From assembly GCA_900473795.1 (NCBI GenBank), contig UCMT01000007.1, positions 62,001 to 126,000 of the forward strand: a stretch of DNA of 64,000 nt, written 5' to 3'. Shown piece after piece: positions 1 to 64,000 of the stretch. A program made the translations under genes and the position numbers. The stretch is from Hyphomicrobiales bacterium (GTDB taxonomy: Bacteria > Pseudomonadota > Alphaproteobacteria > Rhizobiales > Rhizobiaceae). Below the pieces are notes generated by a model. The model saw only the letters and a program-made list of their open reading frames with translations, was not told where the DNA came from and searched no databases. Every line of letters starts with the position of its first letter. Position 1 is the stretch's first letter.

Positions 1-284
1 GGAGGGGTGTTATCGATGACCTTCTGATCGGTCGGTGTGACCACCGCCTTCGTATCGGTCGTCGTCGTTTGCTTCGTGGCCGTGGTGGCGTCGTTGTCGA
101 CAGCCTCTCCATACATGCCCGCGATAGCCCAGGCGACGATGGCGAGAATGAGACCGCCTATCAGAACCATCAGTACTGGTCGCCCAAGCAATCCCTGCCG
201 TGCCTGCACCGGCGTAGCCTCCACCACCTTTTGCGTATCCGTGGTCGAAACCGTATCGCCGCGTTCGTCCTTATAGGTGCTCAT
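1..284 (-). CDS. Small single-pass membrane protein, 3' end cut by window edge
   Basis: The reading frame opens at an ATG on the complement of 282-284 and stays open to the left edge, giving at least 94 residues. A GAGGAA ribosome site lies about 7 bases upstream. The first 34 residues are polar (starting MSTYKDERGDTVSTT). One hydrophobic segment follows (about residues 36-58, VLMVLIGGLILAIVAWAIAG), and then a Thr/Asp-rich tail that is probably periplasmic. I know of no function; similar small one-helix proteins are common in rhizobia. The opposite-strand frames here look like shadows of this gene. It is incomplete, so its true length and downstream partner are unknown. Confidence 0.65.
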   Translation of the reverse strand, partial: MSTYKDERGDTVSTTDTQKVVEATPVQARQGLLGRPVLMVLIGGLILAIVAWAIAGMYGEAVDNDATTATKQTTTTDTKAVVTPTDQKVIDNTP

Positions 285-418
285 GGAATATTCCTCGTGG
301 TCACCTCCCGTAACCACCGGCGCGCTTGAATGTTCCGCCACCTTCAGTAGCGGAGTGCGATATTCGCCGGATCTCGTCGAGACAATCCTCAAACTGGGCG
401 ATAGCCTGCGAATTCAGG

Positions 419-481
419 ATGAGCCGCTATGATCTGACCGACTTTGAATGGCGCGTAATTGCGCCGCTCCTACCGATGAAA
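419..481 (+). pseudogene. N-terminal scrap of an IS5-family (DUF4096-type) transposase
   Basis: Twenty-one codons starting at the ATG at 419 read MSRYDLTDFEWRVIAPLLP, the characteristic beginning of IS5-family transposases with a DUF4096 N-terminal domain. After about position 481 the similarity stops and the DNA becomes the 3' end of the opposite-strand histidine phosphatase gene. No DDE catalytic part is present nearby, so this is a dead remnant. The region 326-418 may contain the rest of the insertion-sequence end, but I could not define an inverted repeat. Confidence 0.75.
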
Positions 482-1038
482 GCTGCTTCCCCGCCGGAGA
501 GCCTATAGAAACCATTCTGCGGAACAGGTAGCTCCAGCATCTCTCGTCGGGACAGGCCAAGGTATACACCTCTGATCAGGCGACCGGTCAGCCCATGCGA
601 AACCGCAATTGTGGGCGCTGATATTTCCGAAAGCCATGTTCCCACACGCGAACAAGCATCGTCGAACGTCTCGCCGTCCGGAGACCGAAAATACCAGTCG
701 AAGGCATCCGCACCGTTTAAGGCACCTGGATATTCAACGTCTATTTCGTAGTGGGTCATGCCATCCCACGACCCCACCGTCACTTCCATCAAGCGCGGCT
801 CATCTTTTGTAACCAGTGGAACGGACCGAACAATGCGAGCCGCTGTCTCCTTTGTCCGACCAAGGGGGCTGACATGAAATTCGAACTGTTCTTCACGTCC
901 CCGGATCGCGCTAGCCAAAAGATTTCCCGCTTCATCAGCCTGCTCGATCCCACGCGGCGTAAGTTGCGAATCCTTTCGCCCCTGAAATCGGCCCGCCGCG
1001 TTCCAGACAGTTTCGCCATGTCGTAAAAGATAAATCAT
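427..1038 (-). CDS. Histidine phosphatase (phosphoglycerate mutase-like) family protein, altered C-terminus
   Basis: A 203-residue protein of the histidine phosphatase superfamily. The N-terminus has the catalytic RHG motif (LLRHGETVWNAAGRFQG, residues 4-20), whose histidine becomes phosphorylated. The second catalytic histidine is in the SHG of IAVSHGLTGRLIRG (about residue 147), and the acid region is in LMEVTVGSWDG. Members dephosphorylate small phosphate esters in the cytoplasm; the substrate here is unknown. The last 16-18 residues are encoded by the antisense strand of an IS5 transposase remnant, so the native C-terminus has been replaced; the core looks intact. It lies 178 bp downstream of the RNase H gene on the same strand. 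The start is the ATG just before the family motif; no strong ribosome site is visible. Confidence 0.85.
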   Translation of the reverse strand: MIYLLRHGETVWNAAGRFQGRKDSQLTPRGIEQADEAGNLLASAIRGREEQFEFHVSPLGRTKETAARIVRSVPLVTKDEPRLMEVTVGSWDGMTHYEIDVEYPGALNGADAFDWYFRSPDGETFDDACSRVGTWLSEISAPTIAVSHGLTGRLIRGVYLGLSRREMLELPVPQNGFYRLSGGEAAFIGRSGAITRHSKSVRS

Positions 1039-1216
1039 TCTGCATTGTCCAACGCGTCAGCCACCGGCTCATTCCCGATGGAAATGGGCAACTTTGTCAA
1101 TTGAATGTTGCGGTTTGCACAACTTTCAATTACCGCGCATTTGGGACCTCTGCCATGGTCGCGAGGTGGCTCGAAACCGCCGTCCCCTTCCCCAACGAGC
1201 TACCGCCATTCGCAAA

Positions 1217-1720
1217 TCAAGCACGTTCGCCACTCTGGATCGAAAGGCGTCCTCTTTCCGCAAGTTCATCTGCGCGTTCATTGCCTTCAATGCCGAAATG
1301 ACCTTTGCACCAGGCAATGGTCACCAAGGGGTTGGGTGATAATTGAAGATCGATTGCCTTCCAAAGTGCCGAGTTGGCTATAGTTCGGCTGCGGACATTC
1401 GCTTTCGGGACGATTTTCTTCCAGCCGTTGTTCTTCCAGATATGTCGCCAGCTGTTGCAGCCTTTAATTGCGTAGATGGAATCGGACCAGATGACGGCTG
1501 GCTCACCCTTGGCATTGCTATTGATCCATATCGCTGCGTTGAGCAGGGCGATCAATTCCGTTGAATTGTTCGCGGAATTCTGCACGCCTCCGAAGCCGGA
1601 GGCGATTTCCACGGCATCACGGTATGCGACAAATGCCCATCCCCCTCCTCCGGAATTTGGTTCGTAACAACCGTCCGCGAAGACATGAAGGCCGTTTGGC
1701 GTTTCCGGTAACAAGCGCAC
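1217..1720 (-). CDS. Ribonuclease HI-like protein
   Basis: A 167-residue RNase H-fold protein expected to cleave RNA in RNA-DNA hybrids in the cytoplasm. Visible catalytic residues: Asp16 (in FADGCYEPNSGG), Glu55 (NNSTELIALLNA), Asp80 (IWSDSIYAIKG), and a C-terminal GNERADELA motif carrying the fourth acid (about residue 150), preceded by KGH with the loop histidine. Length fits bacterial RNase HI (about 150-165). It starts 22 bp after the MFS gene, so it is probably cotranscribed with the arsR unit. The housekeeping rnhA is usually elsewhere, so this is likely an accessory paralogue; a link with arsenic resistance is not established. Confidence 0.85.
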   Translation of the reverse strand: MRLLPETPNGLHVFADGCYEPNSGGGGWAFVAYRDAVEIASGFGGVQNSANNSTELIALLNAAIWINSNAKGEPAVIWSDSIYAIKGCNSWRHIWKNNGWKKIVPKANVRSRTIANSALWKAIDLQLSPNPLVTIAWCKGHFGIEGNERADELAERGRLSIQSGERA

Positions 1721-1742
1721 CTACCTCCGTGGGCGGGGAATT

Positions 1743-2963
1743 TCAGGCGTTCAGTGGCGACGTAATCACCCCTCGCCTCACGATTAATGGAATCGCCAGG
1801 AACGCCATTGCCCCAACCATACCGATCAAAGCGACGATCCACAAAGAGGGAACGACACCTACTGCGGACAGCGATGCCGACATGGAAACCGGGGCAATTG
1901 CCGACGTGAATTGTTTCGCCGAGGTGCACCAGCCGAGACGCTTGCCGTAGCCTTCGCGGCCGAACAGTTCCAAGGGCAGTGTACCGCCAACAATGCTCGT
2001 CAGACCTGAACCCAGGCCCATGCAGATTGCGAAGACAACCGCCCCAGCAATCCAAGGCGATGTGGGGAGTAGGATCGCCAGGCCGAGGGGGAGAAAGAGC
2101 GTCGCGATTACCGCGAGCCAGGTTTGGGAAAGTCCGCCGCCGAACAGCAAGTTGACGAAACGGCTCGCGACCTGTGACGGTCCAAATAGCGAGGCAATGT
2201 AGATTCCGGATGCGCCAAGACCCAGGGCCAGTGTTAATGGAACCATATGAACCAGGACTGCCGACAAGGCATAACCTTCCATTGCGAAGCCGATCAGCAT
2301 CAGAACGAATATCAACTGCCCCTGGGGCGACGGGGTAGAAGGCGACACAGCGGATGCAAAGGAGTTCATGGGCTGTTCGCCTGCCCCCTTCGAGGATGAT
2401 AGCCTGGCAAGCCAAAGGTGGATCGGGAAACATACGCCAATATTGAGCAGGGCAAATAGGACATAGACCCACCGCCACGACATCCAGTCGTGAAGCCAGG
2501 ATGTAAGCGGCCAGAACAGCGTGGAGGCAAAGCCTGCGATCAGGGTCAGATGAACAATCGATTTCTGCGCTCTTCGTCCGCCGATTTGAACGATGACCAC
2601 GAAGGCTGTGCTGTAAAGCACGGTTGCAGAGACAACCTGCGTCAGGGCGAGAGCCAGACAGAAGGAAATCGGTCCTGGTGCGGCTGCCGTAATAAGGAGG
2701 GCGATTGCGGCACCGGCCGATCCAACCGCCATCAACCGTCCAGCACCAATGAAGTCCGCCCAATGCCCGGCTGTCGGCGCGACCAAACTTCCGGCCAGAA
2801 GTGACCCCGAGAACGCGCCGAAAACCCATTGTTCACTCCATCCAAGTTGCCGGGCAATGTCCGGTACCAGGATGCTGAAAGCATAATAGAGGGTGCCGTA
2901 CCCGATGATCTGGGTAAGGCCGAGTCCCCAAAGAGTTGTAACTGGCAGTTTCCGATCATCCAT
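1743..2963 (-). CDS. MFS transporter in an arsR operon (possible arsenical efflux)
   Basis: A 406-residue membrane protein with about twelve hydrophobic segments and typical major facilitator features (RxR-type cytoplasmic loop, GHWADFIGAGRLM near residue 70). It acts in the inner membrane. It is the third gene of an arsR-flavoprotein-MFS unit, 17 bp downstream of the flavoprotein, which suggests export of an arsenical or a related oxidised product. An MFS arsenite exporter (ArsK) is known from Agrobacterium, but I cannot show that this is its orthologue. Other MFS substrates remain possible. Confidence 0.8.
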   Translation of the reverse strand: MDDRKLPVTTLWGLGLTQIIGYGTLYYAFSILVPDIARQLGWSEQWVFGAFSGSLLAGSLVAPTAGHWADFIGAGRLMAVGSAGAAIALLITAAAPGPISFCLALALTQVVSATVLYSTAFVVIVQIGGRRAQKSIVHLTLIAGFASTLFWPLTSWLHDWMSWRWVYVLFALLNIGVCFPIHLWLARLSSSKGAGEQPMNSFASAVSPSTPSPQGQLIFVLMLIGFAMEGYALSAVLVHMVPLTLALGLGASGIYIASLFGPSQVASRFVNLLFGGGLSQTWLAVIATLFLPLGLAILLPTSPWIAGAVVFAICMGLGSGLTSIVGGTLPLELFGREGYGKRLGWCTSAKQFTSAIAPVSMSASLSAVGVVPSLWIVALIGMVGAMAFLAIPLIVRRGVITSPLNA

Positions 2964-2980
2964 TACTCAGACGCTCTCAG

Positions 2981-4363
2981 TCAGGCGGACCGGGTTCCGC
3001 AGCCGCAGCCAGATTTGCCAACCGACTTTGCCCTGGCGTCGGCGACACAACAGGCATCGACTTCGATAGGGACTGGTCCACCGCAGCACGAAGCCACCGC
3101 CTTGCCACCGAGGTCGACGCTGCAGACACCGGTTTCGGGGAGAAGCAACTGGACGATGCGGGCGGCGATATGATCGCCTGCGATTTCGGCGACGACCGAC
3201 CGCACCTGCTCGTATCCCGTCTTCATCAGGAACGTCGGCGCTCGGCCGTAGGACTTCGAACCGACGATGTAGAAATCCTTCTCCGGATGCTTCAATTCCA
3301 AGATGCCATGAGGCGGCACGGTTCCGCAGGAATGGAAATTTGGATCAATGAGTGGGGCCAGCGCTGGCGGTGCTTCGACGGCTGGGTCCACCTCGATCCT
3401 GAGTTCGCTCAGGAAGGAGAAATCCGGACGAAATCCGGTGGTGACGACGATCTGGTCGATATCCAATTCTGTCTGCTGTGTCCCAACCCTCGCCGTCAGA
3501 TGCACCCTGCCCTCTTGCACGCGGACCTTTTCGGCAGAGAACGAAGTCAGCATCTGCAGGCGACCCTCATCCATGGCCTTCTTCGCCGCGATACCCAGCG
3601 CTCCGCGTTCCGGTAACTCATCGTTCAGGCCGCCACCGAGCAGACGCTCGACGCCGTGGTGCCGCAGTGCCCAGAGGATTTGGGTCTCGGCGTCGATATC
3701 TTGCAGGTCCATGAGAGCGATGGCGACATTGATGGCCGAATGGCCGCTGCCGATCACCAGCGTGCGTTTGCCAAGGAACTCGTTGCGGCGAGTGCCGAGA
3801 ACATCAGGAATGCCATAGGAAATCCGGCTGATCGACGCGATTTCTCCCGGAACGCTAAGGCCGTTAATTCCCATTGGGTTGGGCTGGGTCCATGTTCCCG
3901 AGGCGTCGATCACGGCCCTGACAAGGACGTCATGCTCGCCAGTCTGATCGTTATACCGGACAACAAACGGAGCATTGTCACGATTGCCAGACGAAACCTT
4001 GTCGAGCCCATGGCGGGTGATCGCGGTCACTGTTGCACCCAATTTCAGGTCAGACGCGATCTCCGGCACGGATGCCAGTGGGGTAAGGTATTCTTCGACG
4101 ATCTCGCGGCCGTTCGGCAGATCATCCGGATTAGGGGCTTCCCATCCGTGACGGTCCAGAAGAACGCGTGCCGCATCATCGATGTTGTATTTCCATGGCG
4201 AGAAAACCCTGACATGTCCCCAATCGAGCAGCGCCGCGCCTATCGTCTCGCCACGTTCGAAAACGAGTGGATGAATGTTACGGGAGACAAGGTGGGCGGC
4301 GGCGGCAAGTCCGACAGGTCCCGCGCCAATTACGGCAACTGCGAGTTCCTTGGTGGCAGTCAT
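2981..4363 (-). CDS. ArsO-like FAD/NAD(P)-dependent oxidoreductase with Cys-rich tail
   Basis: A 460-residue flavoprotein monooxygenase/oxidoreductase. An FAD-binding GxGxxG lies at the N-terminus (AVIGAGPVGLAAAAHL, residues 10-25) and a second nucleotide-binding site mid-protein (TLVIGSGHSAINVAIAL). The C-terminal 50 residues hold seven cysteines, in CC pairs (SCCGG, ACCVAD) and a CGCG end, which is unusual and suggests thiol or metalloid chemistry. A ribosome site AAGGAG precedes the ATG. It lies 55 bp after arsR. Related proteins are named ArsO in several arsenic islands, but their reaction is not firmly known. A general role in arsenical oxidation or detoxification is inferred from context and cysteines only. 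Confidence 0.75.
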   Translation of the reverse strand: MTATKELAVAVIGAGPVGLAAAAHLVSRNIHPLVFERGETIGAALLDWGHVRVFSPWKYNIDDAARVLLDRHGWEAPNPDDLPNGREIVEEYLTPLASVPEIASDLKLGATVTAITRHGLDKVSSGNRDNAPFVVRYNDQTGEHDVLVRAVIDASGTWTQPNPMGINGLSVPGEIASISRISYGIPDVLGTRRNEFLGKRTLVIGSGHSAINVAIALMDLQDIDAETQILWALRHHGVERLLGGGLNDELPERGALGIAAKKAMDEGRLQMLTSFSAEKVRVQEGRVHLTARVGTQQTELDIDQIVVTTGFRPDFSFLSELRIEVDPAVEAPPALAPLIDPNFHSCGTVPPHGILELKHPEKDFYIVGSKSYGRAPTFLMKTGYEQVRSVVAEIAGDHIAARIVQLLLPETGVCSVDLGGKAVASCCGGPVPIEVDACCVADARAKSVGKSGCGCGTRSA

Positions 4364-4418
4364 TCTTTTCTCCTTCGGTATTTCCAGAACATTCGAAATT
4401 TGAAGTCAAAAAAGGGGA

Positions 4419-4739
4419 TCAGGCGGCGACCTCTTTCGACTTTGTCCCGCACTTTGCATCCGCGCAGCATTCGTTCACGAGATACCCAACCAAAGCATCC
4501 ATATCGCGGTAGTTCGTGGTGCAGATCAGTGTCGTCGCCTGCCGCTCCTGTACAACGAGTCCAGTATCCACGAGCTTCTTAAGGTGGTGCGACAGTGTTG
4601 ATCCCGGAATGTCCAGTTTTTCCTGCAACTGGCCGACCGGCAAGCCTTCGTCACCAGCACGGACCAGCATCCGGAAAATCCGAAGGCGGGTGACATTGCC
4701 GAGAGCTTCAAGCTGGGATGCTGCTTTTTCGATGATCAT
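4419..4739 (-). CDS. arsR: ArsR/SmtB-family metalloid-responsive repressor
   Basis: A 106-residue winged-helix repressor. The recognition helix region is residues 38-58 (LQEKLDIPGSTLSHHLKKL), typical of ArsR. Cysteines at 73, 91, 92 and 97 (ECCADAKCG) lie outside the classical CxC in the DNA-binding helix and may form the As(III) or metal sensor, as in ArsR proteins with C-terminal thiols. It heads the minus-strand operon with the flavoprotein and MFS genes. An inverted repeat lies about 40 bp upstream of the start, fitting autoregulation: apo-repressor binds, metalloid releases. The inducer is inferred to be arsenite; antimonite or another thiophilic ion cannot be excluded. Confidence 0.85.
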   Translation of the reverse strand: MIIEKAASQLEALGNVTRLRIFRMLVRAGDEGLPVGQLQEKLDIPGSTLSHHLKKLVDTGLVVQERQATTLICTTNYRDMDALVGYLVNECCADAKCGTKSKEVAA

Positions 4740-4778
4740 AGAAATACGCTACCGTCGGCTAGGAAAGCCGTCAAGAGA

Positions 4779-4800
4779 TATTTCGACATCTCTCGAAATA
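4779..4800. promoter_or_regulatory. Candidate ArsR operator
   Basis: A perfect 8-bp inverted repeat, TATTTCGA-N6-TCGAAATA, lies about 40 bp upstream of arsR. Its size and AT-rich arms fit ArsR-family operators. A related sequence (TTCGAAATTTGAA, about 4391-4403) lies in the arsR-flavoprotein gap and could be a second weak site. Confidence 0.6.
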
Positions 4801-4824
4801 ATACCTAGACGGCCGACCCGAGAA

Positions 4825-6456
4825 TCATGGGACTAGTTCGACCTCACTCAAACGCCATTCCTTGGTGAAGAACGGTTCTAGAGGGCTATAGAGTCGAAGC
4901 AGCGTGAACCAACCTTTCTCCGGAACTGTCTGAATCCAGTTACCGCGTTTTACGTCCTTTGGCTGAGTGGGGCCGAAGTAGATCGTTGTTGAGCCGTCCG
5001 CGTCGGCTTCGGCGGCGGGCGATGGATAGCTCTGGCTACCGGCGCGGGGGTACCCCTGCGGCGTCTGGAGCATCGAACGCGACTGGTTGTCGTAGAGTGT
5101 GAACGACCAGAAGGCGGCCGCCGGAATGCCCTTCGGCAGCGTCACTTTATAGGTTTTGCCGCCATCGTAGGGTTTCTTGTCTGCATCGACGAAGCCCATG
5201 AGATACTGCGAGCCGACTTTGGGCGCTCGCATGATCATGCCCGGCGAGTCGAGGGTGTAGCCGTAGTAGAACGCCGTCTTGGAGTTGAGGGTCCGGGCAC
5301 CAGTTGGCGGCAATGGATCGAACAACCCTTCCTTGGTAATCATGGGCGGGGGCGTTTCGAAATTTGCCCCGCCCTCCCAAAGCATGTTGGCCCAACCTGA
5401 ACCGGGATAGTATGCCCAACCTGGTATGTTGCTTGAATCCCAGTTGAGCACTCGCCCGGCAGCATTTCCGACTGCTGCGGCATCGGTGAGTATTTTCTTC
5501 ATCCGTTCGTCTGGCCTGAAGTCTTTACCCTTCACAATGCCGATTGCCGCCAATTGCCCCGCAAGTTCCGGGTTATAGGAATCGGCGGGCTCGTCCTGAA
5601 CATTCGCGTTGATCATCTCGAAGAATGAGTAATCGCTTGGAGGGATCGTATTGAACGCTTTCCCGCTCGCCTCCACGAACTTGGTCACAGGAACCTGCGG
5701 GTTTGCTTCCAGCTTGACCTTGCCTTCAAGCGCCGTCGCTACACTCGTTCCAATGCCTCCGGGTGTGTAGGGATAAATCTTCATCGTCTTCTTGATATTG
5801 TCGACGGTCGGCTTCGGATCGTTGTCGACAAGGTAACCGCGAGATGCATAGATGACCCGGTTCGTCTTCGACCGCGCCACGTAGAAACCACCTTCCGGAA
5901 CCGGACCGTCATAGCCGGGCGGCAAGAGCAGGTATCTTCCGCCTTCGCCACGGTCGGGACCGGGGAACCCGATATCAATAACCCATTGAAACCACATGTC
6001 GTTGATTGTGCCGACACCCATCGGGGGCTGCTCGACGACCATAGGCCCCTTCGTGAGATCAACGATACTGAAGTAATAGACGGTATCGGCGTTGGCCGTG
6101 AGGAACAGCGACTTAGAATCCATCAGCTCGGGATAAATGGTGACCGTATTGTCCTCAGCGCCGATGCCGAGAAGGCCTTTGCGGATCGCATAGGCGGATG
6201 CGCCGCCATAGCTATTGAGGAAGACGTCCAGGCCGCGCGTGAAATCAAGCGTGTCATACACCTTCTTGACAGTTTCAGCGGTGGGAGCGCCATCCTTGAA
6301 CTCAAGCGTACCGATGCGAGACTCTACTTTGTCCGGGGTAACCAGGATGGGGGGGATTTCGCCCGTCGTCTGGCCGAAAGCGATATTCCCACCGTTGAGA
6401 CTGGTTGCGGCGATGAGTATTGCCACAAATGAAAGCTTGCTACTGATCGATGTCAT
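4825..6456 (-). CDS. Exported DUF1254/DUF1214 domain protein
   Basis: A 543-residue protein with a DUF1254 N-terminal half and a DUF1214 C-terminal half (around FWSFTLYDNQSRSM), the usual two-domain layout of this uncharacterised family. I place the start at the ATG at 6456, because GGAGGAG lies 6 bases upstream and the first 28 residues (MTSISSKLSFVAILIAATS...) form a signal peptide; the frame is open further upstream but that part does not look coding. The mature protein should be periplasmic. Its function is unknown. It ends 85 bp from the arsR start, across the operator region, and is transcribed toward that operon, so read-through is possible. Confidence 0.85.
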   Translation of the reverse strand: MTSISSKLSFVAILIAATSLNGGNIAFGQTTGEIPPILVTPDKVESRIGTLEFKDGAPTAETVKKVYDTLDFTRGLDVFLNSYGGASAYAIRKGLLGIGAEDNTVTIYPELMDSKSLFLTANADTVYYFSIVDLTKGPMVVEQPPMGVGTINDMWFQWVIDIGFPGPDRGEGGRYLLLPPGYDGPVPEGGFYVARSKTNRVIYASRGYLVDNDPKPTVDNIKKTMKIYPYTPGGIGTSVATALEGKVKLEANPQVPVTKFVEASGKAFNTIPPSDYSFFEMINANVQDEPADSYNPELAGQLAAIGIVKGKDFRPDERMKKILTDAAAVGNAAGRVLNWDSSNIPGWAYYPGSGWANMLWEGGANFETPPPMITKEGLFDPLPPTGARTLNSKTAFYYGYTLDSPGMIMRAPKVGSQYLMGFVDADKKPYDGGKTYKVTLPKGIPAAAFWSFTLYDNQSRSMLQTPQGYPRAGSQSYPSPAAEADADGSTTIYFGPTQPKDVKRGNWIQTVPEKGWFTLLRLYSPLEPFFTKEWRLSEVELVP

Positions 6457-6754
6457 GCTCTGCTCCTCCAATTTTTTTTGCTTGGGATCAGCGCAGACGG
6501 CACCACATTCCAGGGTGGTCCGGACGCGCACGGCATGTCCTCCGACTGGCGGCAAACTGCCCAGAGGCCAGCATGACAGCAAGTCGAACAACTTCGACTA
6601 TTCTACTATTCCGCGAATTAGCAAGTGCGTTAATGTAGTACGGGTTAAGGATGGCCCTTTTTTAGCCCTTTTTTTAGACTCTGCCAGCTAAGCAAGTCGG
6701 CTTTCGGAGATGGTGGGCGCTCCTCCGTCCGGTTCCGCGCGTTCATCCGCGCGT

Positions 6755-7297
6755 TCACGGATGCTCAATGGCGATCTCTACAAAGCGGGACACGGCCACA
6801 CGGCTTGACAAAAGGGCCTTCCGACCAGCGAACGCCGCGAAGAATCGCGCATGTGCTTCAAACGAGTTCCAATTATTGGTCCTCATCCTGTATTCGGCGA
6901 CCCACTTTAGAAGATCGTCAAAGCTGGTTTTGCTTTCCCCGCCCTGAGCACCCCGTTGCTCGATATTGGCGACGCACTCAGCCTCTGGAAGGTCGATCCA
7001 TACCAATGTCGTCGCTCGGTCGAGGACCATATTCGCCAACTCGCCGTAGACGCCCTCCATGATCCACGTTGACCGCCCCGCCGCAGCCTTGACGATCTCG
7101 TTTCTCGCGGCTTTGGCGCGAGCGACGCCATAGTAGCCGGGCTCCCAATGAATTTCGTCGAGATGGACAACCGGATGCTGAAAGCGCTTAGCAAGGCGAC
7201 GCGCAAGCCACGTTTTGCCTGTGCCGCCGTTGCCCATGATAAGCGTGCGATCAAAGGCAGGGGGCGTTTTGAAGTTTCCATTCTGACCTCCCCGCAT
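6755..7297 (-). CDS. P-loop NTPase, adenylate kinase-like (DNA topology modulation FlaR type)
   Basis: A 180-residue cytoplasmic P-loop protein. The Walker A motif is GNGGTGKTWLARRLA (about residues 22-36), followed by HLDEIHWEPGY and an RxxxxxxW-rich lid region, the pattern of small adenylate kinase-like proteins annotated as topology modulation proteins. A nucleoside or small-molecule kinase activity is plausible; the substrate is unknown. The annotated ATG lacks a clear ribosome site. The ATG at about residue 21 would lie too close to the P-loop, so I keep the longer form. A terminator for the gene behind it lies about 90 bp upstream, so it probably has its own promoter. Confidence 0.7.
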   Translation of the reverse strand: MRGGQNGNFKTPPAFDRTLIMGNGGTGKTWLARRLAKRFQHPVVHLDEIHWEPGYYGVARAKAARNEIVKAAAGRSTWIMEGVYGELANMVLDRATTLVWIDLPEAECVANIEQRGAQGGESKTSFDDLLKWVAEYRMRTNNWNSFEAHARFFAAFAGRKALLSSRVAVSRFVEIAIEHP

Positions 7298-7385
7298 AAT
7301 TGGGCGACTTTTACGAGAGATTTTCGAAGCTCCAAGATCGACCTGGGCTGACGGGAGTTAAGATGGCACGCTACTTCCATAGGCA

Positions 7386-7413
7386 TAAAAAGCCCGGCTG
7401 GTTAGGCCGGGTT
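7386..7413 (-). terminator. Rho-independent terminator of the small gene 7441-7638
   Basis: Read on the minus strand, an 8-bp stem (AACCCGGC / GCCGGGCT, one G-T pair) with a 7-base loop is followed by TTTTTAT. It lies just past the stop codon of the preceding minus-strand gene. Confidence 0.75.
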
Positions 7414-7440
7414 CTCGACTAAAGCAGGCGGTTGGGCCCG

Positions 7441-7638
7441 CTAGTGCGTGGTGCCATCTAAAAGCGCATCGATAAGTTTGATCTGCGAACGAGTGCCGCG
7501 CTTGTACTCGTTGATCAATATCTTCGCTTCTTCAGTCGCGTCCTTGCGTAGAATGCGATGCTGTGTGCACCAAGCGTCAAGAACCGTCTGGAGCATATTG
7601 AGGTCTTTGGGCGGTATAGCGATATCGGATTTCTGCAT
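7441..7638 (-). CDS. Small conserved-looking hypothetical protein
   Basis: A 65-residue soluble protein starting MQKSDIAIPPKDLNMLQ. GGAGG lies 6 bases before this ATG, so I prefer it to longer versions of the frame. The sequence is amphipathic and mostly helical in character (LDAWCTQHRILRKDATEEAKILINEYKRG would form two helices). No known domain is recognised. It is followed by a clean terminator, which supports a real, separately transcribed gene. Confidence 0.6.
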   Translation of the reverse strand: MQKSDIAIPPKDLNMLQTVLDAWCTQHRILRKDATEEAKILINEYKRGTRSQIKLIDALLDGTTH

Positions 7639-7816
7639 CATTTTCCTCCCAGGGATTGACATCTTTTTTGTGGGAAACCGCCTCCTCGCGGCCTCCAGCG
7701 CTTGCAACTTTAGTCGAAAGTAGTAGGCGCACAAGATGAAAATGTGACATTCTGGTTGAGGTACGTACCCGTTTTTCTACCAACGGTGATCGTTTCTCAC
7801 GGACCCGTGGTGACGG

Positions 7817-8713
7817 CTACCTTGATCGTTGTTTGAAGGCTTCAACGAAGGCCGCAAAAGCAGGGGACGGATTGCGCCGACTGGGGTAGTAAAGATGATA
7901 TCCCTGAAAGGTGGGACACCAGTCCGTAAGGACCTCCCGCAGTTGACCGCTTTCCACGTATCGCCCGATAAGGTCTTTGGGCGCATAGGTAAAACCTACG
8001 CCGTCAAGGGCGGCATCAATCGCCGGTCCGATATTGTTCAACGTCAGTTGGCCGTCCACGCGCACGCTGAACTCGCGTCCGTTCTCCGCGAACTCCCAAG
8101 CATATAGTGCGCCAGACGTCGGGAGGCGCAGGTTGACGCAATTATGGTTCATCAAATCCTGCGGGCTCCTCGGTATGGAATGACGCGCGATGTAATCAGG
8201 CGACCCGACCACGGCATAGGAGACATCAGGTCCAATCCGAACGGCCACCATGTCCCGCGCAACTGCTTCACCCAAACGAACGCCAGCGTCAAACTGGCGC
8301 TCGACGATGTTCGTGAAGCCATTGTCGATAATAAGTTCGACGCTGATGTCCGGAAAATCTCGCAGAAACGTTGACAGCTTTGGGCGGAAGACCAGCTCGA
8401 TGGCGTCATCGGGACATACAATACGCACATTGCCGGAGGGCTTGTCGCGTAGCGCCCCGATAGCGCGGATTTCGGCGGCGATGCTCTGGAAAAGAGGTTC
8501 GATGTTGCTCATGAGGCGCTCCCCAGCAGCCGTGGGTGCTACATCCCGTGTCGTGCGGGAGAGGAGACGGACACCGAGCCGTTCCTCAAGCGCTCTGATT
8601 GTGTGACTGAGAGCCGAGCGGGTGACACCCAGCTTTCCCGCAGCACGCGTAAAGCTTCGCTCCCGAGCTACTTCGAGAAACGCTCGCATCTCAGTGAACT
8701 CGTCCCGTCGCAT
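7817..8713 (-). CDS. LysR-family transcriptional regulator
   Basis: A 298-residue LysR regulator. The N-terminal winged helix covers about residues 1-60 (FTRAAGKLGVTRSALSHTIRALEERLG), followed by a substrate-binding domain. An AAGGAG ribosome site precedes the ATG. It is transcribed away from the MFS gene at 8810, with 96 bp between the starts, the usual arrangement in which the LysR protein controls the divergent gene from a shared promoter. The co-inducer is unknown; the targets are probably the MFS-SDR-cyclophilin-like genes. Confidence 0.9.
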   Translation of the reverse strand: MRRDEFTEMRAFLEVARERSFTRAAGKLGVTRSALSHTIRALEERLGVRLLSRTTRDVAPTAAGERLMSNIEPLFQSIAAEIRAIGALRDKPSGNVRIVCPDDAIELVFRPKLSTFLRDFPDISVELIIDNGFTNIVERQFDAGVRLGEAVARDMVAVRIGPDVSYAVVGSPDYIARHSIPRSPQDLMNHNCVNLRLPTSGALYAWEFAENGREFSVRVDGQLTLNNIGPAIDAALDGVGFTYAPKDLIGRYVESGQLREVLTDWCPTFQGYHLYYPSRRNPSPAFAAFVEAFKQRSR

Positions 8714-8809
8714 TGTTGAATCTCCTTCACCGTAGCATGCAGATTATAGCTGCTAGTCGATCAAAACCAGCCAGGCTATTTTCTGTGCCGACGAATAGGA
8801 GACTGCGGA

Positions 8810-9997
8810 ATGACCGTTGAACTGACAGTGGATGAAGCCCTTACAGCCGAGAGGGTATCGGCTCCATGGATGGCGGTGGTCTGCCTTTCACTGCTGACCT
8901 TCCTCCTGGTTGGACTGGAATTTATGCCAGTGAGCCTCCTGACCCCGATTGCCCGGGACCTGGGTATCTCAGAGGGTCAGGCCGGACAAGCCATCACCGT
9001 GTCGGGATTCTTCGCCGTGATTACCAGCCTTTTTGGCAACGCCATCCTGGCAAAGCTGGATCGAAAACTGGTCGTCCTGCTCTATACGGGTGTGCTCATC
9101 GTTTCGAGTTTGGCCGTAGCTGTGGCTCCCAACTTTTTTGTCTTCCTTGTTGGCCGAGCGTTGATTGGTATTTCGATTGGCGGCTTCTGGTCACTTTCGA
9201 CGGCAATTCTGGCACGACTGGCATCGGGACCTGACCTTCCCAAGGCTATCGCCTTGCTTCAAGGTGGCACGGCGTTGGCGCTCGTCCTCGCCGCACCGCT
9301 CGGTAGTTTCCTTGGCGGTCTGATCGGCTGGCGGAACACATTCTTGATCACGATGGCGGTGGGCGTTGCCGCACTCGTATGGCAAGTGGCCGTGCTTCCT
9401 AAGATGCCAGCAACCGCAGCCGTCTCTGTGCGCAGCATCTTTGGGTTGCTGCGCAACCGCACATTCGCACTTGGAATGGCGGCAACAAGCCTCGCATTCA
9501 TTGGTCAGAATTCGCTGTCGATCTACCTGCGTCCATTCCTCGAAAGCGTCACACGCGTCGAGTTGAACGGGCTTTCGATCATTCTTCTTGGACTAGGGAT
9601 CGGCGGAGTCGCCGGAACTTCCATCGTGGGGTTCGTCCTCCGGCGGCATCTCCCAGCATTGCTTATCGGACTGCCGGGGATGTTGGCAATCCTCGCCCTC
9701 CTACTGATCAGTTTTGGGCACTTCGTGGCAATCACGGCCGCTCTGATGGTATTGTGGGGATTTTTCACGGCCCCAATCCCGGTGGCCTGGAATACGTGGA
9801 TGGCCAAGATAATCCCCGACGAACTTGAAGCAGCTGGCGGATTGCAGGTGGCCTTGATCCAGTTTGCTATCGCTGGCGGCGCATTCGCAGGTGGAGCGCT
9901 GTTCGATCTGGCTGGCTGGTGGAGCGCCTTCCTGCTCGCCGCTATCCTCCTTGCGGGATCAGCCCTGCTCGCTGCGTTGGCGAGCCCCCGCACTTAA
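8810..9997 (+). CDS. MFS transporter, AraJ/DHA1-type drug or sugar efflux
   Basis: A 395-residue inner-membrane protein with twelve hydrophobic segments and a DHA1-like layout ([23 protein letters not shown] near residues 44-66, the loop 2 region [10 protein letters not shown]). The ribosome site AGGAG precedes the ATG. It is probably an exporter of a small metabolite or drug and is divergent from a LysR regulator. The SDR gene follows after 29 bp with its own ribosome site, suggesting one transcript. The substrate is not known. Confidence 0.85.
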
Positions 9998-10026
9998 TCC
10001 TTCAGAACTCAGCAAAGGAGATCGTT

Positions 10027-10773
10027 ATGTCTCAAGGAATCGAAAACAAAGTCGTGGTGATCACGGGGGCAAGCAGCGGACTTGGCGAGGCCACGGCCCG
10101 CCATCTTGCCGAGCGAGGTGCCCTGATAGTCCTTGGTGCCCGCCGAAGTGATCGCATCGATGCGCTGGCAACGGAGCTGAACCAAAAAGGATACAAGGCT
10201 CTGGCCGTTCCAACCGACGTCACCGACAAGAACCAGGTCAAAAACCTCGTCGACACTGCGGTTCAGGAATATGGCCAAATCGACGTGATGTTAAACAACG
10301 CGGGTTTGATGCCGCTTGCCCCACTCGAACGTCTAAAGATCGACGAGTGGGATCGCATGATCGATGTCAACCTCAAAGGCGTGCTCTACGGCATCGCTGC
10401 GGCGCTGCCGTACATGAAGGCGCAGAAATCCGGGCACATCATCAACGTATCTTCCGTGTATGGCCATGTGGTCGATCCGGGTGCCGCCGTCTATTGCGCC
10501 ACCAAGTTCGCGGTTCGCGCCCTCTCGGAGGGACTGCGGAAAGAAGTGAAGCCGTACAATATCCGCACGACCATCATTTCACCCGGCGCGGTCAGCACTG
10601 AACTCCTGGAACACATCAGCGAAAAGGATATTCAAGCTGGCACGAAGGAGTTCGTTAGCAAGATCGCCGTCAGTGCAGAGACCTTCGCCCGCACCGTCGC
10701 ATTTGCCGTGAACGAGCCTGACGACGTCGACATCAATGAAATCCTGTTCCGACCAACCGCGCAGCCTGTCTGA
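10027..10773 (+). CDS. Short-chain dehydrogenase/reductase
   Basis: A 248-residue classical SDR. The NAD(P) motif [10 protein letters not shown] is at residues 13-22, NNAG at 90-93, the catalytic Ser around 142-143, and YxxxK at Tyr156/Lys160 (YCATK). The start chosen is the ATG at 10027 after AAAGGAG; the frame runs open upstream into the MFS gene but without a start signal. It is an oxidoreductase of the cytoplasm with unknown substrate, cotranscribed with the upstream MFS gene and probably with the cyclophilin-like gene after it. Confidence 0.9.
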
Positions 10774-10787
10774 TTTGAGCCGTAGCT

Positions 10788-10934
10788 ATGTCTTCGAACT
10801 ACCCTTTGTTCAGTCGTCGAGCGGTTCTGGGCGGAGCCATGGCGGTCGCAGCCTTGCCCTTTGCGGCCAGCGGCCAGGAAGGACGCGATCCGGCCAGTCA
10901 AGAACCATCGGATGTCGATCAGAATGACCTTTAA
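10788..10934 (+). CDS. Tat-signal leader peptide, out of frame with the next gene
   Basis: A 48-codon frame starting MSSNYPLFSRRAVLGGAMAV: a textbook twin-arginine signal (SRRAVLGG), a hydrophobic stretch and an AxA-like site (FAASGQ), then a short acidic linker ending at TAA. It begins 14 bp after the SDR stop. The mature domain one expects to follow, a cyclophilin-like fold, is present immediately downstream but in a different frame and overlapping by 23 bp. So this is probably the 5' part of one exported protein, broken by a frameshift or a sequence error. Confidence 0.6.
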   Translation: MSSNYPLFSRRAVLGGAMAVAALPFAASGQEGRDPASQEPSDVDQNDL

Positions 10935-11256
10935 CAAACTGACCTTGACCGCGATGCTCTACGACAATCCGTCGGCTCGCGATTTCGCCTCCATGCATCC
11001 CTTGGACCTCAAGATCGAGGACTACGGTAGAAACGAGAAGATCGTTTACCTGCCTCGCAAACTCACCGAGGAAGGCAGTGGCCCGTTCGGAGACGAGCGG
11101 CCCGGCGACCTTTGTTATTTCAAGCCCTGGGGCAACTTGGCTCTGTTCTACGCCGACTACCGCTGGGACGGCTTGATCCGGCTCGGCCTCTTTGAGGATG
11201 GCTTCGACCCGTTGCTGGTGCGCGGCGAGTATCCGGTACGCATCGAGCACATCTGA
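10912..11256 (+). CDS. Cyclophilin-like fold protein (DUF-type small beta-barrel)
   Basis: A 114-residue protein from the ATG at 10912. It matches the small cyclophilin-like family: MTFNKLTLTAMLYDNPSARDF at the start, then EKIVYLPRKL, GDLCYFKPWGNLALFY and a C-terminal GLIRLG strand. Family members are often preceded by a Tat or Sec signal, and here such a signal lies just upstream in another frame (10788-10934). If the frame break is real, this protein either starts internally and stays in the cytoplasm or is not made. The function of the family is unclear. It belongs to the LysR-linked MFS-SDR unit. Confidence 0.75.
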   Translation: MSIRMTFNKLTLTAMLYDNPSARDFASMHPLDLKIEDYGRNEKIVYLPRKLTEEGSGPFGDERPGDLCYFKPWGNLALFYADYRWDGLIRLGLFEDGFDPLLVRGEYPVRIEHI

Positions 11257-11689
11257 CGATGGTGTGTCCGGCCCCAAGACTTCGATCTTTTTGTCCAAAC
11301 AGGAAGGACCCAACTTGATGAGAGACTGAAAACCGTCCCTATCACCTTCCATGGCGGCTTCCACCCGCGCTCTCTCCAAGGTTCTTGGCGCATGACGTCT
11401 TTGCAAAGCACTGATCGATGGCGGCCTCGTGAACATACCTTATGCCGGTCAGGTTTTATTTTCCCAAAGCGGCATAATTTCGGTCCATGCTATGAACCCG
11501 GCCCCTCCCTAACGCCGCTGATTTCGACGGTGATGTCCGGATCAATTACACTGCCAGTGGTCAGAGGATCGGCGCTTGGGGGACGATACGCGCTTCCCTC
11601 ACGGGAGGGCGCATGAACGCCCCGGTGGGCATTTGGACGGAACATTCCCCGCCCACAGTCAGTTTAGCATCATCGAATTCAAGAGGACG
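11257..11689. other. About 430 bp without a recognisable gene
   Basis: Short frames exist on both strands but none has a start signal, a known domain or convincing residue composition. The stretch may be decayed mobile-element DNA, but I cannot identify a family. Confidence 0.4.
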
Positions 11690-11905
11690 ATGCCATGGCT
11701 AGCCCCTGCAAGCCTGGACGCTATGGAAGCCCGGATAAAGGCCATCGAGGAGGGCCTGAAACCAAAGGCCACGCAGCTCAAGGAAGCGGTCGAGACGAAG
11801 GTCGAAAAGCTCCGCGATAAGTCTCCAACCACTCGCCGCAACTTCATGGAAATCTTCAACGCAACCGTACCTGATTCCGTCGAAGTTGGTGTGGTAGCCG
11901 AATGA
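11690..11905 (+). CDS. Small hypothetical, coiled-coil-like, possibly a fragment
   Basis: A 71-residue frame from an ATG with AGAGGA close upstream. Residues 9-45 (SLDAMEARIKAIEEGLKPK and on) have a charged, helical, coiled-coil-like pattern, which argues for former or present coding. There is no domain I can name. It lies alone between unrecognised DNA and a convergent LysR gene, so it could equally be a remnant of a longer gene. Confidence 0.35.
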   Translation: MPWLAPASLDAMEARIKAIEEGLKPKATQLKEAVETKVEKLRDKSPTTRRNFMEIFNATVPDSVEVGVVAE

Positions 11906-12083
11906 GAAAGAGGAATCTCGGGGAATGAGTGGCATCTTCCGGTCCCCTCCCCGCGGCGCGAACCGGCAGCCTGCCAAAAGGCGCTAACGCAATGGGCACT
12001 TTCGACCCATTGCTGCCGCTCGTCGATATCGCACGGGATTTCCGGTGCTGGCGGACATTCAACACGAATACAGGAAAGCGATC

Positions 12084-12995
12084 TCAGATCTCTTCCGCAG
12101 TCATTTCTTTTGCCAGTTCGCCGATCATTGAACGCAACCACCTGTGGGCTGGGTCGTGGCGGTAGCGAACGTGCCAAGCCATCTGCACTGGAAAAGTGCC
12201 GAGGTCGACCGGCGCCGGTAGTATCTTCAGGCGCGGATCCCGCTCAAGGCTGCGACAGATCAGTCTCGGCAGCGTTGCGCAGTAATCCGTGACGGCAAGC
12301 ATCTCTGGCACGGCCAGGAAGTGTGTGACAGAAACGGCAACCTCTCGCTTGAGGTTTTGTTGCCCCAATGCCTGGAAAAGGCCCGCCCGCAGCCGGCCCG
12401 GCGGGAGCACGTTCACGTGCTTGAGCCTTTCATACTGTTCTCGGGAAATACGGTCTCGAACCTCGGGATGGTCGGCACGCACCACGCAGGCGAGCCCATC
12501 GTCCAGAAGATGCTGGACAACCAGATTGTCCGGCGGATCGACGATCCGGCCAATCACCATGGCAGTCGTGCCGGAAATGACGCCAGTTTCAGCGAGATCG
12601 TTGCCAAATGCTGTCAGGCGGAGCTTGATCCCCGGCGCCAGCTCACGCGTCCTCGCGACGAGGGCTGGCATCAACACGAGCTCTACGTAGCTATTGGGGG
12701 CAAGCGTGAACATTCGGTCGGCATTTGCTGGCTGAAACTCCTGCTGGTTCAAGATGAGATCGTCCAACTGCGCCAACGCTGCTTCGATCGTTGGAGCGAT
12801 CTCCTCGGCCAGTTGCGTCGGCTTTATGCCGTACCTTTCCCGAATGAACAGCGGATCCCGCAGGGTATCGCGCAGGCGGTTCAACGAATTGGACAGCGCC
12901 GGCTGGGTGATGCCCAGTCGCGTTGCAGCCCGTGTCACGCTCCGCTCCTCCATCAGGGTCAGGAAAACCGGGAGCAGGTTCAGATCGTATCTCAT
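12084..12995 (-). CDS. LysR-family regulator (NodD/LinR-like subgroup)
   Basis: A 303-residue regulator starting MRYDLNLLPVFLTLMEERS. The helix-turn-helix is at about residues 20-45 (VTRAATRLGITQPALSNSL), with GIKPTQLAEEI typical of the NodD-like LysR subgroup. The start is set at the ATG at 12995 rather than a TTG one codon earlier; no strong ribosome site is visible. It is divergent from the DJ-1/PfpI gene, the likely target along with the GlcG-like gene. The inducer is unknown. Confidence 0.88.
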   Translation of the reverse strand: MRYDLNLLPVFLTLMEERSVTRAATRLGITQPALSNSLNRLRDTLRDPLFIRERYGIKPTQLAEEIAPTIEAALAQLDDLILNQQEFQPANADRMFTLAPNSYVELVLMPALVARTRELAPGIKLRLTAFGNDLAETGVISGTTAMVIGRIVDPPDNLVVQHLLDDGLACVVRADHPEVRDRISREQYERLKHVNVLPPGRLRAGLFQALGQQNLKREVAVSVTHFLAVPEMLAVTDYCATLPRLICRSLERDPRLKILPAPVDLGTFPVQMAWHVRYRHDPAHRWLRSMIGELAKEMTAEEI

Positions 12996-12997
12996 CA

Positions 12998-13021
12998 AGA
13001 TATAATCTCAGATGAATATCT
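12998..13021. promoter_or_regulatory. Candidate LysR binding site
   Basis: AGATAT-N12-ATATCT, a perfect 6-bp inverted repeat, lies in the AT-rich divergent promoter right at the LysR start. Its dyad with a T-N11-A-like core fits LysR autoregulatory sites. The imperfect repeats TATCTAAAAT and TTTCTAAAAT follow at 13017-13048. Confidence 0.4.
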
Positions 13022-13161
13022 AAAATCAAAGAAGTAAATTTCTAAAATATGTGGCAGGTGCCATTATTGGCTTGTCGACAGGCCGATGTGGCTGATCGAG
13101 CACAAAATCAACCGGCCACGACGCCTCATGGCGCGGCATCATCTGGCGAAAGGATCCAACG

Positions 13162-13860
13162 ATGAAAGTCCTCATGGTACTCACTTCCCACGACACTCTC
13201 GGCGACACCGGCAAGAAGACTGGCTTCTGGCTCGAGGAGCTGGCAGCGCCGTACTATGTCTTCAAGGACGCCGGCGCCGAGATCACCCTCGCCTCGCCGA
13301 AGGGCGGCCAGCCGCCGCTCGACCCGAAGAGCGACGAGCCGATGTTCCAGACCGACCTTACGCGGCGCTTCAGCGCTGACGAGGTTGCCAAGACGCAGCT
13401 CGCAGAAACTGTGCGCCTGGACAGCGTCGAGCAGATGGACTTCGATACGGTGTTCTATCCCGGCGGCCACGGCCCGCTGTGGGATCTGGCTGAGGATCCG
13501 AATTCGATCAAGCTGGTCGAATCCTTCATCGCGGCCGGCAAGACGATCGCTTTCGTTTGCCATGCACCGGGCGTCCTGCATCGCGTGACCAATCCCGACG
13601 GCAGCCCGTTTGTGCAGGGACGCTACGTCACCGGCTTCACCAACAGCGAGGAAGAGGCTGTCGGTCTCACGAAAGTCGTGCCGTTCCTGGTGGAGGACGA
13701 GCTCATCGGCCTCGGTGCGGTTTTCTCCAAGGTCAAGGACTGGGGCGTGCACACAGTGGTCGATGGCCAGCTCATCACCGGTCAGAACCCGGCGTCATCG
13801 GGTGAGGCAGCGGAGGCGCTGCTAGGCGCTTTGAGCCAGAGGAAGGCCAAGACCGCCTGA
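13162..13860 (+). CDS. DJ-1/PfpI-family protein (HchA-like glyoxalase III / class I GATase fold)
   Basis: A 232-residue cytoplasmic protein of the DJ-1/PfpI superfamily. The nucleophilic elbow is Cys133 followed by His134 (IAFVCHAPGVL), with an acidic residue near Glu26 (FWLEELAAPYYVF), the Cys-His-Glu set seen in glutathione-independent glyoxalases and related hydrolases. The size and the YPGGHGPLWDL motif (about 99-109) fit. Likely roles are methylglyoxal or aldehyde detoxification, or a stress chaperone/deglycase; not distinguishable here. It is divergent from a LysR regulator and followed by a GlcG-like gene. Confidence 0.85.
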   Translation: MKVLMVLTSHDTLGDTGKKTGFWLEELAAPYYVFKDAGAEITLASPKGGQPPLDPKSDEPMFQTDLTRRFSADEVAKTQLAETVRLDSVEQMDFDTVFYPGGHGPLWDLAEDPNSIKLVESFIAAGKTIAFVCHAPGVLHRVTNPDGSPFVQGRYVTGFTNSEEEAVGLTKVVPFLVEDELIGLGAVFSKVKDWGVHTVVDGQLITGQNPASSGEAAEALLGALSQRKAKTA

Positions 13861-13877
13861 GCGGACTGAAACAGCTT

Positions 13878-13909
13878 GATCTGCCGACGGCGAGTGTCGC
13901 CGGCAGATC
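13878..13909 (+). other. Strong hairpin between the DJ-1 and GlcG-like genes
   Basis: GATCTGCC pairs with GGCAGATC around an inner GCGA/TCGC stem, making a long imperfect hairpin. No U-tract follows, so it is more likely an RNA-stability or processing element than a terminator. Confidence 0.5.
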
Positions 13910-13932
13910 ATCTTCAGAAACTGGAGTTTATC

Positions 13933-14349
13933 ATGTCCACCACCACTCCAACGATATTGCTCTCGGACGCCCAACAGATGATCGACAGATCCATCGCCGC
14001 CGCGTGCGCGCTGAACGTTCCTTGCTCAATTGCCGTCGTCGACTCGTCTGGGCATCTGCTGTCCTTTGTTCGCCAAGACGGGGCGATGGCAGGGTCAGCG
14101 GCGCTTGCCATCGACAAGGCCTTTACCGCTCAGATCTTCAACAACCGGACGGACGCGCTGAATGCACTGGCCCAGCCTGGCGCCGAACTGTACGGCATCC
14201 AGCATTCGCATGGCGGAAGGGTTGTGGTTTTTGGAGGGGGCATTCCCATCCGATTTGAAGGGCGGACGATCGGCGCCATTGGCGTGAGAGGCGGCACCGT
14301 CGCGGAAGACATCGCCATCGCCGAGACCGGCTCGGCAGCCTCCTCGTAA
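13933..14349 (+). CDS. GlcG/HbpS family heme-binding-like protein
   Basis: A 138-residue protein of the GlcG/HbpS (DUF336) family. Typical elements: SIAVVDSSGHLLSFVRQDGAM near residues 33-53, then an alanine-rich helix with AFTAQIF, and a GGRVVVFGGGIPI loop followed by IGAIGVRGGT. Family members bind heme or act as small-molecule accessory proteins; the precise role is unknown. The start is the ATG at 13933; the frame is open upstream but contains the hairpin. It sits with the DJ-1 gene under the same LysR control. Confidence 0.85.
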   Translation: MSTTTPTILLSDAQQMIDRSIAAACALNVPCSIAVVDSSGHLLSFVRQDGAMAGSAALAIDKAFTAQIFNNRTDALNALAQPGAELYGIQHSHGGRVVVFGGGIPIRFEGRTIGAIGVRGGTVAEDIAIAETGSAASS

Positions 14350-14491
14350 TTTCCGGCGAGCGCCCGTCTCCGAAAAGAGCCCAGCGCCCTCGCTCAGTCA
14401 TCATCAACCACTCGCCGCGCTTCGAAGACTGGACAACCAGTCAACGGCTTCGCGCGTCCTGCAGTAGGTCATCAACCTCGGGAGAAAGCAA

Positions 14492-14647
14492 ATGAATGGA
14501 GCTGATTGCGATAAGGAAGACGACCGCAAATCCTCTGAATTGACCGTGGCGGTCGCCATCACCTGTATGGTGCTGGTCGCTATCGACCTGCGACCGGCCA
14601 TTGTGTCGATCGGTCCTCTTCTTAGGACGAGGGATTGTCGCTTTTGA
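14492..14647 (+). pseudogene. N-terminal fragment of a CynX/NimT-type MFS transporter
   Basis: From an ATG with GGGAG upstream, 51 codons read through a first membrane segment ending in AIDLRPAIVSIGPLL, the highly characteristic loop after helix 1 of CynX/NimT family transporters (ALNLRPAxxSxGPLL). The match stops at about position 14625 and a stop follows at 14645. The remaining eleven or so helices are missing, so the gene is truncated and dead. Confidence 0.7.
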
Positions 14648-14937
14648 CGCGGCAAACGAGGATGAGGCAAAGGCTCGGCTAGCGGACAGCGCGTTGCGGC
14701 GGGACCTGCATTTGTTCCAAAACCAAGGCCGTTCTCTTTGGGACGGTGTCTCGGAAATCCATTTGCGTGGAGCGCTCCCCCAAAGAGGCCGAAACCTGGC
14801 AAGCTAGCCGCGCGATGGCTGGCCGGTCGGGAGAGCCAGGCGATGACGAAGACTGGCGTGTCTTCCTGGTCCCAGTCGTCGACCCCTCGAGATTTGACGA
14901 TGACGAGGATGACGATGACCGAGACGATGGTGATTGA
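14627..14937 (+). pseudogene. Frameshifted, 5'-truncated fragment of a hypothetical rhizobial gene
   Basis: One frame gives IVAFDAANEDEAKARLADSA and SLWDGVSEIHLR up to about 14777. The sequence then continues in another frame as SPKEAETWQASRAM, then DDEDWRVFLVPVVDP and a strongly acidic tail (DDDEDDDDRDD). Together they read like one protein with a frame change near 14775. The 5' end is lost where the sequence joins the CynX fragment. The function of the parent family is unknown to me. Confidence 0.5.
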
Positions 14938-15374
14938 AGTTCAGGCCCGCGCCTTGCCATTCTGGTTCTACCTCTTCCGACCATCCTTGCGGTGCTTCCT
15001 CTCGTTTGCCTTGCGCAGGCGACCGCGGACGTACTTGCCATCTCAACGCGGTCCTGTAGCATGATCTTCTCGCGCCTTGCACCGACGGCCTCGCGGAGCT
15101 TTTGGAGGAGCACATAAGCGCTTGTACTGGACACGCAGCTTCCGGCAAGGGCAAGACCTTTGACGGCTGTGACGTCCCCCCAGATTGCCATGATGATTTT
15201 CTTGAAGGAGAGCTTTCGATTGGCGAATACCGTCTCCGGCGTCACCGAGAACTCCTGGCGGCTCGTGAAAAGTAAACAATTGACGGTTGCGCCAAAAGTT
15301 GCAGCCTTTAGAAGCGGTTGCCTTTTCGAACCGTGTGCTGCACGATGCCGTCGGCGCTATCGAGAGGTAGGGAC
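14938..15374. other. Gap upstream of ccoN with no recognised gene
   Basis: No convincing gene is seen. A minus-strand frame at 15191 starting MAIWGDVTAVKGLALAGSC could be a small remnant but has no recognised domain. The last 130 bp should hold the ccoN promoter. No good FNR/FixK box (TTGAT-N4-ATCAA) was found; the nearest, TTGACGGTTGCGCCAA at about 15280, has wrong spacing. Confidence 0.4.
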
Positions 15375-17027
15375 ATGGGACAGCTTACGACAGGTGAACG
15401 TGAGTTCGCATCCGTCATACTTCTGGTTCTGATGATTCTCGGCATCGCGATGGCGGCCGCCGGCCGCTTTGATCCGATGGGCGTCCACGGGGGCATGGTT
15501 TTCCTGTATTCTGGAGCGTTGCTCTGGTGGATTCTCACTTCGTTTTTCGGCAAGGAGCCGGATGCTTCGCGCTTTTCCAGCTATTATGACGATCCCATCA
15601 AGGTGGGGGTTGCCCTCACGTTGTTCTGGGCAGTTTTCGGGATGTTCATCGGCGTCTGGGCCGCGGCCCAGCTTGCATGGCCGAGCCTCAACTTCGATAC
15701 AGCCTGGTCAAGCTTCGGCCGGATACGGCCAGCCCACACGACGGGAGTGATCTTCGGCTTCGGCGGAAACGCGCTGATCGCAACATCATTCCATGTGGTG
15801 CAACGGACGTCGCGCGCCAGGCTGGCCGATCAATTGTCGCCCTGGTTCGTCATATTCGGCTACAACCTCTTCTGTCTGATCGCGGTCAGCGGGTATTTCA
15901 TGGGCGTCACCCAATCGAAGGAATACGCGGAAGCGGAATGGTACGCCGACATCTGGCTCGTGATCGTGTGGATCGCCTATTTCGTGCTTTTCGTGCGCAC
16001 GCTGGCACGGCGCAAGGAACCTCACATCTACGTCGCCAACTGGTATTACCTCGCCTTCATCCTCGTGGTGGCGATCCTCCACATCGTCAACAACCTCGCG
16101 GTGCCCGTCTCGCTCGGCAATGCGAAAAGCTACACGGTGTGGTCAGGCGTCCAGGACGCGATGGTGCAATGGTGGTATGGGCATAATGCGGTGGCGTTTT
16201 TCCTCACGGCAGGCTTCCTGGGAATGCTCTATTATTATCTGCCGATCCGTGCGCAGCGGCCGATCTTCTCCTATCGACTGTCCATCCTCAGCTTCTGGGG
16301 CATCACGTTCTTCTACATGTGGGCGGGGTCCCACCATCTCCATTACACCGCGCTGCCTCTCTGGGTGCAGAACCTCGGAATGACCTTCTCGGTGATGCTG
16401 CTCGTTCCGTCGTGGGCGTCGGCCGGAAACGCATTGCTAACGTTGAATGGGGCCTGGCACCGCGTCCGTGACGATGCCACGCTCCGCTTCATCATGATGG
16501 CAGCCTTCTTCTACGGGCTGTCGACGTTTGAAGGTTCTTTCATGGCGATCAGGCCCGTCAACTCACTGTCGCACTACACCGATTGGACAGTCGGACATGT
16601 TCACGCTGGCGCGCTGGGCTGGGTCGCCATGATCACTTTCGGATCGTTCTACACACTCGTTCCATCGATCTGGAAACGCGAACGTATGTATTCTTCGGCT
16701 CTGGTCGAAGTGCACTTCTGGTTGGCGGTCATAGGTACGCTGATCTACGTCTTCGCCATGTGGAATTCCGGTATCATCCAGGGGCTGATGTGGCGAACAT
16801 ATTCGCCCGACAACACCTTGGTATACTCGTTCGTCGACAGTCTGCTGGCGATGTATCCCTACTACATAGCGCGCGCCTTCGGAGGACTGCTGTTTCTGAT
16901 CGGAGCGATCGTGGCGAGTTTCAACATCTGGATGACCGTCCGGACGGTTCCCGTCGCCGTGCAGGCGTCTTCCGACGCACCGCTGCCCTCGGGCATCTAC
17001 GGTGCGACAACTTCTCCGGCGGAGTGA
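15375..17027 (+). CDS. ccoN: Cytochrome cbb3 oxidase subunit I
   Basis: A 550-residue catalytic subunit of the high-affinity cbb3-type heme-copper oxidase in the inner membrane, which reduces oxygen under microaerobic conditions. Twelve or more membrane helices are visible. Diagnostic motifs: RPAHTTGVIFGFG with the low-spin heme histidine, WWYGHNAVAFFLTAGFLGMLYYYLP (CuB ligand region), WAGSHHLHYTALP with the His pair, and HYTDWTVGHVHAGALGW with the heme-ligand histidines. The start is the ATG at 15375 after GAGAGG. It is the first gene of a tight ccoNOQP set (fixN in rhizobia), with only 3 bp to ccoO. Confidence 0.97.
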   Translation: MGQLTTGEREFASVILLVLMILGIAMAAAGRFDPMGVHGGMVFLYSGALLWWILTSFFGKEPDASRFSSYYDDPIKVGVALTLFWAVFGMFIGVWAAAQLAWPSLNFDTAWSSFGRIRPAHTTGVIFGFGGNALIATSFHVVQRTSRARLADQLSPWFVIFGYNLFCLIAVSGYFMGVTQSKEYAEAEWYADIWLVIVWIAYFVLFVRTLARRKEPHIYVANWYYLAFILVVAILHIVNNLAVPVSLGNAKSYTVWSGVQDAMVQWWYGHNAVAFFLTAGFLGMLYYYLPIRAQRPIFSYRLSILSFWGITFFYMWAGSHHLHYTALPLWVQNLGMTFSVMLLVPSWASAGNALLTLNGAWHRVRDDATLRFIMMAAFFYGLSTFEGSFMAIRPVNSLSHYTDWTVGHVHAGALGWVAMITFGSFYTLVPSIWKRERMYSSALVEVHFWLAVIGTLIYVFAMWNSGIIQGLMWRTYSPDNTLVYSFVDSLLAMYPYYIARAFGGLLFLIGAIVASFNIWMTVRTVPVAVQASSDAPLPSGIYGATTSPAE

Positions 17028-17030
17028 GTC

Positions 17031-17783
17031 ATGAGCGATCGTCTGCACGGAAAATTGGAACGCACGGCTGTCGGCTTCATGCTGGCCATTGTCGTGGCCG
17101 GGAGCGTGGGGGGCATCGTCGAGATCGCCCCGCTCTTCACGATCCACGAGACGGTTGAAGACGCCCCCGACATGAGGATCTACACTCCCCTCGAAGCGGC
17201 CGGCCGCGACATCTACGTCCGGGAAGGCTGCTATGCGTGCCACAGCCAGATGATCAGGACGTTGCGTGACGAGGTCGAGCGGTACGGCCCATATTCGCTT
17301 GCGGTCGAATCCAAGTACGACCATCCGATGTTGTGGGGGTCGAAGCGCACGGGACCCGATCTGGCGCGCATCGGTGGCAAGTATTCCGATCTTTGGCACG
17401 TGGCCCATCTGATCAATCCTCGTGACGTTGTTCCCGAATCCAACATGCCGTCCTACCGCTGGCTGGCGACGACCCAGCTTGAAATCTCCGATCTGGGCGG
17501 CCATCTCGCGGCATTAAGGGCCGTCGGGGTTCCCTACACGGAAGAGATGATCGCCAGTGCCGCCGCGGACGCCTACGGCCAGTCCAATCCGGACAGCGAC
17601 CAGTCCGCCGGCGTCACCGAACGCTATGGCGACGAGACGCAGGTATCGGCGTTCGACGGCGTCAAGAATACCGTCACCGAAATGGACGCCTTGGTCGCCT
17701 ATCTTCAGGTCGTCGGTCGGCTGACGAACGCTGCCTACGAGAACACCGCGGCACCCGAGCAGGTCCCGGACCCCAACAACTGA
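17031..17783 (+). CDS. ccoO: Cytochrome cbb3 oxidase subunit II (mono-heme cytochrome c)
   Basis: A 250-residue membrane-anchored cytochrome c with one N-terminal helix (GFMLAIVVAGSVGGIVEIAP) and a heme site CYACH (about residues 68-72), followed by the SQMIRTLRDEVERYGPYS motif of CcoO and an axial Met in SNMPSYRW. It passes electrons from CcoP to CcoN on the periplasmic side. It lies between ccoN and ccoQ with 3 and 17 bp spacing. It matches fixO of rhizobia in length and motifs. Confidence 0.97.
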   Translation: MSDRLHGKLERTAVGFMLAIVVAGSVGGIVEIAPLFTIHETVEDAPDMRIYTPLEAAGRDIYVREGCYACHSQMIRTLRDEVERYGPYSLAVESKYDHPMLWGSKRTGPDLARIGGKYSDLWHVAHLINPRDVVPESNMPSYRWLATTQLEISDLGGHLAALRAVGVPYTEEMIASAAADAYGQSNPDSDQSAGVTERYGDETQVSAFDGVKNTVTEMDALVAYLQVVGRLTNAAYENTAAPEQVPDPNN

Positions 17784-17800
17784 GTGCGAAGGGGATTGAC

Positions 17801-17971
17801 ATGGACTTTGACCACGAAACCATGTTGGAGCTCTCCAAGGTTTGGGGGCTGCTGTATCTCATCCTGTTTTCAGTCGGAGTGGTCGTCTACACGTTCTGGC
17901 CCTCCAATCGGGCACGTTTTGATCGGGCGCAAACGGAGATATTCGACAAGGACGACACCCCATGGCGATAG
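17801..17971 (+). CDS. ccoQ: Cytochrome cbb3 oxidase subunit CcoQ/FixQ
   Basis: A 56-residue single-helix protein starting MDFDHETMLELSKVWGLLYL, with the helix extending to about residue 32 and a charged C-terminal tail (FDRAQTEIFDKDDTPWR). Its position between ccoO and ccoP, its length and the late FW-PxN motif (YTFWPSNRARF) identify it as CcoQ, which stabilises the oxidase. It overlaps the start of ccoP by 10 bp. It is too short to appear in gene lists that use a 60-residue cutoff. Confidence 0.93.
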   Translation: MDFDHETMLELSKVWGLLYLILFSVGVVVYTFWPSNRARFDRAQTEIFDKDDTPWR

Positions 17972-18843
17972 AGGAAACCGACCAGGTAACGGGCAGAAGG
18001 ACGACGGGACACATCTGGAACGGCATCAAGGAACTGGATACGCCGATCCCGCGCGGTGTCCTCATATTCCTCATCGTCACCCACCTGTTCGCCGCCCTTT
18101 GGTGGGTGCTTCATCCAGCTTGGCCGCTCGGAACCACCTATACCAAAGGCCTGATCGGGGGTGACCAGAAGCAGACGGTGGAGCGCAAGATCGTCGAAGC
18201 CGCTGCCTCGCGCGTTCCATGGACCGAACGGATCGAGAAGGAGTCCTTTGATCAGATCAGGGCTGACGGGCAACTGATGTCCAAGGTGAACGCGAGCGGC
18301 CACCAGTTGTTCGGAGATAACTGCGCCGCCTGCCACGGCCGGGACGGAAAAGGCGGACAGAACTATCCTGATCTGACTGACGACGACTGGCTCTGGGGTG
18401 GTGAACCGGAACGGATCGTCGAGACGATGACGGTTGGCGTCAACTCGCGGCACTCGAACAGCCGGGTCTCGCAGATGCCTGCGTTTGGAGCGGACGAAAT
18501 GCTCGACCGAAAGCAGGTGACCGATGTCGCCAGCTTTGTCTATTCCCTGAGTAGTCAGGAGGCTTCGGGCGCTGAAAGCCTCGGTGATATCGAGGCTGGT
18601 CGTCAGGTGTTTGTGACAAGCTGCGCTTCCTGCCACGGGGAAAATGCTAAGGGCAAGGCCGACCTCGGCGCACCCAACCTGACGGACGGCCGCTGGATTT
18701 ACGGTGGAACGCTGAGCCAGATCATCGAAACGGTGCATGGCGGACGCCAGGGTCATATGCCGACCTGGGACGAACGCCTGACGCCCGCAGAAATCAAAAT
18801 CCTCGCGCTTTATGTCAGCGGACTGGGCGGGAAGCAGCCATGA
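17962..18843 (+). CDS. ccoP: Cytochrome cbb3 oxidase subunit III (di-heme cytochrome c)
   Basis: A 293-residue di-heme cytochrome c. One N-terminal membrane helix (GVLIFLIVTHLFAALWWVL) is followed by two c-heme sites, CAACH (about residue 117) and CASCH (about 217), with axial methionines in RVSQMPAFG and GHMPTW. It is the electron entry subunit of the cbb3 oxidase, facing the periplasm. Its start overlaps ccoQ and its end overlaps the next small gene by 4 bp (ATGA), so the set is translationally coupled. Confidence 0.97.
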   Translation: MAIEETDQVTGRRTTGHIWNGIKELDTPIPRGVLIFLIVTHLFAALWWVLHPAWPLGTTYTKGLIGGDQKQTVERKIVEAAASRVPWTERIEKESFDQIRADGQLMSKVNASGHQLFGDNCAACHGRDGKGGQNYPDLTDDDWLWGGEPERIVETMTVGVNSRHSNSRVSQMPAFGADEMLDRKQVTDVASFVYSLSSQEASGAESLGDIEAGRQVFVTSCASCHGENAKGKADLGAPNLTDGRWIYGGTLSQIIETVHGGRQGHMPTWDERLTPAEIKILALYVSGLGGKQP

Positions 18844-19031
18844 CCTCCGCGAGCAGGCCTTCGGCGAGAACCGTCGTATGGCTGTTGGTCGGCCTCGTCG
18901 GCGCGACCTTCGTCGGTTCCAACGCGCATCTCGTCTACGTCGCGATCGCAAGCCAGCCCGCCTGCGTCGAACATATCAAGGAAAAAGGCCAGCAGCCCAA
19001 GGAATTCAGGGCCGCTGCCGCCGCTTGCTGA
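18840..19031 (+). CDS. Small membrane protein coupled to ccoP
   Basis: A 63-residue protein starting MTSASRPSARTVVWLLVGLV, with one hydrophobic helix (VVWLLVGLVGATFVGSNAHLVYVAI), then QPACVEHIKEKG and a C-terminal Cys; the two cysteines lie on the same side of the membrane. It is not a CcoH/FixH by length or motif. The ATGA overlap with ccoP makes coexpression with the oxidase very likely. The function is unknown; an assembly or stability role is only inferred from position. Confidence 0.7.
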   Translation: MTSASRPSARTVVWLLVGLVGATFVGSNAHLVYVAIASQPACVEHIKEKGQQPKEFRAAAAAC

Positions 19032-19049
19032 ACGAAGGAGAAGTGTCAG

Positions 19050-19856
19050 ATGCCGCAGGACGACAACTCCGCCCGATATCTGAGCGAGGTATCCGGGATC
19101 GAAGAGACGATGAATCCGAAGTGGCAGCGGCATCTGCCCGTCGGCGCTCCGTTCGACTGGCTCCGCCAGGGCTGGTATGACCTCGTCACGCAGCCCTTTC
19201 CAAGTCTGGCCTATGGTTTCGTTGTCTTCATTCTCGCGTCGGCTACCGTCATTATCCTGTTCCGATCCGGCCTCGACTATCTCCTCTTCCCCGCGATGGC
19301 GGGATTGTTGATCATCGCCCCGCTCTTCGCCGCTGGGCTCTATGTCAAGAGCCGGACCTTGGCGGACGGTGGGCGCGTCACGCTCCGTGCCATGCTTGGT
19401 GTGCGTCCGCTCGCCGGAAAACAGGTATTCTTCACCGGAATGGTGCTCTGCATGCTGATGCTCCTCTGGATGAGGGCGGCCGTGATCATCTACGCGCTGT
19501 TCTTCGGGGTGAACCCGTTCCCCGGTCTCGATGGCATAGCCACGATACTGCTGACGACCCTGGAGGGCTGGGGCATGCTTGTCGTGGGCTTTTGTGTGGG
19601 CGCGCTGTTTGCCGGGTTCGCGTTCGCCATCGGCGTCTTCTCGATACCGATGCTCCTCGATCAACGGGTCGACGCGTTCACGGCCATGGGCGTCAGCACC
19701 GCGATGGTTTGGAACAACATGCGGCCGATGCTGGTCTGGGGTGCGATCGTCCTTGTCCTATTTGTCGCCAGCGTGCTGACCGGATTTGTCGGGCTGATTG
19801 TCGTCTTTCCGTTGCTTGGCCACGCCACGTGGCACGCCTACAAGGCAGTCAGGTAG
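19050..19856 (+). CDS. DUF2189 multi-pass membrane protein
   Basis: A 268-residue membrane protein with about six hydrophobic segments and the DUF2189 signature (WLRQGWYDLVTQPFPSLAYG near residues 37-56, and a C-terminal FPLLGHATWHAYKAV). The family is uncharacterised but is often found near cbb3 oxidase or other respiratory genes in proteobacteria. It starts 18 bp after the small coupled gene, with GAAGGAG close to the start, and ends 6 bp before fixI, so it is part of the same operon. Confidence 0.85.
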   Translation: MPQDDNSARYLSEVSGIEETMNPKWQRHLPVGAPFDWLRQGWYDLVTQPFPSLAYGFVVFILASATVIILFRSGLDYLLFPAMAGLLIIAPLFAAGLYVKSRTLADGGRVTLRAMLGVRPLAGKQVFFTGMVLCMLMLLWMRAAVIIYALFFGVNPFPGLDGIATILLTTLEGWGMLVVGFCVGALFAGFAFAIGVFSIPMLLDQRVDAFTAMGVSTAMVWNNMRPMLVWGAIVLVLFVASVLTGFVGLIVVFPLLGHATWHAYKAVR

Positions 19857-19862
19857 CGGACG

Positions 19863-22136
19863 ATGACCTGCTGCGCTCCCACGGACCTGACGTATGGCCA
19901 CGATCCCGGACAGCGGAGGCCGGGTATGGACGAGCTGATGCTGGCCAGCCGCGACTTGGGCGATGGTCTCCGGCAGGTCGCGTTGTCGGTTCCCGACATG
20001 CGATGCGGCGTGTGCATGGTCGAGTTGGAGACGACCCTCGGCAGGATACCCGAGGTTCGCTCGGTACGCGCAAACCTGACGACCAAGCGGCTGACCATCA
20101 ACTGGCAGGCGGACAATGGCACGCCGCCGGATTTCGCCGGCCTGATTGGAACGATCGGCTACACGGCGGTCCTGCCGACGGAAGGTCATGAGCATCTCGA
20201 CGATGAGATCTCCGGGCTGTTGCGCGCCTTGGCGGTCGCAGGTTTCTGCTCGATGAACATCATGATACTGTCCGTCTCGGTCTGGTCGGGCGCTGACCCG
20301 GCGACACGCCAGGTGCTCCACATGATGTCGGCCGCGCTCGCGCTGCCTGCCGTGATCTACTCGGGCGCGACATTCTACCGCTCGGCATGGCGGGCGCTCG
20401 CGCATGGCCGGGTGAACATGGACGTGCCGATCAGCATCGGCGTCCTGCTCTCGTTCGGTCTGAGCCTATACGACACGTTCGCCGAGGGACGGCAGACCTA
20501 CTTCGAGGCCAGTACGTCGCTCCTGTTCGTCCTGCTCGTCGGCCGCACCCTTGATCAATTGATGCGAAAGCGGGCGCGATCGGCTGCGGCGTCTCTGGCC
20601 GACATGATGCCAAAAGGCGCGAATGTGATACGCGCGGACGGCCGGGTAGAGTATGTTTCGCTGAACGAAATCGGCCCCGGAACCCGCACTCTGATTGCGG
20701 CCGGCGACAGAATTCCGGCCGACGGGACTATCCTCTCCGGCCTCTCGGAACTCGACCGCTCCCTGCTCACGGGAGAGAGCCGCTGGGAGACGGTCGGGCC
20801 AGGCGGACAGGTTCGCGCAGGGGATTTGAACGTCGGCCATCCGCTCACCGTAGAAGCCACGATTGCACCGGGGGATTCCACGCTCGCCGAGCTGCACAGG
20901 ATGCTGGAGGCCGTCGAGGACGGCCGATCCGGATACCGGATGCTCGTGGACAGGGCTGCGCGTCTCTACGCACCCGTCGTCCACGGACTGTCGGTGTTCT
21001 CGTTCCTCGCGTGGTTTCTCGTCACGCACGACATCCACCTTTCCCTGACGATTGCGATCTCGGTGCTCATTATCGCTTGCCCGTGCGCGCTTGGACTGGC
21101 GGTTCCCATGGTGCAGGTCGTCGCCGCACGCAGGCTGTTCAAGCACGGCGTCGTCGCACGGGACGGATCGGCGTTGGAACGTCTGGCGGAAATCGACACC
21201 GTCGTGTTCGATAAGACGGGGACCCTGACGCAGTACGATCCGATGCTGGTGACCGGGACCTGGAACGGGCCATTGGACTTTTCACTGGCTGGGTCGCTGG
21301 CGCGCTTCTCGAGCCATCCGATGTCGAAAGTGATCGCCGACTACGCCTCACGGGGCAAGGCGGAGGCTCTCCCGCTCGAGGATGTCAGGGAGATACGCGG
21401 TAATGGTCTTGAGGCATCTTTCCGAGGTGAACGCTACTGCCTCGGACGAGCAGCGTGGGCGGCGAACGGAGATGGAGGTGACCGGACCGCTGCAGCCTCC
21501 ACGATCGTGCTGACTCGAGGGGGACAAGTCCTCGCCTCTTTCCTCTTCGGAGAACGGATCCGGGCGGGGTCGGTAAAGGCGGTGCAGTTCCTGAAGGATC
21601 GCGGGATCGCCGTCCAGATGCTGACAGGCGACGTTCCGGCGGCGGCGTTTTCCGTGGCACGTGAAGTGGGGATCGACCACGTAAAAGCTGCTGCCCTTCC
21701 AAAGGACAAGGCCATTGCGATCGATGCGTTGCGTGGTCGCGGGCGCAACGTAATGATGGTCGGTGACGGGATAAACGACGCGATTGCGCTGAAGAGCGCG
21801 CATGTATCCATGGCTCCGGCGTCGGGAAGCGACATCAGTCGCAGCGCCGCCGATTTCATCCTGCTCAATGGCGACATGGATGGAATAAGGGTCGCGCTGA
21901 CGACGGCTCGGCGTGCTTCCGTGCTTATCCGTCAGAACTTCGCTCTCGCCATCGTCTATAACGTGATCAGCATACCGCTTGCGTTGTCAGGCTATGCGAG
22001 CCCGCTGATCGCCGCGGTGGCGATGTCGACGTCGTCGATATTGGTTGTGGCCAATGCGGTCAGGCTCGAGATTGACGCCGATGCGCTATCCTTGCGGCGA
22101 GCCCAGACAGACAGGCTGGCCGGAGCGGTCCAATGA
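19863..22136 (+). CDS. fixI: Cu+-type P1B ATPase FixI/CcoI for cbb3 oxidase assembly
   Basis: A 757-residue P1B-type copper-transporting ATPase of the inner membrane, needed to supply copper to cbb3 oxidase. An N-terminal HMA domain has the metal motif MRCGVC (about 46-51), plus extra N-terminal cysteines (MTCCAP). Further motifs: TGES (actuator), CPCALG in the metal-binding helix, DKTGTLT (phosphorylated Asp), SSHPMSK (HP motif) and GDGINDA. In the last motif the usual P-A after NDA reads I-A, a small deviation. It overlaps fixS by 4 bp. No fixG or fixH lies upstream, which is unusual. Confidence 0.95.
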   Translation: MTCCAPTDLTYGHDPGQRRPGMDELMLASRDLGDGLRQVALSVPDMRCGVCMVELETTLGRIPEVRSVRANLTTKRLTINWQADNGTPPDFAGLIGTIGYTAVLPTEGHEHLDDEISGLLRALAVAGFCSMNIMILSVSVWSGADPATRQVLHMMSAALALPAVIYSGATFYRSAWRALAHGRVNMDVPISIGVLLSFGLSLYDTFAEGRQTYFEASTSLLFVLLVGRTLDQLMRKRARSAAASLADMMPKGANVIRADGRVEYVSLNEIGPGTRTLIAAGDRIPADGTILSGLSELDRSLLTGESRWETVGPGGQVRAGDLNVGHPLTVEATIAPGDSTLAELHRMLEAVEDGRSGYRMLVDRAARLYAPVVHGLSVFSFLAWFLVTHDIHLSLTIAISVLIIACPCALGLAVPMVQVVAARRLFKHGVVARDGSALERLAEIDTVVFDKTGTLTQYDPMLVTGTWNGPLDFSLAGSLARFSSHPMSKVIADYASRGKAEALPLEDVREIRGNGLEASFRGERYCLGRAAWAANGDGGDRTAAASTIVLTRGGQVLASFLFGERIRAGSVKAVQFLKDRGIAVQMLTGDVPAAAFSVAREVGIDHVKAAALPKDKAIAIDALRGRGRNVMMVGDGINDAIALKSAHVSMAPASGSDISRSAADFILLNGDMDGIRVALTTARRASVLIRQNFALAIVYNVISIPLALSGYASPLIAAVAMSTSSILVVANAVRLEIDADALSLRRAQTDRLAGAVQ

Positions 22137-22291
22137 GCACATTGTCGTTTCTGATACCCGTAGCAGTATTGATGGGTATCGGCGGACTGGGCGCATTCCT
22201 CTGGTCTCTGCGCAACGGCCAGTACGACGACCTGGACGGCGCGGCGGAACGCATACTCTACGAAAACGACGACAAGCCGCTGGGCGGCTGA
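22133..22291 (+). CDS. fixS: Cbb3 oxidase maturation protein FixS/CcoS
   Basis: A 52-residue single-helix protein (MSTLSFLIPVAVLMGIGGL at the start) with the CcoS signature FLWSLRNGQYDDLDGAAERIL. CcoS is required for insertion of heme b and CuB into CcoN. The start overlaps the fixI stop (ATGA). It is the last recognisable assembly gene of the operon. Confidence 0.95.
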   Translation: MSTLSFLIPVAVLMGIGGLGAFLWSLRNGQYDDLDGAAERILYENDDKPLGG

Positions 22292-22312
22292 CACGCACTG
22301 AAGGAGGTCCGA

Positions 22313-22624
22313 ATGGAAGATAGAGAGCGACAGTCTCCGATGGCAGAACATGACGCCAGCCCATCCTCAAAGAACCGTACCCTCGATCCCTCGGAGTCCG
22401 TGACGGGGGTCGGTATCGTCGTCGGTATCGTGGGAGCCGTGATAGGTGTCGTTGCGACACTGGTCCTCGCCGACACATCCGGCGTTGTCGGCTGGGTAAC
22501 TTGTAGCCTGATTGGAGCGTTGGCGGGAGGGTCGGCAGGTATCGTCATCGGCGGGATGGTCGGAGCGATCTTTGGGGTGCTTAGGGGAGTGACGGTTGCT
22601 GCCGTTCGTGATCCTAACCGGTAG
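22313..22624 (+). CDS. Glycine-zipper-like small membrane protein
   Basis: A 103-residue protein with a polar N-terminus (about 28 residues) and two glycine-rich hydrophobic segments (VGIVVGIVGAVIGVVATLVL and a second, GALAGGSAGIVIGGMVGAIFG). An excellent ribosome site (AAGGAGG) lies 6 bases before the start, 21 bp after fixS, so it belongs to the same transcript. Function unknown; a stress or envelope role of glycine-zipper proteins is only a guess. Confidence 0.65.
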   Translation: MEDRERQSPMAEHDASPSSKNRTLDPSESVTGVGIVVGIVGAVIGVVATLVLADTSGVVGWVTCSLIGALAGGSAGIVIGGMVGAIFGVLRGVTVAAVRDPNR

Positions 22625-23003
22625 AGGACCATTCCGCGTAGCCGAGGCTGGACTTATACAACGCGGATCATGGCATGTACCACCGCGTTCCGAAGCGGTT
22701 CCAGATGGAATGGAAGCCATGTTTGATCTACTTGAGAAGGAAAGCGAACCAGCGGTTAGGGCCGTGCTTGACCATTGGCTGGTGGGCTATGTTCATCCCT
22801 ACCCTGACGGTAATGGACGGGTGGCGCGCTTCCTAATGAACGCCATGTTCGCCTCGGGTGGATTTCCATGGACAGTGGTTAGAGTTGAGGATCGGTCAAC
22901 TTATTTGGCCGGCCTTGAACAAGCGAGCGTCCACATTAACGTCAGACCGTTCGCGGAATTTATCGCGAAGCGCACTTCTTGGTCGATGAGCAAGACAGCC
23001 TGA
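22625..23003 (+). pseudogene. C-terminal fragment of a Fic-domain gene
   Basis: The frame reads WHVPPRSEAVPDGMEAMFDL, then the Fic core HPYPDGNGRVARFLMN (catalytic His plus the DGNGR nucleotide loop), then EDRSTYLAGLEQASVH and a C-terminal FIAKR helix. This is the C-terminal third of a Fic AMP-transferase-type protein. The N-terminal half is missing: upstream the frame enters the preceding gene and has no start signal. The remaining piece could only be translated from an internal ATG and would lack the flap and inhibitory regions. Confidence 0.75.
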
Positions 23004-23097
23004 ATTCATCTGGTTTAGGACGCGGTGCAACACGTCGCTTTGCGTCGCTCCTGCTCAGAGAGGTCGAACGAGAGGCAGCTGAATTGCTCTCTTGAAC

Positions 23098-23122
23098 TGA
23101 ACGCCTTGATAGGATCTGAACC
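23098..23122 (+). repeat. 25-bp dispersed repeat, copy 1
   Basis: Begins TGAACGCCTTGATA and ends GATCTGAACC. It matches 22 of 25 bases of a copy at 47886-47910 in the same orientation. Both copies lie in non-coding DNA beside cluster borders. It could be an insertion-sequence end or another recombination scar. Confidence 0.5.
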
Positions 23123-23143
23123 GGTACCCTCTGTGAACATCAG

Positions 23144-25495
23144 TCAACTCTTTGAATCTATGCTCTTAAACAGCGCCTCGATCTCGCCCTCGCCAACACT
23201 GTCACCGATGAACCAGCTGAGCGTGTTGTAAACGCCCAGGAAGGATGGACGGGTGCCGTCCAGAATTGCCTGAGCCTCGTCGGAACTGATGTTCAGCCTT
23301 TTCCGGAGAAAATCACTCAGCGCGTCTTCGGCGTGCGGGTGACTGAAAACCACCGCGGGTAGCAAGGTGGTGGTGAGCTGAGGGACAGGACGTTCGTCGG
23401 AATGGCATGGTACGGTCCGCGACAGCCTTACATCGCGCGAAGAGGTCGCGACCTCGATTGCGAACGCCGACGCGCACAGGGTCCATCGCCCGGTGGCGGT
23501 ATCGTAATACTGGAAGTCACGGGGCGAAAGCGCGATGTCCAGCACCTTTGCCTCGCCTGGAGGAAGATCGACCTTCACGAACGCCTTCAATTCCCGGACA
23601 GGCCGCCTTAGCCCCGGTTCGATGGGGCGAACGTAGAGCTGGACGATCTCCTTGCCCCTGACCTCGCCGGTGTTGCGAATGGAAAATCGGGCAGTCACAG
23701 CCCTGCCGGTGGCGATCTCCTCGGTGTCGAGCGACAGGTCCCCATAGTCAAAGGTTGTGTAGCTCAGCCCGTGACCGAAGGCGAAGAGCGGAGCGACATC
23801 CCGGACATCGTAGTAGCGGTAGCCGGCAAAGATGCCTTCGCTATAGCGATGACGGCCGTTTTCGCCGGGATAGGTGTGAAAGCCCGGTATGTCCTCGATC
23901 CGTATTGGCATAGTCGAGGACAGCTTTCCGCAAGGATTCTGATGTCCGAAAAGGATGCGTGCGATCGCTTCTCCGCCGCCCTGACCGGGATAGAAGCAGG
24001 CGAGCACGGCATCGACTTCATCGATCCACGGCATGGTGACGGCATCGGGCATCGTCAAGACGACGACGGTGCGGCGGCCAAGACGAGAGACGGCATCGAT
24101 CAGGGCATCCTGGCCGGGCGCCAGGCAAAGGTTGTCGCGATCGGAGCCCTCGCCCTCCTTGCCGCAGCGATGATTGGCGAAGACCACGATTGTATCGACA
24201 TTGCGGGCGGCTTCGACAGCGCTGGCGATCTGCGCGTCCGTATCGAGCCCGCCATCCTTGGCGAACGGCAGGAAGTTGACGGTCGTATGTTCACCTGCAA
24301 GCGCGCGGATTTCATCGAGCGGGTTGTCGACGCGGAAGGGATTCGTTGTCGCGGAGCCGGAGCCCTGGATTGTCGGCCTGACGGCACCATCGCCGATAAC
24401 GAGAATATGGCCTGCTACCTCGGGTTTGAGCGGTAGCGCTGAGTTTTCGTTTTTGAGGAGGACGATCGATTCAGCGGCCATGCGGCGGGCAAGGCTGTGA
24501 TGATCATCAAGGTCAATCGCCAGAGCAAGTCCTGTATCGGCGGACGCACGGAGAATGAGGGAGAGAACCCGTCCACAGGAGCGATCGAGCGCCTGGCGAT
24601 CAACAGTCCCGGCTTCGAGCGCTGCGAGCAGGCTTGCCTTGCGGGGCCTGCTTTCCGGCATGTCGAGATCGGTGCCGGCCTGCAGCGCGGCCGGCCGGTC
24701 CTTGACGGCGTGCCAGTCGGATATCACCAGACCGTCAAAACCCCATTCCTCCCGCAGCACTTTGGTGAGCAGCCAATGGTTCTCGGCCGATTGCACACCA
24801 TTCAACGGGTTGTACGCACTCATCACGGTCCACGGATCGCTCTTTGCGATCGCCCGTTCGAAGCCGGCGAGATAGATTTCGCGCAGGGCACGCTCGTCCA
24901 CGTCGGAACTCATATTGGTACGGTCGATTTCCGAGTTGTTGCAGGCGAAATGCTTGAGGGACGCACCGACGCCCAAACCCTGCAGCCCGTTGATGATAGC
25001 GGCCGCAAGCTCGCCGCTGATCACCGGATCTTCGGAGTAATATTCGTAGGCGCGTCCGGCAAGCGGCGTCCTGCGAATGTTGATGCCGGGACCGAGCAGC
25101 AGGTGGACGCCAAGAGCGCGACATTCGGCTGCGAGCGCCTGCCCAAGCTCGGAAGCAAGATCCACATCCCAGGCGCAGCCGAGCAGATTGCCGTTCGGAA
25201 AGCAGGTGGCCGGACGGGTGGTGCCGAACATTCCCTCCGGACTGTCGTCGTCGGCGCGGCGGTTCACCACGGCCAGGAAATCGCGCAGCGCGGCGGCGGC
25301 ATCCTCGCCGGAATCGATCTGCGTGGTGGAATAGCGCACACCGTAGGTGCCATCCGTCATGGTGATGGCGGGAATTCCGAGCCGGTCGATAGCCCTGGTT
25401 TTCCAGAGCCCGTGACCGCTGATCAGGTCGACCTTCTCAAGGTCGCTCATCGAAGCAACGATATCAGCCACTGCGCTGTCGTGATCATCGGTCAT
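23144..25495 (-). CDS. Glycoside hydrolase family 3 beta-glucosidase-type enzyme
   Basis: A 783-residue GH3 enzyme that hydrolyses beta-linked glucosides or related sugars by a retaining mechanism. The nucleophile is Asp260 in GLVISDWHAV. KHFACNNSE (about 181-189) and the substrate-binding EYYSEDP match bacterial beta-glucosidases. The second domain starts near residue 325 (ESIVLLKNENSALPL) and a fibronectin-III-like domain near residue 590 (FGHGLSYTTFDYG). No PA14 insert and no signal peptide, so it is cytoplasmic. It is the last gene of the minus-strand unit with a MarR regulator and an ABC importer, which suggests action on an imported glycoside. Confidence 0.93.
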   Translation of the reverse strand: MTDDHDSAVADIVASMSDLEKVDLISGHGLWKTRAIDRLGIPAITMTDGTYGVRYSTTQIDSGEDAAAALRDFLAVVNRRADDDSPEGMFGTTRPATCFPNGNLLGCAWDVDLASELGQALAAECRALGVHLLLGPGINIRRTPLAGRAYEYYSEDPVISGELAAAIINGLQGLGVGASLKHFACNNSEIDRTNMSSDVDERALREIYLAGFERAIAKSDPWTVMSAYNPLNGVQSAENHWLLTKVLREEWGFDGLVISDWHAVKDRPAALQAGTDLDMPESRPRKASLLAALEAGTVDRQALDRSCGRVLSLILRASADTGLALAIDLDDHHSLARRMAAESIVLLKNENSALPLKPEVAGHILVIGDGAVRPTIQGSGSATTNPFRVDNPLDEIRALAGEHTTVNFLPFAKDGGLDTDAQIASAVEAARNVDTIVVFANHRCGKEGEGSDRDNLCLAPGQDALIDAVSRLGRRTVVVLTMPDAVTMPWIDEVDAVLACFYPGQGGGEAIARILFGHQNPCGKLSSTMPIRIEDIPGFHTYPGENGRHRYSEGIFAGYRYYDVRDVAPLFAFGHGLSYTTFDYGDLSLDTEEIATGRAVTARFSIRNTGEVRGKEIVQLYVRPIEPGLRRPVRELKAFVKVDLPPGEAKVLDIALSPRDFQYYDTATGRWTLCASAFAIEVATSSRDVRLSRTVPCHSDERPVPQLTTTLLPAVVFSHPHAEDALSDFLRKRLNISSDEAQAILDGTRPSFLGVYNTLSWFIGDSVGEGEIEALFKSIDSKS

Positions 25496-25561
25496 GTCTC
25501 GCCTCGATACTATCTTTTGTGTTGATAATTGTTTCGTCGTGGAGCCGATTTCCGCCCTGCT

Positions 25562-26062
25562 TCAGCAGATCTTCTGAAGCAGTTCCATCAGCATCATGCG
25601 CTCGCCGGGGGTCAGCGGCTTGAGGGTCTGCGTCGAGACGTCGAGCGCTGCGGAACGGTTCCTGTCGATGGTTTCCTCACCGGCCTTCGTCAGCGTCAGG
25701 ACAAGGCGGCGCGCATCCTCTGTATCGGGTTTGGTGTTGATCAGCCCGCGTTTGACCAGACGGTCCACGACCCCTTTGATCGTCGCCATGTCCATGGCCG
25801 TCTCGCGGCCGAGATTGCCTTGTGAGCAGGGCTGCAGTTCCCGAAGCTTGGCAAGGGCAGCCCATTGCGTCGTCGTCAGTTTTTCGGCCATCAGTTCGGA
25901 AAAGATCGCAACGTGGCGCTGGTTGGCCTGGCGCAGATAGAAGCCCACCTGCTCGCCGAGGGTATATTGCGCACCCTCATGCTGCGCGGGCAGGTCCTCG
26001 TCAATGCCACTTCCGTTCAAGGTCGATGGTTCTCCAACAGCGCCGCTCATCATGTCTCTCAT
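25562..26062 (-). CDS. MarR-family regulator, NicR-like
   Basis: A 166-residue MarR protein. It carries an N-terminal dimer region with VGFYLRQANQRHVAIFSELM, the winged helix (LGRETAMDMATIKGVVDRLVKRGL, about 88-111) and the wing DTEDARRLVLTLT. This style of sequence resembles NicR/BpsR-type repressors that respond to pyridine carboxylates. It lies between the isochorismatase and GH3 genes on the same strand. Its likely targets are the palindromes in the 30573-30961 control region. A paralogue (nicR) is encoded at 45063. The ligand is unknown; hydroxynicotinate or a related compound is a reasonable candidate. Confidence 0.85.
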   Translation of the reverse strand: MRDMMSGAVGEPSTLNGSGIDEDLPAQHEGAQYTLGEQVGFYLRQANQRHVAIFSELMAEKLTTTQWAALAKLRELQPCSQGNLGRETAMDMATIKGVVDRLVKRGLINTKPDTEDARRLVLTLTKAGEETIDRNRSAALDVSTQTLKPLTPGERMMLMELLQKIC

Positions 26063-26164
26063 TCATCTGGAGCTTAATCGATTGAACCTAGCGCATGTTG
26101 CGCCCAGGTGAAAACGCCATACGTCCGGGATCTGAAAAGTGGGCCAGCTGGAAACCGGGTTTGG

Positions 26165-26761
26165 TCAGTGACGCCAAGCGTCCAGGATCGCTTGTGTCGT
26201 CGCCGGTTCCAGTTGGTCGCAAAGCCGGGGAACCAGGAGGTTCATCGTCGCCTCATGGGCTGCCACATCGCTGCTGCCGATCGCGTCCGACGCCAGGACG
26301 ACGCGAAATCCGAGATCGATGGCGTCCAGCACGCTGGCGTAGACGCAGACATCCGTCTCGACCCCACTGAAAACGAGCGTGTCGATACCCTCCGCCTCAA
26401 GTCGTTCCGCAAAGCCCGGAGCGCCAAAGACGGAATAGGTATGTTTTTCAACTGTCGACCTCTCGTCTGCGCGTGCCTCCAGCGGTGCGACCAGATCCAG
26501 CAAACCGGAATCCGGAGCCCCGTTCAGGATCGCCGACCAGCGCCGGTAGTAGGTTTTCCACCGTCCCGGCGCTTCATCCATCGTGCGCGGCACCATGAAC
26601 TTGACGAAGACCGTCCGACCCTCGCAGGCTTCGCAAAGGCGAAGTACGTTGGGCAGGATGTCCGCGATCACCGGCGTGTGCCAGTCGGTTTCTTCGGCGA
26701 ACAGGCGTTGCATGTCGATGACGAGATGCAACGTGTTCGGGGAGAGTCGCGGGAGCGTCAT
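26165..26761 (-). CDS. Isochorismatase-family cysteine hydrolase
   Basis: A 198-residue cysteine hydrolase. The catalytic triad is visible as Asp16 (LVIDMQRLF), Lys106 (VEKHTYSVF) and Cys139 (ETDVCVYASVLDA). The family includes nicotinamidases, maleamate amidases and N-carbamoylsarcosine amidases that hydrolyse amide bonds. It starts 3 bp after the ABC ATPase stop, so it is tightly coupled to the importer. In this setting nicotinamide or another pyridine amide is a plausible substrate, but the nicotinamidase metal-binding motif is not evident, so the reaction stays open. The true maleamate amidase of the pathway is nicF at 43145. Confidence 0.85.
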   Translation of the reverse strand: MTLPRLSPNTLHLVIDMQRLFAEETDWHTPVIADILPNVLRLCEACEGRTVFVKFMVPRTMDEAPGRWKTYYRRWSAILNGAPDSGLLDLVAPLEARADERSTVEKHTYSVFGAPGFAERLEAEGIDTLVFSGVETDVCVYASVLDAIDLGFRVVLASDAIGSSDVAAHEATMNLLVPRLCDQLEPATTQAILDAWRH

Positions 26762-26764
26762 CGT

Positions 26765-27814
26765 TTAGCTCGCAACGGCGATCGTGTGTTCAGGCGACCA
26801 GTCGAGCGAGATCGTGTCGCCCTGCTTCAGCACGACGCCGTCCTTGTTCTGCGCGAACAGCTTGACCGCCATACCATCCGGCGTCTCGAGAAGGTAGGAC
26901 AGAACAGGGCCGGCATAGATGACGGTGGTGATGCGGGCCTCAAGCCGGTTGGCGTGGCTTCCACCGGAAGAAATCGTCATTTTTTCCGGCCGCACCGCCA
27001 GGGTGACATCCGAACCGTTGGCAGGAAGCGTGCTTGCAGTCCGCACCACCGTGCCGCTGGCGAGGCGCACCGCGCCGCCTTCAACCTTGCCTTCGAGGAA
27101 ATTCGAATCTCCCAGGAACTCCGCAGCAAATCGCGTCGTCGGTCTTTCATAGACGGTTGCCGGTTTGCCTGTCTGAACGATCCTGCCCTTGTCAAGAATG
27201 GCGACCGTATCGGCGAGCGTCAGCGCTTCCTCCTGGTCGTGCGTTACGAAGATCGTCGTCAGGCCGCTTTCGCGCTGGATTCGCAGAAGCTCGACCTGCA
27301 TTTCCTGCCGCAGACGCCGGTCGAGCGCGGAGAGCGGCTCGTCAAGAAGAAGCACGCTTGGCTTGATGACCATGGCGCGCGCCAGCGCGACGCGCTGTTG
27401 CTGGCCGCCCGAAAGCTGTTTCGGCATCCGGTCGGCAAAACCGGGAAGGCGCACCATCTCCAGAGCGCGATCAACTTCCTTGCGTGCCGCAGCACCTTTT
27501 ATCCCACGCCGCTCTAAGCCGAATGCAACGTTCTGCGCGATCGTCATGTGCGGAAACAAGGCATAGGACTGGAACATCATGCCGATGTTGCGGCCCCAGA
27601 CGGGAATATTGGTCACGTCGTTGTTGCCGATCATCACGACACCCTCGTCGGGCTTGATAAAGCCGGCGATGATGCGCAGCAGAGTGGTCTTTCCAGACCC
27701 GGAAGGACCCAGAAGACTGGTGAAGGAACCTTCGACAAATTCCGTGGAAATATCCGTCAGAACCTTGGTCGAGCCGTAGGTCTTGGCGACCGTGTCAACT
27801 TTAACGTTTGTCAC
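26765..27814 (-). CDS. ABC transporter ATP-binding protein (PotA/spermidine-putrescine type)
   Basis: A 349-residue cytoplasmic ATPase. Walker A GPSGSGKTTLL (about 36-46), Q-loop, signature LSGGQQQR (about 134-141), Walker B VLLLDEPLSALDRRLR, H-loop VTHDQEEAL, then a TOBE-like C-terminal domain (about 280-349). This is the layout of PotA and FbpC-type importers. A GTG start with GGAG 7 bases upstream overlaps the end of the upstream permease by 14 bp. It energises import of the ligand bound by the substrate-binding protein at 29496. Confidence 0.93.
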   Translation of the reverse strand: MTNVKVDTVAKTYGSTKVLTDISTEFVEGSFTSLLGPSGSGKTTLLRIIAGFIKPDEGVVMIGNNDVTNIPVWGRNIGMMFQSYALFPHMTIAQNVAFGLERRGIKGAAARKEVDRALEMVRLPGFADRMPKQLSGGQQQRVALARAMVIKPSVLLLDEPLSALDRRLRQEMQVELLRIQRESGLTTIFVTHDQEEALTLADTVAILDKGRIVQTGKPATVYERPTTRFAAEFLGDSNFLEGKVEGGAVRLASGTVVRTASTLPANGSDVTLAVRPEKMTISSGGSHANRLEARITTVIYAGPVLSYLLETPDGMAVKLFAQNKDGVVLKQGDTISLDWSPEHTIAVAS

Positions 27815-28580
27815 TGGTATCTCCGGGTTTGGCGAAGCGCGCGAAAATGAGAATGACGGTCATCGAGCCGAGCAGGAGCAGCGTCGATATCGCGTTGATT
27901 TCGGGCGTGAAGCCCTTGCGGATCGCGGAGTAGATCTGGACCGGCAGGGTCGAGTAGCCGGGCGTTGCGAGGAAGTAGGAAATCACGAACTGGTCGAGGG
28001 AGACTGCGAAGGCAAACAGTGCAGCACCGAGGATGCTCGGATAGAGTAGCGGCAGCGTTACCGAGAAAAACGCATGGATTGGGGTGGAGCCAAGGCTCAT
28101 TGCGGCCTCTTCCAGATCGGCGCGGATCGTCTTGAAGCCGGTCCCGACCACCAGCACCACATAGGGAATGGCAAGCGCGACATGGCCTATTAGCAGGGCG
28201 TGCATGCCGCGACCGATCCCGGACCAGTAGAAGAAGACGAGCATCGCGGTACCCGTGATCAACCACGGAATGGCGATTGGCGGCAACAGAAGCAGCTGCA
28301 GTAGGCTCTTGCCGCGGAATGTCCGGCGGGCAAGCGCGGTGGCAGCGAGCGTGCCGAGGCTCGTGGCGAGCACAGAGGTGATGACGGCGATGATGATGCT
28401 GTTCATGCCGGCCGTCAGCAGTTGCTTGTTGCCGAGCAGCGCGTCGTACCACCGGAAGGAGAAGGTGAAGGGCAGCTCGTAGAGCTGGGATTCGTTAAAC
28501 CCCATCGCCATCATCACGATGATCGGCGTGTAGAGGAAGAACAGAACCACCAGAAGATAGATGTGACCGATTTGCTTCAT
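27801..28580 (-). CDS. ABC transporter permease (PotC type)
   Basis: A 259-residue inner-membrane permease with six hydrophobic segments and the EAA-type loop (DLEEAAMSLGSTPIHAFFSV, about residues 143-162) that contacts the ATPase. It is the second permease of a polyamine/opine/cation-type importer, 11 bp after the PotB-type gene and overlapping the ATPase gene. Confidence 0.92.
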   Translation of the reverse strand: MKQIGHIYLLVVLFFLYTPIIVMMAMGFNESQLYELPFTFSFRWYDALLGNKQLLTAGMNSIIIAVITSVLATSLGTLAATALARRTFRGKSLLQLLLLPPIAIPWLITGTAMLVFFYWSGIGRGMHALLIGHVALAIPYVVLVVGTGFKTIRADLEEAAMSLGSTPIHAFFSVTLPLLYPSILGAALFAFAVSLDQFVISYFLATPGYSTLPVQIYSAIRKGFTPEINAISTLLLLGSMTVILIFARFAKPGDTSDKR

Positions 28581-28591
28581 TGTTTCGGTTC

Positions 28592-29506
28592 CTATGCAGC
28601 AGCGCCGCGACGAAGTACGCCGGAAAACGTCGCGAAGATCGCCAGGACAACGGCAAGCAGCGTGAAGGAAAGCGCAGCACCCAGCGGCCAGTTGAACGCT
28701 TGCGTGAACTGATCTTCAATCACCGTTCCCATGGTCACGCCGACCTTGCCGCCCAGAATGCGCGGTTCCATGAAGGAGCCGATGACCGGCACGAAGGTAA
28801 GCACGGCGCCGGAAATAAGGCCTGGCGCTGCCATGGGGATGAGGATCCGGAACAGGATCGTCCACCACCGCGCGCCAAGGCTAGCCGCAGCCTCGATGAT
28901 CGCATCATCGATGGTCACGAGCGCGATATAGCAAGTCAGGATCATATAGGGCAGATAGCCGTGAACGAGACCCAGCACGATGGCATAGCGCGTGTAGAGG
29001 AAAGAGATCGAGCCAGTATCGGCGGAAACCATATGCAGCACATTGTCCAGAAAGCCGTTTTCCCTGAGCACCATCGTCCAGGAGAAGACGCGGACAAGGC
29101 CGTTCGTCCAGAAAGGAAGAAGGATAAGGATGAGCAGCGTTTCGCGCATGCGGCCCACCGTGGCCCTCGCAAGCGCCACCGCCGCGAGGAACCCGAAGAT
29201 CGCACAGAGCAGTGTCGTCCAGAAGCCGATCACAAGGGATGTCCAGCCGATATTCAGCAGATAGGGCTGATCGATGAAGGCCCGGTAATGCTTGAGCGTG
29301 AACGTGATCGGCGCCTTGCCCATTGGCGTCGCCGACATAAAGCTGAACACGAACATGGTGAGCAGCGGCAAAAGCACCGCCAGCGTCAACCATGCGTAAG
29401 TCGGCAGCAACAGTGCCGTGGTCGCGACCCAAGAGGGAAGCATGCGGTGTTTGCGCGGACCCGAAGGTCCGCGCACCGCTTCGTTGAGAACAGCGTCACT
29501 CCGCAT
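28592..29506 (-). CDS. ABC transporter permease (PotB type)
   Basis: A 304-residue inner-membrane permease with six or seven hydrophobic segments and an EAA-type loop (DDAIIEAAASLGARWWTILF). The N-terminal extension with PTYAWLTLAVLLPLLTMF and the following long periplasmic loop are typical of PotB-type permeases. Its start overlaps the substrate-binding protein gene by 11 bp, indicating translational coupling. Confidence 0.92.
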   Translation of the reverse strand: MRSDAVLNEAVRGPSGPRKHRMLPSWVATTALLLPTYAWLTLAVLLPLLTMFVFSFMSATPMGKAPITFTLKHYRAFIDQPYLLNIGWTSLVIGFWTTLLCAIFGFLAAVALARATVGRMRETLLILILLPFWTNGLVRVFSWTMVLRENGFLDNVLHMVSADTGSISFLYTRYAIVLGLVHGYLPYMILTCYIALVTIDDAIIEAAASLGARWWTILFRILIPMAAPGLISGAVLTFVPVIGSFMEPRILGGKVGVTMGTVIEDQFTQAFNWPLGAALSFTLLAVVLAIFATFSGVLRRGAAA

Positions 29507-30572
29507 AGAACGCCTTGACCTCCTGCCAGAGGTTGTTAAACGCCTCGCGCCGGTCGTCCGGCAGCGCCGACATGATGCTCATGGTGGCAATATATTCCGG
29601 CTTGTGGATCTGGCGGCTGAGGTCGTCGGCAGGCAAGGCTTCCATGGCAGCGACGTTGGACGAAGCCGGAGCACCGGCCTTGGTTGCCCATTCGACGTAG
29701 AACTTCGGGTCGATCATCCAGTTGGCGAAAGCGTGCGCGCCTTCGGCATTCGGGGCGCTAGCCGGAATGCCGAGACCGTCGACCCAGCCGATGCCGCCTT
29801 CCTTCGGAACGACGAAGTCGACCGGAAGCTTGCTGACGCGCTTCGAGCGGACGGAACCGCCCGACCAGTACATTGCTACGTCGAATTCCTTGGCGGCGAA
29901 GGACTTGTTCCACTGGTCTTCGGTCGACCAGAGGAGCTTGACGTTCGGCTTGAAGCCCTTGAGCGTCTCCTTGACGAGGTCGAGATCCTTCGGGTTGTTC
30001 ATGTCCTGACCGGTAAGAAGCGCTGCGGCGGCGATGACGCCGACGGCGTCGTCCTGAAGCGCGACCCGGTTCTTGTAGGCGGGATCTCCGAGCACGGCGT
30101 AGCTGTCGGCTTTCGGAAGACCTTCGCGCATGGCAAGTGCCGTCAGGCCCCAGACCCACGGCACTGCGTAGCCTTTTCCGTCCTTGTTGAAGTTCTCGTT
30201 GGCGCGGAGATTTTCGGCCACCGACGAGATGTTCGGCACCTTGGAATAGTCGATCGGCGCGATGAGGTCTTCGGCCATCGCCTGGGCGCAACGGGCGGCA
30301 TTGAGCACGACAAGATCATAGGCGCCCGGATTGGTGCGCAGTTTGGTCAGCATTTCCGCTTCGGAACTGTAGTAGTCGTGAACGACTTCGATACCGGTAC
30401 TTTCCTGGAAAGCCTTAATCGACCACGCTTCGTCCGTACCGTAGCCCTGCCAGTTCAGCACCGTGATGGTGCCGGCCGCGGCGGCTTTTCGCGGGAACAT
30501 CGAATAGCCGGCGCCAGCGATCAAACCTGCGGACATCAATTGAAGTGTGTTGCGCCTGGTAATGTTATTCAT
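29496..30572 (-). CDS. ABC transporter substrate-binding protein (PotD-like, Tat-type signal)
   Basis: A 358-residue periplasmic binding protein. I place the start at 30572 (MNNITRRNTLQLMSAGLIAG), with AGAGGGG upstream and an RRNTLQ twin-arginine-type signal ending at about residue 30 (AAAAG). The mature part starts ITVLNWQGYGTDEAWSIKAF, the pattern of PotD-like extracellular binding proteins for polyamines and other cationic or zwitterionic compounds. First gene of the importer unit; the control region at 30573-30961 precedes it. The ligand is unknown. From context it could be a pyridine glycoside or betaine-like compound rather than a polyamine. Confidence 0.9.
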   Translation of the reverse strand: MNNITRRNTLQLMSAGLIAGAGYSMFPRKAAAAGTITVLNWQGYGTDEAWSIKAFQESTGIEVVHDYYSSEAEMLTKLRTNPGAYDLVVLNAARCAQAMAEDLIAPIDYSKVPNISSVAENLRANENFNKDGKGYAVPWVWGLTALAMREGLPKADSYAVLGDPAYKNRVALQDDAVGVIAAAALLTGQDMNNPKDLDLVKETLKGFKPNVKLLWSTEDQWNKSFAAKEFDVAMYWSGGSVRSKRVSKLPVDFVVPKEGGIGWVDGLGIPASAPNAEGAHAFANWMIDPKFYVEWATKAGAPASSNVAAMEALPADDLSRQIHKPEYIATMSIMSALPDDRREAFNNLWQEVKAFYAE

Positions 30573-30670
30573 TGTTAGCCCCTCTGGCTTTGGTTGACAC
30601 ATACAGTCACGATCCCGGTAGAACCCAGGCATTCGATTGCGACCAAACTCTTGGGCAAAATCGCCCATAA

Positions 30671-30688
30671 TAGTTTGTAAGCAAACTA
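30671..30688. promoter_or_regulatory. Candidate MarR operator 1 (importer unit)
   Basis: TAGTTTG-TAAG-CAAACTA, a perfect 7-bp inverted repeat about 100 bp upstream of the substrate-binding protein start. Size and symmetry fit MarR-family operators; the MarR gene at 25562 is the obvious partner. Confidence 0.55.
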
Positions 30689-30928
30689 ATTTTGACGTAG
30701 CAGTCCAGAAGGAAGCGCCGCATTTTTCTCTGCAGCGCAGCATGTGAATGAACGATCGAATCTTACACGCATGCATAATTTGACGTCATTCGCCGATGAA
30801 CAAAGTTCCATTAGGCCAAATTTTTACTAAAAGGTCAAAAATGCGCTAAAATGGCATTTTTTTCCTTAGCGCATTCGGCTGACATCTCCATTTGCTCATA
30901 TACCCTCTGGATTACATTCTTTTTATTT

Positions 30929-30948
30929 TTAGTTTGTACACTAATTAA
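30929..30948. promoter_or_regulatory. Candidate MarR operator 2 (importer unit)
   Basis: TTAGTTTGTACACTAATTAA shares TTAGTTTG with the palindrome at 30671-30688 and is itself an imperfect dyad. It lies about 360 bp upstream of the importer, beside the stop of the GH63-like gene. Confidence 0.4.
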
Positions 30949-30961
30949 TATGCCGAACTCG

Positions 30962-33229
30962 TTATGGAGTCAATAGTTGCCTTCCGTCAGAGCCTGCTGA
31001 TATGGGCGAAAAAACCACGGTAAAGCGCGGTGCGAACGGCCCGGAAGAAGCCGGCACCGTAATTTCCTGATTGACCAGTTGACTCCAGACGACCGCGCCG
31101 CCCTCGCCTTCAGTCACGACTAGCGCATTGGAGCCGCCCGTCGGAAGCTCGATCGTTCCCTCGACGGGCTCCGCCGCTAACATGCAGAAGCTGATATGTC
31201 CTTTTTCCACGACGATACCGGACAGCTGCCCGCGCATGCGCGTGCGCAAAAAATCGGCACCATTAAGTGCGAGCGTCAGACGGCCGTCGCGTATGGTGAC
31301 GGTCGCAGACCCCGCCGGCGTCAGCATCGGCCCCACGGAAACATCATCTCCGGAATTGGTGATGGTCCACCCGCGCCATGGATCGAAATCGCAGATCTCG
31401 CCCACCGCCATCATCGGCAACAGGGCGGCCCAGATGTAAAAGGGATCGGTGTCCCCCTGGTCCATCGCCTCGCCCGTGACCGCATTGTAGTTTTCCGCCG
31501 CGATGCGGTTGGTCCGCCAGGACTTCATGAACAGGTCATAACTCTGCCGTGCCAGAGCGCTCGCCTGCGTGAAATAGCCATAGCGGCGCAGGCCGAGCCA
31601 GACCATGAAATTGACATTCGGCCAGATGCGGCCGCGCCAATAGACATTGTCGGCGAAGGCCGGATCGTCGCGGGTAGCATTCGGCAGACCGAACGTGCCG
31701 GCAAAGGTGCTTTCGTCCTTGAGATGGCGAAGCAGATCTTCTGCTTGATCGGCGGTCGCAGCGCCGCAAAGCAAAGGGTAGAAGCTTGTTGGTGACAGGG
31801 AGCGAATAAAGCCGCCCTTGCGCTGCCGGTTTGCGAAGATTTTGCGCGTGTCGTCCCAGAGTTCCTGCGAAATGAGCTTGCGGATTTGTGTTGCAGCGGT
31901 CGCAAACTCGTCCGCATCCGCCTGATAGCCGAGCACAGCTGCCATCTTGGACAGCATTTCGGCATCCAGCGCCAATGCACAGTTGAGCCCCAGATCGAAG
32001 GTGGAAAGCGATCGCGTCGCGGGGTCGTAGACGGCCTCGTCATGGGTTGCCGAATTGTCCATGCCGGTTTCGTTGCGCGCGGCAAAGGCGGTTCCCTTGT
32101 AGAGCCCCTCACCGACATCGGACGTTCCGCAGGAGACGAGACCCACGCCATCCGGATCGCGATGGGTCCGCCACCAGCGCTGGTTTCGCGCAAGCGCATC
32201 GTAAAAGGCCTTGATGATCGAGATTTCACCCGTTCGCTGATAAAGCTGCCAGGCAACGAGCGCGCCATGCGGTGGCTGGCTGCGATCCACCCAGGCATCG
32301 TTGGAGGTGACGATGCAGGCGATATTGCCCTGCGGTGTGGCGCCGGCAAGCGCCGCCGCCATGTTTTCGCGAGCGAGATCAGCGTCAAAAACCCCGGCGA
32401 GAAGGGCTGCGAACGTCTGGTCGTTGTACCAGACCGCAAATTTTCCGAGGTTCCAGATGCGCGTCACCGCGGTATAGGGCCGTGCATTGGTTTCATCCCA
32501 GATAGTGTTCCAGGCAACCACATCCCGAATCGCATCCAGAGCACCCTCATAGGCGGCGGTCTGCGCCGGCGGTATTTCTGTCGGTCTGCTCCCGAGACCG
32601 GCGATGGCTTTCTCGATAGCAAGCGCCGCACTGTCGGCGACGGCAGCGCAATAGGCGCCCTGACGCATCATTTCCAGATTGAAGCGAAGGGCCAGGACGG
32701 GCGCGGCATTGCTGCGGCTTGCGAGGTGGAAATAGCCGTTCGCCTCGAAATCCGCGCGCAAAGCGGCGATCGTGTCATGGCCGGTCACCTGGACAGGAGC
32801 ATCGGCCGTTGTGATCGCAACGAACCGCGTACCGATCTTCACCAGTGCGACGCCTTTTTCCGCATCGAACGTCACCGTCTCGCCGCCTTCAGCCGATATC
32901 GCGATCGTGACCCAGAAGCGCAGCCCCCATTCGCCGGTTTTCAAGCCCTGCCACTCACCACGAACCGTGAAGGGATCTGACTTCGTTGCCGAGAAGCCAA
33001 GGGTTGTATCGGAATGGTCGGTCTCAAGGTCAATGTGCGAACCGTCGATGCTGTGGCGTCCAAGCCGCACGGTGTTGCTGCGCGGGGCAATTTCAGATGT
33101 CGTGCGGCTCCTGCTGGAATAGAGGATCGGCGTAATCCGGACGCCGAGCGGCAGAAACACCATTTCGGCCGGGCGGTCCGACCAGCTGTTCCAGGCGCGG
33201 CTTAGGGGTACGGTCGTGTGCAGCAGCAT
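30962..33229 (-). CDS. GH63/trehalase-like glycoside hydrolase
   Basis: A 755-residue cytoplasmic protein with a beta-rich N-terminal domain (to about residue 250) and an (alpha/alpha)6-barrel glycosidase domain. Supporting motifs are WNTIWDETNARPYT, a DP-GVGLVSCGTSD region, YWRGRIWPNVNFMVWLGLRR (the conserved RGxxWP of GH63/GH37-like enzymes) and a late AENYNAVTGE. Related bacterial enzymes act on glucosylglycerate, mannosylglycerate or other alpha-glucosides. The start at 33229 lies 14 bp after the GH106-like gene; the open frame extends upstream into that gene but is not supported. It is the fourth gene of the nicA-nicB unit. Substrate unknown. Confidence 0.82.
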   Translation of the reverse strand: MLLHTTVPLSRAWNSWSDRPAEMVFLPLGVRITPILYSSRSRTTSEIAPRSNTVRLGRHSIDGSHIDLETDHSDTTLGFSATKSDPFTVRGEWQGLKTGEWGLRFWVTIAISAEGGETVTFDAEKGVALVKIGTRFVAITTADAPVQVTGHDTIAALRADFEANGYFHLASRSNAAPVLALRFNLEMMRQGAYCAAVADSAALAIEKAIAGLGSRPTEIPPAQTAAYEGALDAIRDVVAWNTIWDETNARPYTAVTRIWNLGKFAVWYNDQTFAALLAGVFDADLARENMAAALAGATPQGNIACIVTSNDAWVDRSQPPHGALVAWQLYQRTGEISIIKAFYDALARNQRWWRTHRDPDGVGLVSCGTSDVGEGLYKGTAFAARNETGMDNSATHDEAVYDPATRSLSTFDLGLNCALALDAEMLSKMAAVLGYQADADEFATAATQIRKLISQELWDDTRKIFANRQRKGGFIRSLSPTSFYPLLCGAATADQAEDLLRHLKDESTFAGTFGLPNATRDDPAFADNVYWRGRIWPNVNFMVWLGLRRYGYFTQASALARQSYDLFMKSWRTNRIAAENYNAVTGEAMDQGDTDPFYIWAALLPMMAVGEICDFDPWRGWTITNSGDDVSVGPMLTPAGSATVTIRDGRLTLALNGADFLRTRMRGQLSGIVVEKGHISFCMLAAEPVEGTIELPTGGSNALVVTEGEGGAVVWSQLVNQEITVPASSGPFAPRFTVVFSPISAGSDGRQLLTP

Positions 33230-33243
33230 GTCTCGGGTTCCCG

Positions 33244-35946
33244 TCAGTGTTCGTTCGCAAGCGGAATGAGGCGCGGCGGTGTGGTCAGGCCGCTCTTGTC
33301 CAGCGTCTCGCCCTGATAAGGCGTGCCAGCGTAATAGCGATTTGCGGCGGTGTTGGACACGGCAAGCTCCAGTTCGTAGCGGCCGGGCAGCAACCGGCCG
33401 AGCAGGAAACGATATGGGCGCCACGCACGCAGGCCGGTCTCGCGACCGTTGAGGCGCACGGTGGCTGCCGTGTGAACCTCACCCAGTTCCAGCATCCATA
33501 CACCGTCCGAGGGGATCTCAAGCAGATGGCGGTAGATGCCCGTTCCGGAAAAGGCCGGGTGACCCTGCATCTCCCAGCCCGTATGGACGGAAATCGGATC
33601 AAAACCGCTGTCGCTTCCGGCTGCAAAGGTCCAGCCGTCTTCAAGGATGATGGCACGCGAGGTATCCATCAAAGGAAACGACGTGAGCTCTTTGTCGACC
33701 GGTGCATGCCCGCCCGCTTCCCTCAGGCGGAGACATTTTACCTGTTGAGGTTCCAAGTCGATCGACAAACGTCCGAATGTGCCGATGGGGTCGACCGCGC
33801 CATCGGCGGCCGACCAGACTTCGCAGTTGAAGCCATCGCCTTGGACGATGCTGCATTCGAGACCTTGCGTTCCATCGTTGAAGACAACAACCCGCCACCA
33901 ACCGTCGGTATCCCGGCCTATCCATCGCCATAGAAACTGGCCGGCTGGCGCAACGATCTGCGGCCCGATGAGCGGCAACTGGGCAACCAGTTCGGCAATG
34001 TCCGATCGCGTCGGCAGATCGCGCAGATGCGCTGTCCCGCGTTCACCGGAGCTGTCGAAAGTGCCGCTGCAAACGCTTTTGACGCCGTTGCCAGACATCC
34101 AAATCAGACCGCCGGCGGCGCGGAAATCGGCAATCTTACCCAGCGTATCGGCGGAACGCAGAACCGTCGCCGAAGGCATGACGACGGCATCGAAGGCAAG
34201 TCCGACCAGCCCGATCGTTCGGCCGTCAATGGACGCGTTCGACAGGTCACGTTCATTGACCAGCATGAAATCGCAGCCGAGCGCTAGAAGATGCTCGCAC
34301 CACGCGCCGATATGCGTCGCATGGCTATGGCGCGGGCCTTCGGCCCAGGCGGTGTGCAGCGGATAAAGGATGGCAATACGCGCATGCGGCCTGGCCGGCT
34401 CGATGAAGGCCGATATCCGCGCCGATTCCTCTGCGAAAAGGTGATGATAGGCCCACCAGGGTTCGAAATTGATGCCCGGCCCATAGTCGAAACGCGGATT
34501 GGCAAACGGGGTCGGATCGTTGTCGTGACCATCGGTCTGATAGACACCGTGCCAGAGAAACTGCCGTGTTCCCAGGCAATGCAGCCGGATCGCCTGCGCC
34601 CGCATGGTTTCCAGCGTCAGTTCCCATTGGCCGGCCGCACGAACAGGCGTGCGCGTGGCACTGGCATAGGTCTCGACGACGCAGCGACTGCGGCCATTGG
34701 ATCGGGCGACGGAATCGCCCATCTTCGGGGCGAGCTGGGCGACGAAATTGTTGGAATCTACCGCCGTTTCATGGCGGAAACGGTCGATGCCGAAAAAGTC
34801 CGTAGCCGGCGCCACCCGTGGATCGATGCTGGTGAAGCCCCCGTTGAGAGACCAGGAGCTGACATGCGGCAGGATCTCGTGCCCTGTCAGGACGATCCCG
34901 CAATCATCTGCCCATTCGCGCAAGGCGCCGAAGAAGCTCGCGTTCATCAGGCCCGAATAGGCCTCGTGGAACTGCGCCCGCAGCCTCGGCGTCTCTTGGC
35001 CGACATCGCGCAGCAACGACAGAAGGACGTGCGGAAAAGCGGCCCCGGCCTTTTCCGCGGCGATCGGCGCAAGCGTCTCGGCAAAGAGAAGGCTGTTGCC
35101 CAGATTGCCCGCCAGCTGATCCCAGCGATAGAAGCCAGCGGCCGGCTGGTCGTAGAAGACCAAGCCCAGCGGATCGGGTATCAGATCGCCCAAGACACGG
35201 CGATAGGGTTCAAGGCCTACCTTGATGAAGCGTGCGGCCGCCTCCGGCAGAAGATAGTTGATGAGCCGCGACGTCGCGGAGCGGGCGCTGACGAAGACCG
35301 TCATCACTTGGTCGGCCGGAATGCTGCCATCGAACGCGAAACTGCACGACAGCGCGTCGGCGTTCGCAACCCGCACTCGCGCGCTGATGTCGATCGCCTG
35401 ACGAAGATCGCTCATTGTCCCGGACGGATGGAGAAGCGCCGCCTCGATCGTCCATTCGCACCAACGAGCCTGTCCGCCCTCATAGTGCCAGCGCAGGATT
35501 TCCGGCCCCATGCTGTTGACGAAGGGCGGATGGAGGCCGCTGATCTTCCCTTTCGCTTCCGATGTCGTGGACCAGAAAAGATGCCGCTCCCGCAGGTCGT
35601 CGCGGCCATCCACCGTTCGCCCGCCGGCGTGGCCGCTGATCCAATTGTAGTCGTCGTAGATACCGGCCATCAGGCCGAGCTCGCCGGCAATCTCGATCGC
35701 CTGCCGGTAGGCGGCAAGATAGGCTTCCGACAGATAGAGTTCGCGGGGAAAGGCAATGCGCGTCTGAATGAGGATGGTGCCGAAGCCCTGATCACGGAAA
35801 TCGGTCAATTGCGCGCGGCTGGTTTGCGCATCGGGTATCGAATGCCAGAACCAGTAGGCGGACGGGCGGAACGCATGGGTCGGATCGCGAAACAGCGCCC
35901 GGCTTTCCGCCTCCGTCATCGCCTCGTTTGCCCGCCGCGTTTCCAT
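33244..35946 (-). CDS. GH106-like glycoside hydrolase (alpha-L-rhamnosidase type)
   Basis: A 900-residue protein with an N-terminal FRPSAYWFWHSIPD and GLMAGIYDDYNWISGHAGG pattern typical of the GH106 alpha-L-rhamnosidase-like group. A long central catalytic region follows (around GHEILPHVSSWSLNGGFTS). A C-terminal GH2-like sugar-binding module (about residue 770 onward, with GIYRHLLEIP and VRLNGRETGLRAWRPYRF) completes it. No signal peptide, so it is cytoplasmic. It starts 2 bp after the nicB stop, so it is translationally coupled to a nicotinate dehydrogenase gene, an unexpected pairing. The sugar specificity cannot be told from sequence. Confidence 0.78.
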   Translation of the reverse strand: METRRANEAMTEAESRALFRDPTHAFRPSAYWFWHSIPDAQTSRAQLTDFRDQGFGTILIQTRIAFPRELYLSEAYLAAYRQAIEIAGELGLMAGIYDDYNWISGHAGGRTVDGRDDLRERHLFWSTTSEAKGKISGLHPPFVNSMGPEILRWHYEGGQARWCEWTIEAALLHPSGTMSDLRQAIDISARVRVANADALSCSFAFDGSIPADQVMTVFVSARSATSRLINYLLPEAAARFIKVGLEPYRRVLGDLIPDPLGLVFYDQPAAGFYRWDQLAGNLGNSLLFAETLAPIAAEKAGAAFPHVLLSLLRDVGQETPRLRAQFHEAYSGLMNASFFGALREWADDCGIVLTGHEILPHVSSWSLNGGFTSIDPRVAPATDFFGIDRFRHETAVDSNNFVAQLAPKMGDSVARSNGRSRCVVETYASATRTPVRAAGQWELTLETMRAQAIRLHCLGTRQFLWHGVYQTDGHDNDPTPFANPRFDYGPGINFEPWWAYHHLFAEESARISAFIEPARPHARIAILYPLHTAWAEGPRHSHATHIGAWCEHLLALGCDFMLVNERDLSNASIDGRTIGLVGLAFDAVVMPSATVLRSADTLGKIADFRAAGGLIWMSGNGVKSVCSGTFDSSGERGTAHLRDLPTRSDIAELVAQLPLIGPQIVAPAGQFLWRWIGRDTDGWWRVVVFNDGTQGLECSIVQGDGFNCEVWSAADGAVDPIGTFGRLSIDLEPQQVKCLRLREAGGHAPVDKELTSFPLMDTSRAIILEDGWTFAAGSDSGFDPISVHTGWEMQGHPAFSGTGIYRHLLEIPSDGVWMLELGEVHTAATVRLNGRETGLRAWRPYRFLLGRLLPGRYELELAVSNTAANRYYAGTPYQGETLDKSGLTTPPRLIPLANEH

Positions 35947-35948
35947 CC

Positions 35949-38900
35949 TTAATGCACCATGGACTTGATGTGGTCTATTGCCGGACCAGTACCAGCCCAG
36001 GCCTCCTTGCCGGGCGCGAAGCGTGCGCGCAGATAGGCCGTCAGGTCTTCCATCTGCCCCTTGTCTAACACGTCGCGAAAGGCCGGCATCGACATGACTT
36101 CCGGTGCGCCGCGGCCCGTCGTTTCGGCAAGGATCGCGGGGGCTTCCACGCCGTTCATGAGGACCTGGAGAACATTGTCGGGCACATCGCTGTGCAGGTT
36201 GCTGTTCAGTGTCAGCGGCGAAAGGATCGAGTTTCCTTCATGGCAGGAGGCGCAGGCACCTTCGAAAATGCGCGCACCCTTCGGCGAAATCCTTGCGGCC
36301 TGCTCTGATGCCGTAGCGCTTGCCGTGATCGCCGCTTGCGTCTGAACATCCGGCGTTTCGGACGCTGGAGAGGTGTTTAACCGAGAAAGATACACAGCCA
36401 TGGCGCGAATATCGCTGTCCGGCAACGGCGCCAATGCCGAGACCACATCGGCCATCGGACCGGCGGCGCTCCCGTGATCGCGCGCATAGCCGCTGCGAAG
36501 ATAGTCATAAAACGCAGTCTCGGTCCACGTCACCGGCCCTTTGGCAAGCGCGTTCAGCGCCGGCGCTTCCCAGCCATCGGCAAAGCCGCCGGAAAGGCGG
36601 GCTTTTCCGGTCTTTTCGGCACCCAGCACATTGCGTTCAGTGTGGCAGGCGGAACAGTGGCCAAGCGTTTCGACGAGATAGGCACCGCGATTCCAGACGG
36701 CATCCTTCGCCTGATCATAGCTGAAGGGAGCCGCCTTCAGGAACATGGCGTTCCAGCCCGCCATCATCGAACGAATGCTGTAGGGGAAGGCCAGCTTCGT
36801 TTCCGGCGCCTTCTGCGCGACGGGCGCCTGCGTCATCATGAAAGCATAGAGGGCCTGAAGGTCGGCTTCCTCGGCGCCGGCAAACGACGTGTAGGGATGC
36901 GCCGGATAAAGATGATGGCCATCCCGGCTGATACCTTGACGCATGGCGCGCTCGAAAGCCGGATAGGACCAGTTGCCGATACCATTTTCCGGATCCGACG
37001 TGATGTTGGTGGCATAGACCGCGCCGAACGGCGTGTCGAACCGGCGCCCGCCGGCAAAGGCCCGGCCATCGGTGCCGACATGGCAGACATTGCAGGCACC
37101 AGCTGCGGCGGCAAGCCTGCCGCGTTCGATGGTGACGGCGCTGTAGACATTCGGGTCCGGCTTGTCGACGGAGCTGATCGCCGGACGCCAGGGAGAGGCC
37201 ATCGTCGCAAGTCCGGCGACGGCGCTCAAGATACCAACGACTGGCACGCCCATAGTCCACCAGCGGCGCCTGCGAACGGGTGAAACAGTCTTTTCGATCT
37301 CCTTCCCGTTGAGGCCGGCCAGAACGCGCTCCGGCGTCAACGGCAGTTCGCGAAAACGGATGCCGGTCGCATCGAACACCGCATTGGCGATGGCCGCGGC
37401 ACTCGGAACGGAGGCGGACTCCCCGACCCCGAGCGGCGGCTCGTCAGGGCGCGGGATCATCAAGACGTCGATATCGGGCACTTCGGGGAAAGTGATGAGC
37501 GAATAGCCGCCCCATTCCTTGCTCGTCACCGCCGTCGATGAAAATCCCACCTGCTCCTTCAACACCCGGCTGGTGGACTGGATGATGTTGCCGTGGATCT
37601 GATGGCGCACACCGTCCGGGTTGATCATCAGGCCGGAATCCTGGCCACAAGTCACCTTGGTGACGGCAATCTCGCCCGTTTTCCTGTTGACCGCGACATC
37701 GGCAACCCAGGCCGCCCAGGCGGCGGCGGTTCCGGGGAATTTTCCATGCACGTAGACCGCATAGGCAAAGCCCCGGCCGTAAAGCAGATCGCCTTCGCCG
37801 CCCAGCGTGCCGGGACCGGTGTGCGGCACCCATTTGGCACGCTCGGCGGTCGCCCGGACGAGATCAACGGCCCGGGGGTCCTGCAGATAGCGCAGCCGGT
37901 ATTCGATCGGATCGACGCCGGCGGCCGAGGCGAGTTCATCGACATAGGATTCATGCGCAAACGTGTTCGGCATGGCCGAGACGCCGCGAAACCACGAGGC
38001 GCGCGCGATCGGCGGCATGTCGTGCACGGTTACCCGGAGATTGCCATAGGCATAGGGCGGGATCGCCGTCCGGTCGCCCATCTGTAGGACATCAGCAACC
38101 GGCGAGATCTTGCCGGTTAGCAGCAGTGGCAGCGTTGGCGCGAGGTTGGACGGGTAGCGCGTCTCGAAATCATAGCCAGCGGGGCCGCCTTCGAGATCGA
38201 GCCCGCCGCGCACGTCGATCACCTGCGCCGCGCCCTTGGGCTCCCAGGCGTGCTCCTGCTCGCGGGTCAGCTGCACCCGCACCGCTTGGCCGACGGCACG
38301 CGACAGCAGCGCCGCATCGGCGGTGACATCGTCGGCGCAATTGCGGCCGTAACATCCGGCGGCCTCAAGCCGCTCCACGGTGATGCTCTCTTCCGGCATA
38401 TCGAGAAGAACCGAAAGGTCCTTGCGCATCGGAAAGGGATTCTGCGTGCCGGACCACACGGTCAGCCGATCGTCGCGATAATCAGCCACCGCGCAGGAAG
38501 GTCCGATCGAGCCGTGCATCTGGTAGGGCCAGACATAGGTGCGGTCCATCGCATTCGCGGCGCCCTCGAGCGCCAGATCGACATTGCCGCGATCGGCCAG
38601 TTTGCGCGGCGTCGATGGATTGGCACGCAAAGCTTCTTCGGGAGAATTCAGGTCGGGCAGTTCCGGCGGAAGGCGCCAAACGGCTTTCAGGCTCTTCGCA
38701 GCTTCCGCCGCATTTTCCTCGCGGGTTGCGACAACGCCGACGAAATCGCCGATGGCGACGACGGCAACAAGACCCGGAATGTGCTCGACGGAACTTTCAT
38801 CCACCGAAATGAGGCTCGTTCCGACATGCGCGCCGTGATCGAAGCCGGCATAGGGCGGCCGCACCACCCGGCCATGCAGCATGCCCGGCAGGCGAACATC

Positions 38901-39488
38901 GTGAACATAGGTCCATCGGCCGGTCGCCTTGGCCGGAATATCCACGCGCGGACGGGAGGACCCGACGATCCGGTAGTCCGCCACCGGCTTCAGCGGCGCC
39001 TCCGGATCGAGGACAAGTTGAACATTGGCACCAGTGACAAGATCGCCGAAGGACAGGCTTCTGTTCTCGCCGGTGACCGCGCGGATGATCCCATCCTCGA
39101 CAACGAGATTTTCCGGCGGGAGTTGGAGCCGCTCGGCCGCCCGGCGCAGCAGATATTGCCTAGCCGTCGCTGCTGCACGCTGCAGCGGCTTGGCAGTGAC
39201 CTGAATGGTCTCGCTGGCGATGGTCGCGCCCTGATTGGGCACGGCGGAGGTGCTGCCCAGAACCATTTCGACATTTTCGAACAGCATGTCGAGTTCTTCG
39301 GCGACGATCTGGGCGAGCGATGTGCGGATGCCTGTTCCCAGATCCACGTGACCGTTGAACGCGGTGACGCGACCCTCTGCATCGATCGCGATATAAAGCT
39401 CGGCATCCGGAAGCGACGCGGATACCACAGCCAGCATGTCCGATGCAGCGAGATAGCTCGACTTTGGGGAATCGCGGCCGACAGTCAT
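35949..39488 (-). CDS. nicB: Nicotinate dehydrogenase large subunit with cytochrome c domain
   Basis: A 1179-residue fusion, close to the length of Pseudomonas putida NicB. Residues 1 to about 720 are a molybdenum hydroxylase large subunit (xanthine dehydrogenase fold: NGHVDLGTGIRTSLAQIVAEEL, GQDSGLMINPDG, PPLGVGESASVPSAAAI). A membrane helix (about 740-760) follows, then a multi-heme cytochrome c region with CNVCH, CSACH and CASCH. It hydroxylates nicotinate to 6-hydroxynicotinate and passes electrons out to the respiratory chain. Start at 39488 overlaps nicA (ATGA). Maturation factors are encoded at 45782-47603. Confidence 0.95.
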   Translation of the reverse strand: MTVGRDSPKSSYLAASDMLAVVSASLPDAELYIAIDAEGRVTAFNGHVDLGTGIRTSLAQIVAEELDMLFENVEMVLGSTSAVPNQGATIASETIQVTAKPLQRAAATARQYLLRRAAERLQLPPENLVVEDGIIRAVTGENRSLSFGDLVTGANVQLVLDPEAPLKPVADYRIVGSSRPRVDIPAKATGRWTYVHDVRLPGMLHGRVVRPPYAGFDHGAHVGTSLISVDESSVEHIPGLVAVVAIGDFVGVVATREENAAEAAKSLKAVWRLPPELPDLNSPEEALRANPSTPRKLADRGNVDLALEGAANAMDRTYVWPYQMHGSIGPSCAVADYRDDRLTVWSGTQNPFPMRKDLSVLLDMPEESITVERLEAAGCYGRNCADDVTADAALLSRAVGQAVRVQLTREQEHAWEPKGAAQVIDVRGGLDLEGGPAGYDFETRYPSNLAPTLPLLLTGKISPVADVLQMGDRTAIPPYAYGNLRVTVHDMPPIARASWFRGVSAMPNTFAHESYVDELASAAGVDPIEYRLRYLQDPRAVDLVRATAERAKWVPHTGPGTLGGEGDLLYGRGFAYAVYVHGKFPGTAAAWAAWVADVAVNRKTGEIAVTKVTCGQDSGLMINPDGVRHQIHGNIIQSTSRVLKEQVGFSSTAVTSKEWGGYSLITFPEVPDIDVLMIPRPDEPPLGVGESASVPSAAAIANAVFDATGIRFRELPLTPERVLAGLNGKEIEKTVSPVRRRRWWTMGVPVVGILSAVAGLATMASPWRPAISSVDKPDPNVYSAVTIERGRLAAAAGACNVCHVGTDGRAFAGGRRFDTPFGAVYATNITSDPENGIGNWSYPAFERAMRQGISRDGHHLYPAHPYTSFAGAEEADLQALYAFMMTQAPVAQKAPETKLAFPYSIRSMMAGWNAMFLKAAPFSYDQAKDAVWNRGAYLVETLGHCSACHTERNVLGAEKTGKARLSGGFADGWEAPALNALAKGPVTWTETAFYDYLRSGYARDHGSAAGPMADVVSALAPLPDSDIRAMAVYLSRLNTSPASETPDVQTQAAITASATASEQAARISPKGARIFEGACASCHEGNSILSPLTLNSNLHSDVPDNVLQVLMNGVEAPAILAETTGRGAPEVMSMPAFRDVLDKGQMEDLTAYLRARFAPGKEAWAGTGPAIDHIKSMVH

Positions 39489-40015
39489 GCTTGTGTCTCC
39501 GGAACGACGGAATGGGCGCTTGCGGACGAAGCGGCCTTCGACAGAACGACAGCCTTGCGCACGGCGGCAAGAATTTCGATATGGGTGCCGCAACGGCAGA
39601 GATTATGGCGCAGCGCCTCGCGGATATCGGTTTCCTGAGGATCCGGATTGCGGTCCAGCAACGCGACCGCGCTGATGATCATCCCATTGAGGCAATATCC
39701 GCACTGTGCGCCAGATTCCTCTATGAAGGCCTGTTGGACGGGATGAAGATGCTCCTCGTCACCAAGCCCTTCAAGCGTGGTGATCTCCCGCTTGGCAATC
39801 GCCGCGATCGGGATCATGCAGGATCGCACCGCGCGCCCGTCGATCAGAATGCAGCAGGCGCCGCATTCGCCGAGGCCGCATCCGTATTTCGGGCCGTTGA
39901 GCGCGAGATCGTTGCGCAGGATATAGAGCAGGGGGGCCTTGGGATCGGCCTCGACGACCACATTCCTGCCGTTGACCTTGAGAGAAAATAGCGAGGGCAC
40001 GGACATCTTCGTCAT
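39485..40015 (-). CDS. nicA: Nicotinate dehydrogenase small [2Fe-2S] subunit
   Basis: A 173-176 residue iron-sulfur subunit. Two [2Fe-2S] sites are visible: the plant-ferredoxin type (YGCGLGECGACC) and the helical one (AQCGYCLNGM with LCRCGTH). It passes electrons from the molybdenum centre of NicB. The start is uncertain: ATG at 40015 or 40006, neither with a strong ribosome site. It is the first gene of a nicA-nicB-GH106-GH63 unit and is divergent from nicC across a region with two NicR-type palindromes. Confidence 0.93.
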   Translation of the reverse strand: MTKMSVPSLFSLKVNGRNVVVEADPKAPLLYILRNDLALNGPKYGCGLGECGACCILIDGRAVRSCMIPIAAIAKREITTLEGLGDEEHLHPVQQAFIEESGAQCGYCLNGMIISAVALLDRNPDPQETDIREALRHNLCRCGTHIEILAAVRKAVVLSKAASSASAHSVVPETQA

Positions 40016-40153
40016 CTTTTGGGCCGGAGCCGGAGACAAGCACGAGGATTACCGGCGTTACCGGCCTGACACCCGCGGCTGCGCTTGGCAATGAACGACA
40101 TGAAACTCCCCGCTCGTCCTGCGCCCTCGAGCCTGGCGCACCCTCACTTTAAT

Positions 40154-40167
40154 AAGTGTATACGCTT
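40154..40167. promoter_or_regulatory. Candidate NicR operator proximal to nicA
   Basis: AAGTGTATACGCTT, a 14-bp palindrome with one mismatch, about 140 bp upstream of nicA in the nicA-nicC divergent promoter. It differs from the second copy at one base. Confidence 0.65.
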
Positions 40168-40284
40168 TATATATTTCCTGGCAACGAGAATCTGTGGTCA
40201 AATTTCCGGCGAAATTTCGCCGCATTGCAGCAATTTTAGGCGGGTTTCCCGCTGCTTTGCATCCATTTTGCCCTTGCAGTTTAA

Positions 40285-40298
40285 AGCGTATACGCTTA
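40285..40298. promoter_or_regulatory. Candidate NicR operator proximal to nicC
   Basis: AAGCGTATACGCTT, a perfect 14-bp palindrome, 62 bp upstream of nicC. The duplicated site in the divergent region suggests joint control of nicAB and nicCDEFX by the MarR protein NicR. The rest of the 345-bp region (40016-40360) holds the promoters; nothing else was recognised. Confidence 0.7.
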
Positions 40299-40327
40299 AT
40301 ATCCGATCCTGAAGCTTGAGCCATTAA

Positions 40328-42291
<1,964 letters not shown>

Positions 42292-42295
42292 ACGC

Positions 42296-42326
42296 AATGG
42301 CGGGCCTGTGGTCCGCCATTTTTATT
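42296..42326 (+). terminator. Terminator-like hairpin between nicD and nicE
   Basis: AATGGCGG / CCGCCATT, an 8-bp perfect stem with a 9-base loop, is followed by TTTATTG. It is an intrinsic terminator by form, located inside the nic operon, and may reduce expression of nicE onward or mark a processing point. Confidence 0.7.
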
Positions 42327-42381
42327 GCCGCAGCGTGAGCGCAGAGTTGTGCGCCCGTTCACTTCATCAAAGGAGCCGTCC

Positions 42382-43134
42382 GTGCAGAAACCCTATCGTA
42401 TCGGCCAGATCGTCCCGAGTTCCAACACCACGATGGAGACGGAAATTCCGGCGATGCTGATGGCCCGCCAGATGATCCGTCCAGAGCGCTTCACCTTCCA
42501 TTCCAGCCGCATGCGCATGAAGAAGGTGGTGAAGGAAGAGCTGGCGGCCATGGACGCCGAATCCGATCGGTGCGCCATCGAGCTGTCCGATGCCCGCGTC
42601 GATGTTCTTGGATATGCCTGCCTCGTTGCCATCATGGCGATGGGGCTTGGTTATCACCGCGAGTCGGAAAAGCGCCTGACCGGCCGCACCCAGGAAAACG
42701 GCACTAATATTCCGGTCGTCACCAGCGCCGGCGCCCTGATCGAGGGCCTGAAGGTAATGAAGGCGAAGAAGATCGCTGTCGTGGCGCCCTACATGAAGCC
42801 GCTGACCGAACTCGTCGTGAATTACATTCGCGAGGAGGGCTTCGAGGTGATGGACTGGCGGGCGCTTGAAATTCCCGACAACCTCGATGTCGCCCGCCAC
42901 GATCCGGAAAACCTGCCGGCGATCGTCCAGACGCTCGATCTCTCGGATGTCGATGTCATCGTGCTTTCAGCCTGCGTGCAGATGCCGTCGCTGCCTGTGA
43001 TCGCCAAGGTCGAGGCCATGACCGGCAAGCCGGTCCTCACCGCCGCCGTCGCGACGACGTATTGCATGCTGAAATCGCTGGGACTGGAAGCAGTCGTGCC
43101 GGGTGCCGGCGCGCTGCTGTCCGGCGCGTATTGA
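42382..43134 (+). CDS. nicE: Maleate cis-trans isomerase
   Basis: A 250-residue Asp/Glu racemase-fold enzyme that converts maleate to fumarate, the last pathway step. Catalytic cysteines are Cys80 (LGYACLVAIM) and Cys198 (VLSACVQMPS). The GTG start at 42382 has AAGGAG 7 bases upstream and gives exactly the 250 residues usual for NicE. It is separated from nicD by 90 bp with a terminator-like hairpin. Ten bp lie before nicF. Confidence 0.95.
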   Translation: MQKPYRIGQIVPSSNTTMETEIPAMLMARQMIRPERFTFHSSRMRMKKVVKEELAAMDAESDRCAIELSDARVDVLGYACLVAIMAMGLGYHRESEKRLTGRTQENGTNIPVVTSAGALIEGLKVMKAKKIAVVAPYMKPLTELVVNYIREEGFEVMDWRALEIPDNLDVARHDPENLPAIVQTLDLSDVDVIVLSACVQMPSLPVIAKVEAMTGKPVLTAAVATTYCMLKSLGLEAVVPGAGALLSGAY

Positions 43135-43144
43135 GGAGACCCCG

Positions 43145-43786
43145 ATGCTAAGTGCTGAAGCCAACTATCAGGGCGTCTGGGGCAACCGCATCGGCTTCGG
43201 TCAGCGCCCCGCCCTGCTCGTCATCGACTTTCTGAAGGCCTACACGGTGGAAGGCGCACCGCTCTTTGCACCGGGCGTCGTCGATGCAGTGGCGCAAACA
43301 CCAGCGCTCCTGGCTGCCGCGCGGGCCGCAGGCATTCCCGTCATCCACACCCGCATCCTTTATTTGGCCGAAAACTGTGCCGATGGCGGCATGTGGGTGA
43401 AGAAGGCCCCGGTCATGAAGGCCATGGTCGAGGGCAACGTGCTGGCCGAATTCTGCGACGGCGTCGCGCCGGAAAAAGGCGAACTGGTCATCGTCAAGCA
43501 ATATGCCAGCGCCTTCTTCGGCACCAGCCTCGCCTCGTTGCTGCACACGCAGGGGACCGACACGGTTATCATGGCCGGCTGCTCGACCAGCGGCTGCATC
43601 CGTGCGAGCGCCGTCGATGCCGTGCAGCACGGCTTCCGGACCATCGTCGTGCGCGATTGCGTCGGCGACCGGCATCCCGATCCGCACAATGCCAACCTCT
43701 TCGACATCGACAGCAAGTATGGCGATGTCGTTTCGAGGGAGGAGGCGATCGCCGAAATCGCCAAGGTCAAGTCCGACTGTCCGTAA
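43145..43786 (+). CDS. nicF: Maleamate amidohydrolase
   Basis: A 213-residue isochorismatase-like cysteine hydrolase that turns maleamate into maleate and ammonia. Catalytic triad: Asp28 (LVIDFLKAY), Lys118 (VIVKQYASAF) and Cys151 (CSTSGCIRASAVDA). GAGGAGA precedes the ATG at 43145. Length and motif spacing match NicF of P. putida. It lies between nicE and nicX. Confidence 0.94.
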   Translation: MLSAEANYQGVWGNRIGFGQRPALLVIDFLKAYTVEGAPLFAPGVVDAVAQTPALLAAARAAGIPVIHTRILYLAENCADGGMWVKKAPVMKAMVEGNVLAEFCDGVAPEKGELVIVKQYASAFFGTSLASLLHTQGTDTVIMAGCSTSGCIRASAVDAVQHGFRTIVVRDCVGDRHPDPHNANLFDIDSKYGDVVSREEAIAEIAKVKSDCP

Positions 43787-43830
43787 CTTTACAAAACAGC
43801 CAAGCCTTCAAACAAGATAGGGGAACGAGC

Positions 43831-44862
43831 ATGGATCAATTCAGCTTCACGGAAATCTGCCTGCATCAGTTGAAGATGTCAGGCGTCCACGAGGGCGAAA
43901 AACTCATCGTCCTCACCCAGGGCAACGGGCGCCTCGATTACGCCGACGCCTTCATGGCCGCGGGCATGCGTCTCGGGGCCAAGATGTATCACATGCGTTT
44001 GCCGCCGGTGCCGCCGGCAGGTGCATGGGCGGTCGGCCAGACAGGCCTCGCGGCCATGCCGGAAGCGGTCGAGGCCCTGAAGGCCGCCGACATGCTGATC
44101 GATTGCATCTTTCTGCTCTTCAGTCCGGAACAGATGGCGATCCAGGCGGCCGGTACGCGTATTCTGACCGCCGTCGAACCGCCGGAGCTTCTCGCCCGCA
44201 TGCTGCCGACGAAGGAACTGCGCGAGCGCGTCGAATTTGCCGGCGACCTGCTGTCCAAGGCAAAGGTGATGCGGATCACTTCTGCGCATGGCACAGATGT
44301 CACCTACAAGCTCAACACCTATCCCGCCATCACGGAATATGCATGCACCGACGAGCCGGGCCGCTGGGATCACTGGCCATCTGGCTTCGTGTTCACCGGT
44401 GGGGACGACGACGGCGTCGATGGTACGATCGTCGTTGCTCCGGGCGATATCCTGCTGCCGCAGAACATCTACGTGCGCGATCCGATTTACTACACCATTG
44501 AAAACGGTTGGATCACCGACATTCGCGGCGGCCTCGACGCCGAGCTGGTCAAATCCTACATGGCAGGTTTCAACGATCCGCGTGGCATGGGTATGAGCCA
44601 TGTCGGCTGGGGCCTCAATCAGAACGCCAAGTGGCATCGCATGGTGCCCGGCGAATTCCCGGGCGGCATGGGCATGGAGGCCCGTTCCTTCTACGGCAAC
44701 GTCATGTTCTCGACCGGCCCGAACAACGAACTGGGCGGCCCGAACGACACCGCCTGCCATCTCGATATCCCGATGCGCAATTGCTCGCTTTTCCTCGACG
44801 ACGAGCCGATGGTTCTCAACGGCGACATCGCCGTCAAGGAAATGCAGTACAACTTCAAATAA
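43831..44862 (+). CDS. nicX: 2,5-Dihydroxypyridine 5,6-dioxygenase
   Basis: A 343-residue Fe(II) extradiol-type dioxygenase that opens the ring of 2,5-dihydroxypyridine to N-formylmaleamate. The iron-binding region is visible as GMGMSHVGWGLN (histidine) and CHLDIPMRN (His and Asp) in the C-terminal third, together with an upstream acidic residue. The protein is about the length of P. putida NicX (350). Start at 43831. A hairpin follows its stop and then nicR. Confidence 0.94.
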   Translation: MDQFSFTEICLHQLKMSGVHEGEKLIVLTQGNGRLDYADAFMAAGMRLGAKMYHMRLPPVPPAGAWAVGQTGLAAMPEAVEALKAADMLIDCIFLLFSPEQMAIQAAGTRILTAVEPPELLARMLPTKELRERVEFAGDLLSKAKVMRITSAHGTDVTYKLNTYPAITEYACTDEPGRWDHWPSGFVFTGGDDDGVDGTIVVAPGDILLPQNIYVRDPIYYTIENGWITDIRGGLDAELVKSYMAGFNDPRGMGMSHVGWGLNQNAKWHRMVPGEFPGGMGMEARSFYGNVMFSTGPNNELGGPNDTACHLDIPMRNCSLFLDDEPMVLNGDIAVKEMQYNFK

Positions 44863-44942
44863 GGCGTGGGCCTTTCGGAAGCCTGGCGAAGATTGTTCGT
44901 CGCCGGATTTCGATTTAAGAGCCTTCGCCGCAGACAACATGG

Positions 44943-44971
44943 TCCGCTCCCCGTCGGGGGGCGGAACTCTT
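44943..44971 (+). terminator. Likely terminator after nicX
   Basis: TCCGC-T-CCCC / GGGG-G-GCGGA is a very GC-rich stem with a short loop, followed by ACTCTTTT. It lies 80 bp after nicX. Confidence 0.55.
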
Positions 44972-45006
44972 TTCGACAAACTCTGCTTTCGCCCCTATTC
45001 TGTCGC

Positions 45007-45024
45007 ACCCCGCAGCTGCGGGGT
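45007..45024. other. 18-bp perfect palindrome before nicR
   Basis: ACCCCGCAGCTGCGGGGT is a perfect palindrome about 40 bp upstream of the nicR start. It could form a cruciform or RNA hairpin in the leader, or be a protein-binding site. It differs from the GTATAC-type operators at nicA/nicC. Confidence 0.5.
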
Positions 45025-45062
45025 CGCGGCGTACAGGGTTCGTTTTAAGGATATGCCTGGCA

Positions 45063-45524
45063 ATGACAGACGACGACAAAAGGGATGTACCGCCGGGCAG
45101 CTACACCTTCACCCAGCAGGTCGGCCATCTCATGCGCAAGGCCTATCAGAAGCATCTGGCCATCTTCCAGGAAAATGCCAGCGATCCCCATCTGACGTCG
45201 GTGCAGTTCGTCACGCTTTGCGCGCTGCGCGACAATGGACCGAGTTCGCAGGCCGAGTTGGTCAAATCGACGGCGGTGGATCAGGCAACGATCAGGGGCA
45301 TCATCGATCGCCTGAAAGCGCGCGGCCTGATCGATATTTCCAAGGACAAGGAGGACGGCCGAAAGGTGATCATGTCATTGCTACCGGCAGGGCAAGCCGT
45401 GCTGGATGATATGTATCCCAAGGCGCACCTGATCACGGAGCTGACCATGAAAAAGCTCAATCCGGCAGAACGTGTCGCATTGCTCTACCTGTTGCGCAAA
45501 GTCTCCGAGGATGACGACGTTTGA
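45063..45524 (+). CDS. nicR: MarR-family repressor of nicotinate catabolism
   Basis: A 153-residue MarR regulator. N-terminal helix TQQVGHLMRKAYQKHLAIFQ, the winged helix region VKSTAVDQATIRGIIDRLKA (about 77-96) and wing KEDGRKVIMSL are visible. Its place downstream of nicX matches the nicXR arrangement of P. putida, where NicR represses the late nic genes and 6-hydroxynicotinate relieves repression. The two AAGYGTATACGCTT palindromes between nicA and nicC are its likely operators. The start is the ATG at 45063; AAGGA lies about 10 bases upstream. Confidence 0.9.
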   Translation: MTDDDKRDVPPGSYTFTQQVGHLMRKAYQKHLAIFQENASDPHLTSVQFVTLCALRDNGPSSQAELVKSTAVDQATIRGIIDRLKARGLIDISKDKEDGRKVIMSLLPAGQAVLDDMYPKAHLITELTMKKLNPAERVALLYLLRKVSEDDDV

Positions 45525-45677
45525 CGGGGCTAAACGGAAAATAGGAATTTGGCGCAAAGATAAAGAGGTCCAGCCACCGGCGGCGCCAAGGAGCCAATGC
45601 CGCTCGTCAATGGCTTATCATCGCTGCCATTGGGAAGCGCCGTAACCGCCGAAATCCCAGTTCCAGGAGGTCTGAAA

Positions 45678-45746
45678 ATGGGAGCAGCTCAGTTTTTGGG
45701 AACTGCGTCGGAAAACAAACTCGTTGGATCTTTGGTGAACTCGTGA
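45678..45746 (+). CDS. Very short ORF with strong ribosome site, leader or remnant
   Basis: Twenty-two codons (MGAAQFLGTASENKLVGSLV plus NS) follow AGGAGG at ideal spacing. The stop lies 35 bp before the likely xdhC start. It might be a leader peptide of the cofactor-maturation genes or the start of a destroyed gene. No homologue is recognised. Confidence 0.25.
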   Translation: MGAAQFLGTASENKLVGSLVNS

Positions 45747-45781
45747 AACAGGGATCTTGGAATCTCGATGGAGACGCTGGC

Positions 45782-46111
45782 ATGGCAGATACATCTTTCC
45801 GGTATGATCCGTTGACGACGGCGCAGGAATGGAAAGTCGCTGGCCGCCAAGTTGCGATCGCGACCGTCATCGAGACGTGGGGATCGGCCCCTTGCGCGCC
45901 TGGCAGCCATCTCGTGATCGACCGTGACGCAAATTTCGAAGGTTCGGTCTCGGGAGGATGTGTCGAAAGCGAGGTAATCAGCCAGGCGGCGGATGTCATT
46001 GACAGTGGTACAGCAAAGATCCTTGAATTTGGAGTTTCCGACGAACGTGCATGGAGTGTTGGACTTTCCTGCGGTGGACGTATCCGTATCTATATTGAAA
46101 GCCTGGTTTAA
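45782..46111 (+). CDS. XdhC/CoxI-family protein, N-terminal part
   Basis: A 109-residue protein with the XdhC/CoxI N-terminal signature: VAIATVIETWGSAPCAPGSHL (about 24-44) and the SVSGGCVESEV cysteine motif, then FGVSDERAWSVGLSCGGRI. XdhC-type factors bind molybdenum cofactor, guide its sulfuration and insert it into molybdenum hydroxylases. Here the N-terminal unit is a separate gene whose stop shares one base with the start of the C-terminal unit. The start at 45782 (MADTSF) is preferred; a GTG at 45743 is possible. The obvious client is NicAB. Confidence 0.82.
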   Translation: MADTSFRYDPLTTAQEWKVAGRQVAIATVIETWGSAPCAPGSHLVIDRDANFEGSVSGGCVESEVISQAADVIDSGTAKILEFGVSDERAWSVGLSCGGRIRIYIESLV

Positions 46112-46803
46112 TGAAACTGGACGATCTAAGGCGGCTGAACACGGCGCGTCAGCAGCGCCAGACAGTGTTGCGAATTACCGATCTGCATGGGGGCCACGAC
46201 AGCATCGTAGTGGAGGGTGAAGCGTGCGACCCTCTACTTGCTGTGCCGGTGTCGGCCGCATTCCGTTCGGGCAAGTCGGGATCCTCAGAAATTGCAGGCC
46301 GAACATATCTTATCGATGTTCAGGTGCCGCCGCCGCAAATCGTCGTGATCGGCGCCGTGAACGTAGGTCAGGTGTTGGCGCAAATGGCACAACTTGCCGG
46401 TTTCGCCGTTCGCGTCATTGATCCGCGGATGGCCTTCGCCACTCCGCAGCGTTTCCCAAACATAGAGCTCTACTCGGACTGGCCAGACGAGGTGTTCGCA
46501 ACACGCCCGCTAGATGCCTATACGGCGCTCGTCGCTCTGTCTCATGACCCGAAGATCGACGACTTTCCCATTGCCGAGGCTCTACGAGCCGGCTGTTTCT
46601 ACGTCGGCGCACTCGGGGGCCGCAAGTCGCATTCGTTGCGTTTGCAGCGCCTCGCAGAGAAAGGGTTCAGCGCCGCCGATCTCGAGAGGATTCGTGGTCC
46701 AATCGGCCTTGATATCGGGGCGATCGGTCCGGCAGAAATCGCGATAGCAATCCTGGCGGAAATCATTCAGTCTTTGAGACGCCGTAGCATTGCCGCCATA
46801 TAA
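46111..46803 (+). CDS. XdhC/CoxI-family protein, Rossmann C-terminal part
   Basis: A 230-residue protein carrying the XdhC Rossmann domain: PQIVVIGAVNVGQVLAQMAQ (about 75-94; the usual G-x-G-x-x-G reads GAVNVG), VALSHDPKIDD, FYVGALGGRKSH and GLDIGAIGPAEIAIAILAEI. It completes the split CoxI module with the gene before it and would act in the cytoplasm in maturing the molybdenum centre of NicAB. The N-terminal 70 residues resemble the linker part of XdhC proteins. No other molybdenum hydroxylase is encoded in the window. Confidence 0.85.
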   Translation: MKLDDLRRLNTARQQRQTVLRITDLHGGHDSIVVEGEACDPLLAVPVSAAFRSGKSGSSEIAGRTYLIDVQVPPPQIVVIGAVNVGQVLAQMAQLAGFAVRVIDPRMAFATPQRFPNIELYSDWPDEVFATRPLDAYTALVALSHDPKIDDFPIAEALRAGCFYVGALGGRKSHSLRLQRLAEKGFSAADLERIRGPIGLDIGAIGPAEIAIAILAEIIQSLRRRSIAAI

Positions 46804-46940
46804 TGAGGCTGGGCGACCCGTTTGCCTTGAGCATGCGATAGGTGCACGGCACGGGAGGGACCGCGCGAGCTTGCGGGCTAGCGTTTAAGGACCATCTAGT
46901 AGATCGTCTTGACGGTATCCGGGATTGAGCAGGAGTTCCC

Positions 46941-47603
46941 TTGAAGGCAAGCGGGCCACCACCTTTACATGGCGCTATACGTAAAGCGGAGAGCGATGCT
47001 GTAATCGCCCTGATCCTCCTTGCTGCAGGCCAGGCAAGCCGAATGGGCGCTGGCGGTCCGCACAAGTTGCTTGCCGAGTTCGACGGCGTCCCGCTCGTCC
47101 GGAGGTCGGCCATGGTAGCACTTGGTACACGAGCATCGTCGGTTACTATAGTCACCGGCCACCGCCATCAAGAAATCCTCGCCGCATTGGAAGGGCTCGA
47201 CCTCCAATATGTCTACAACCCAGATTATGCTTCTGGGATGGCGGGATCGCTCGTCACCGGCTTTAAAACGGATCAAGCACAACGCGCCGACGGTGTTCTC
47301 GTTATGAACGCCGATATGCCGAGGATAACCTCAGGCGATCTCGATGCACTGATCAAAGCTTTTTGGGATGCAAAGTGTGATGCTGTAGTTCGTGCCGCAG
47401 CGCACGGTCGAGGGGGGAATCCTGCGGTGCTTCCCCGCTCTCTCTACCGCAGTGTGTTGCGGCTCCAAGGTGATGTGGGGGCACGGCATCTGATCGAGAC
47501 AGCAGGAACTCCCGTCATCGATGTTCCTATAGACGAACGTTCACTCTTGGACGTCGATACACCGGAGGCAATTCTGGCGGCGGGCGGGGTTCTTAGGGTA
47601 TAA
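46941..47603 (+). CDS. MobA-like NTP transferase (molybdenum cofactor cytidylyltransferase type)
   Basis: A 220-residue nucleotidyltransferase of the MobA/MocA group. The nucleotide-binding loop is LILLAAGQASRMG (about residues 24-36) followed by a Lys (HKLL). GVLVMNADMPRITSGDL is the metal-binding region, and RGGNPAVLPRSLY is typical of MocA. It probably makes molybdopterin cytosine dinucleotide for NicB. A TTG start at 46941 has AGGAG 5 bases upstream; no better start is apparent. It lies 137 bp after the XdhC pair, on the same strand. Confidence 0.85.
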   Translation: MKASGPPPLHGAIRKAESDAVIALILLAAGQASRMGAGGPHKLLAEFDGVPLVRRSAMVALGTRASSVTIVTGHRHQEILAALEGLDLQYVYNPDYASGMAGSLVTGFKTDQAQRADGVLVMNADMPRITSGDLDALIKAFWDAKCDAVVRAAAHGRGGNPAVLPRSLYRSVLRLQGDVGARHLIETAGTPVIDVPIDERSLLDVDTPEAILAAGGVLRV

Positions 47604-47951
47604 CTAGAAATGCAAAATTCCTGAAGATAACTTAGCGAAGGTCCGTAGCTTTTTGAACCTTGCTGATGCAGGAAGACATCCGAACTGTCATCGTCAGGCA
47701 AAATGGAATCGTAGCCTTTGGTGAACCATTCACTTTGCCAGTGGAGCATGCACAATATTCCTCCGAGAATCCATACTCTCCGCAATTTGGCCGTTACCGC
47801 AACAAAGGTCCAATAGATTGGTCCACCTCCAACGATAAAGCGGCCTGCCACCCAGCGCCGCACTGATGATGGACACTGGTTTGAGTGAGCGCCTTGATAA
47901 GATCCGAACCATCGACAACCCTCCAATTCACGGGGCGAGAAACTCCGCCTT
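47604..47951. other. About 350 bp without a recognisable gene
   Basis: Frames on both strands overlap here but show no domain. The stretch holds the second copy of a 25-bp dispersed repeat and separates the nic/molybdenum cofactor genes from a convergent MFS gene. Confidence 0.4.
47886..47910 (+). repeat. 25-bp dispersed repeat, copy 2
   Basis: Begins TGAGCGCCTTGATA and ends GATCCGAACC; 22 of 25 bases match the copy at 23098-23122, same orientation. The two copies bracket the whole GH3-importer-nic-maturation cluster. Confidence 0.5.
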
Positions 47952-49211
47952 TCACGCCGACACTGTTTCCTGCCTCCGGCGCAGCTTGGGCCACGCGATC
48001 AGCCAGCTCACCAAAGCAAGGTTGACGCAGTTCCAAAGGAAGCCATGCAGAAAGGCCAGGCGGTAAGAACTGGTGGCATCGTAAATGTAGCCAGCTGCTA
48101 GGCCCCCACAAGCCATGCCAAGGACGGTCGCCATCAACACCAGACTGATCCGGATGCCTGCCTCGCGTGCCGGCAGGTACTTCCGGATGATCACCGCGTA
48201 CATCGGAACGATACCACCCTGAAATAGCCCGAACAGTCCTGAGATCACATAGAGCGACGACTTGTCGTTGAAAAACAGATATAGCAGCAGCGCTAAGGCC
48301 TGCATTGAGGAACCGAGGATCAACATCGGCCCGGCGCCGGTGCGGTCGGCGAGCGCACCGGATGCCAAGCGGCTGACCACGCCCAGTCCAAGCATCAAGG
48401 CGATGATCTGCGTGCCCACGGCCACACCGTAGCCGAGGTCCCCACAATAGGCGACGAGATGGACCTGCGGCATTGACATTGCCATGCAGCATGCGAAGCC
48501 GGCGACGACGAGAACGACCTGCAGCACATTCGGGCTCAGACCCAGTTCGTTGCGTGCTGCTTCGGTTGCCGCCTCAGCTTGGACATAGGTTGCGGTCCTT
48601 AGGCGCCGCGTCAACAGCAGACCGATTGGCACCATCACCAGAGGGACGAACACACCGATTCCGACATGGATGGAACGCCAGCCATGGGTCGCCAGGAAAT
48701 GCTCGATAACCAGTGGCCAGACCGCGCCGGAAAGATAGCTGCCCGATGCCGCAAAGGTGACCGCGAGCGCCCGGTATTTGCCAAACCAAAGGGAGAGATC
48801 GGATATCAGCGGCGAGAAGCCGGCAGCCGATCCAAGGCCAATGACTAATGAGCAGGCGGCGAACTGCCAGATATTGGTGGTAAGGGCGGCCATAACGTAG
48901 CCAATGCAAAGCAAGAGCCCCCCGATCAGCACGGGCACAACGATGCCAACGCGATCGGCCAGGCGCCCCATCACCACTCCGCCAAAGGCAAAGCCAAGCA
49001 TGGTGCAGGTATAGGGCAGAGAGGCACCGCCACGCACCGTGTCGAATTCGATCTGCAGGGTTGGCAGCAGCACCACGACCGACCAGTTGCCGACGCAGGC
49101 AACGGTGCCGAGAATGAGCGTGAGTACCAGCCTCCACCAGGCATATCCAGAGTCGATCTCGCCCGAATGAGAACCACCTGTCGCAGTCATCTTCTTTTCA
49201 AACGTGGCCAC
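47952..49211 (-). CDS. MFS transporter, monocarboxylate/oxalate-formate antiporter-like
   Basis: A 419-residue inner-membrane protein with twelve helices. The first (YAWWRLVLTLILGTVACVGNW) and the motif GRLADRVGIVVPVLIGGLLL in loop 2-3 fit the OFA/MCT branch of MFS. A GTG start at 49211 has AAGGAG 8 bases upstream. It is encoded next to, but opposite to, the nic genes. A role in uptake of nicotinate or a pathway acid is possible (P. putida NicT is an MFS protein) but not shown. Confidence 0.82.
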   Translation of the reverse strand: MATFEKKMTATGGSHSGEIDSGYAWWRLVLTLILGTVACVGNWSVVVLLPTLQIEFDTVRGGASLPYTCTMLGFAFGGVVMGRLADRVGIVVPVLIGGLLLCIGYVMAALTTNIWQFAACSLVIGLGSAAGFSPLISDLSLWFGKYRALAVTFAASGSYLSGAVWPLVIEHFLATHGWRSIHVGIGVFVPLVMVPIGLLLTRRLRTATYVQAEAATEAARNELGLSPNVLQVVLVVAGFACCMAMSMPQVHLVAYCGDLGYGVAVGTQIIALMLGLGVVSRLASGALADRTGAGPMLILGSSMQALALLLYLFFNDKSSLYVISGLFGLFQGGIVPMYAVIIRKYLPAREAGIRISLVLMATVLGMACGGLAAGYIYDATSSYRLAFLHGFLWNCVNLALVSWLIAWPKLRRRQETVSA

Positions 49212-49538
49212 GTCGAGGACTCCTTAAGGTCTTGATTATGAGCCGAACGCGCGTTCGAACCGCCGCCGGTACATCCGTTGTGTATAGCGAACTTCGGTGC
49301 TTTGGATACCTATGTGGCCGACACGGGCTCAACCATCGCCGTCGCGGCAAGTGCGGATCGGACCTACATTTGTGCAGATGGCATCTTTTCCACCGCGAGA
49401 CTTTGCATGCCCATCCCTCGGCCGCCGGCTCGACATCTCTTGATGGGAACAAAAGAAAGCATTGAGGAAAATGCGGACATTACGTTGAACGTGATTGATA
49501 TCGTGTCAGCGCCTGTGATCGGCACTGCGTCCAACAGG
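49212..49538. other. About 330 bp, no recognised gene
   Basis: Contains the promoter of the MFS gene and the 3' flank of the DMT gene. A plus-strand frame from 49278 lacks domains and runs antisense into the DMT gene. Nothing else is seen. Confidence 0.4.
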
Positions 49539-50507
49539 TCACTCGTGCGCAAGCAATGCCCTTCCAGATGCAAATTGGCGATCATAGAAAATCCGCACAG
49601 ACAGAACGACACCGGCGATCAGCACAACCACCCCGGCGACTTCGATCGGGGTTGGCCAGCGAGCATGCACGACCAGTCCTCCGATCACGCCGAAGGCAGT
49701 TTCGGAGACGATCAGTTGTGCAGCCAGGGCAACCGGCAGGCTGCGTGAGGCAACATTCCACGCCCAGACGCCGCCTACAGTGGCCAGCACCGCGAGAGAT
49801 GCACCCCAGACATATAAGTTGCCGGCAGCGCTCCAGCCGAATCCCACTGCCGGAAGCCGGAAGAGGTCCATCGCGGCACCGATGGGATAGAAGGCCAACA
49901 TCAGGACGCCGCCGCCGACCAGTATCAGCGCCGACCACACACCGGAGGGCATTTCCGGTCGAGCGGCGAGTGCTGCCTGATTGGCAAGCGCGAACCAGAC
50001 CCAAAGTCCCACGGCAGCAAGCGCCAGCGGCACGCCAATCCACAACGATTGCACAGAGTTCAATCCTTCGGCCGTGAATGCCGTGCCATTGACGAGAACA
50101 AGGCCGACCAGCACCAGCGCCAGAGGCACCATGAGGGATCGCCATGGCAATGATGCCTGACGCTGATTGCCAATCACCATCAATACGATTGGTACCAGAC
50201 CGAGAAAAGCCGGCGCAATGACCGGGCCGGCATGGACGGCCGCTCCCGTCACCGTCAGGAAGTAGCCGACGTAGCCGACGAAGGCGAGCCAGATGGCTTG
50301 CAGGCAGTTCCGAAGCGTGAGGTGGCGCATGACACTCTTCTCGGAAAACAGAATATAAAGCCCGACGAGTGCCGAGACGACGTGACGGATGAGGGCAAAA
50401 TCAAAGGTGGAATAGTCACCGATGATGAAGGGCACGACGAAGTTGAGCGAAAAGGCAAAGGCCGCGAAGAGAGCGGCTGACACGCCAACATAGAAGAGTC
50501 TGTCCAT
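49539..50507 (-). CDS. DMT-superfamily (EamA-type) transporter
   Basis: A 322-residue inner-membrane protein with ten hydrophobic segments arranged as two EamA repeats (first repeat about 1-145, second about 155-305). It is a member of the drug/metabolite transporter superfamily, often exporters of amino acids or other metabolites. I prefer the ATG at 50507 because AAGGG lies 8-10 bases upstream; a GTG three codons earlier overlaps the ribosome site. It is transcribed in the same direction as the MFS gene downstream but with 327 bp between them. Substrate unknown. Confidence 0.85.
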   Translation of the reverse strand: MDRLFYVGVSAALFAAFAFSLNFVVPFIIGDYSTFDFALIRHVVSALVGLYILFSEKSVMRHLTLRNCLQAIWLAFVGYVGYFLTVTGAAVHAGPVIAPAFLGLVPIVLMVIGNQRQASLPWRSLMVPLALVLVGLVLVNGTAFTAEGLNSVQSLWIGVPLALAAVGLWVWFALANQAALAARPEMPSGVWSALILVGGGVLMLAFYPIGAAMDLFRLPAVGFGWSAAGNLYVWGASLAVLATVGGVWAWNVASRSLPVALAAQLIVSETAFGVIGGLVVHARWPTPIEVAGVVVLIAGVVLSVRIFYDRQFASGRALLAHE

Positions 50508-50516
50508 AATGTTCAC

Positions 50517-51283
50517 CCTTTTGAAGTTGCCTCACCGAGCCCTGATCTCCGCGACGCCGACAGTGCCGTTTGGCGATCGAGCGAAAATGCTTGATCGAAT
50601 GGGGAAAATTTACCGCCTGCGCGCTTTGGCCGGTACCCGGCGAAAACGAGAACCACCCTCTCGGCGCTCATCACCTGGACCGTGAACCGGTGCTGCATCG
50701 CCGGGGCCGCGATGCGTGCGCAACGCCTCGGAGCGGGCATCGCGGTGTCATCGGGATTCGATTCATACGGACGGCTGTGCCGCCTGTTCAGCAGAACCGA
50801 TTTCTCTTATCTCGACATCGAGGCGTCCAATCGGCGGGGTGTCATGGATCGGCTTGATGCAATGCGGTTCTGCTTGCGGTGGCTGACGCCGCGAGCTTGT
50901 CGGCGGGCAGTCGAAAGCTGAACGCGCCGTTGCCGAGCGTCAGTCGCAAGGTTGGTCACGCGCAGCGGCCAATCGCGAGAAGGTCGCCGCACGCTGCCAG
51001 ACGCGTCGGCCCGATGCCGGCGTCGGCGGGGGTGATTCCGAAAATGTGCCGCATTCTGCGCCGATTTTACACCGGAATTCCAGAATTCACCGCTCGCTGC
51101 GGGAAATCGAAGCCGGCCGTCGGGTAGGAAACGTTCTGAGCGATAACCCAGTCTCGCCGCTCTTGGAGATGCCGGGGCATTCGCTTTCACCGAAAACAGA
51201 CGGAAAACCCCAGCAACCGCAAGTGAATCGCAAGCGTGCCCAAAAAGGTCTCGACACACTTCATTTGCAACGGCAGCCCGCCG
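50517..51283. other. About 770 bp without a recognisable gene
   Basis: Several overlapping frames of 75-150 residues are rich in Arg, Ala and Ser and look like shadow frames in high-GC DNA. The stretch 51000-51190 on the minus strand has a composition reminiscent of decayed insertion-sequence DNA, but I could not name a family. Confidence 0.35.
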
Positions 51284-52630
51284 TCAGACCAGACCAGGCA
51301 CGACGAACACCAGCCAAGCAACGATCGGGCCGACGATCGCGATTAGGGCGCTGTAGATCAGCAACTGCCGTAGCACCTTCTCTCTCTTGTCATCGGGCGC
51401 ATTGGCGACCACAAGTGCACCATTGGTGGAAAATGGGCTGGTATCGACGATCGTCGTCGAGATAGCGATTGCTGCTACCACACCGATGGCGCTGATGTGT
51501 CCTTGCAAGAGAAACGGCACAGCGAGAGGGATAATCGCACCGAGCAGCGCGGTCGAGGATGCGAATGCCGAAACGATAGCACCCGTAAAGCAGAGCAGGA
51601 GCGCCACCAGGAGCGGCATGCCGAGGCTGGATATGCCGTTTGCTACATAGTCGACCGTACCGGCCTTTTCCATGACGCCGACATAGGTGATGATGCCGGC
51701 GATCAGCAGCACGGTCGACCAGCTGACCTTGTCGATTGCTGCCTTCTGGGTTTTTGGCGCCAGAAGGGCAAGGGCGACGGCAACTGTCATCGCGACGAGG
51801 CCAACGTTGAACTTGAACACCAGGGCGCCGATGCCGAGCGCCGTCAAACCGATCAAGGTGGTAATTCTCTCGTTGTTCAGGCGCAATGTTTTTGTGGTGT
51901 CAGCCGCGGTGCCGTAGGCATGCTCTCTGATGGGCTTGGCAGGCGTACCGCCATGGCCTCTGATCGACGCCGAAACGCCTTCGGGATGCAGTTCCGGCAA
52001 GGGGCCGGACGATGCGGGTTGCTGTTTCATCACACGTGCGCCACCGAAGACGAAGAACACCAGCACGGCGATCGCCAAGTTGAAGAAGAAACTGGACAGG
52101 AACAGCGAGGTTGGAGCGAAAGGCAGGCCGGCCTTCGCAACGATCTGGTTGGTGATGCCGCCATAGACGCTGATCGGCGAAAAGCCGCCTGCCTGCGCGC
52201 CATGGATCACCATCAGGCCCATCATGACCGGGTGAATGCGGTACTGTACGGCAAAGCTCAACGCCACAGGCGCGAGGATGGCGACCGCCGCCGGGCCAAG
52301 AGCACCAAAGCCGGTAATAACGGCGGCGACGAGGAACATCACCCAGGGAATCAAGCCGATCCGCCCCCGCACCAGACGGACGGAGCATTCGACGAGCCAG
52401 TCAATCGTGCCGTTGATCTGCGCAATAGCGAAGAGGTAGGTGACGGCGACCAGCGTCAAGAACAGATCACTCGGAAAGCCGGCAAAAATGTCGCTGGTTT
52501 TCATCCCGAGGATCATGGAGCCGAGGACGAATGCCCCGGCAAACGCCAGCGCACCCATGTTGATTGGCTGGATCGTTGCGATGATGAACATAGCAACGAG
52601 CAGCCCTATGGACAGTAGTTCGATACCCAT
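51284..52630 (-). CDS. matC: Malonate/dicarboxylate carrier MatC
   Basis: A 448-residue inner-membrane carrier of the MatC-type dicarboxylate transporters (ion-transporter superfamily). The N-terminal MatC domain is recognisable (QPINMGALAFAGAFVLGSM, then VAVTYLFAIAQINGTIDWLV and GGFSPISVYGGITNQI). The start is set at 52630 after GGGAGGGG. It imports malonate in the mat operon of rhizobia and follows matB by 97 bp on the same strand. Confidence 0.88.
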   Translation of the reverse strand: MGIELLSIGLLVAMFIIATIQPINMGALAFAGAFVLGSMILGMKTSDIFAGFPSDLFLTLVAVTYLFAIAQINGTIDWLVECSVRLVRGRIGLIPWVMFLVAAVITGFGALGPAAVAILAPVALSFAVQYRIHPVMMGLMVIHGAQAGGFSPISVYGGITNQIVAKAGLPFAPTSLFLSSFFFNLAIAVLVFFVFGGARVMKQQPASSGPLPELHPEGVSASIRGHGGTPAKPIREHAYGTAADTTKTLRLNNERITTLIGLTALGIGALVFKFNVGLVAMTVAVALALLAPKTQKAAIDKVSWSTVLLIAGIITYVGVMEKAGTVDYVANGISSLGMPLLVALLLCFTGAIVSAFASSTALLGAIIPLAVPFLLQGHISAIGVVAAIAISTTIVDTSPFSTNGALVVANAPDDKREKVLRQLLIYSALIAIVGPIVAWLVFVVPGLV

Positions 52631-52727
52631 GATTCCCCTCCCTCCGACGCCTCCAGCGCCGTAGTTGTTGTTTCCATGATTGATTGCGGGACGCCGACGC
52701 ACCCTCCTCCCAGAGGGCGCGGTTGCC

Positions 52728-54242
52728 TTACGGCCTGGCGTATAGATCGGCGTATTGCTGACGCAGGATGTTTTTCTGAACCTTGCCCATGGTGTTGCGC
52801 GGCAGGTCCTCGGCGAAGATAATGCGCTTGGGTTGTTTGTAGCGCGCGAGACGGTCCTGAAGGGCGCTGACTATGGCCTTTTCATCGATGACGGCGCCGG
52901 GCTTGCGCACGACGATGGCCGTTACACCTTCTCCGAAATCGGGATGCGGCACGCCGATCACAGCGCTCTCGACCACACCCTCGATCTGGTCGATCTCGCC
53001 CTCGACCTCTTTCGGATAGATGTTGTATCCACCCGAAATCACCAGATCCTTTCCGCGACCGACGATGTGGACATAACCGTCCCGGTCGATCTTGCCGAGA
53101 TCGCCGCTGATGAAGAAGCCATCAGCGGTGAATTCCGCCGCGGTCTTTTCCGGCATGCGCCAATAGCCCTTGAAGACGTTCGGACCCTTGATCTCGATCA
53201 TGCCGGTTTCTTCAGCCGGAAGCACGAGGCCGGTCGCGGGCTCGGTTACACGCACCGTCACGCCCGGGAGCGGGAAGCCGACCGTTCCGGCAATCCGTTT
53301 CCCCTCATAGGGGTTCGAGGTGTTCATGTTGGTTTCCGTCATGCCGTAGCGCTCAAGAATCGCGTGACCGGTACGTGCCTGGAACTCGGTATGTGTTTCT
53401 GCAAGCAGCGGAGCCGAACCGGAAATGAAGAGGCGGATGCTGGCGACCGCCTCACGGTCAAGGCGCGCGCTTTGCAGGAGGCGCACGTAAAATGTAGGAA
53501 CACCCATCAGCATCGTTGCCTGCGGCATCAGGGAAACCACCTCGTCGGCGTCGAATTTCGACAGAAGGAACATGGAAGCGCCGGCAAGCAGTGTAACGTT
53601 CGTGGCGACGAACAGCCCATGCGTGTGGAAGATCGGCAAGGCATGAATCAGCCGATCGTCAGAGGTCACCCGCCAATAGTCGCGCAAGGTCAGGGCGTTC
53701 GAGAGCAGGTTCCCATGCGTGAGCATCGCCCCCTTGGAGCGTCCGGTGGTTCCGGACGTGTAGAGGATCGCAGCCAGATCATCTGCGGAGCGCGAAGCAT
53801 CGACAAAATCCATCGGCTCTTCGCGGGCAAGATCAAGCAACGAGCCGCTGCCATTGCCGTCCAGCGTTTCGACGATCGCACCGTAGGGCTTCGCGATTTT
53901 CTCCACGCCCCCTCGAGCAGCCGTCGCGACAACCAGCAAACGCGGCTCCGCATCGCCGATAAAGTAATCGAGCTCAGCCAGCGTATAGGCGGTGTTGAGC
54001 GGCAAGTAGACGGCGCCGCTTCGAAGACAGGCGAGATAGAGGATCAATGCCTCGGCACTTTTCTCGACTTGCACCGCAACCCGGTCGCCGGGGCGTATGC
54101 CGAGCGTGTCCATCGCGCTGGCAATGCGGCCCGAAAGTGCGAGTGCGTCATTGTATGTCCATGTGCGCTTGTTATCGATCCAGATGAACGGTGCGTCACC
54201 GGGCGCGGCGACCCTTATGGCGTCGAAAAGATGGTTGCTCAC
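52728..54242 (-). CDS. matB: Malonyl-CoA synthetase MatB
   Basis: A 504-residue acyl-adenylate-forming ligase that converts malonate, ATP and CoA to malonyl-CoA. P-loop YTSGTTGRSKGAMLTH (about 162-177), ERYGMTETNMNTSNPY (about 298-313, the motif of malonate-specific enzymes), GDLGKIDRDGY and a C-terminal lysine in RNTMGKVQKN. The start overlaps the matA stop by 4 bp. It is cytoplasmic. With MatA it channels malonate to acetyl-CoA. Confidence 0.95.
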   Translation of the reverse strand: MSNHLFDAIRVAAPGDAPFIWIDNKRTWTYNDALALSGRIASAMDTLGIRPGDRVAVQVEKSAEALILYLACLRSGAVYLPLNTAYTLAELDYFIGDAEPRLLVVATAARGGVEKIAKPYGAIVETLDGNGSGSLLDLAREEPMDFVDASRSADDLAAILYTSGTTGRSKGAMLTHGNLLSNALTLRDYWRVTSDDRLIHALPIFHTHGLFVATNVTLLAGASMFLLSKFDADEVVSLMPQATMLMGVPTFYVRLLQSARLDREAVASIRLFISGSAPLLAETHTEFQARTGHAILERYGMTETNMNTSNPYEGKRIAGTVGFPLPGVTVRVTEPATGLVLPAEETGMIEIKGPNVFKGYWRMPEKTAAEFTADGFFISGDLGKIDRDGYVHIVGRGKDLVISGGYNIYPKEVEGEIDQIEGVVESAVIGVPHPDFGEGVTAIVVRKPGAVIDEKAIVSALQDRLARYKQPKRIIFAEDLPRNTMGKVQKNILRQQYADLYARP

Positions 54243-55663
54243 TTTCGCCCTCCTCCAAGCGTTGAGTTCATTATTTGTGTGAATGGCCGGGAGCCTTGCT
54301 GGCCATTGCCACCACGGCGGCCTTCATCGTTCTGGTTGAGCAAGCTCTTGACAGCCGGCGAGGCAATGACTTCGCCGCGCTGCGCCAGCGCCTCGTGGTT
54401 GGCCACGATGTCGTCGAGCTTGTAGAGGTAGTTGACCATCAGGCCGTGTGCCTGCTGCAGGGCCTTGGTCGAGCGGTCACCGAGAAAATTCAGTCTTTCC
54501 AGTCGAGCGCCGTTGCCGAGATGGAAGCGGGCGACCGGATCGACGGGGCGCCCCTCCGGCGTCCGTTCGATGAGGAAATAGCGCGCCGCAAGAGGCAGCA
54601 ACACGCGTTCCACTCCGGCTGCCATATCATCGTTGTCAGCCCAGCTCGGATCATCCAGCAACAGCAGCGTTTCGCGGGCCGCTTCCGGCAGCAGCCTGTC
54701 GGCGGCCGAGGCCCGTGCCTTGGCGAGCCAACGGGCAAAGCCCGGAACGGGCGAAAGCGTGACGAAATTCTTCAGGCCGGGCAGGTCTCTGCGCAAGTCA
54801 TCGACGACCTGCTTGATCAGGAAGTTGCCGAACGAAATTCCCCGCAAGCCATCCTGGCAGTTGGAAATCGAGTAGAAGACAGCCGTGGTCGCCTCGTCGG
54901 GATTGATCTGCTCCCTGCCCTCGTCGAGGACATCTGCGATCGCGCTCGGCACAGATCGCGTAAGCGCCACCTCGACGAACACGAGCGGCTCGTCGGCCAG
55001 TCGGGGGTGAAAGAAGGCAAAGCATCGACGGTCGGCCGGCGCCAAACGACGGCGCAACTCCTCCCAGCCGGCGATCTCGTGCACAGCCTCGTATTTGATG
55101 ATCTTTTCGAGGATGGAAGCCGGCGTCGACCAGTCGATGGGTCGCAGCGTCAGGAAGCCGCGATTAAACCAGGAACTGAACAAATGTGTAAAGTCGGCGT
55201 CAAGCGCATGATATCCGGCGGATTGGTCTTTGGAAGCGAGAAGTTGCTGACGCATGCGGACGAGCTTGGCGGTCCCGTTCGGCGCGTGATTTAATCGGCG
55301 CAGGAGCTCCTGTCGCCGCGGCTCGGCTGCCTGGTGGAGAGCAATGATCGCGGCAGAGCTCTTCTCGGCCTCGTAATTTTCAATCGCGCGATCGAGTATG
55401 GTCGTGTCGGCTCCGAACTTTTCATGAAGCATATCGAGAAATGTCTGAGCGTTCTCGTTTTCGAGCGCGCCCCAGCGATCGAGTATTTCGGCCGCAAGCG
55501 CCATGCCCGAAGCTTCGCCACGGCTCGACAGCAGCATTTCACAGAGTGTCTGGAGATCGACCTTGGCTGGGACCTGTGTGGCGCGCGAGCCAGAAAACAG
55601 AAGCTGGCGTCCGCGATCCGTGATGCTCTGTAGCATGTCAGTGAAGAAGGAAGCCTCAGACAT
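54239..55663 (-). CDS. matA: Malonyl-CoA decarboxylase MatA
   Basis: A 474-residue malonyl-CoA decarboxylase that makes acetyl-CoA and CO2. The N-terminal helical domain (to about residue 180) is followed by the GNAT-like catalytic domain with CFAFFHPRLADEPLVFVEVAL, AVFYSISNCQDGLRGISFGN (with the catalytic Ser) and a late VARFHLGNGARLERLNF carrying the catalytic histidine. An ATG with AGGAGAAA upstream is used. First gene of the matABC operon; the promoter region is shared with divergent matR. Confidence 0.94.
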   Translation of the reverse strand: MSEASFFTDMLQSITDRGRQLLFSGSRATQVPAKVDLQTLCEMLLSSRGEASGMALAAEILDRWGALENENAQTFLDMLHEKFGADTTILDRAIENYEAEKSSAAIIALHQAAEPRRQELLRRLNHAPNGTAKLVRMRQQLLASKDQSAGYHALDADFTHLFSSWFNRGFLTLRPIDWSTPASILEKIIKYEAVHEIAGWEELRRRLAPADRRCFAFFHPRLADEPLVFVEVALTRSVPSAIADVLDEGREQINPDEATTAVFYSISNCQDGLRGISFGNFLIKQVVDDLRRDLPGLKNFVTLSPVPGFARWLAKARASAADRLLPEAARETLLLLDDPSWADNDDMAAGVERVLLPLAARYFLIERTPEGRPVDPVARFHLGNGARLERLNFLGDRSTKALQQAHGLMVNYLYKLDDIVANHEALAQRGEVIASPAVKSLLNQNDEGRRGGNGQQGSRPFTQIMNSTLGGGRK

Positions 55664-55779
55664 GCCATTTCTCCTCTCTTTTACCGGCCGGCCAGCGCGA
55701 AGGGTTTGACGGCTGCTTCCCCTCGTCGGATTTCATCGGTAGTATGTAGAATGGCACGCTTCGTACACGACGTCAATCA

Positions 55780-55793
55780 TCGTGTATACAAGA
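55780..55793. promoter_or_regulatory. MatR operator matO
   Basis: TCGTGTATACAAGA is the reverse complement of TCTTGTATACACGA, the motif I recall as the MatR binding site of Rhizobium leguminosarum bv. trifolii. It lies between divergent matA and matR, 31 bp upstream of matR. Confidence 0.85.
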
Positions 55794-55823
55794 GTAACAT
55801 TTGTGTATTAGGAAAGTGAAAGA

Positions 55824-56474
55824 ATGTCCGAGAATGTCGGCCGATGGCTTCGGGATGAGATTGAAAATGCAATTCTTTCCAACGAGTTCTCACCTGGTGA
55901 GCGGCTCGACGAAATGGTGCTTGCCACCCGTTTCGGAGTCTCCCGCACGCCGGTGCGCGAGGCGCTGATGCAGCTTGACGCCATTGGTCTGATAGAAATC
56001 CGTCCGCGCCGGGGTGCCGTCGTCATCGATCCGGGGCCGCACCGGATCTATCAGATGTTTGAAGTAATGGCGGAGCTTGAGGGCCTGGCCGGGTCCCTCG
56101 CCGCTCGACGGCTGGATGAGGAGTCCCGAGAAGCGATCGCGGCCACCCACAGCCGCTGCGAGCAATCAGCGAGTGCCGGTGATAGCGACGCCTATTATTA
56201 TGCGAACGAGGAGTTCCACAAGGCCATCTATGCGGCGAGCCGAAGCGATTTCCTTGAGGAGCAATGTGTACAACTGCATCGACGCCTTCGACCTTATCGC
56301 CGCCTCCAATTGCGAGTGCGCAATCGCCTATCGACATCTTTCTCGGAACATTGCGCCATCGTTGATGCAATTTTTGCCGGGGATGGAGATGAAGCCCGCC
56401 GCCTGCTTCGAGGCCACGTCGGCATCCAGGGTGAGAGGTTCAGCGATCTGGTCGCAAGCATGGCGGCCAGATGA
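55824..56474 (+). CDS. matR: GntR/FadR-family regulator MatR
   Basis: A 216-residue GntR regulator of the FadR subgroup. The winged helix covers residues 5-70 (FSPGERLDEMVLATRFGVSRTPVREALMQL without a break, listed here only by its ends) and an FCD ligand domain follows (about 78-205) with FHKAIYAASR. It is divergent from matA and preceded by a matO site. In rhizobia MatR represses matABC and malonate relieves repression. AGGAAAG precedes the start. Confidence 0.9.
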   Translation: MSENVGRWLRDEIENAILSNEFSPGERLDEMVLATRFGVSRTPVREALMQLDAIGLIEIRPRRGAVVIDPGPHRIYQMFEVMAELEGLAGSLAARRLDEESREAIAATHSRCEQSASAGDSDAYYYANEEFHKAIYAASRSDFLEEQCVQLHRRLRPYRRLQLRVRNRLSTSFSEHCAIVDAIFAGDGDEARRLLRGHVGIQGERFSDLVASMAAR

Positions 56475-56858
56475 TTTCGAACGGGGACCTATGACATAAT
56501 CAACGCAATATATTTCCTGTTCAGTATCAAGTAGTCTAGCCGACCAAATTCCTGTGATGAATGCAGGATGGCCGGTTCTCGGTTGACGTTTTCCGGTGAC
56601 ACGCTCGTCGGCTTCCCCTTCCCCCGCGGATGTCCAAGCCATGCAGCTTCGCAGTTTATGAATCGAACCCGCAACGAATTCGTGTCGTTTGCCATTGAGG
56701 GTTCCTTGTTCCAGCAATACCGGCACGTTGAGTTTTTATGGACCGTTTAGCCACCATATGGGCTATTTATGAACCAAATCCTCGTGAGTACTCGACTTTT
56801 CCGCCTTTCACATCTAATGAGCTTTTAATCGACCGTAAGGCCACTACGCGATCTATTT
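56475..56858. other. Lower-GC region upstream of hipBA
   Basis: No gene is recognised in this 384-bp stretch. Its second half holds the direct repeats listed separately and presumably the hipBA promoter. Confidence 0.5.
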
Positions 56859-56870
56859 ATGGACCAAAAA
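56731..56870 (+). repeat. Imperfect 50-bp direct repeats, likely HipB control sites
   Basis: Two 50-bp units (56731-56780 and 56821-56870), 90 bp apart, match at about 34 of 50 positions. Both carry GACCGT near the start and CTATTTATGRACCAAA near the end. The decamer TTTATGRACC occurs at 56735-56744, 56766-56775 and 56856-56865; the last copy overlaps the hipB start codon. Repeated boxes before a toxin-antitoxin pair suggest autoregulation. Confidence 0.55.
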
Positions 56871-57209
56871 ATGGCAAAGCCGGAAACCAGGCCCTATTCT
56901 TCCTATAGCCGCGACGCATTAGCTTTGCTGGCGCAATTAATCAGGCGCGCGCGGATTGACAGACAGCTGACGACCCAGGAGTTGGCGGATCGCGTCGGAA
57001 TTTCCCGCGGCCTTGTTCAAAGGATCGAGCGGGGCGATCCCGGCTGCGCTATTGGCGCTGTCTTCGAGGCTGCCGCAATCGTTGGGGTGCGGCTCTTCGA
57101 TGCGGATCAGCGGATCCTTATAGCTCAGCTCTCCGCCAATAACGCGGTCCTCACCCTGATGCCGAAATCCGTGCGCCACTCAACCGGGAAGGTGAAAGAT
57201 GACTTCTGA
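56859..57209 (+). CDS. hipB: HipB-like XRE antitoxin
   Basis: A 116-residue DNA-binding protein with an XRE helix-turn-helix (LTTQELADRVGISRGLVQRI, about residues 39-58, then ERGDPGCAIGAVFEAA). It should neutralise the HipA kinase and repress the operon. The end overlaps hipA by 11 bp. Two possible starts exist, ATG at 56859 (inside a repeat box) and ATG at 56871 (MAKPETR); neither has a strong ribosome site. Confidence 0.85.
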   Translation: MDQKMAKPETRPYSSYSRDALALLAQLIRRARIDRQLTTQELADRVGISRGLVQRIERGDPGCAIGAVFEAAAIVGVRLFDADQRILIAQLSANNAVLTLMPKSVRHSTGKVKDDF

Positions 57210-58479
57210 TCCTCGATACACGGAGGCTTACGTCTGGACATGGCTACCGGGGGCGACGGAGCCGGTGGTGGCCGGGCGCCTCGCCCGTGAGGGCACCAAT
57301 CTGCTTTTCAACTATGGGCGCAGCTATCTCGATCGGCCAGACGCGATTTCCCTCTACGATCCGGAACTTCCACTCCGCGCCGGCATTCTTCCGCTTCCCG
57401 TCGGCCTGTCGATGCCCAATTGCCTGCGGGACGCAGCACCCGACGCCTGGGGTCGGCGGGTCATCATCAATCGCATAGTGAGATCCAATGCAAAGCTTGC
57501 GGATCCGGCTGATTTCGACGAGCTGACCTACCTTCTGGAATCCGGCTCCGACAGGGTCGGTGCACTTGATTTCCAGCTATCGCCCTCAAAATACGTGCCG
57601 CGGGCGGCGTCGGCGGCACCGCTGGAGGAACTGCTCGACGCCGCACGCCTAGTTGAAGAAGGCGTGCCGTTGACGCCAGAGCTCGATGCCGCTCTTCTCA
57701 ACGGCAGTTCGATCGGAGGAGCAAGACCGAAGGCCCTGATCGACGACGGCGACCAGAAGTATATCGCCAAATTTTCCGCGCAGGCCGACGTTTATAGCGT
57801 GGTGAAGGCGGAATTCATCGCCATGCGGCTGGCCGCGCTGGCCGGTATTGATGTCGCTCCGGTCAGGCTCACACGATCCGCCGGAAAGGATGTGCTACTG
57901 ATCCAGCGCTTCGACCGTGAACGAACCGGCAACAGCTGTAGACGCCTTGCGATGGTGTCTGCCCTGACCTTGCTTGGCCTCGACGAGATGATGGCGCGCT
58001 ACGCAAGCTACCAGGAACTGGCGACGATCATCCGGCACCGTTTCACGGAACCCAAGGCGACATTGCGAGAGCTGTTTTCTCGGCTCGTCTTCAACGTCCT
58101 GTGCGGCAACACCGATGATCATGCGCGCAATCACGCTGCCTTCTGGAATGGTTCGGTACTTTCTCTGACCCCGGCTTACGATATCTGCCCGCAGGGGCGG
58201 ACCGGCCAGGAAGCGAGTCAGGCAATGTTGATCGACGGCGACCGGCGCTCAAGCCAGCTGGCGACCTGCCTCGACGCAGCACCAAGTTTTCTGATCTCTC
58301 GGGATGACGCCGAAGCGATTGCCGCCGACCAGATCAAAACCATTCAGGACAACTGGGATGCCGTTTGCGAGGAGGCATCGCTGCAGCAGATCGACAAAAG
58401 CCTTTTCTGGCGCCGGCAGTTCCTGAATGCCTTTGCTTTCGAAGGCGCCCCTGACGCTCTAGCGCAATTGGCCAAATGA
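57199..58479 (+). CDS. hipA: HipA-like serine/threonine kinase toxin
   Basis: A 426-residue HipA-domain kinase. Features are an N-terminal couple_hipA-like domain, the phosphate-binding loop GSSIGGARPKALI (about 173-185), the ATP-binding lysine in KYIAKFSAQ, the catalytic NTDDHARNHA (about 303-312) and the metal-binding LTPAYDICP. HipA toxins phosphorylate aminoacyl-tRNA synthetases or other targets and arrest growth; the target here is unknown. The gene is intact. Confidence 0.9.
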   Translation: MTSDPRYTEAYVWTWLPGATEPVVAGRLAREGTNLLFNYGRSYLDRPDAISLYDPELPLRAGILPLPVGLSMPNCLRDAAPDAWGRRVIINRIVRSNAKLADPADFDELTYLLESGSDRVGALDFQLSPSKYVPRAASAAPLEELLDAARLVEEGVPLTPELDAALLNGSSIGGARPKALIDDGDQKYIAKFSAQADVYSVVKAEFIAMRLAALAGIDVAPVRLTRSAGKDVLLIQRFDRERTGNSCRRLAMVSALTLLGLDEMMARYASYQELATIIRHRFTEPKATLRELFSRLVFNVLCGNTDDHARNHAAFWNGSVLSLTPAYDICPQGRTGQEASQAMLIDGDRRSSQLATCLDAAPSFLISRDDAEAIAADQIKTIQDNWDAVCEEASLQQIDKSLFWRRQFLNAFAFEGAPDALAQLAK

Positions 58480-58837
58480 ACCCGTCCTCGAAGCCACCGG
58501 CACAACGCATCCGGCGCTCTCCGGCGCTCAGAGATTGTAGGTCTCGATTTGAAAGCCAATCAGACGGAAGACGGCTGCGGCTGGATCGAGATCTTCGACA
58601 AGGGCATGCTTGTCACCCTGCGAGGTAAGACCGGATGGCGGGAGGTTGGAGTCGGCCACGGTTCGTCCGATGCCTGGGTGATCTGGTCAACGTCACATAT
58701 GGCGAAGGTGCCGGATCGCAGGCCAAGCTGGCGATCGAATGACTTGCGCTCACGTCTCCTCGTTTCGCTGAGCAAGCGCTCACAGCTGTTGGTCGCAATT
58801 GATGTGGTTGTCGACCAGCAGTCGGTAACCTGGCACC
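58480..58837. other. About 360 bp between hipA and dnaE2 without a firm gene
   Basis: A plus-strand frame from a TTG at 58549 reads DGCGWIEIFDKGMLVTLRGK and looks partly coding, and a minus-strand frame overlaps it (58560-58775). Neither has a recognised domain or good start signal, so no gene is called. Confidence 0.35.
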
Positions 58838-61800
58838 TTAGTGAAAATTCCGGCTCTTGATCTTCAGGGTATCGATATGAAGATCCGGCACAAACATATC
58901 TCTCGGCCGAAGCCCCGGCGCCAGCCGTTCGCGGGAATCCGGACTTCCCGGAGAGCCGTGCGCGAACTCGTCGCCGCGGCCGGTCGGCGGCCGGAATTCA
59001 CCGTCGCGCTCGCTAAGGCACGACAGATCGGCCGAGAGATCGAAGAGCTGCTGAGCGACCAAGTGTACCACGTCGCCTTCCCGCTGGATCCTACCATTGA
59101 TCGCCATCATGCTGGCGCCGAGCACCACCCTGCGCGACCGCTCGAAGAGCTTTGGCCAGACGACAACGTTGGCAACACCGGTCTCGTCCTCCATGGTGAT
59201 GAACATGACACCCTTCGCAGACCCCGGTCGCTGGCGCACCAGCACCAGACCGGCGGCCATCAGCCATTGCCCGTCACGCGCGCCCATCGCCTCGGCGCAG
59301 GTGACGATCCGACGCCTGACGAGGTCGCCGCGCAGAAAGCTCAAGGGATGCTGCCGAAGGGTCAGACCCGTATGGCTGTAATCCTCGACGACGTTGTGGC
59401 CTTCGGTCATTTGCCGCAGCTCGACCTCCGGCTCCTGCTGCTCGGCGATGGCCCGTGCCTCCTGTTCCGCCGCGGCGGTGAACAGCGGCAATGGCTCGTC
59501 ACGCAACGCCTTGATTGCCCAGAGCGCATCCCGTCGCTCGAGACGTAGGGACGGCAGGAAAGCATCGGCTTCGGCAAGCTCGACCAGCGAGGCAACGGGT
59601 ACGCCCGAGCGCCGCCACATGTCGTCAACCGATGCGAAGGGGTCATCGGTGCGGGAGGCAACGATGCGCGCCGCGTGGGCTGTCGCCAGACCGCGCACCA
59701 GACTGATGCCGAGCCGCACTGCATGCCGGTCCGTGCCTTCGACGGGCTCGAGCGTGCAGTCCCAGCGCGAACGGTTGACGCAGACGGGACGGATCTCAAC
59801 ACCGTGTTTCCTCGCGTCGGCGACAATCTGCGCGGGAGCATAAAATCCCATCGGCTGTGAGTTCAGAAGCGCCGCGCAGAAGACATCGGGAAAATGGCAT
59901 TTCACGTAATTGGAGGCATAGGCGATCAGCGCGAAGGAGGCGGCATGGCTTTCGGGGAAGCCATAGGAGCCGAAGCCTTCGAGCTGGCTGAATGTCTTCT
60001 CAGCGAATTCCGGCGTATAGCCGTTCCGGATCATTCCGGAGACGAGCTTGTCCTTGAAACGCGAAACGCCACCCGTGAACTTGAAGGTCGCCATGGATTT
60101 CCGGAGCTGGTCGGCTTCGCCACCCGTAAACCCCGCACAGACCATTGCCACCTTCATTGCCGACTCCTGAAACAGTGGCACGCCCAGTGTCTTGTGGAGG
60201 ACCGCCTCCAGTTCGGGCGTCGGGTACTCGACCTTCTCCTTGCCTTCGCGCCGGCGCAGATACGGATGCACCATGTCGCCCTGGATCGGCCCGGGGCGGA
60301 CGATCGCCACCTGGATGACGAGATCGTAGAAGGTCCTGGGTTTCATGCGTGGCAGCATGGACATCTGCGCGCGGGATTCGATCTGGAAGGTGCCGAGCGT
60401 ATCGGCCCTGCGGATCATCGCATAGGTCGCCGGATCTTCCTGCGGGATCGTCGCAAGGTCGAGATCCTCATGCGTGTGCTCATTGATCAGGGCGAAGGCC
60501 TTCGCCATGCAGGTGAGCATCCCGAGTGCCAAGACGTCGACTTTCATGAATTTCAACGCCTCGATATCGTCCTTGTCCCATTCGATCACCTGCCGGTCGA
60601 CCATGGTCGCCGGCTCGATCGGCACCAGATCATCGAGCCTGTCATGGGTGAGGACGAAACCGCCGGGATGCTGGCCGAGATGGCGCGGTGCGCCCATCAA
60701 CTGCCGGGCAAGCCGTAGCGTCAGGGCGAGACGCCGGTCCTCCGGATTGAGGCCGAGGTCGCGGACCTGGCGCTCGCCGACCGTTTCCGACCAGGACCAG
60801 ATGCCGGACGACAGCGCCTTGATCAGATCCTCCGGCAAACCCAGCGCCTTGCCGACATCGCGGATGGCGCCCTTGGCACGATAGCGCGTGACGGTCGAGC
60901 AGAGTGCTGCCTTATCGTGGCCGTAGGTCCTGTAGATCCACTGGATCACCTCCTCGCGCCTCTCGTGTTCGAAATCGACGTCAATGTCGGGCGGCTCGTC
61001 GCGTTCCTGGGAGACAAAGCGCTCGAACAGGAGATCGTTGGTGTCGGGGTCGATCGAGGTGACGCCGAGCACATAGCAGACGGCGGAATTGGCGGCCGAT
61101 CCCCTGCCCTGGCATAAAATGCCCTGCGATCTGGCATACCGGACGATCGAGAAGACGGTCAGGAAGTAGGGCGCGTATTTCATCGTCTCGATCAGAGCAA
61201 GCTCATGGCGGATGGTCCTCTCGACATGCGCCGGCAGACCTTCGGGATAACGTGTCCTGACGCCCTCCCAGGTGTAATGCTCCAGCGACTGCTGCGCCGT
61301 CATGCCAGGGATCAGCGCCTCTTCGGGGTATTGATAGACCAGCTCCTCGAGCGAGAACCTGCAGCGCTCGACGATCTCCATCGTCCGCGCCAGTGCTTCC
61401 GGGTAGCGGGGAAAGAGACGAGCCATTTCTTCCGGGGGCTTCAGATAACGGTCGGCGTGCCGCTCGCGCTCGAAACCGACATCATCAATGGTGGTGCCGG
61501 TGCGGATGCAGGTGACGACATCCTGCAGCTGCCGGCGACCGGGTTCATGAAACAGCACATCATTGGTGACGACCGTCTTTACCCGGTGCTTTACCGCCAG
61601 GTTCGACAACTCATGCAGTCGAAGCTGATCGTTGGGGCGGCGGCGCAGGCAGAGCGCGACATAGGCGCGGTCACCAAAGACCGCGGCCATCTTCCTGAGC
61701 TGCATGGCGCAGGCGTCATCGGCCAAGTCTGGCACGAGAACGCCGATCAGGCCCTCGGCATACAGCGACACGTCATCGAGATGCAGAATGCACTTTGCTT

Positions 61801-62101
61801 TCCCTCCGCGGCCTTTTCCCAAGGTCAGCAGGCGCGTCAGCCGCGAATAGGCGGCACGGTCGGTCGGGTAGACGAGGATCGACATGCCGTCCTGGAGATC
61901 GAGCCGGCAGCCGACGACGAGCCGAAGGCCAGTGGCGCGCGAGGCCTCCAGCGCCCGGACGATACCGGCCAGGCTGTTGCGGTCGACGACGCCGAGCGCT
62001 TCGATGCCCATGAGTTTTGCAGTCGCAAACAGTTCCTCCGCGGGGCTTGCGCCGCGGAGGAACGAGAAATGGGTGGTGACCTGAAGCTCGGCGTAGCGCA
62101 T
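58838..62101 (-). CDS. dnaE2: Error-prone DNA polymerase DnaE2 (ImuC)
   Basis: A 1087-residue C-family DNA polymerase used in damage-induced mutagenesis. The N-terminal PHP domain (residues 1-200, [19 protein letters not shown]) is followed by the polymerase core with [17 protein letters not shown] and [19 protein letters not shown] (catalytic aspartates). An HhH region and an OB-fold ([20 protein letters not shown]) complete it. Start at 62101 overlaps the imuB stop by one base. It works with ImuA and ImuB at the replication fork as an SOS mutasome. Confidence 0.96.
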
Positions 62102-63615
62102 CACGCAAACACCCCATGAAGGAACCATTTGTGCGATCCGGTGTCCGCATCGACACCATCACCGGATCGAAAAATCCAGAAACGCTCACCGGTATCATCT
62201 TCGACCACGAAGTAATCGCGGACGGCGATCCATTCGGTGCTGCGTTTCCACCATTCGCCAAAGATCCGCTCCGGACCGTCGGCACGCTTCACCCGGCGCC
62301 GCTTGCCATGCCAGGTAAACGAGACCGGCGGATGATCCGGGAGGAGCGCAATCACTTCGATCAGTTCGGGACGCGCCAGAAGCCGGGGCGGCCTCAGCCA
62401 GTGCATCGGCCAGGTGGCGCCATCCTCATCGGCCGTCGGGGCAATCCGCTGGACGCTGCGCTCCGGGACATCGCTCGCGACGGGCGCGACACGGAAAATT
62501 CGCTGACCGCCGCGATTGCCGAGCACGTCGATGAGCGGCGTTACGTCGGTGATTTGCTCTTCAATGAGCGACGACGCCGATTGTGTTTCGACCAGCGACT
62601 CGGCGAGGACGGCGGCCATGCTGAGCCTTTCAATCCCGAAGCCGGGCTCGATCCTCTCGATGCGATCGCGGAAGAGTTTTGTCAGCCAGGCGATGTCGCG
62701 GACGGGCTTGGCCGTACCCACCCGAAGCGCCTGCACGGTGTTATCGACGCGGTGGACAATGAGGTCGGCGCGTCGAACCCCAAGCCCGCGCGTCTCGAGT
62801 TGCAGACAGAGCTGTCGCACGAGGCGAGTGACGTACTTCTCGATGGTCTCGGGTGCGCCGATCGGCTCGGCGAAGGATTTTTGGACCTCGACAAGTTCCG
62901 CCACCCGGATCGGATCAATCGGCTCGGCGACGCGTCCGAACATCTGGTCGAGGCGCCGTCCGACCTCGGGGCCGAAGCGCAGTGTCAATGGCGCCCGTGG
63001 GGTGGCTGCGAGATCAGCGACGGTGGCGAAGCCGAGGGTCCGAAGACCAGCGACGGCCTCGGATGGAAATCGCAGCGACGACAGCGGCAGCCGGTTCACG
63101 GCCTTGGCTGTCTCGCCACGCGCGACGATGACCGTCTTACGACTGGTGGTCCGGGCGAGCGCATGCGCGGCACCCCATGTGTCGGCGATCGCCGCACGGG
63201 CGGCGAGACCTCGACCGCGCAAGCGATTGACGAGACCCGACAGCATCAGTTCCTCGCCGCCCTGAAGATGGTCGGCACCTTCCGTGTCCATGACGATGCC
63301 ATCGGGAGAATCCATGGCAACGACGGGCGAATATTGCGACAAGGCCCAGAGCGTGAGCCGCTCCAGCGCTTGAAGGTCCGCCGCCGGATCCGCATCGATC
63401 ATGATCAGGCGCTGCACCAGCGCCTGCGCCTTCGCCGCCGCCATGCCGACGCGAAGGCCGAGTTTTGTCGCCGCCTGATCGGCCGCCGCAATCCAACGCT
63501 TCGAACCGCTCCTGGCGATCACCACCAGGGGCGTTTCAACGCAAAGCGCGGGATCGGCCCGCCTGATCCGGTCGGTCGGCAGCGTCGGAAGAAAGACAGA
63601 TACGACCCTGGCCAT
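62101..63615 (-). CDS. imuB: ImuB, Y-family polymerase-like mutagenesis protein
   Basis: A 504-residue protein related to Y-family polymerases but lacking the usual N-terminal catalytic acid motif (the start reads [20 protein letters not shown]), as is known for ImuB, which serves as a scaffold binding the beta clamp. A DinB-like finger/thumb region is visible around [20 protein letters not shown]. The start at 63615 has GGAG 7 bases upstream. It overlaps imuA by about 80 bp and dnaE2 by one base. Confidence 0.93.
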
Positions 63616-64000
63616 CACATGCTCCGATGATGAATTCACCTCCCTCGCCGGCCCTGACCCGCATCAGCTCTGCCAGCCATCGCGCCCGCCCGATCCCGGG
63701 AACGGCAAGCGGTTCGGAGGGCAGCACCGAGATGCGCCAGCGGGTCGTCGCCGCCGTCGGCATGCCGAAGTCGGAGGCCTCAGTCGGCCGCCTCCACCGG
63801 CGAACGACCAAACCCAATGTCCCTGACTTCTCCGCCGCAAGCTGCAGGCGGCGCGATGCCGTCATCGGCAGGCGCACGAGCTCGGCGACGACAGCGCCGA
63901 GGCCGCCGTAGCGTAAAGCCTCTTCGAAGCTTGCGAGCACCGTCTCTTCCCTGTCGCCTTCAACGAAGATGACGCGGTCGGGGTGAAGGCCGATCTGGGC
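63536..64000 (-). CDS. imuA: ImuA, RecA-like mutagenesis protein, 5' end cut by window edge
   Basis: The C-terminal 154 residues of ImuA. At the edge the frame reads AQIGLHPDRVIFVEGD, then EEALRYGGLGAVVAELVRLP, with MTASRRLQLAAEKSGTLGLV and the WLAELMRVRAGE motif near the C-terminus, matching SOS-linked ImuA/SulA-like proteins. The gene continues beyond the right edge, so the Walker A region and any LexA box are outside the window. Its last 80 bp overlap imuB in another frame. Confidence 0.9.
   Translation of the reverse strand, partial: AQIGLHPDRVIFVEGDREETVLASFEEALRYGGLGAVVAELVRLPMTASRRLQLAAEKSGTLGLVVRRWRRPTEASDFGMPTAATTRWRISVLPSEPLAVPGIGRARWLAELMRVRAGEGGEFIIGACDGQGRICLSSDAADRPDQAGRSRALR

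Follow-up and report, generated by a model that had tools for sequence, protein, structure and literature searches.

Why should a gene for a rhamnosidase-like enzyme follow, at a distance of two base pairs, the gene for the large subunit of nicotinate dehydrogenase? The question is posed by a stretch of 64,000 nucleotides (the window) from a Hyphomicrobiales bacterium. The first-pass annotation took the junction for a device that makes both proteins in step, and saw no reason for the tie unless the substrate is glycosylated. The answer probably lies in that last clause: plants are known to make N-glycosides of nicotinate, according to passages of PMC6776627. In the same passages plants detoxify nicotinate by glycosylation; the N-glucoside, the N-pentoside and, tentatively, an N-rhamnoside reach the growth medium around the roots, and nicotinate riboside is listed among root compounds.

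Layout of the locus and a proposed pathway

Eleven minus-strand genes run in the order nicA, nicB, GH106-like, GH63-like, four genes of a PotABCD-type ABC importer, isochorismatase, MarR and GH3; a divergent nicCDEFX-nicR group adjoins them (Table 1). NicC and NicX are identified by strong matches to solved enzymes, placing a 6-hydroxynicotinate monooxygenase and a 2,5-dihydroxypyridine dioxygenase alongside. NicAB, a 2Fe-2S subunit with a molybdopterin subunit that carries C-terminal cytochrome c domains, is on this Pfam make-up the predicted nicotinate dehydrogenase. The roles of NicD, NicE and NicF are those we assume from the gene order of the nic cluster. Inspection by eye revealed no signal peptide in the GH106-like and GH3 proteins.

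Table 1. Features of the locus, numbered from the first letter of the window
Feature	Coordinates	Strand	Basis or remark
NicA-like 2Fe-2S small subunit	39485..40039	-	Pfam, ORF; putative start; 4-nt overlap with nicB
NicB-like nicotinate dehydrogenase large subunit	35949..39488	-	Pfam: molybdopterin domains and C-terminal cytochrome c domains
Gap, nicB stop to GH106-like ATG	35947..35948	-	2 bp
GH106-like protein, 900 aa, candidate nicotinate-glycoside hydrolase	33244..35946	-	fold, alignments
GH63/MGH1-like glycosidase	30962..33229	-	PF22422 E 8.8e-56; partial YgjK glucosidase match E 1e-13
389-nt gap, GH63-like gene to ABC genes	30573..30961	-	terminator-like site 30738-30715 (-), site counts at shuffle level
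PotD-like substrate-binding protein, ABC importer	29496..30572	-	
ABC permease 1	28592..29506	-	
ABC permease 2	27801..28580	-	
ABC ATPase, PotA-like	26765..27814	-	ORF and homologues; pRLN4 homologue annotated ABC transporter ATP-binding protein
Isochorismatase-family cysteine hydrolase, possible amidase	26165..26761	-	PF00857 E 1.6e-33
MarR-family regulator	25562..26062	-	PF01047
GH3 enzyme, beta-glucosidase-like	23144..25495	-	PDB thermostable beta-glucosidase B E 1.2e-176
NicC, 6-hydroxynicotinate 3-monooxygenase	40361..41497	+	PDB 5eow E 1.3e-175
NicD-like alpha/beta hydrolase	41494..42291	+	Pfam; fold class and gene order
NicE-like, arylmalonate decarboxylase / Asp-Glu racemase type	42364..43134	+	PF17645; pRLN4 label Asp/Glu racemase; putative start
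NicF-like isochorismatase-family amidohydrolase	43145..43786	+	fold class and gene order; putative start
NicX, 2,5-dihydroxypyridine 5,6-dioxygenase	43846..44862	+	PDB 7cn3 E 1e-95; putative start
NicR-like MarR regulator	45063..45524	+	

One may read the locus as a nicotinate-glycoside utilisation cluster, an import and deglycosylation module that feeds nicotinate catabolism; we give this reading a little better than even odds (about 0.55). That is, the PotABCD-type importer would take up sugar-conjugated nicotinate (the N-glucoside, N-pentoside, N-rhamnoside or riboside of plant roots); cytoplasmic GH106-like, GH63-like and GH3 glycosidases would strip the sugar from nicotinate; hydrolysis of an amide form may fall to the isochorismatase-family enzyme; nicotinate, once freed, would then pass through NicAB (6-hydroxylation), NicC, NicX, NicD, NicF and finally NicE. 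By their close spacing, the genes from nicA to the GH63-like gene would form one polycistronic unit; the 389-nt gap is a possible boundary between transcription units, and the ABC genes beyond it may form a second.

Recurrence and junctions among relatives

The pair is not confined to one strain: glycosidase and nicotinate catabolism are tied in many strains and several families. Eighty named GH106-like loci were retained from 91 relatives and viewed with as much as 10 kb on either side; a locus truncated by a contig end remains in every denominator, with what it lacks counted as missing, and two pairs (L034/L058 and L037/L088) are the same locus reached twice. On this basis, nicAB is present in 46/80, any of nicC to nicX in 41/80 and some nic gene in 49/80; the GH63-like gene accompanies 64/80, the ABC permeases and the isochorismatase 51/80 each, and GH3 32/80. 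Where nicB and the GH63-like gene are both present (47 loci), they and the GH106-like gene always share one strand; the order is nicB, GH106-like, GH63-like in 37, nicB, GH63-like, GH106-like in nine (Aureimonas, Ancylobacter, Mesorhizobium and a Rhizobiaceae MAG) and GH106-like, GH63-like, nicB in one. Linkage of nicAB to the GH106-like gene takes different orders in two deep clades; on a quick tree with long branches flagged, it changes seven times, at least six of them forced by starred branches. All-against-all BLAST clustering of neighbour ORFs chained into uninformative groups.

The fetched stretch held no nic gene at 31 of the 80 loci. Whole-genome searches covered 36 genomes: 32 whose stretch lacks nic genes, three that have some there (L103, L104 and L111) and L073, where nicAB is present; L107 and L109 were excluded. 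The searches found NicX of at least 47% identity in nine rows, which represent eight distinct genomes, three of them already having adjacent nic genes. Since NicX turned up in only eight of those searched, the GH106-like glycosidase often occurs without the nic pathway. Within the family, NicX of at least 75% identity is found in 8/13 genomes with the GH106-like gene, as against 10/284 without it (Fisher p 3.5e-8, over 297 genomes including the window's own, ignoring relatedness and with the cut-off set after the gap to the next best, 47%, was seen). The GH106-like gene is accessory, as only 8/18 of the NicX-positive family genomes carry it.

As to the junction itself, the two-base gap is real: the nicB TAA lies at 35951-35949 (-) and the next ATG at 35946-35944. 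The interval given in the first-pass annotation, 35943-39488, consists of the nicB ORF plus the two-gene boundary; the GH106-like ORF occupies 33244-35946. A ribosome site had been placed in the nicB stop region, but there (TAAGGATGG) AAGG directly abuts the ATG, with a spacing of 0, and so is badly placed for that start. An alternative in-frame ATG at codon 10 (35919) has GAGG 2 nt upstream. The start at 35946 is provisional, because alignments begin only near residue 7-19 for many homologues and at residue 1 for others (L039, L040, L052, L053 and L064). Scans for promoter-like and terminator-like sites flagged nothing at the junction; over 26000-41500 such sites numbered 4 and 13, against 4.1 and 13.4 in shuffles.

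It could be supposed that reinitiation across the two bases serves some purpose by keeping NicB and the glycosidase at a constant ratio, and an in-frame ATG, GTG or TTG does lie at an offset of -4 to +13 nt relative to the nicB stop at 32 of 34 placed junctions (a raw count that takes in one locus twice, as L034 and L058, and several near-identical rows; of the 37 loci in the order nicB, GH106-like, GH63-like, it lacks L043, L055 and L057). We think this very improbable, given the misplaced ribosome site, the swapped order in nine of the 47 loci and the XdhC gene that stands between the two genes on R. leguminosarum plasmid pRLN4; the same facts weaken the claim of a special coupling that makes the two proteins in step. 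The nicB to GH106-like spacing of L057, 1020 nt, is as in pRLN4, length alone compared. Tight spacing is general at the locus: there is a 4-nt overlap between nicA and nicB, the GH106-like stop is 14 nt from the next ATG, and in the order GH63-like, GH106-like the overlap of a start with the stop before it is 4 nt in seven of eight placed loci and 8 nt in the other.

Fold and catalytic residues of the GH106-like protein

The name GH106 is borne out by fold but not by the Pfam test or by a full catalytic pair. An AlphaFold2 model (pLDDT 84.9; weak at 1-7, 430-439 and 475-488) matches GH106 over the chain: the best PDB match is 6q2f (RHA-P of Novosphingobium sp. PP1Y; Z 25.9, rmsd 4.6, 775 residues), and 5mqm (BT_0986) gives Z 23.4, rmsd 4.0 over 731 residues. 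The GH106 Pfam model, PF17132, does not match the window protein at E 0.1, nor anything in the window's own genome at E 0.001; 10/14 alignment members match it at E 0.1 (best E 3.9e-7).

The window protein was aligned with those of 81 of 85 loci, namely the loci where the match runs in a single open frame for more than 750 residues. Seven residues (D98, D266, H356, E357, D397, E425 and H466) are unchanged in 82/82; E425 pairs by hhalign with E618 of a canonical GH106, which in turn pairs with the general base E593 of BT_0986. The position of the BT_0986 general acid, E461, corresponds to residue 269, which is A in 47, Y in 24, H in 8 and G in 3, a pairing drawn from a secondary local alignment (94.9%), as the best alignment leaves the region unpaired. 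The BT_0986 numbering is that of passages of PMC6828813, where active Ram106B enzymes of GH106 are also described without a matching general acid. Some plasmid records label homologues as carbohydrate-binding; a dead protein of that kind is disfavoured by the seven invariant barrel residues.

In general chemical terms, breaking the bond between a sugar and a pyridinium does not call for a general acid. Retention of the base without the usual acid would suit a pyridinium leaving group. More tentatively, and with the odds rather against it, the GH106-like proteins may form a new family of glycosidases that cleave N-glycosyl-pyridinium bonds and that, neutral nicotinate being a good leaving group, have kept the base and dropped the usual acid; together with the two partner glycosidases they would let rhizosphere bacteria draw carbon and nitrogen from the nicotinate conjugates of plants.

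The family as a whole spans rhizobia to Streptomyces and E. coli, and is annotated as hypothetical or carbohydrate-binding.

Candidate substrates and known systems

Distant members of the family adjoin an NCS1 permease, and some also a ribokinase. In enterics, ribokinase, NCS1 permease and GH106-like gene form a three-gene run, present in 48/5426 E. coli genomes. The NCS1 family includes a yeast nicotinamide riboside carrier and so counts toward the main rival to the nicotinate-glycoside reading. Under this rival the native substrate would be a pyridine nucleoside (nicotinate or nicotinamide riboside), the GH106-like protein a nucleoside hydrolase of unusual fold, the ribokinase a sink for ribose and the isochorismatase a nicotinamidase. 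Ribokinase relatives of at least 30% identity also point to a riboside: they occur at 6/11 NCS1 loci and 2/69 other named loci. In Mesorhizobium AR07 (L092) one lies inside the nic-type cassette itself, with the isochorismatase on one side and nicR-nicAB on the other. (Weaker PfkB matches, at 22-25% identity, in the neighbourhood of Rhodobacterales loci are not counted as ribokinase.) The riboside among root compounds fits as well. We hold it unlikely nonetheless: of the loci with nic genes, L092 alone has such a ribokinase in its stretch; the GH63-like and GH3 enzymes of nic-type loci would be superfluous; and ribokinase-like genes are common, the window's genome having 18 matches, of which one passes the cut-off. 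Of six PfkB-type neighbours, two (L101 and L036) pass the curated ribokinase cut-off; for L078, L089 and L092 ribokinase is the best match but well below it, and L112 is weak.

Another perspective supposes a different heteroaromatic glycoside, such as that of a hydroxypyridine or pyridoxine, whose aglycone would either feed into nic catabolism at a point past nicotinate or just be salvaged. Some loci without nic genes do have the same transporter and glycosidases, and the NCS1 label spans several N-heterocycles; yet the commonest nic neighbour of the cassette is nicAB, which stands for the first step on nicotinate, and it keeps its strand wherever nicB and the GH63-like gene are both present, which makes such a substrate distinctly unlikely. 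Two unrelated catabolic islands might also travel together on rhizobial plasmids, sharing a strand by chance: Rhizobium accounts for 56/68 plasmid records with a match, and 38/68 are predicted conjugative. Recurrence of the linkage in different orders and deep clades renders this quite improbable, as does its recurrence in Gluconobacter and Amycolatopsis with other transporters. At the two Gluconobacter loci the same three glycosidases are accompanied, within the fetched stretch, by transport genes (TonB, MFS_2) and by a relative of NicC, and Amycolatopsis groups nicX, nicE, NCS1 and GH106-like genes; one Gluconacetobacter locus has transport and glycosidase genes, no nic gene in the stretch, and a 59% NicC elsewhere in the genome.

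Against the nicotinate-glycoside reading stand the loci without a nic gene, the ribokinase contexts, the missed PF17132 and the accessory character of the gene. Glycosidase and importer genes beside nicotinate genes suggest that root-associated and other bacteria feed on plant sugar-tagged nicotinate. The cluster is a concrete candidate for breakdown of plant nicotinate conjugates, and gives a predicted substrate class to a family so far labelled otherwise. Among the matches listed, the literature held no bacterial enzyme that breaks plant nicotinate N-glycosides; a search joining 'nicotinate dehydrogenase' and 'rhamnosidase' had no match.

Known systems resemble the locus in parts. It shares with the nicotinate catabolic (nic) cluster of Pseudomonas putida KT2440 NicA, NicB with cytochromes, NicC, NicX and the classes of the other steps; it differs in its three glycosidase genes, PotABCD-type importer and isochorismatase after nicAB, none of which, to our knowledge, the KT2440 cluster has. 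With the GH106 alpha-L-rhamnosidases RHA-P and BT_0986 the window protein has in common the fold, a C-terminal jelly-roll, and an aligned general base and one metal ligand; it departs from them in its 17-19% identity, its lack of a secretion signal by eye, its failure to match PF17132 and the Ala, Tyr, His or Gly at the general-acid position. The plant enzymes UGT76C4 and UGT76C5, which passages of PMC6776627 describe as N-glycosylating nicotinate, would supply the proposed substrates, forming the bond that the bacterial glycosidases would break.

The gene cluster and the nicB junction

One half of the locus is a minus-strand run of nicA, nicB, the GH106-like and GH63-like glycosidase genes, genes for a PotD-like binding protein, two permeases, an ATPase, an isochorismatase-family hydrolase and a MarR regulator, and a GH3 beta-glucosidase-like gene; nicC, nicD, nicE, nicF, nicX and nicR are divergent. 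NicC matches the solved 6-hydroxynicotinate 3-monooxygenase (E 1.3e-175) and NicX the solved 2,5-dihydroxypyridine dioxygenase (E 1e-95); NicD, NicE and NicF presumably correspond to their Pseudomonas putida KT2440 namesakes, by protein class and gene order. Downstream of nicR, an XdhC/CoxI-domain ORF probably encodes a factor for the maturation of NicB, a molybdenum enzyme. Each half carries one MarR-family regulator; the two may sense different ligands, for example glycoside and free pyridine. By eye, no N-terminal signal peptide is seen in the GH106-like, GH63-like or GH3 protein, and the ABC binding protein has a twin-arginine-like leader.

Positions of features at the locus and in two relatives
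Feature	Sequence	Position	Strand
GH3 beta-glucosidase-like	window	23144-25495	-
MarR-family regulator	window	25562-26062	
Gap ahead of ABC genes	window	30573-30961	
GH63-like	window	30962-33229	-
GH106-like, 900 aa	window	35946-33244	-
NicB-like ORF	window	39488-35949	-
MarR-family regulator	window	45063-45524	
XdhC/CoxI-domain ORF	window	45743-46108	+
784-aa ORF	locus L035	12337-14691	
rbsK, NCS1, GH106-like run	NZ_CP069501.1 (L125)	194598-199963	

From nicA through the GH63-like gene, neighbours either overlap or are separated by no more than 14 nt. The 389-nt gap ahead of the ABC genes contains a terminator-like site, of a kind found at shuffle level; the run may therefore be split into two transcription units.

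The first-pass annotation rightly placed the nicB stop (TAA) and the glycosidase ATG 2 bp apart, and over-read this as coupling. The sole Shine-Dalgarno-like run ahead of that ATG, AAGG, directly abuts it; an in-frame ATG at codon 10 is a possible start, and homologue alignments begin at residue 7-19 in many cases and at residue 1 in some. Promoter and terminator scans around the junction gave no signal above shuffled sequence. Rhizobium leguminosarum pRLN4 has the same gene run, but with an XdhC gene inserted between nicB and the GH106-like gene. The biology of the locus is more interesting than the junction itself.

Fold and active site of the GH106-like protein

No Pfam model matched the protein at E 0.1, and only its C-terminal jelly-roll matches NCBIfam rhamnosidase models, below their cut-offs. 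A profile of the protein and 13 relatives matches the solved GH106 alpha-L-rhamnosidases 6q2f (E 9.9e-25) and BT_0986 (E 6.9e-17). The AlphaFold2 model (pLDDT 84.9) resembles both along most of its length (Z 25.9 and 23.4, respectively; Foldseek to 6q2f, E 1.5e-36), and the predicted fold is thus GH106-like. The protein was not assigned to GH106 proper because it has no match to the Pfam model and no acidic residue at the position aligned with the general acid.

Seven residues (D98, D266, H356, E357, D397, E425, H466) are invariant in an 82-sequence alignment and sit in or just past barrel strands of the model. Three canonical GH106 proteins, aligned by profile, have their general base (BT_0986 E593; numbering from PMC6828813) opposite E425. 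D266 may pair with the metal ligand D458, and A269 with the acid E461; these pairings are less sure, because they come from a secondary local alignment and the best-scoring one leaves the region unpaired. Position 269 is never acidic in the 82 sequences. E357 may substitute as acid, or none may be needed with a pyridinium leaving group. Loss of the acid alone is no proof of an N-glycosidase, since Ram106B rhamnosidases, though active, also lack a match to E461 (PMC6828813).

Distribution, linkage and transport

Within the family, 13 of 297 genomes carry the GH106-like gene; in the order set, 8 of 397 do. NicX at 75% identity or more occurs in 18 of the 297, eight of which also have the GH106-like gene (Fisher p 3.5e-8, kinship ignored). 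As the two sets overlap only in part, the glycosidase module is accessory to nicotinate catabolism, with linkage strong but not constant. Among 80 named loci with flanks up to 10 kb, nicAB lies beside the gene in 46 and any nic gene in 49. Gene order is nicB, GH106-like, GH63-like in 37 loci, nicB, GH63-like, GH106-like in nine, and GH106-like, GH63-like, nicB in one. On a tree of the 82 (quick method, long branches flagged) nicAB linkage switches seven times, and starred branches force at least six. Whole-genome search of 36 genomes, picked since 35 showed no nicAB adjoining the GH106-like locus, found NicX at 47% identity or more in nine rows, representing eight distinct genomes. A Conexibacter MAG with the GH106-like gene (L078, genome G869) has four NicX relatives (55-56% identity). 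In L035, a 784-aa ORF directly follows the GH106-like gene, a spot often held by the GH63-like gene in relatives; a Pfam scan of it gave no match at E 1e-5.

Transport genes vary: PotABCD-type permeases occur in 51 of the 80 loci and NCS1, a nucleobase-type permease seen in Actinobacteria and enterics, in 11; in Gluconobacter and Gluconacetobacter, TonB and MFS_2 genes adjoin the GH3, GH63-like and GH106-like genes. Of 5426 complete E. coli genomes, 48 have a run of rbsK, NCS1 and GH106-like gene, and the ten records listed all label the GH106-like gene hypothetical. The run (L125, also L113 and L101) lies between rpoC and thi genes, a position read in one genome, and is followed by a DUF4867 gene on the opposite strand; the L101 ribokinase copy has an N-terminal DeoR-type helix-turn-helix.

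Candidate substrates

The presence of three different glycosidases, a polyamine-carrier-related importer and a nicotinate pathway together in a single cluster is consistent with use of nicotinate conjugates. We favour, at a probability of about 0.55, a nicotinate-glycoside utilisation cluster, which from gene content would use plant conjugates; among the matches listed in literature searches, no paper tests this use. The main rival, rather unlikely, takes the substrate to be a riboside. A ribokinase relative (at least 30% identity) occurs in six of 11 NCS1 loci vs two of 69 others, one of the two being Mesorhizobium AR07, where it lies within a nic-type cassette; two of six ribokinase-type neighbours scanned pass the curated ribokinase cut-off.

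To the first-pass annotation, linking pyridine hydroxylation with a rhamnosidase-like enzyme made sense only for a glycosylated substrate, and such substrates may be the plant nicotinate conjugates described by Liu et al. 2019 (PMC6776627). In that study, Arabidopsis roots contained nicotinate N-glucoside, O-glucoside, riboside, N-pentoside and, tentatively, N-rhamnoside; the N-glucoside is a product of both UGT76C4 and UGT76C5, the N-pentoside of UGT76C5; N-pentoside and N-rhamnoside are low in the UGT76C5 mutant; and the liquid medium contained every nicotinate conjugate but methyl nicotinate.
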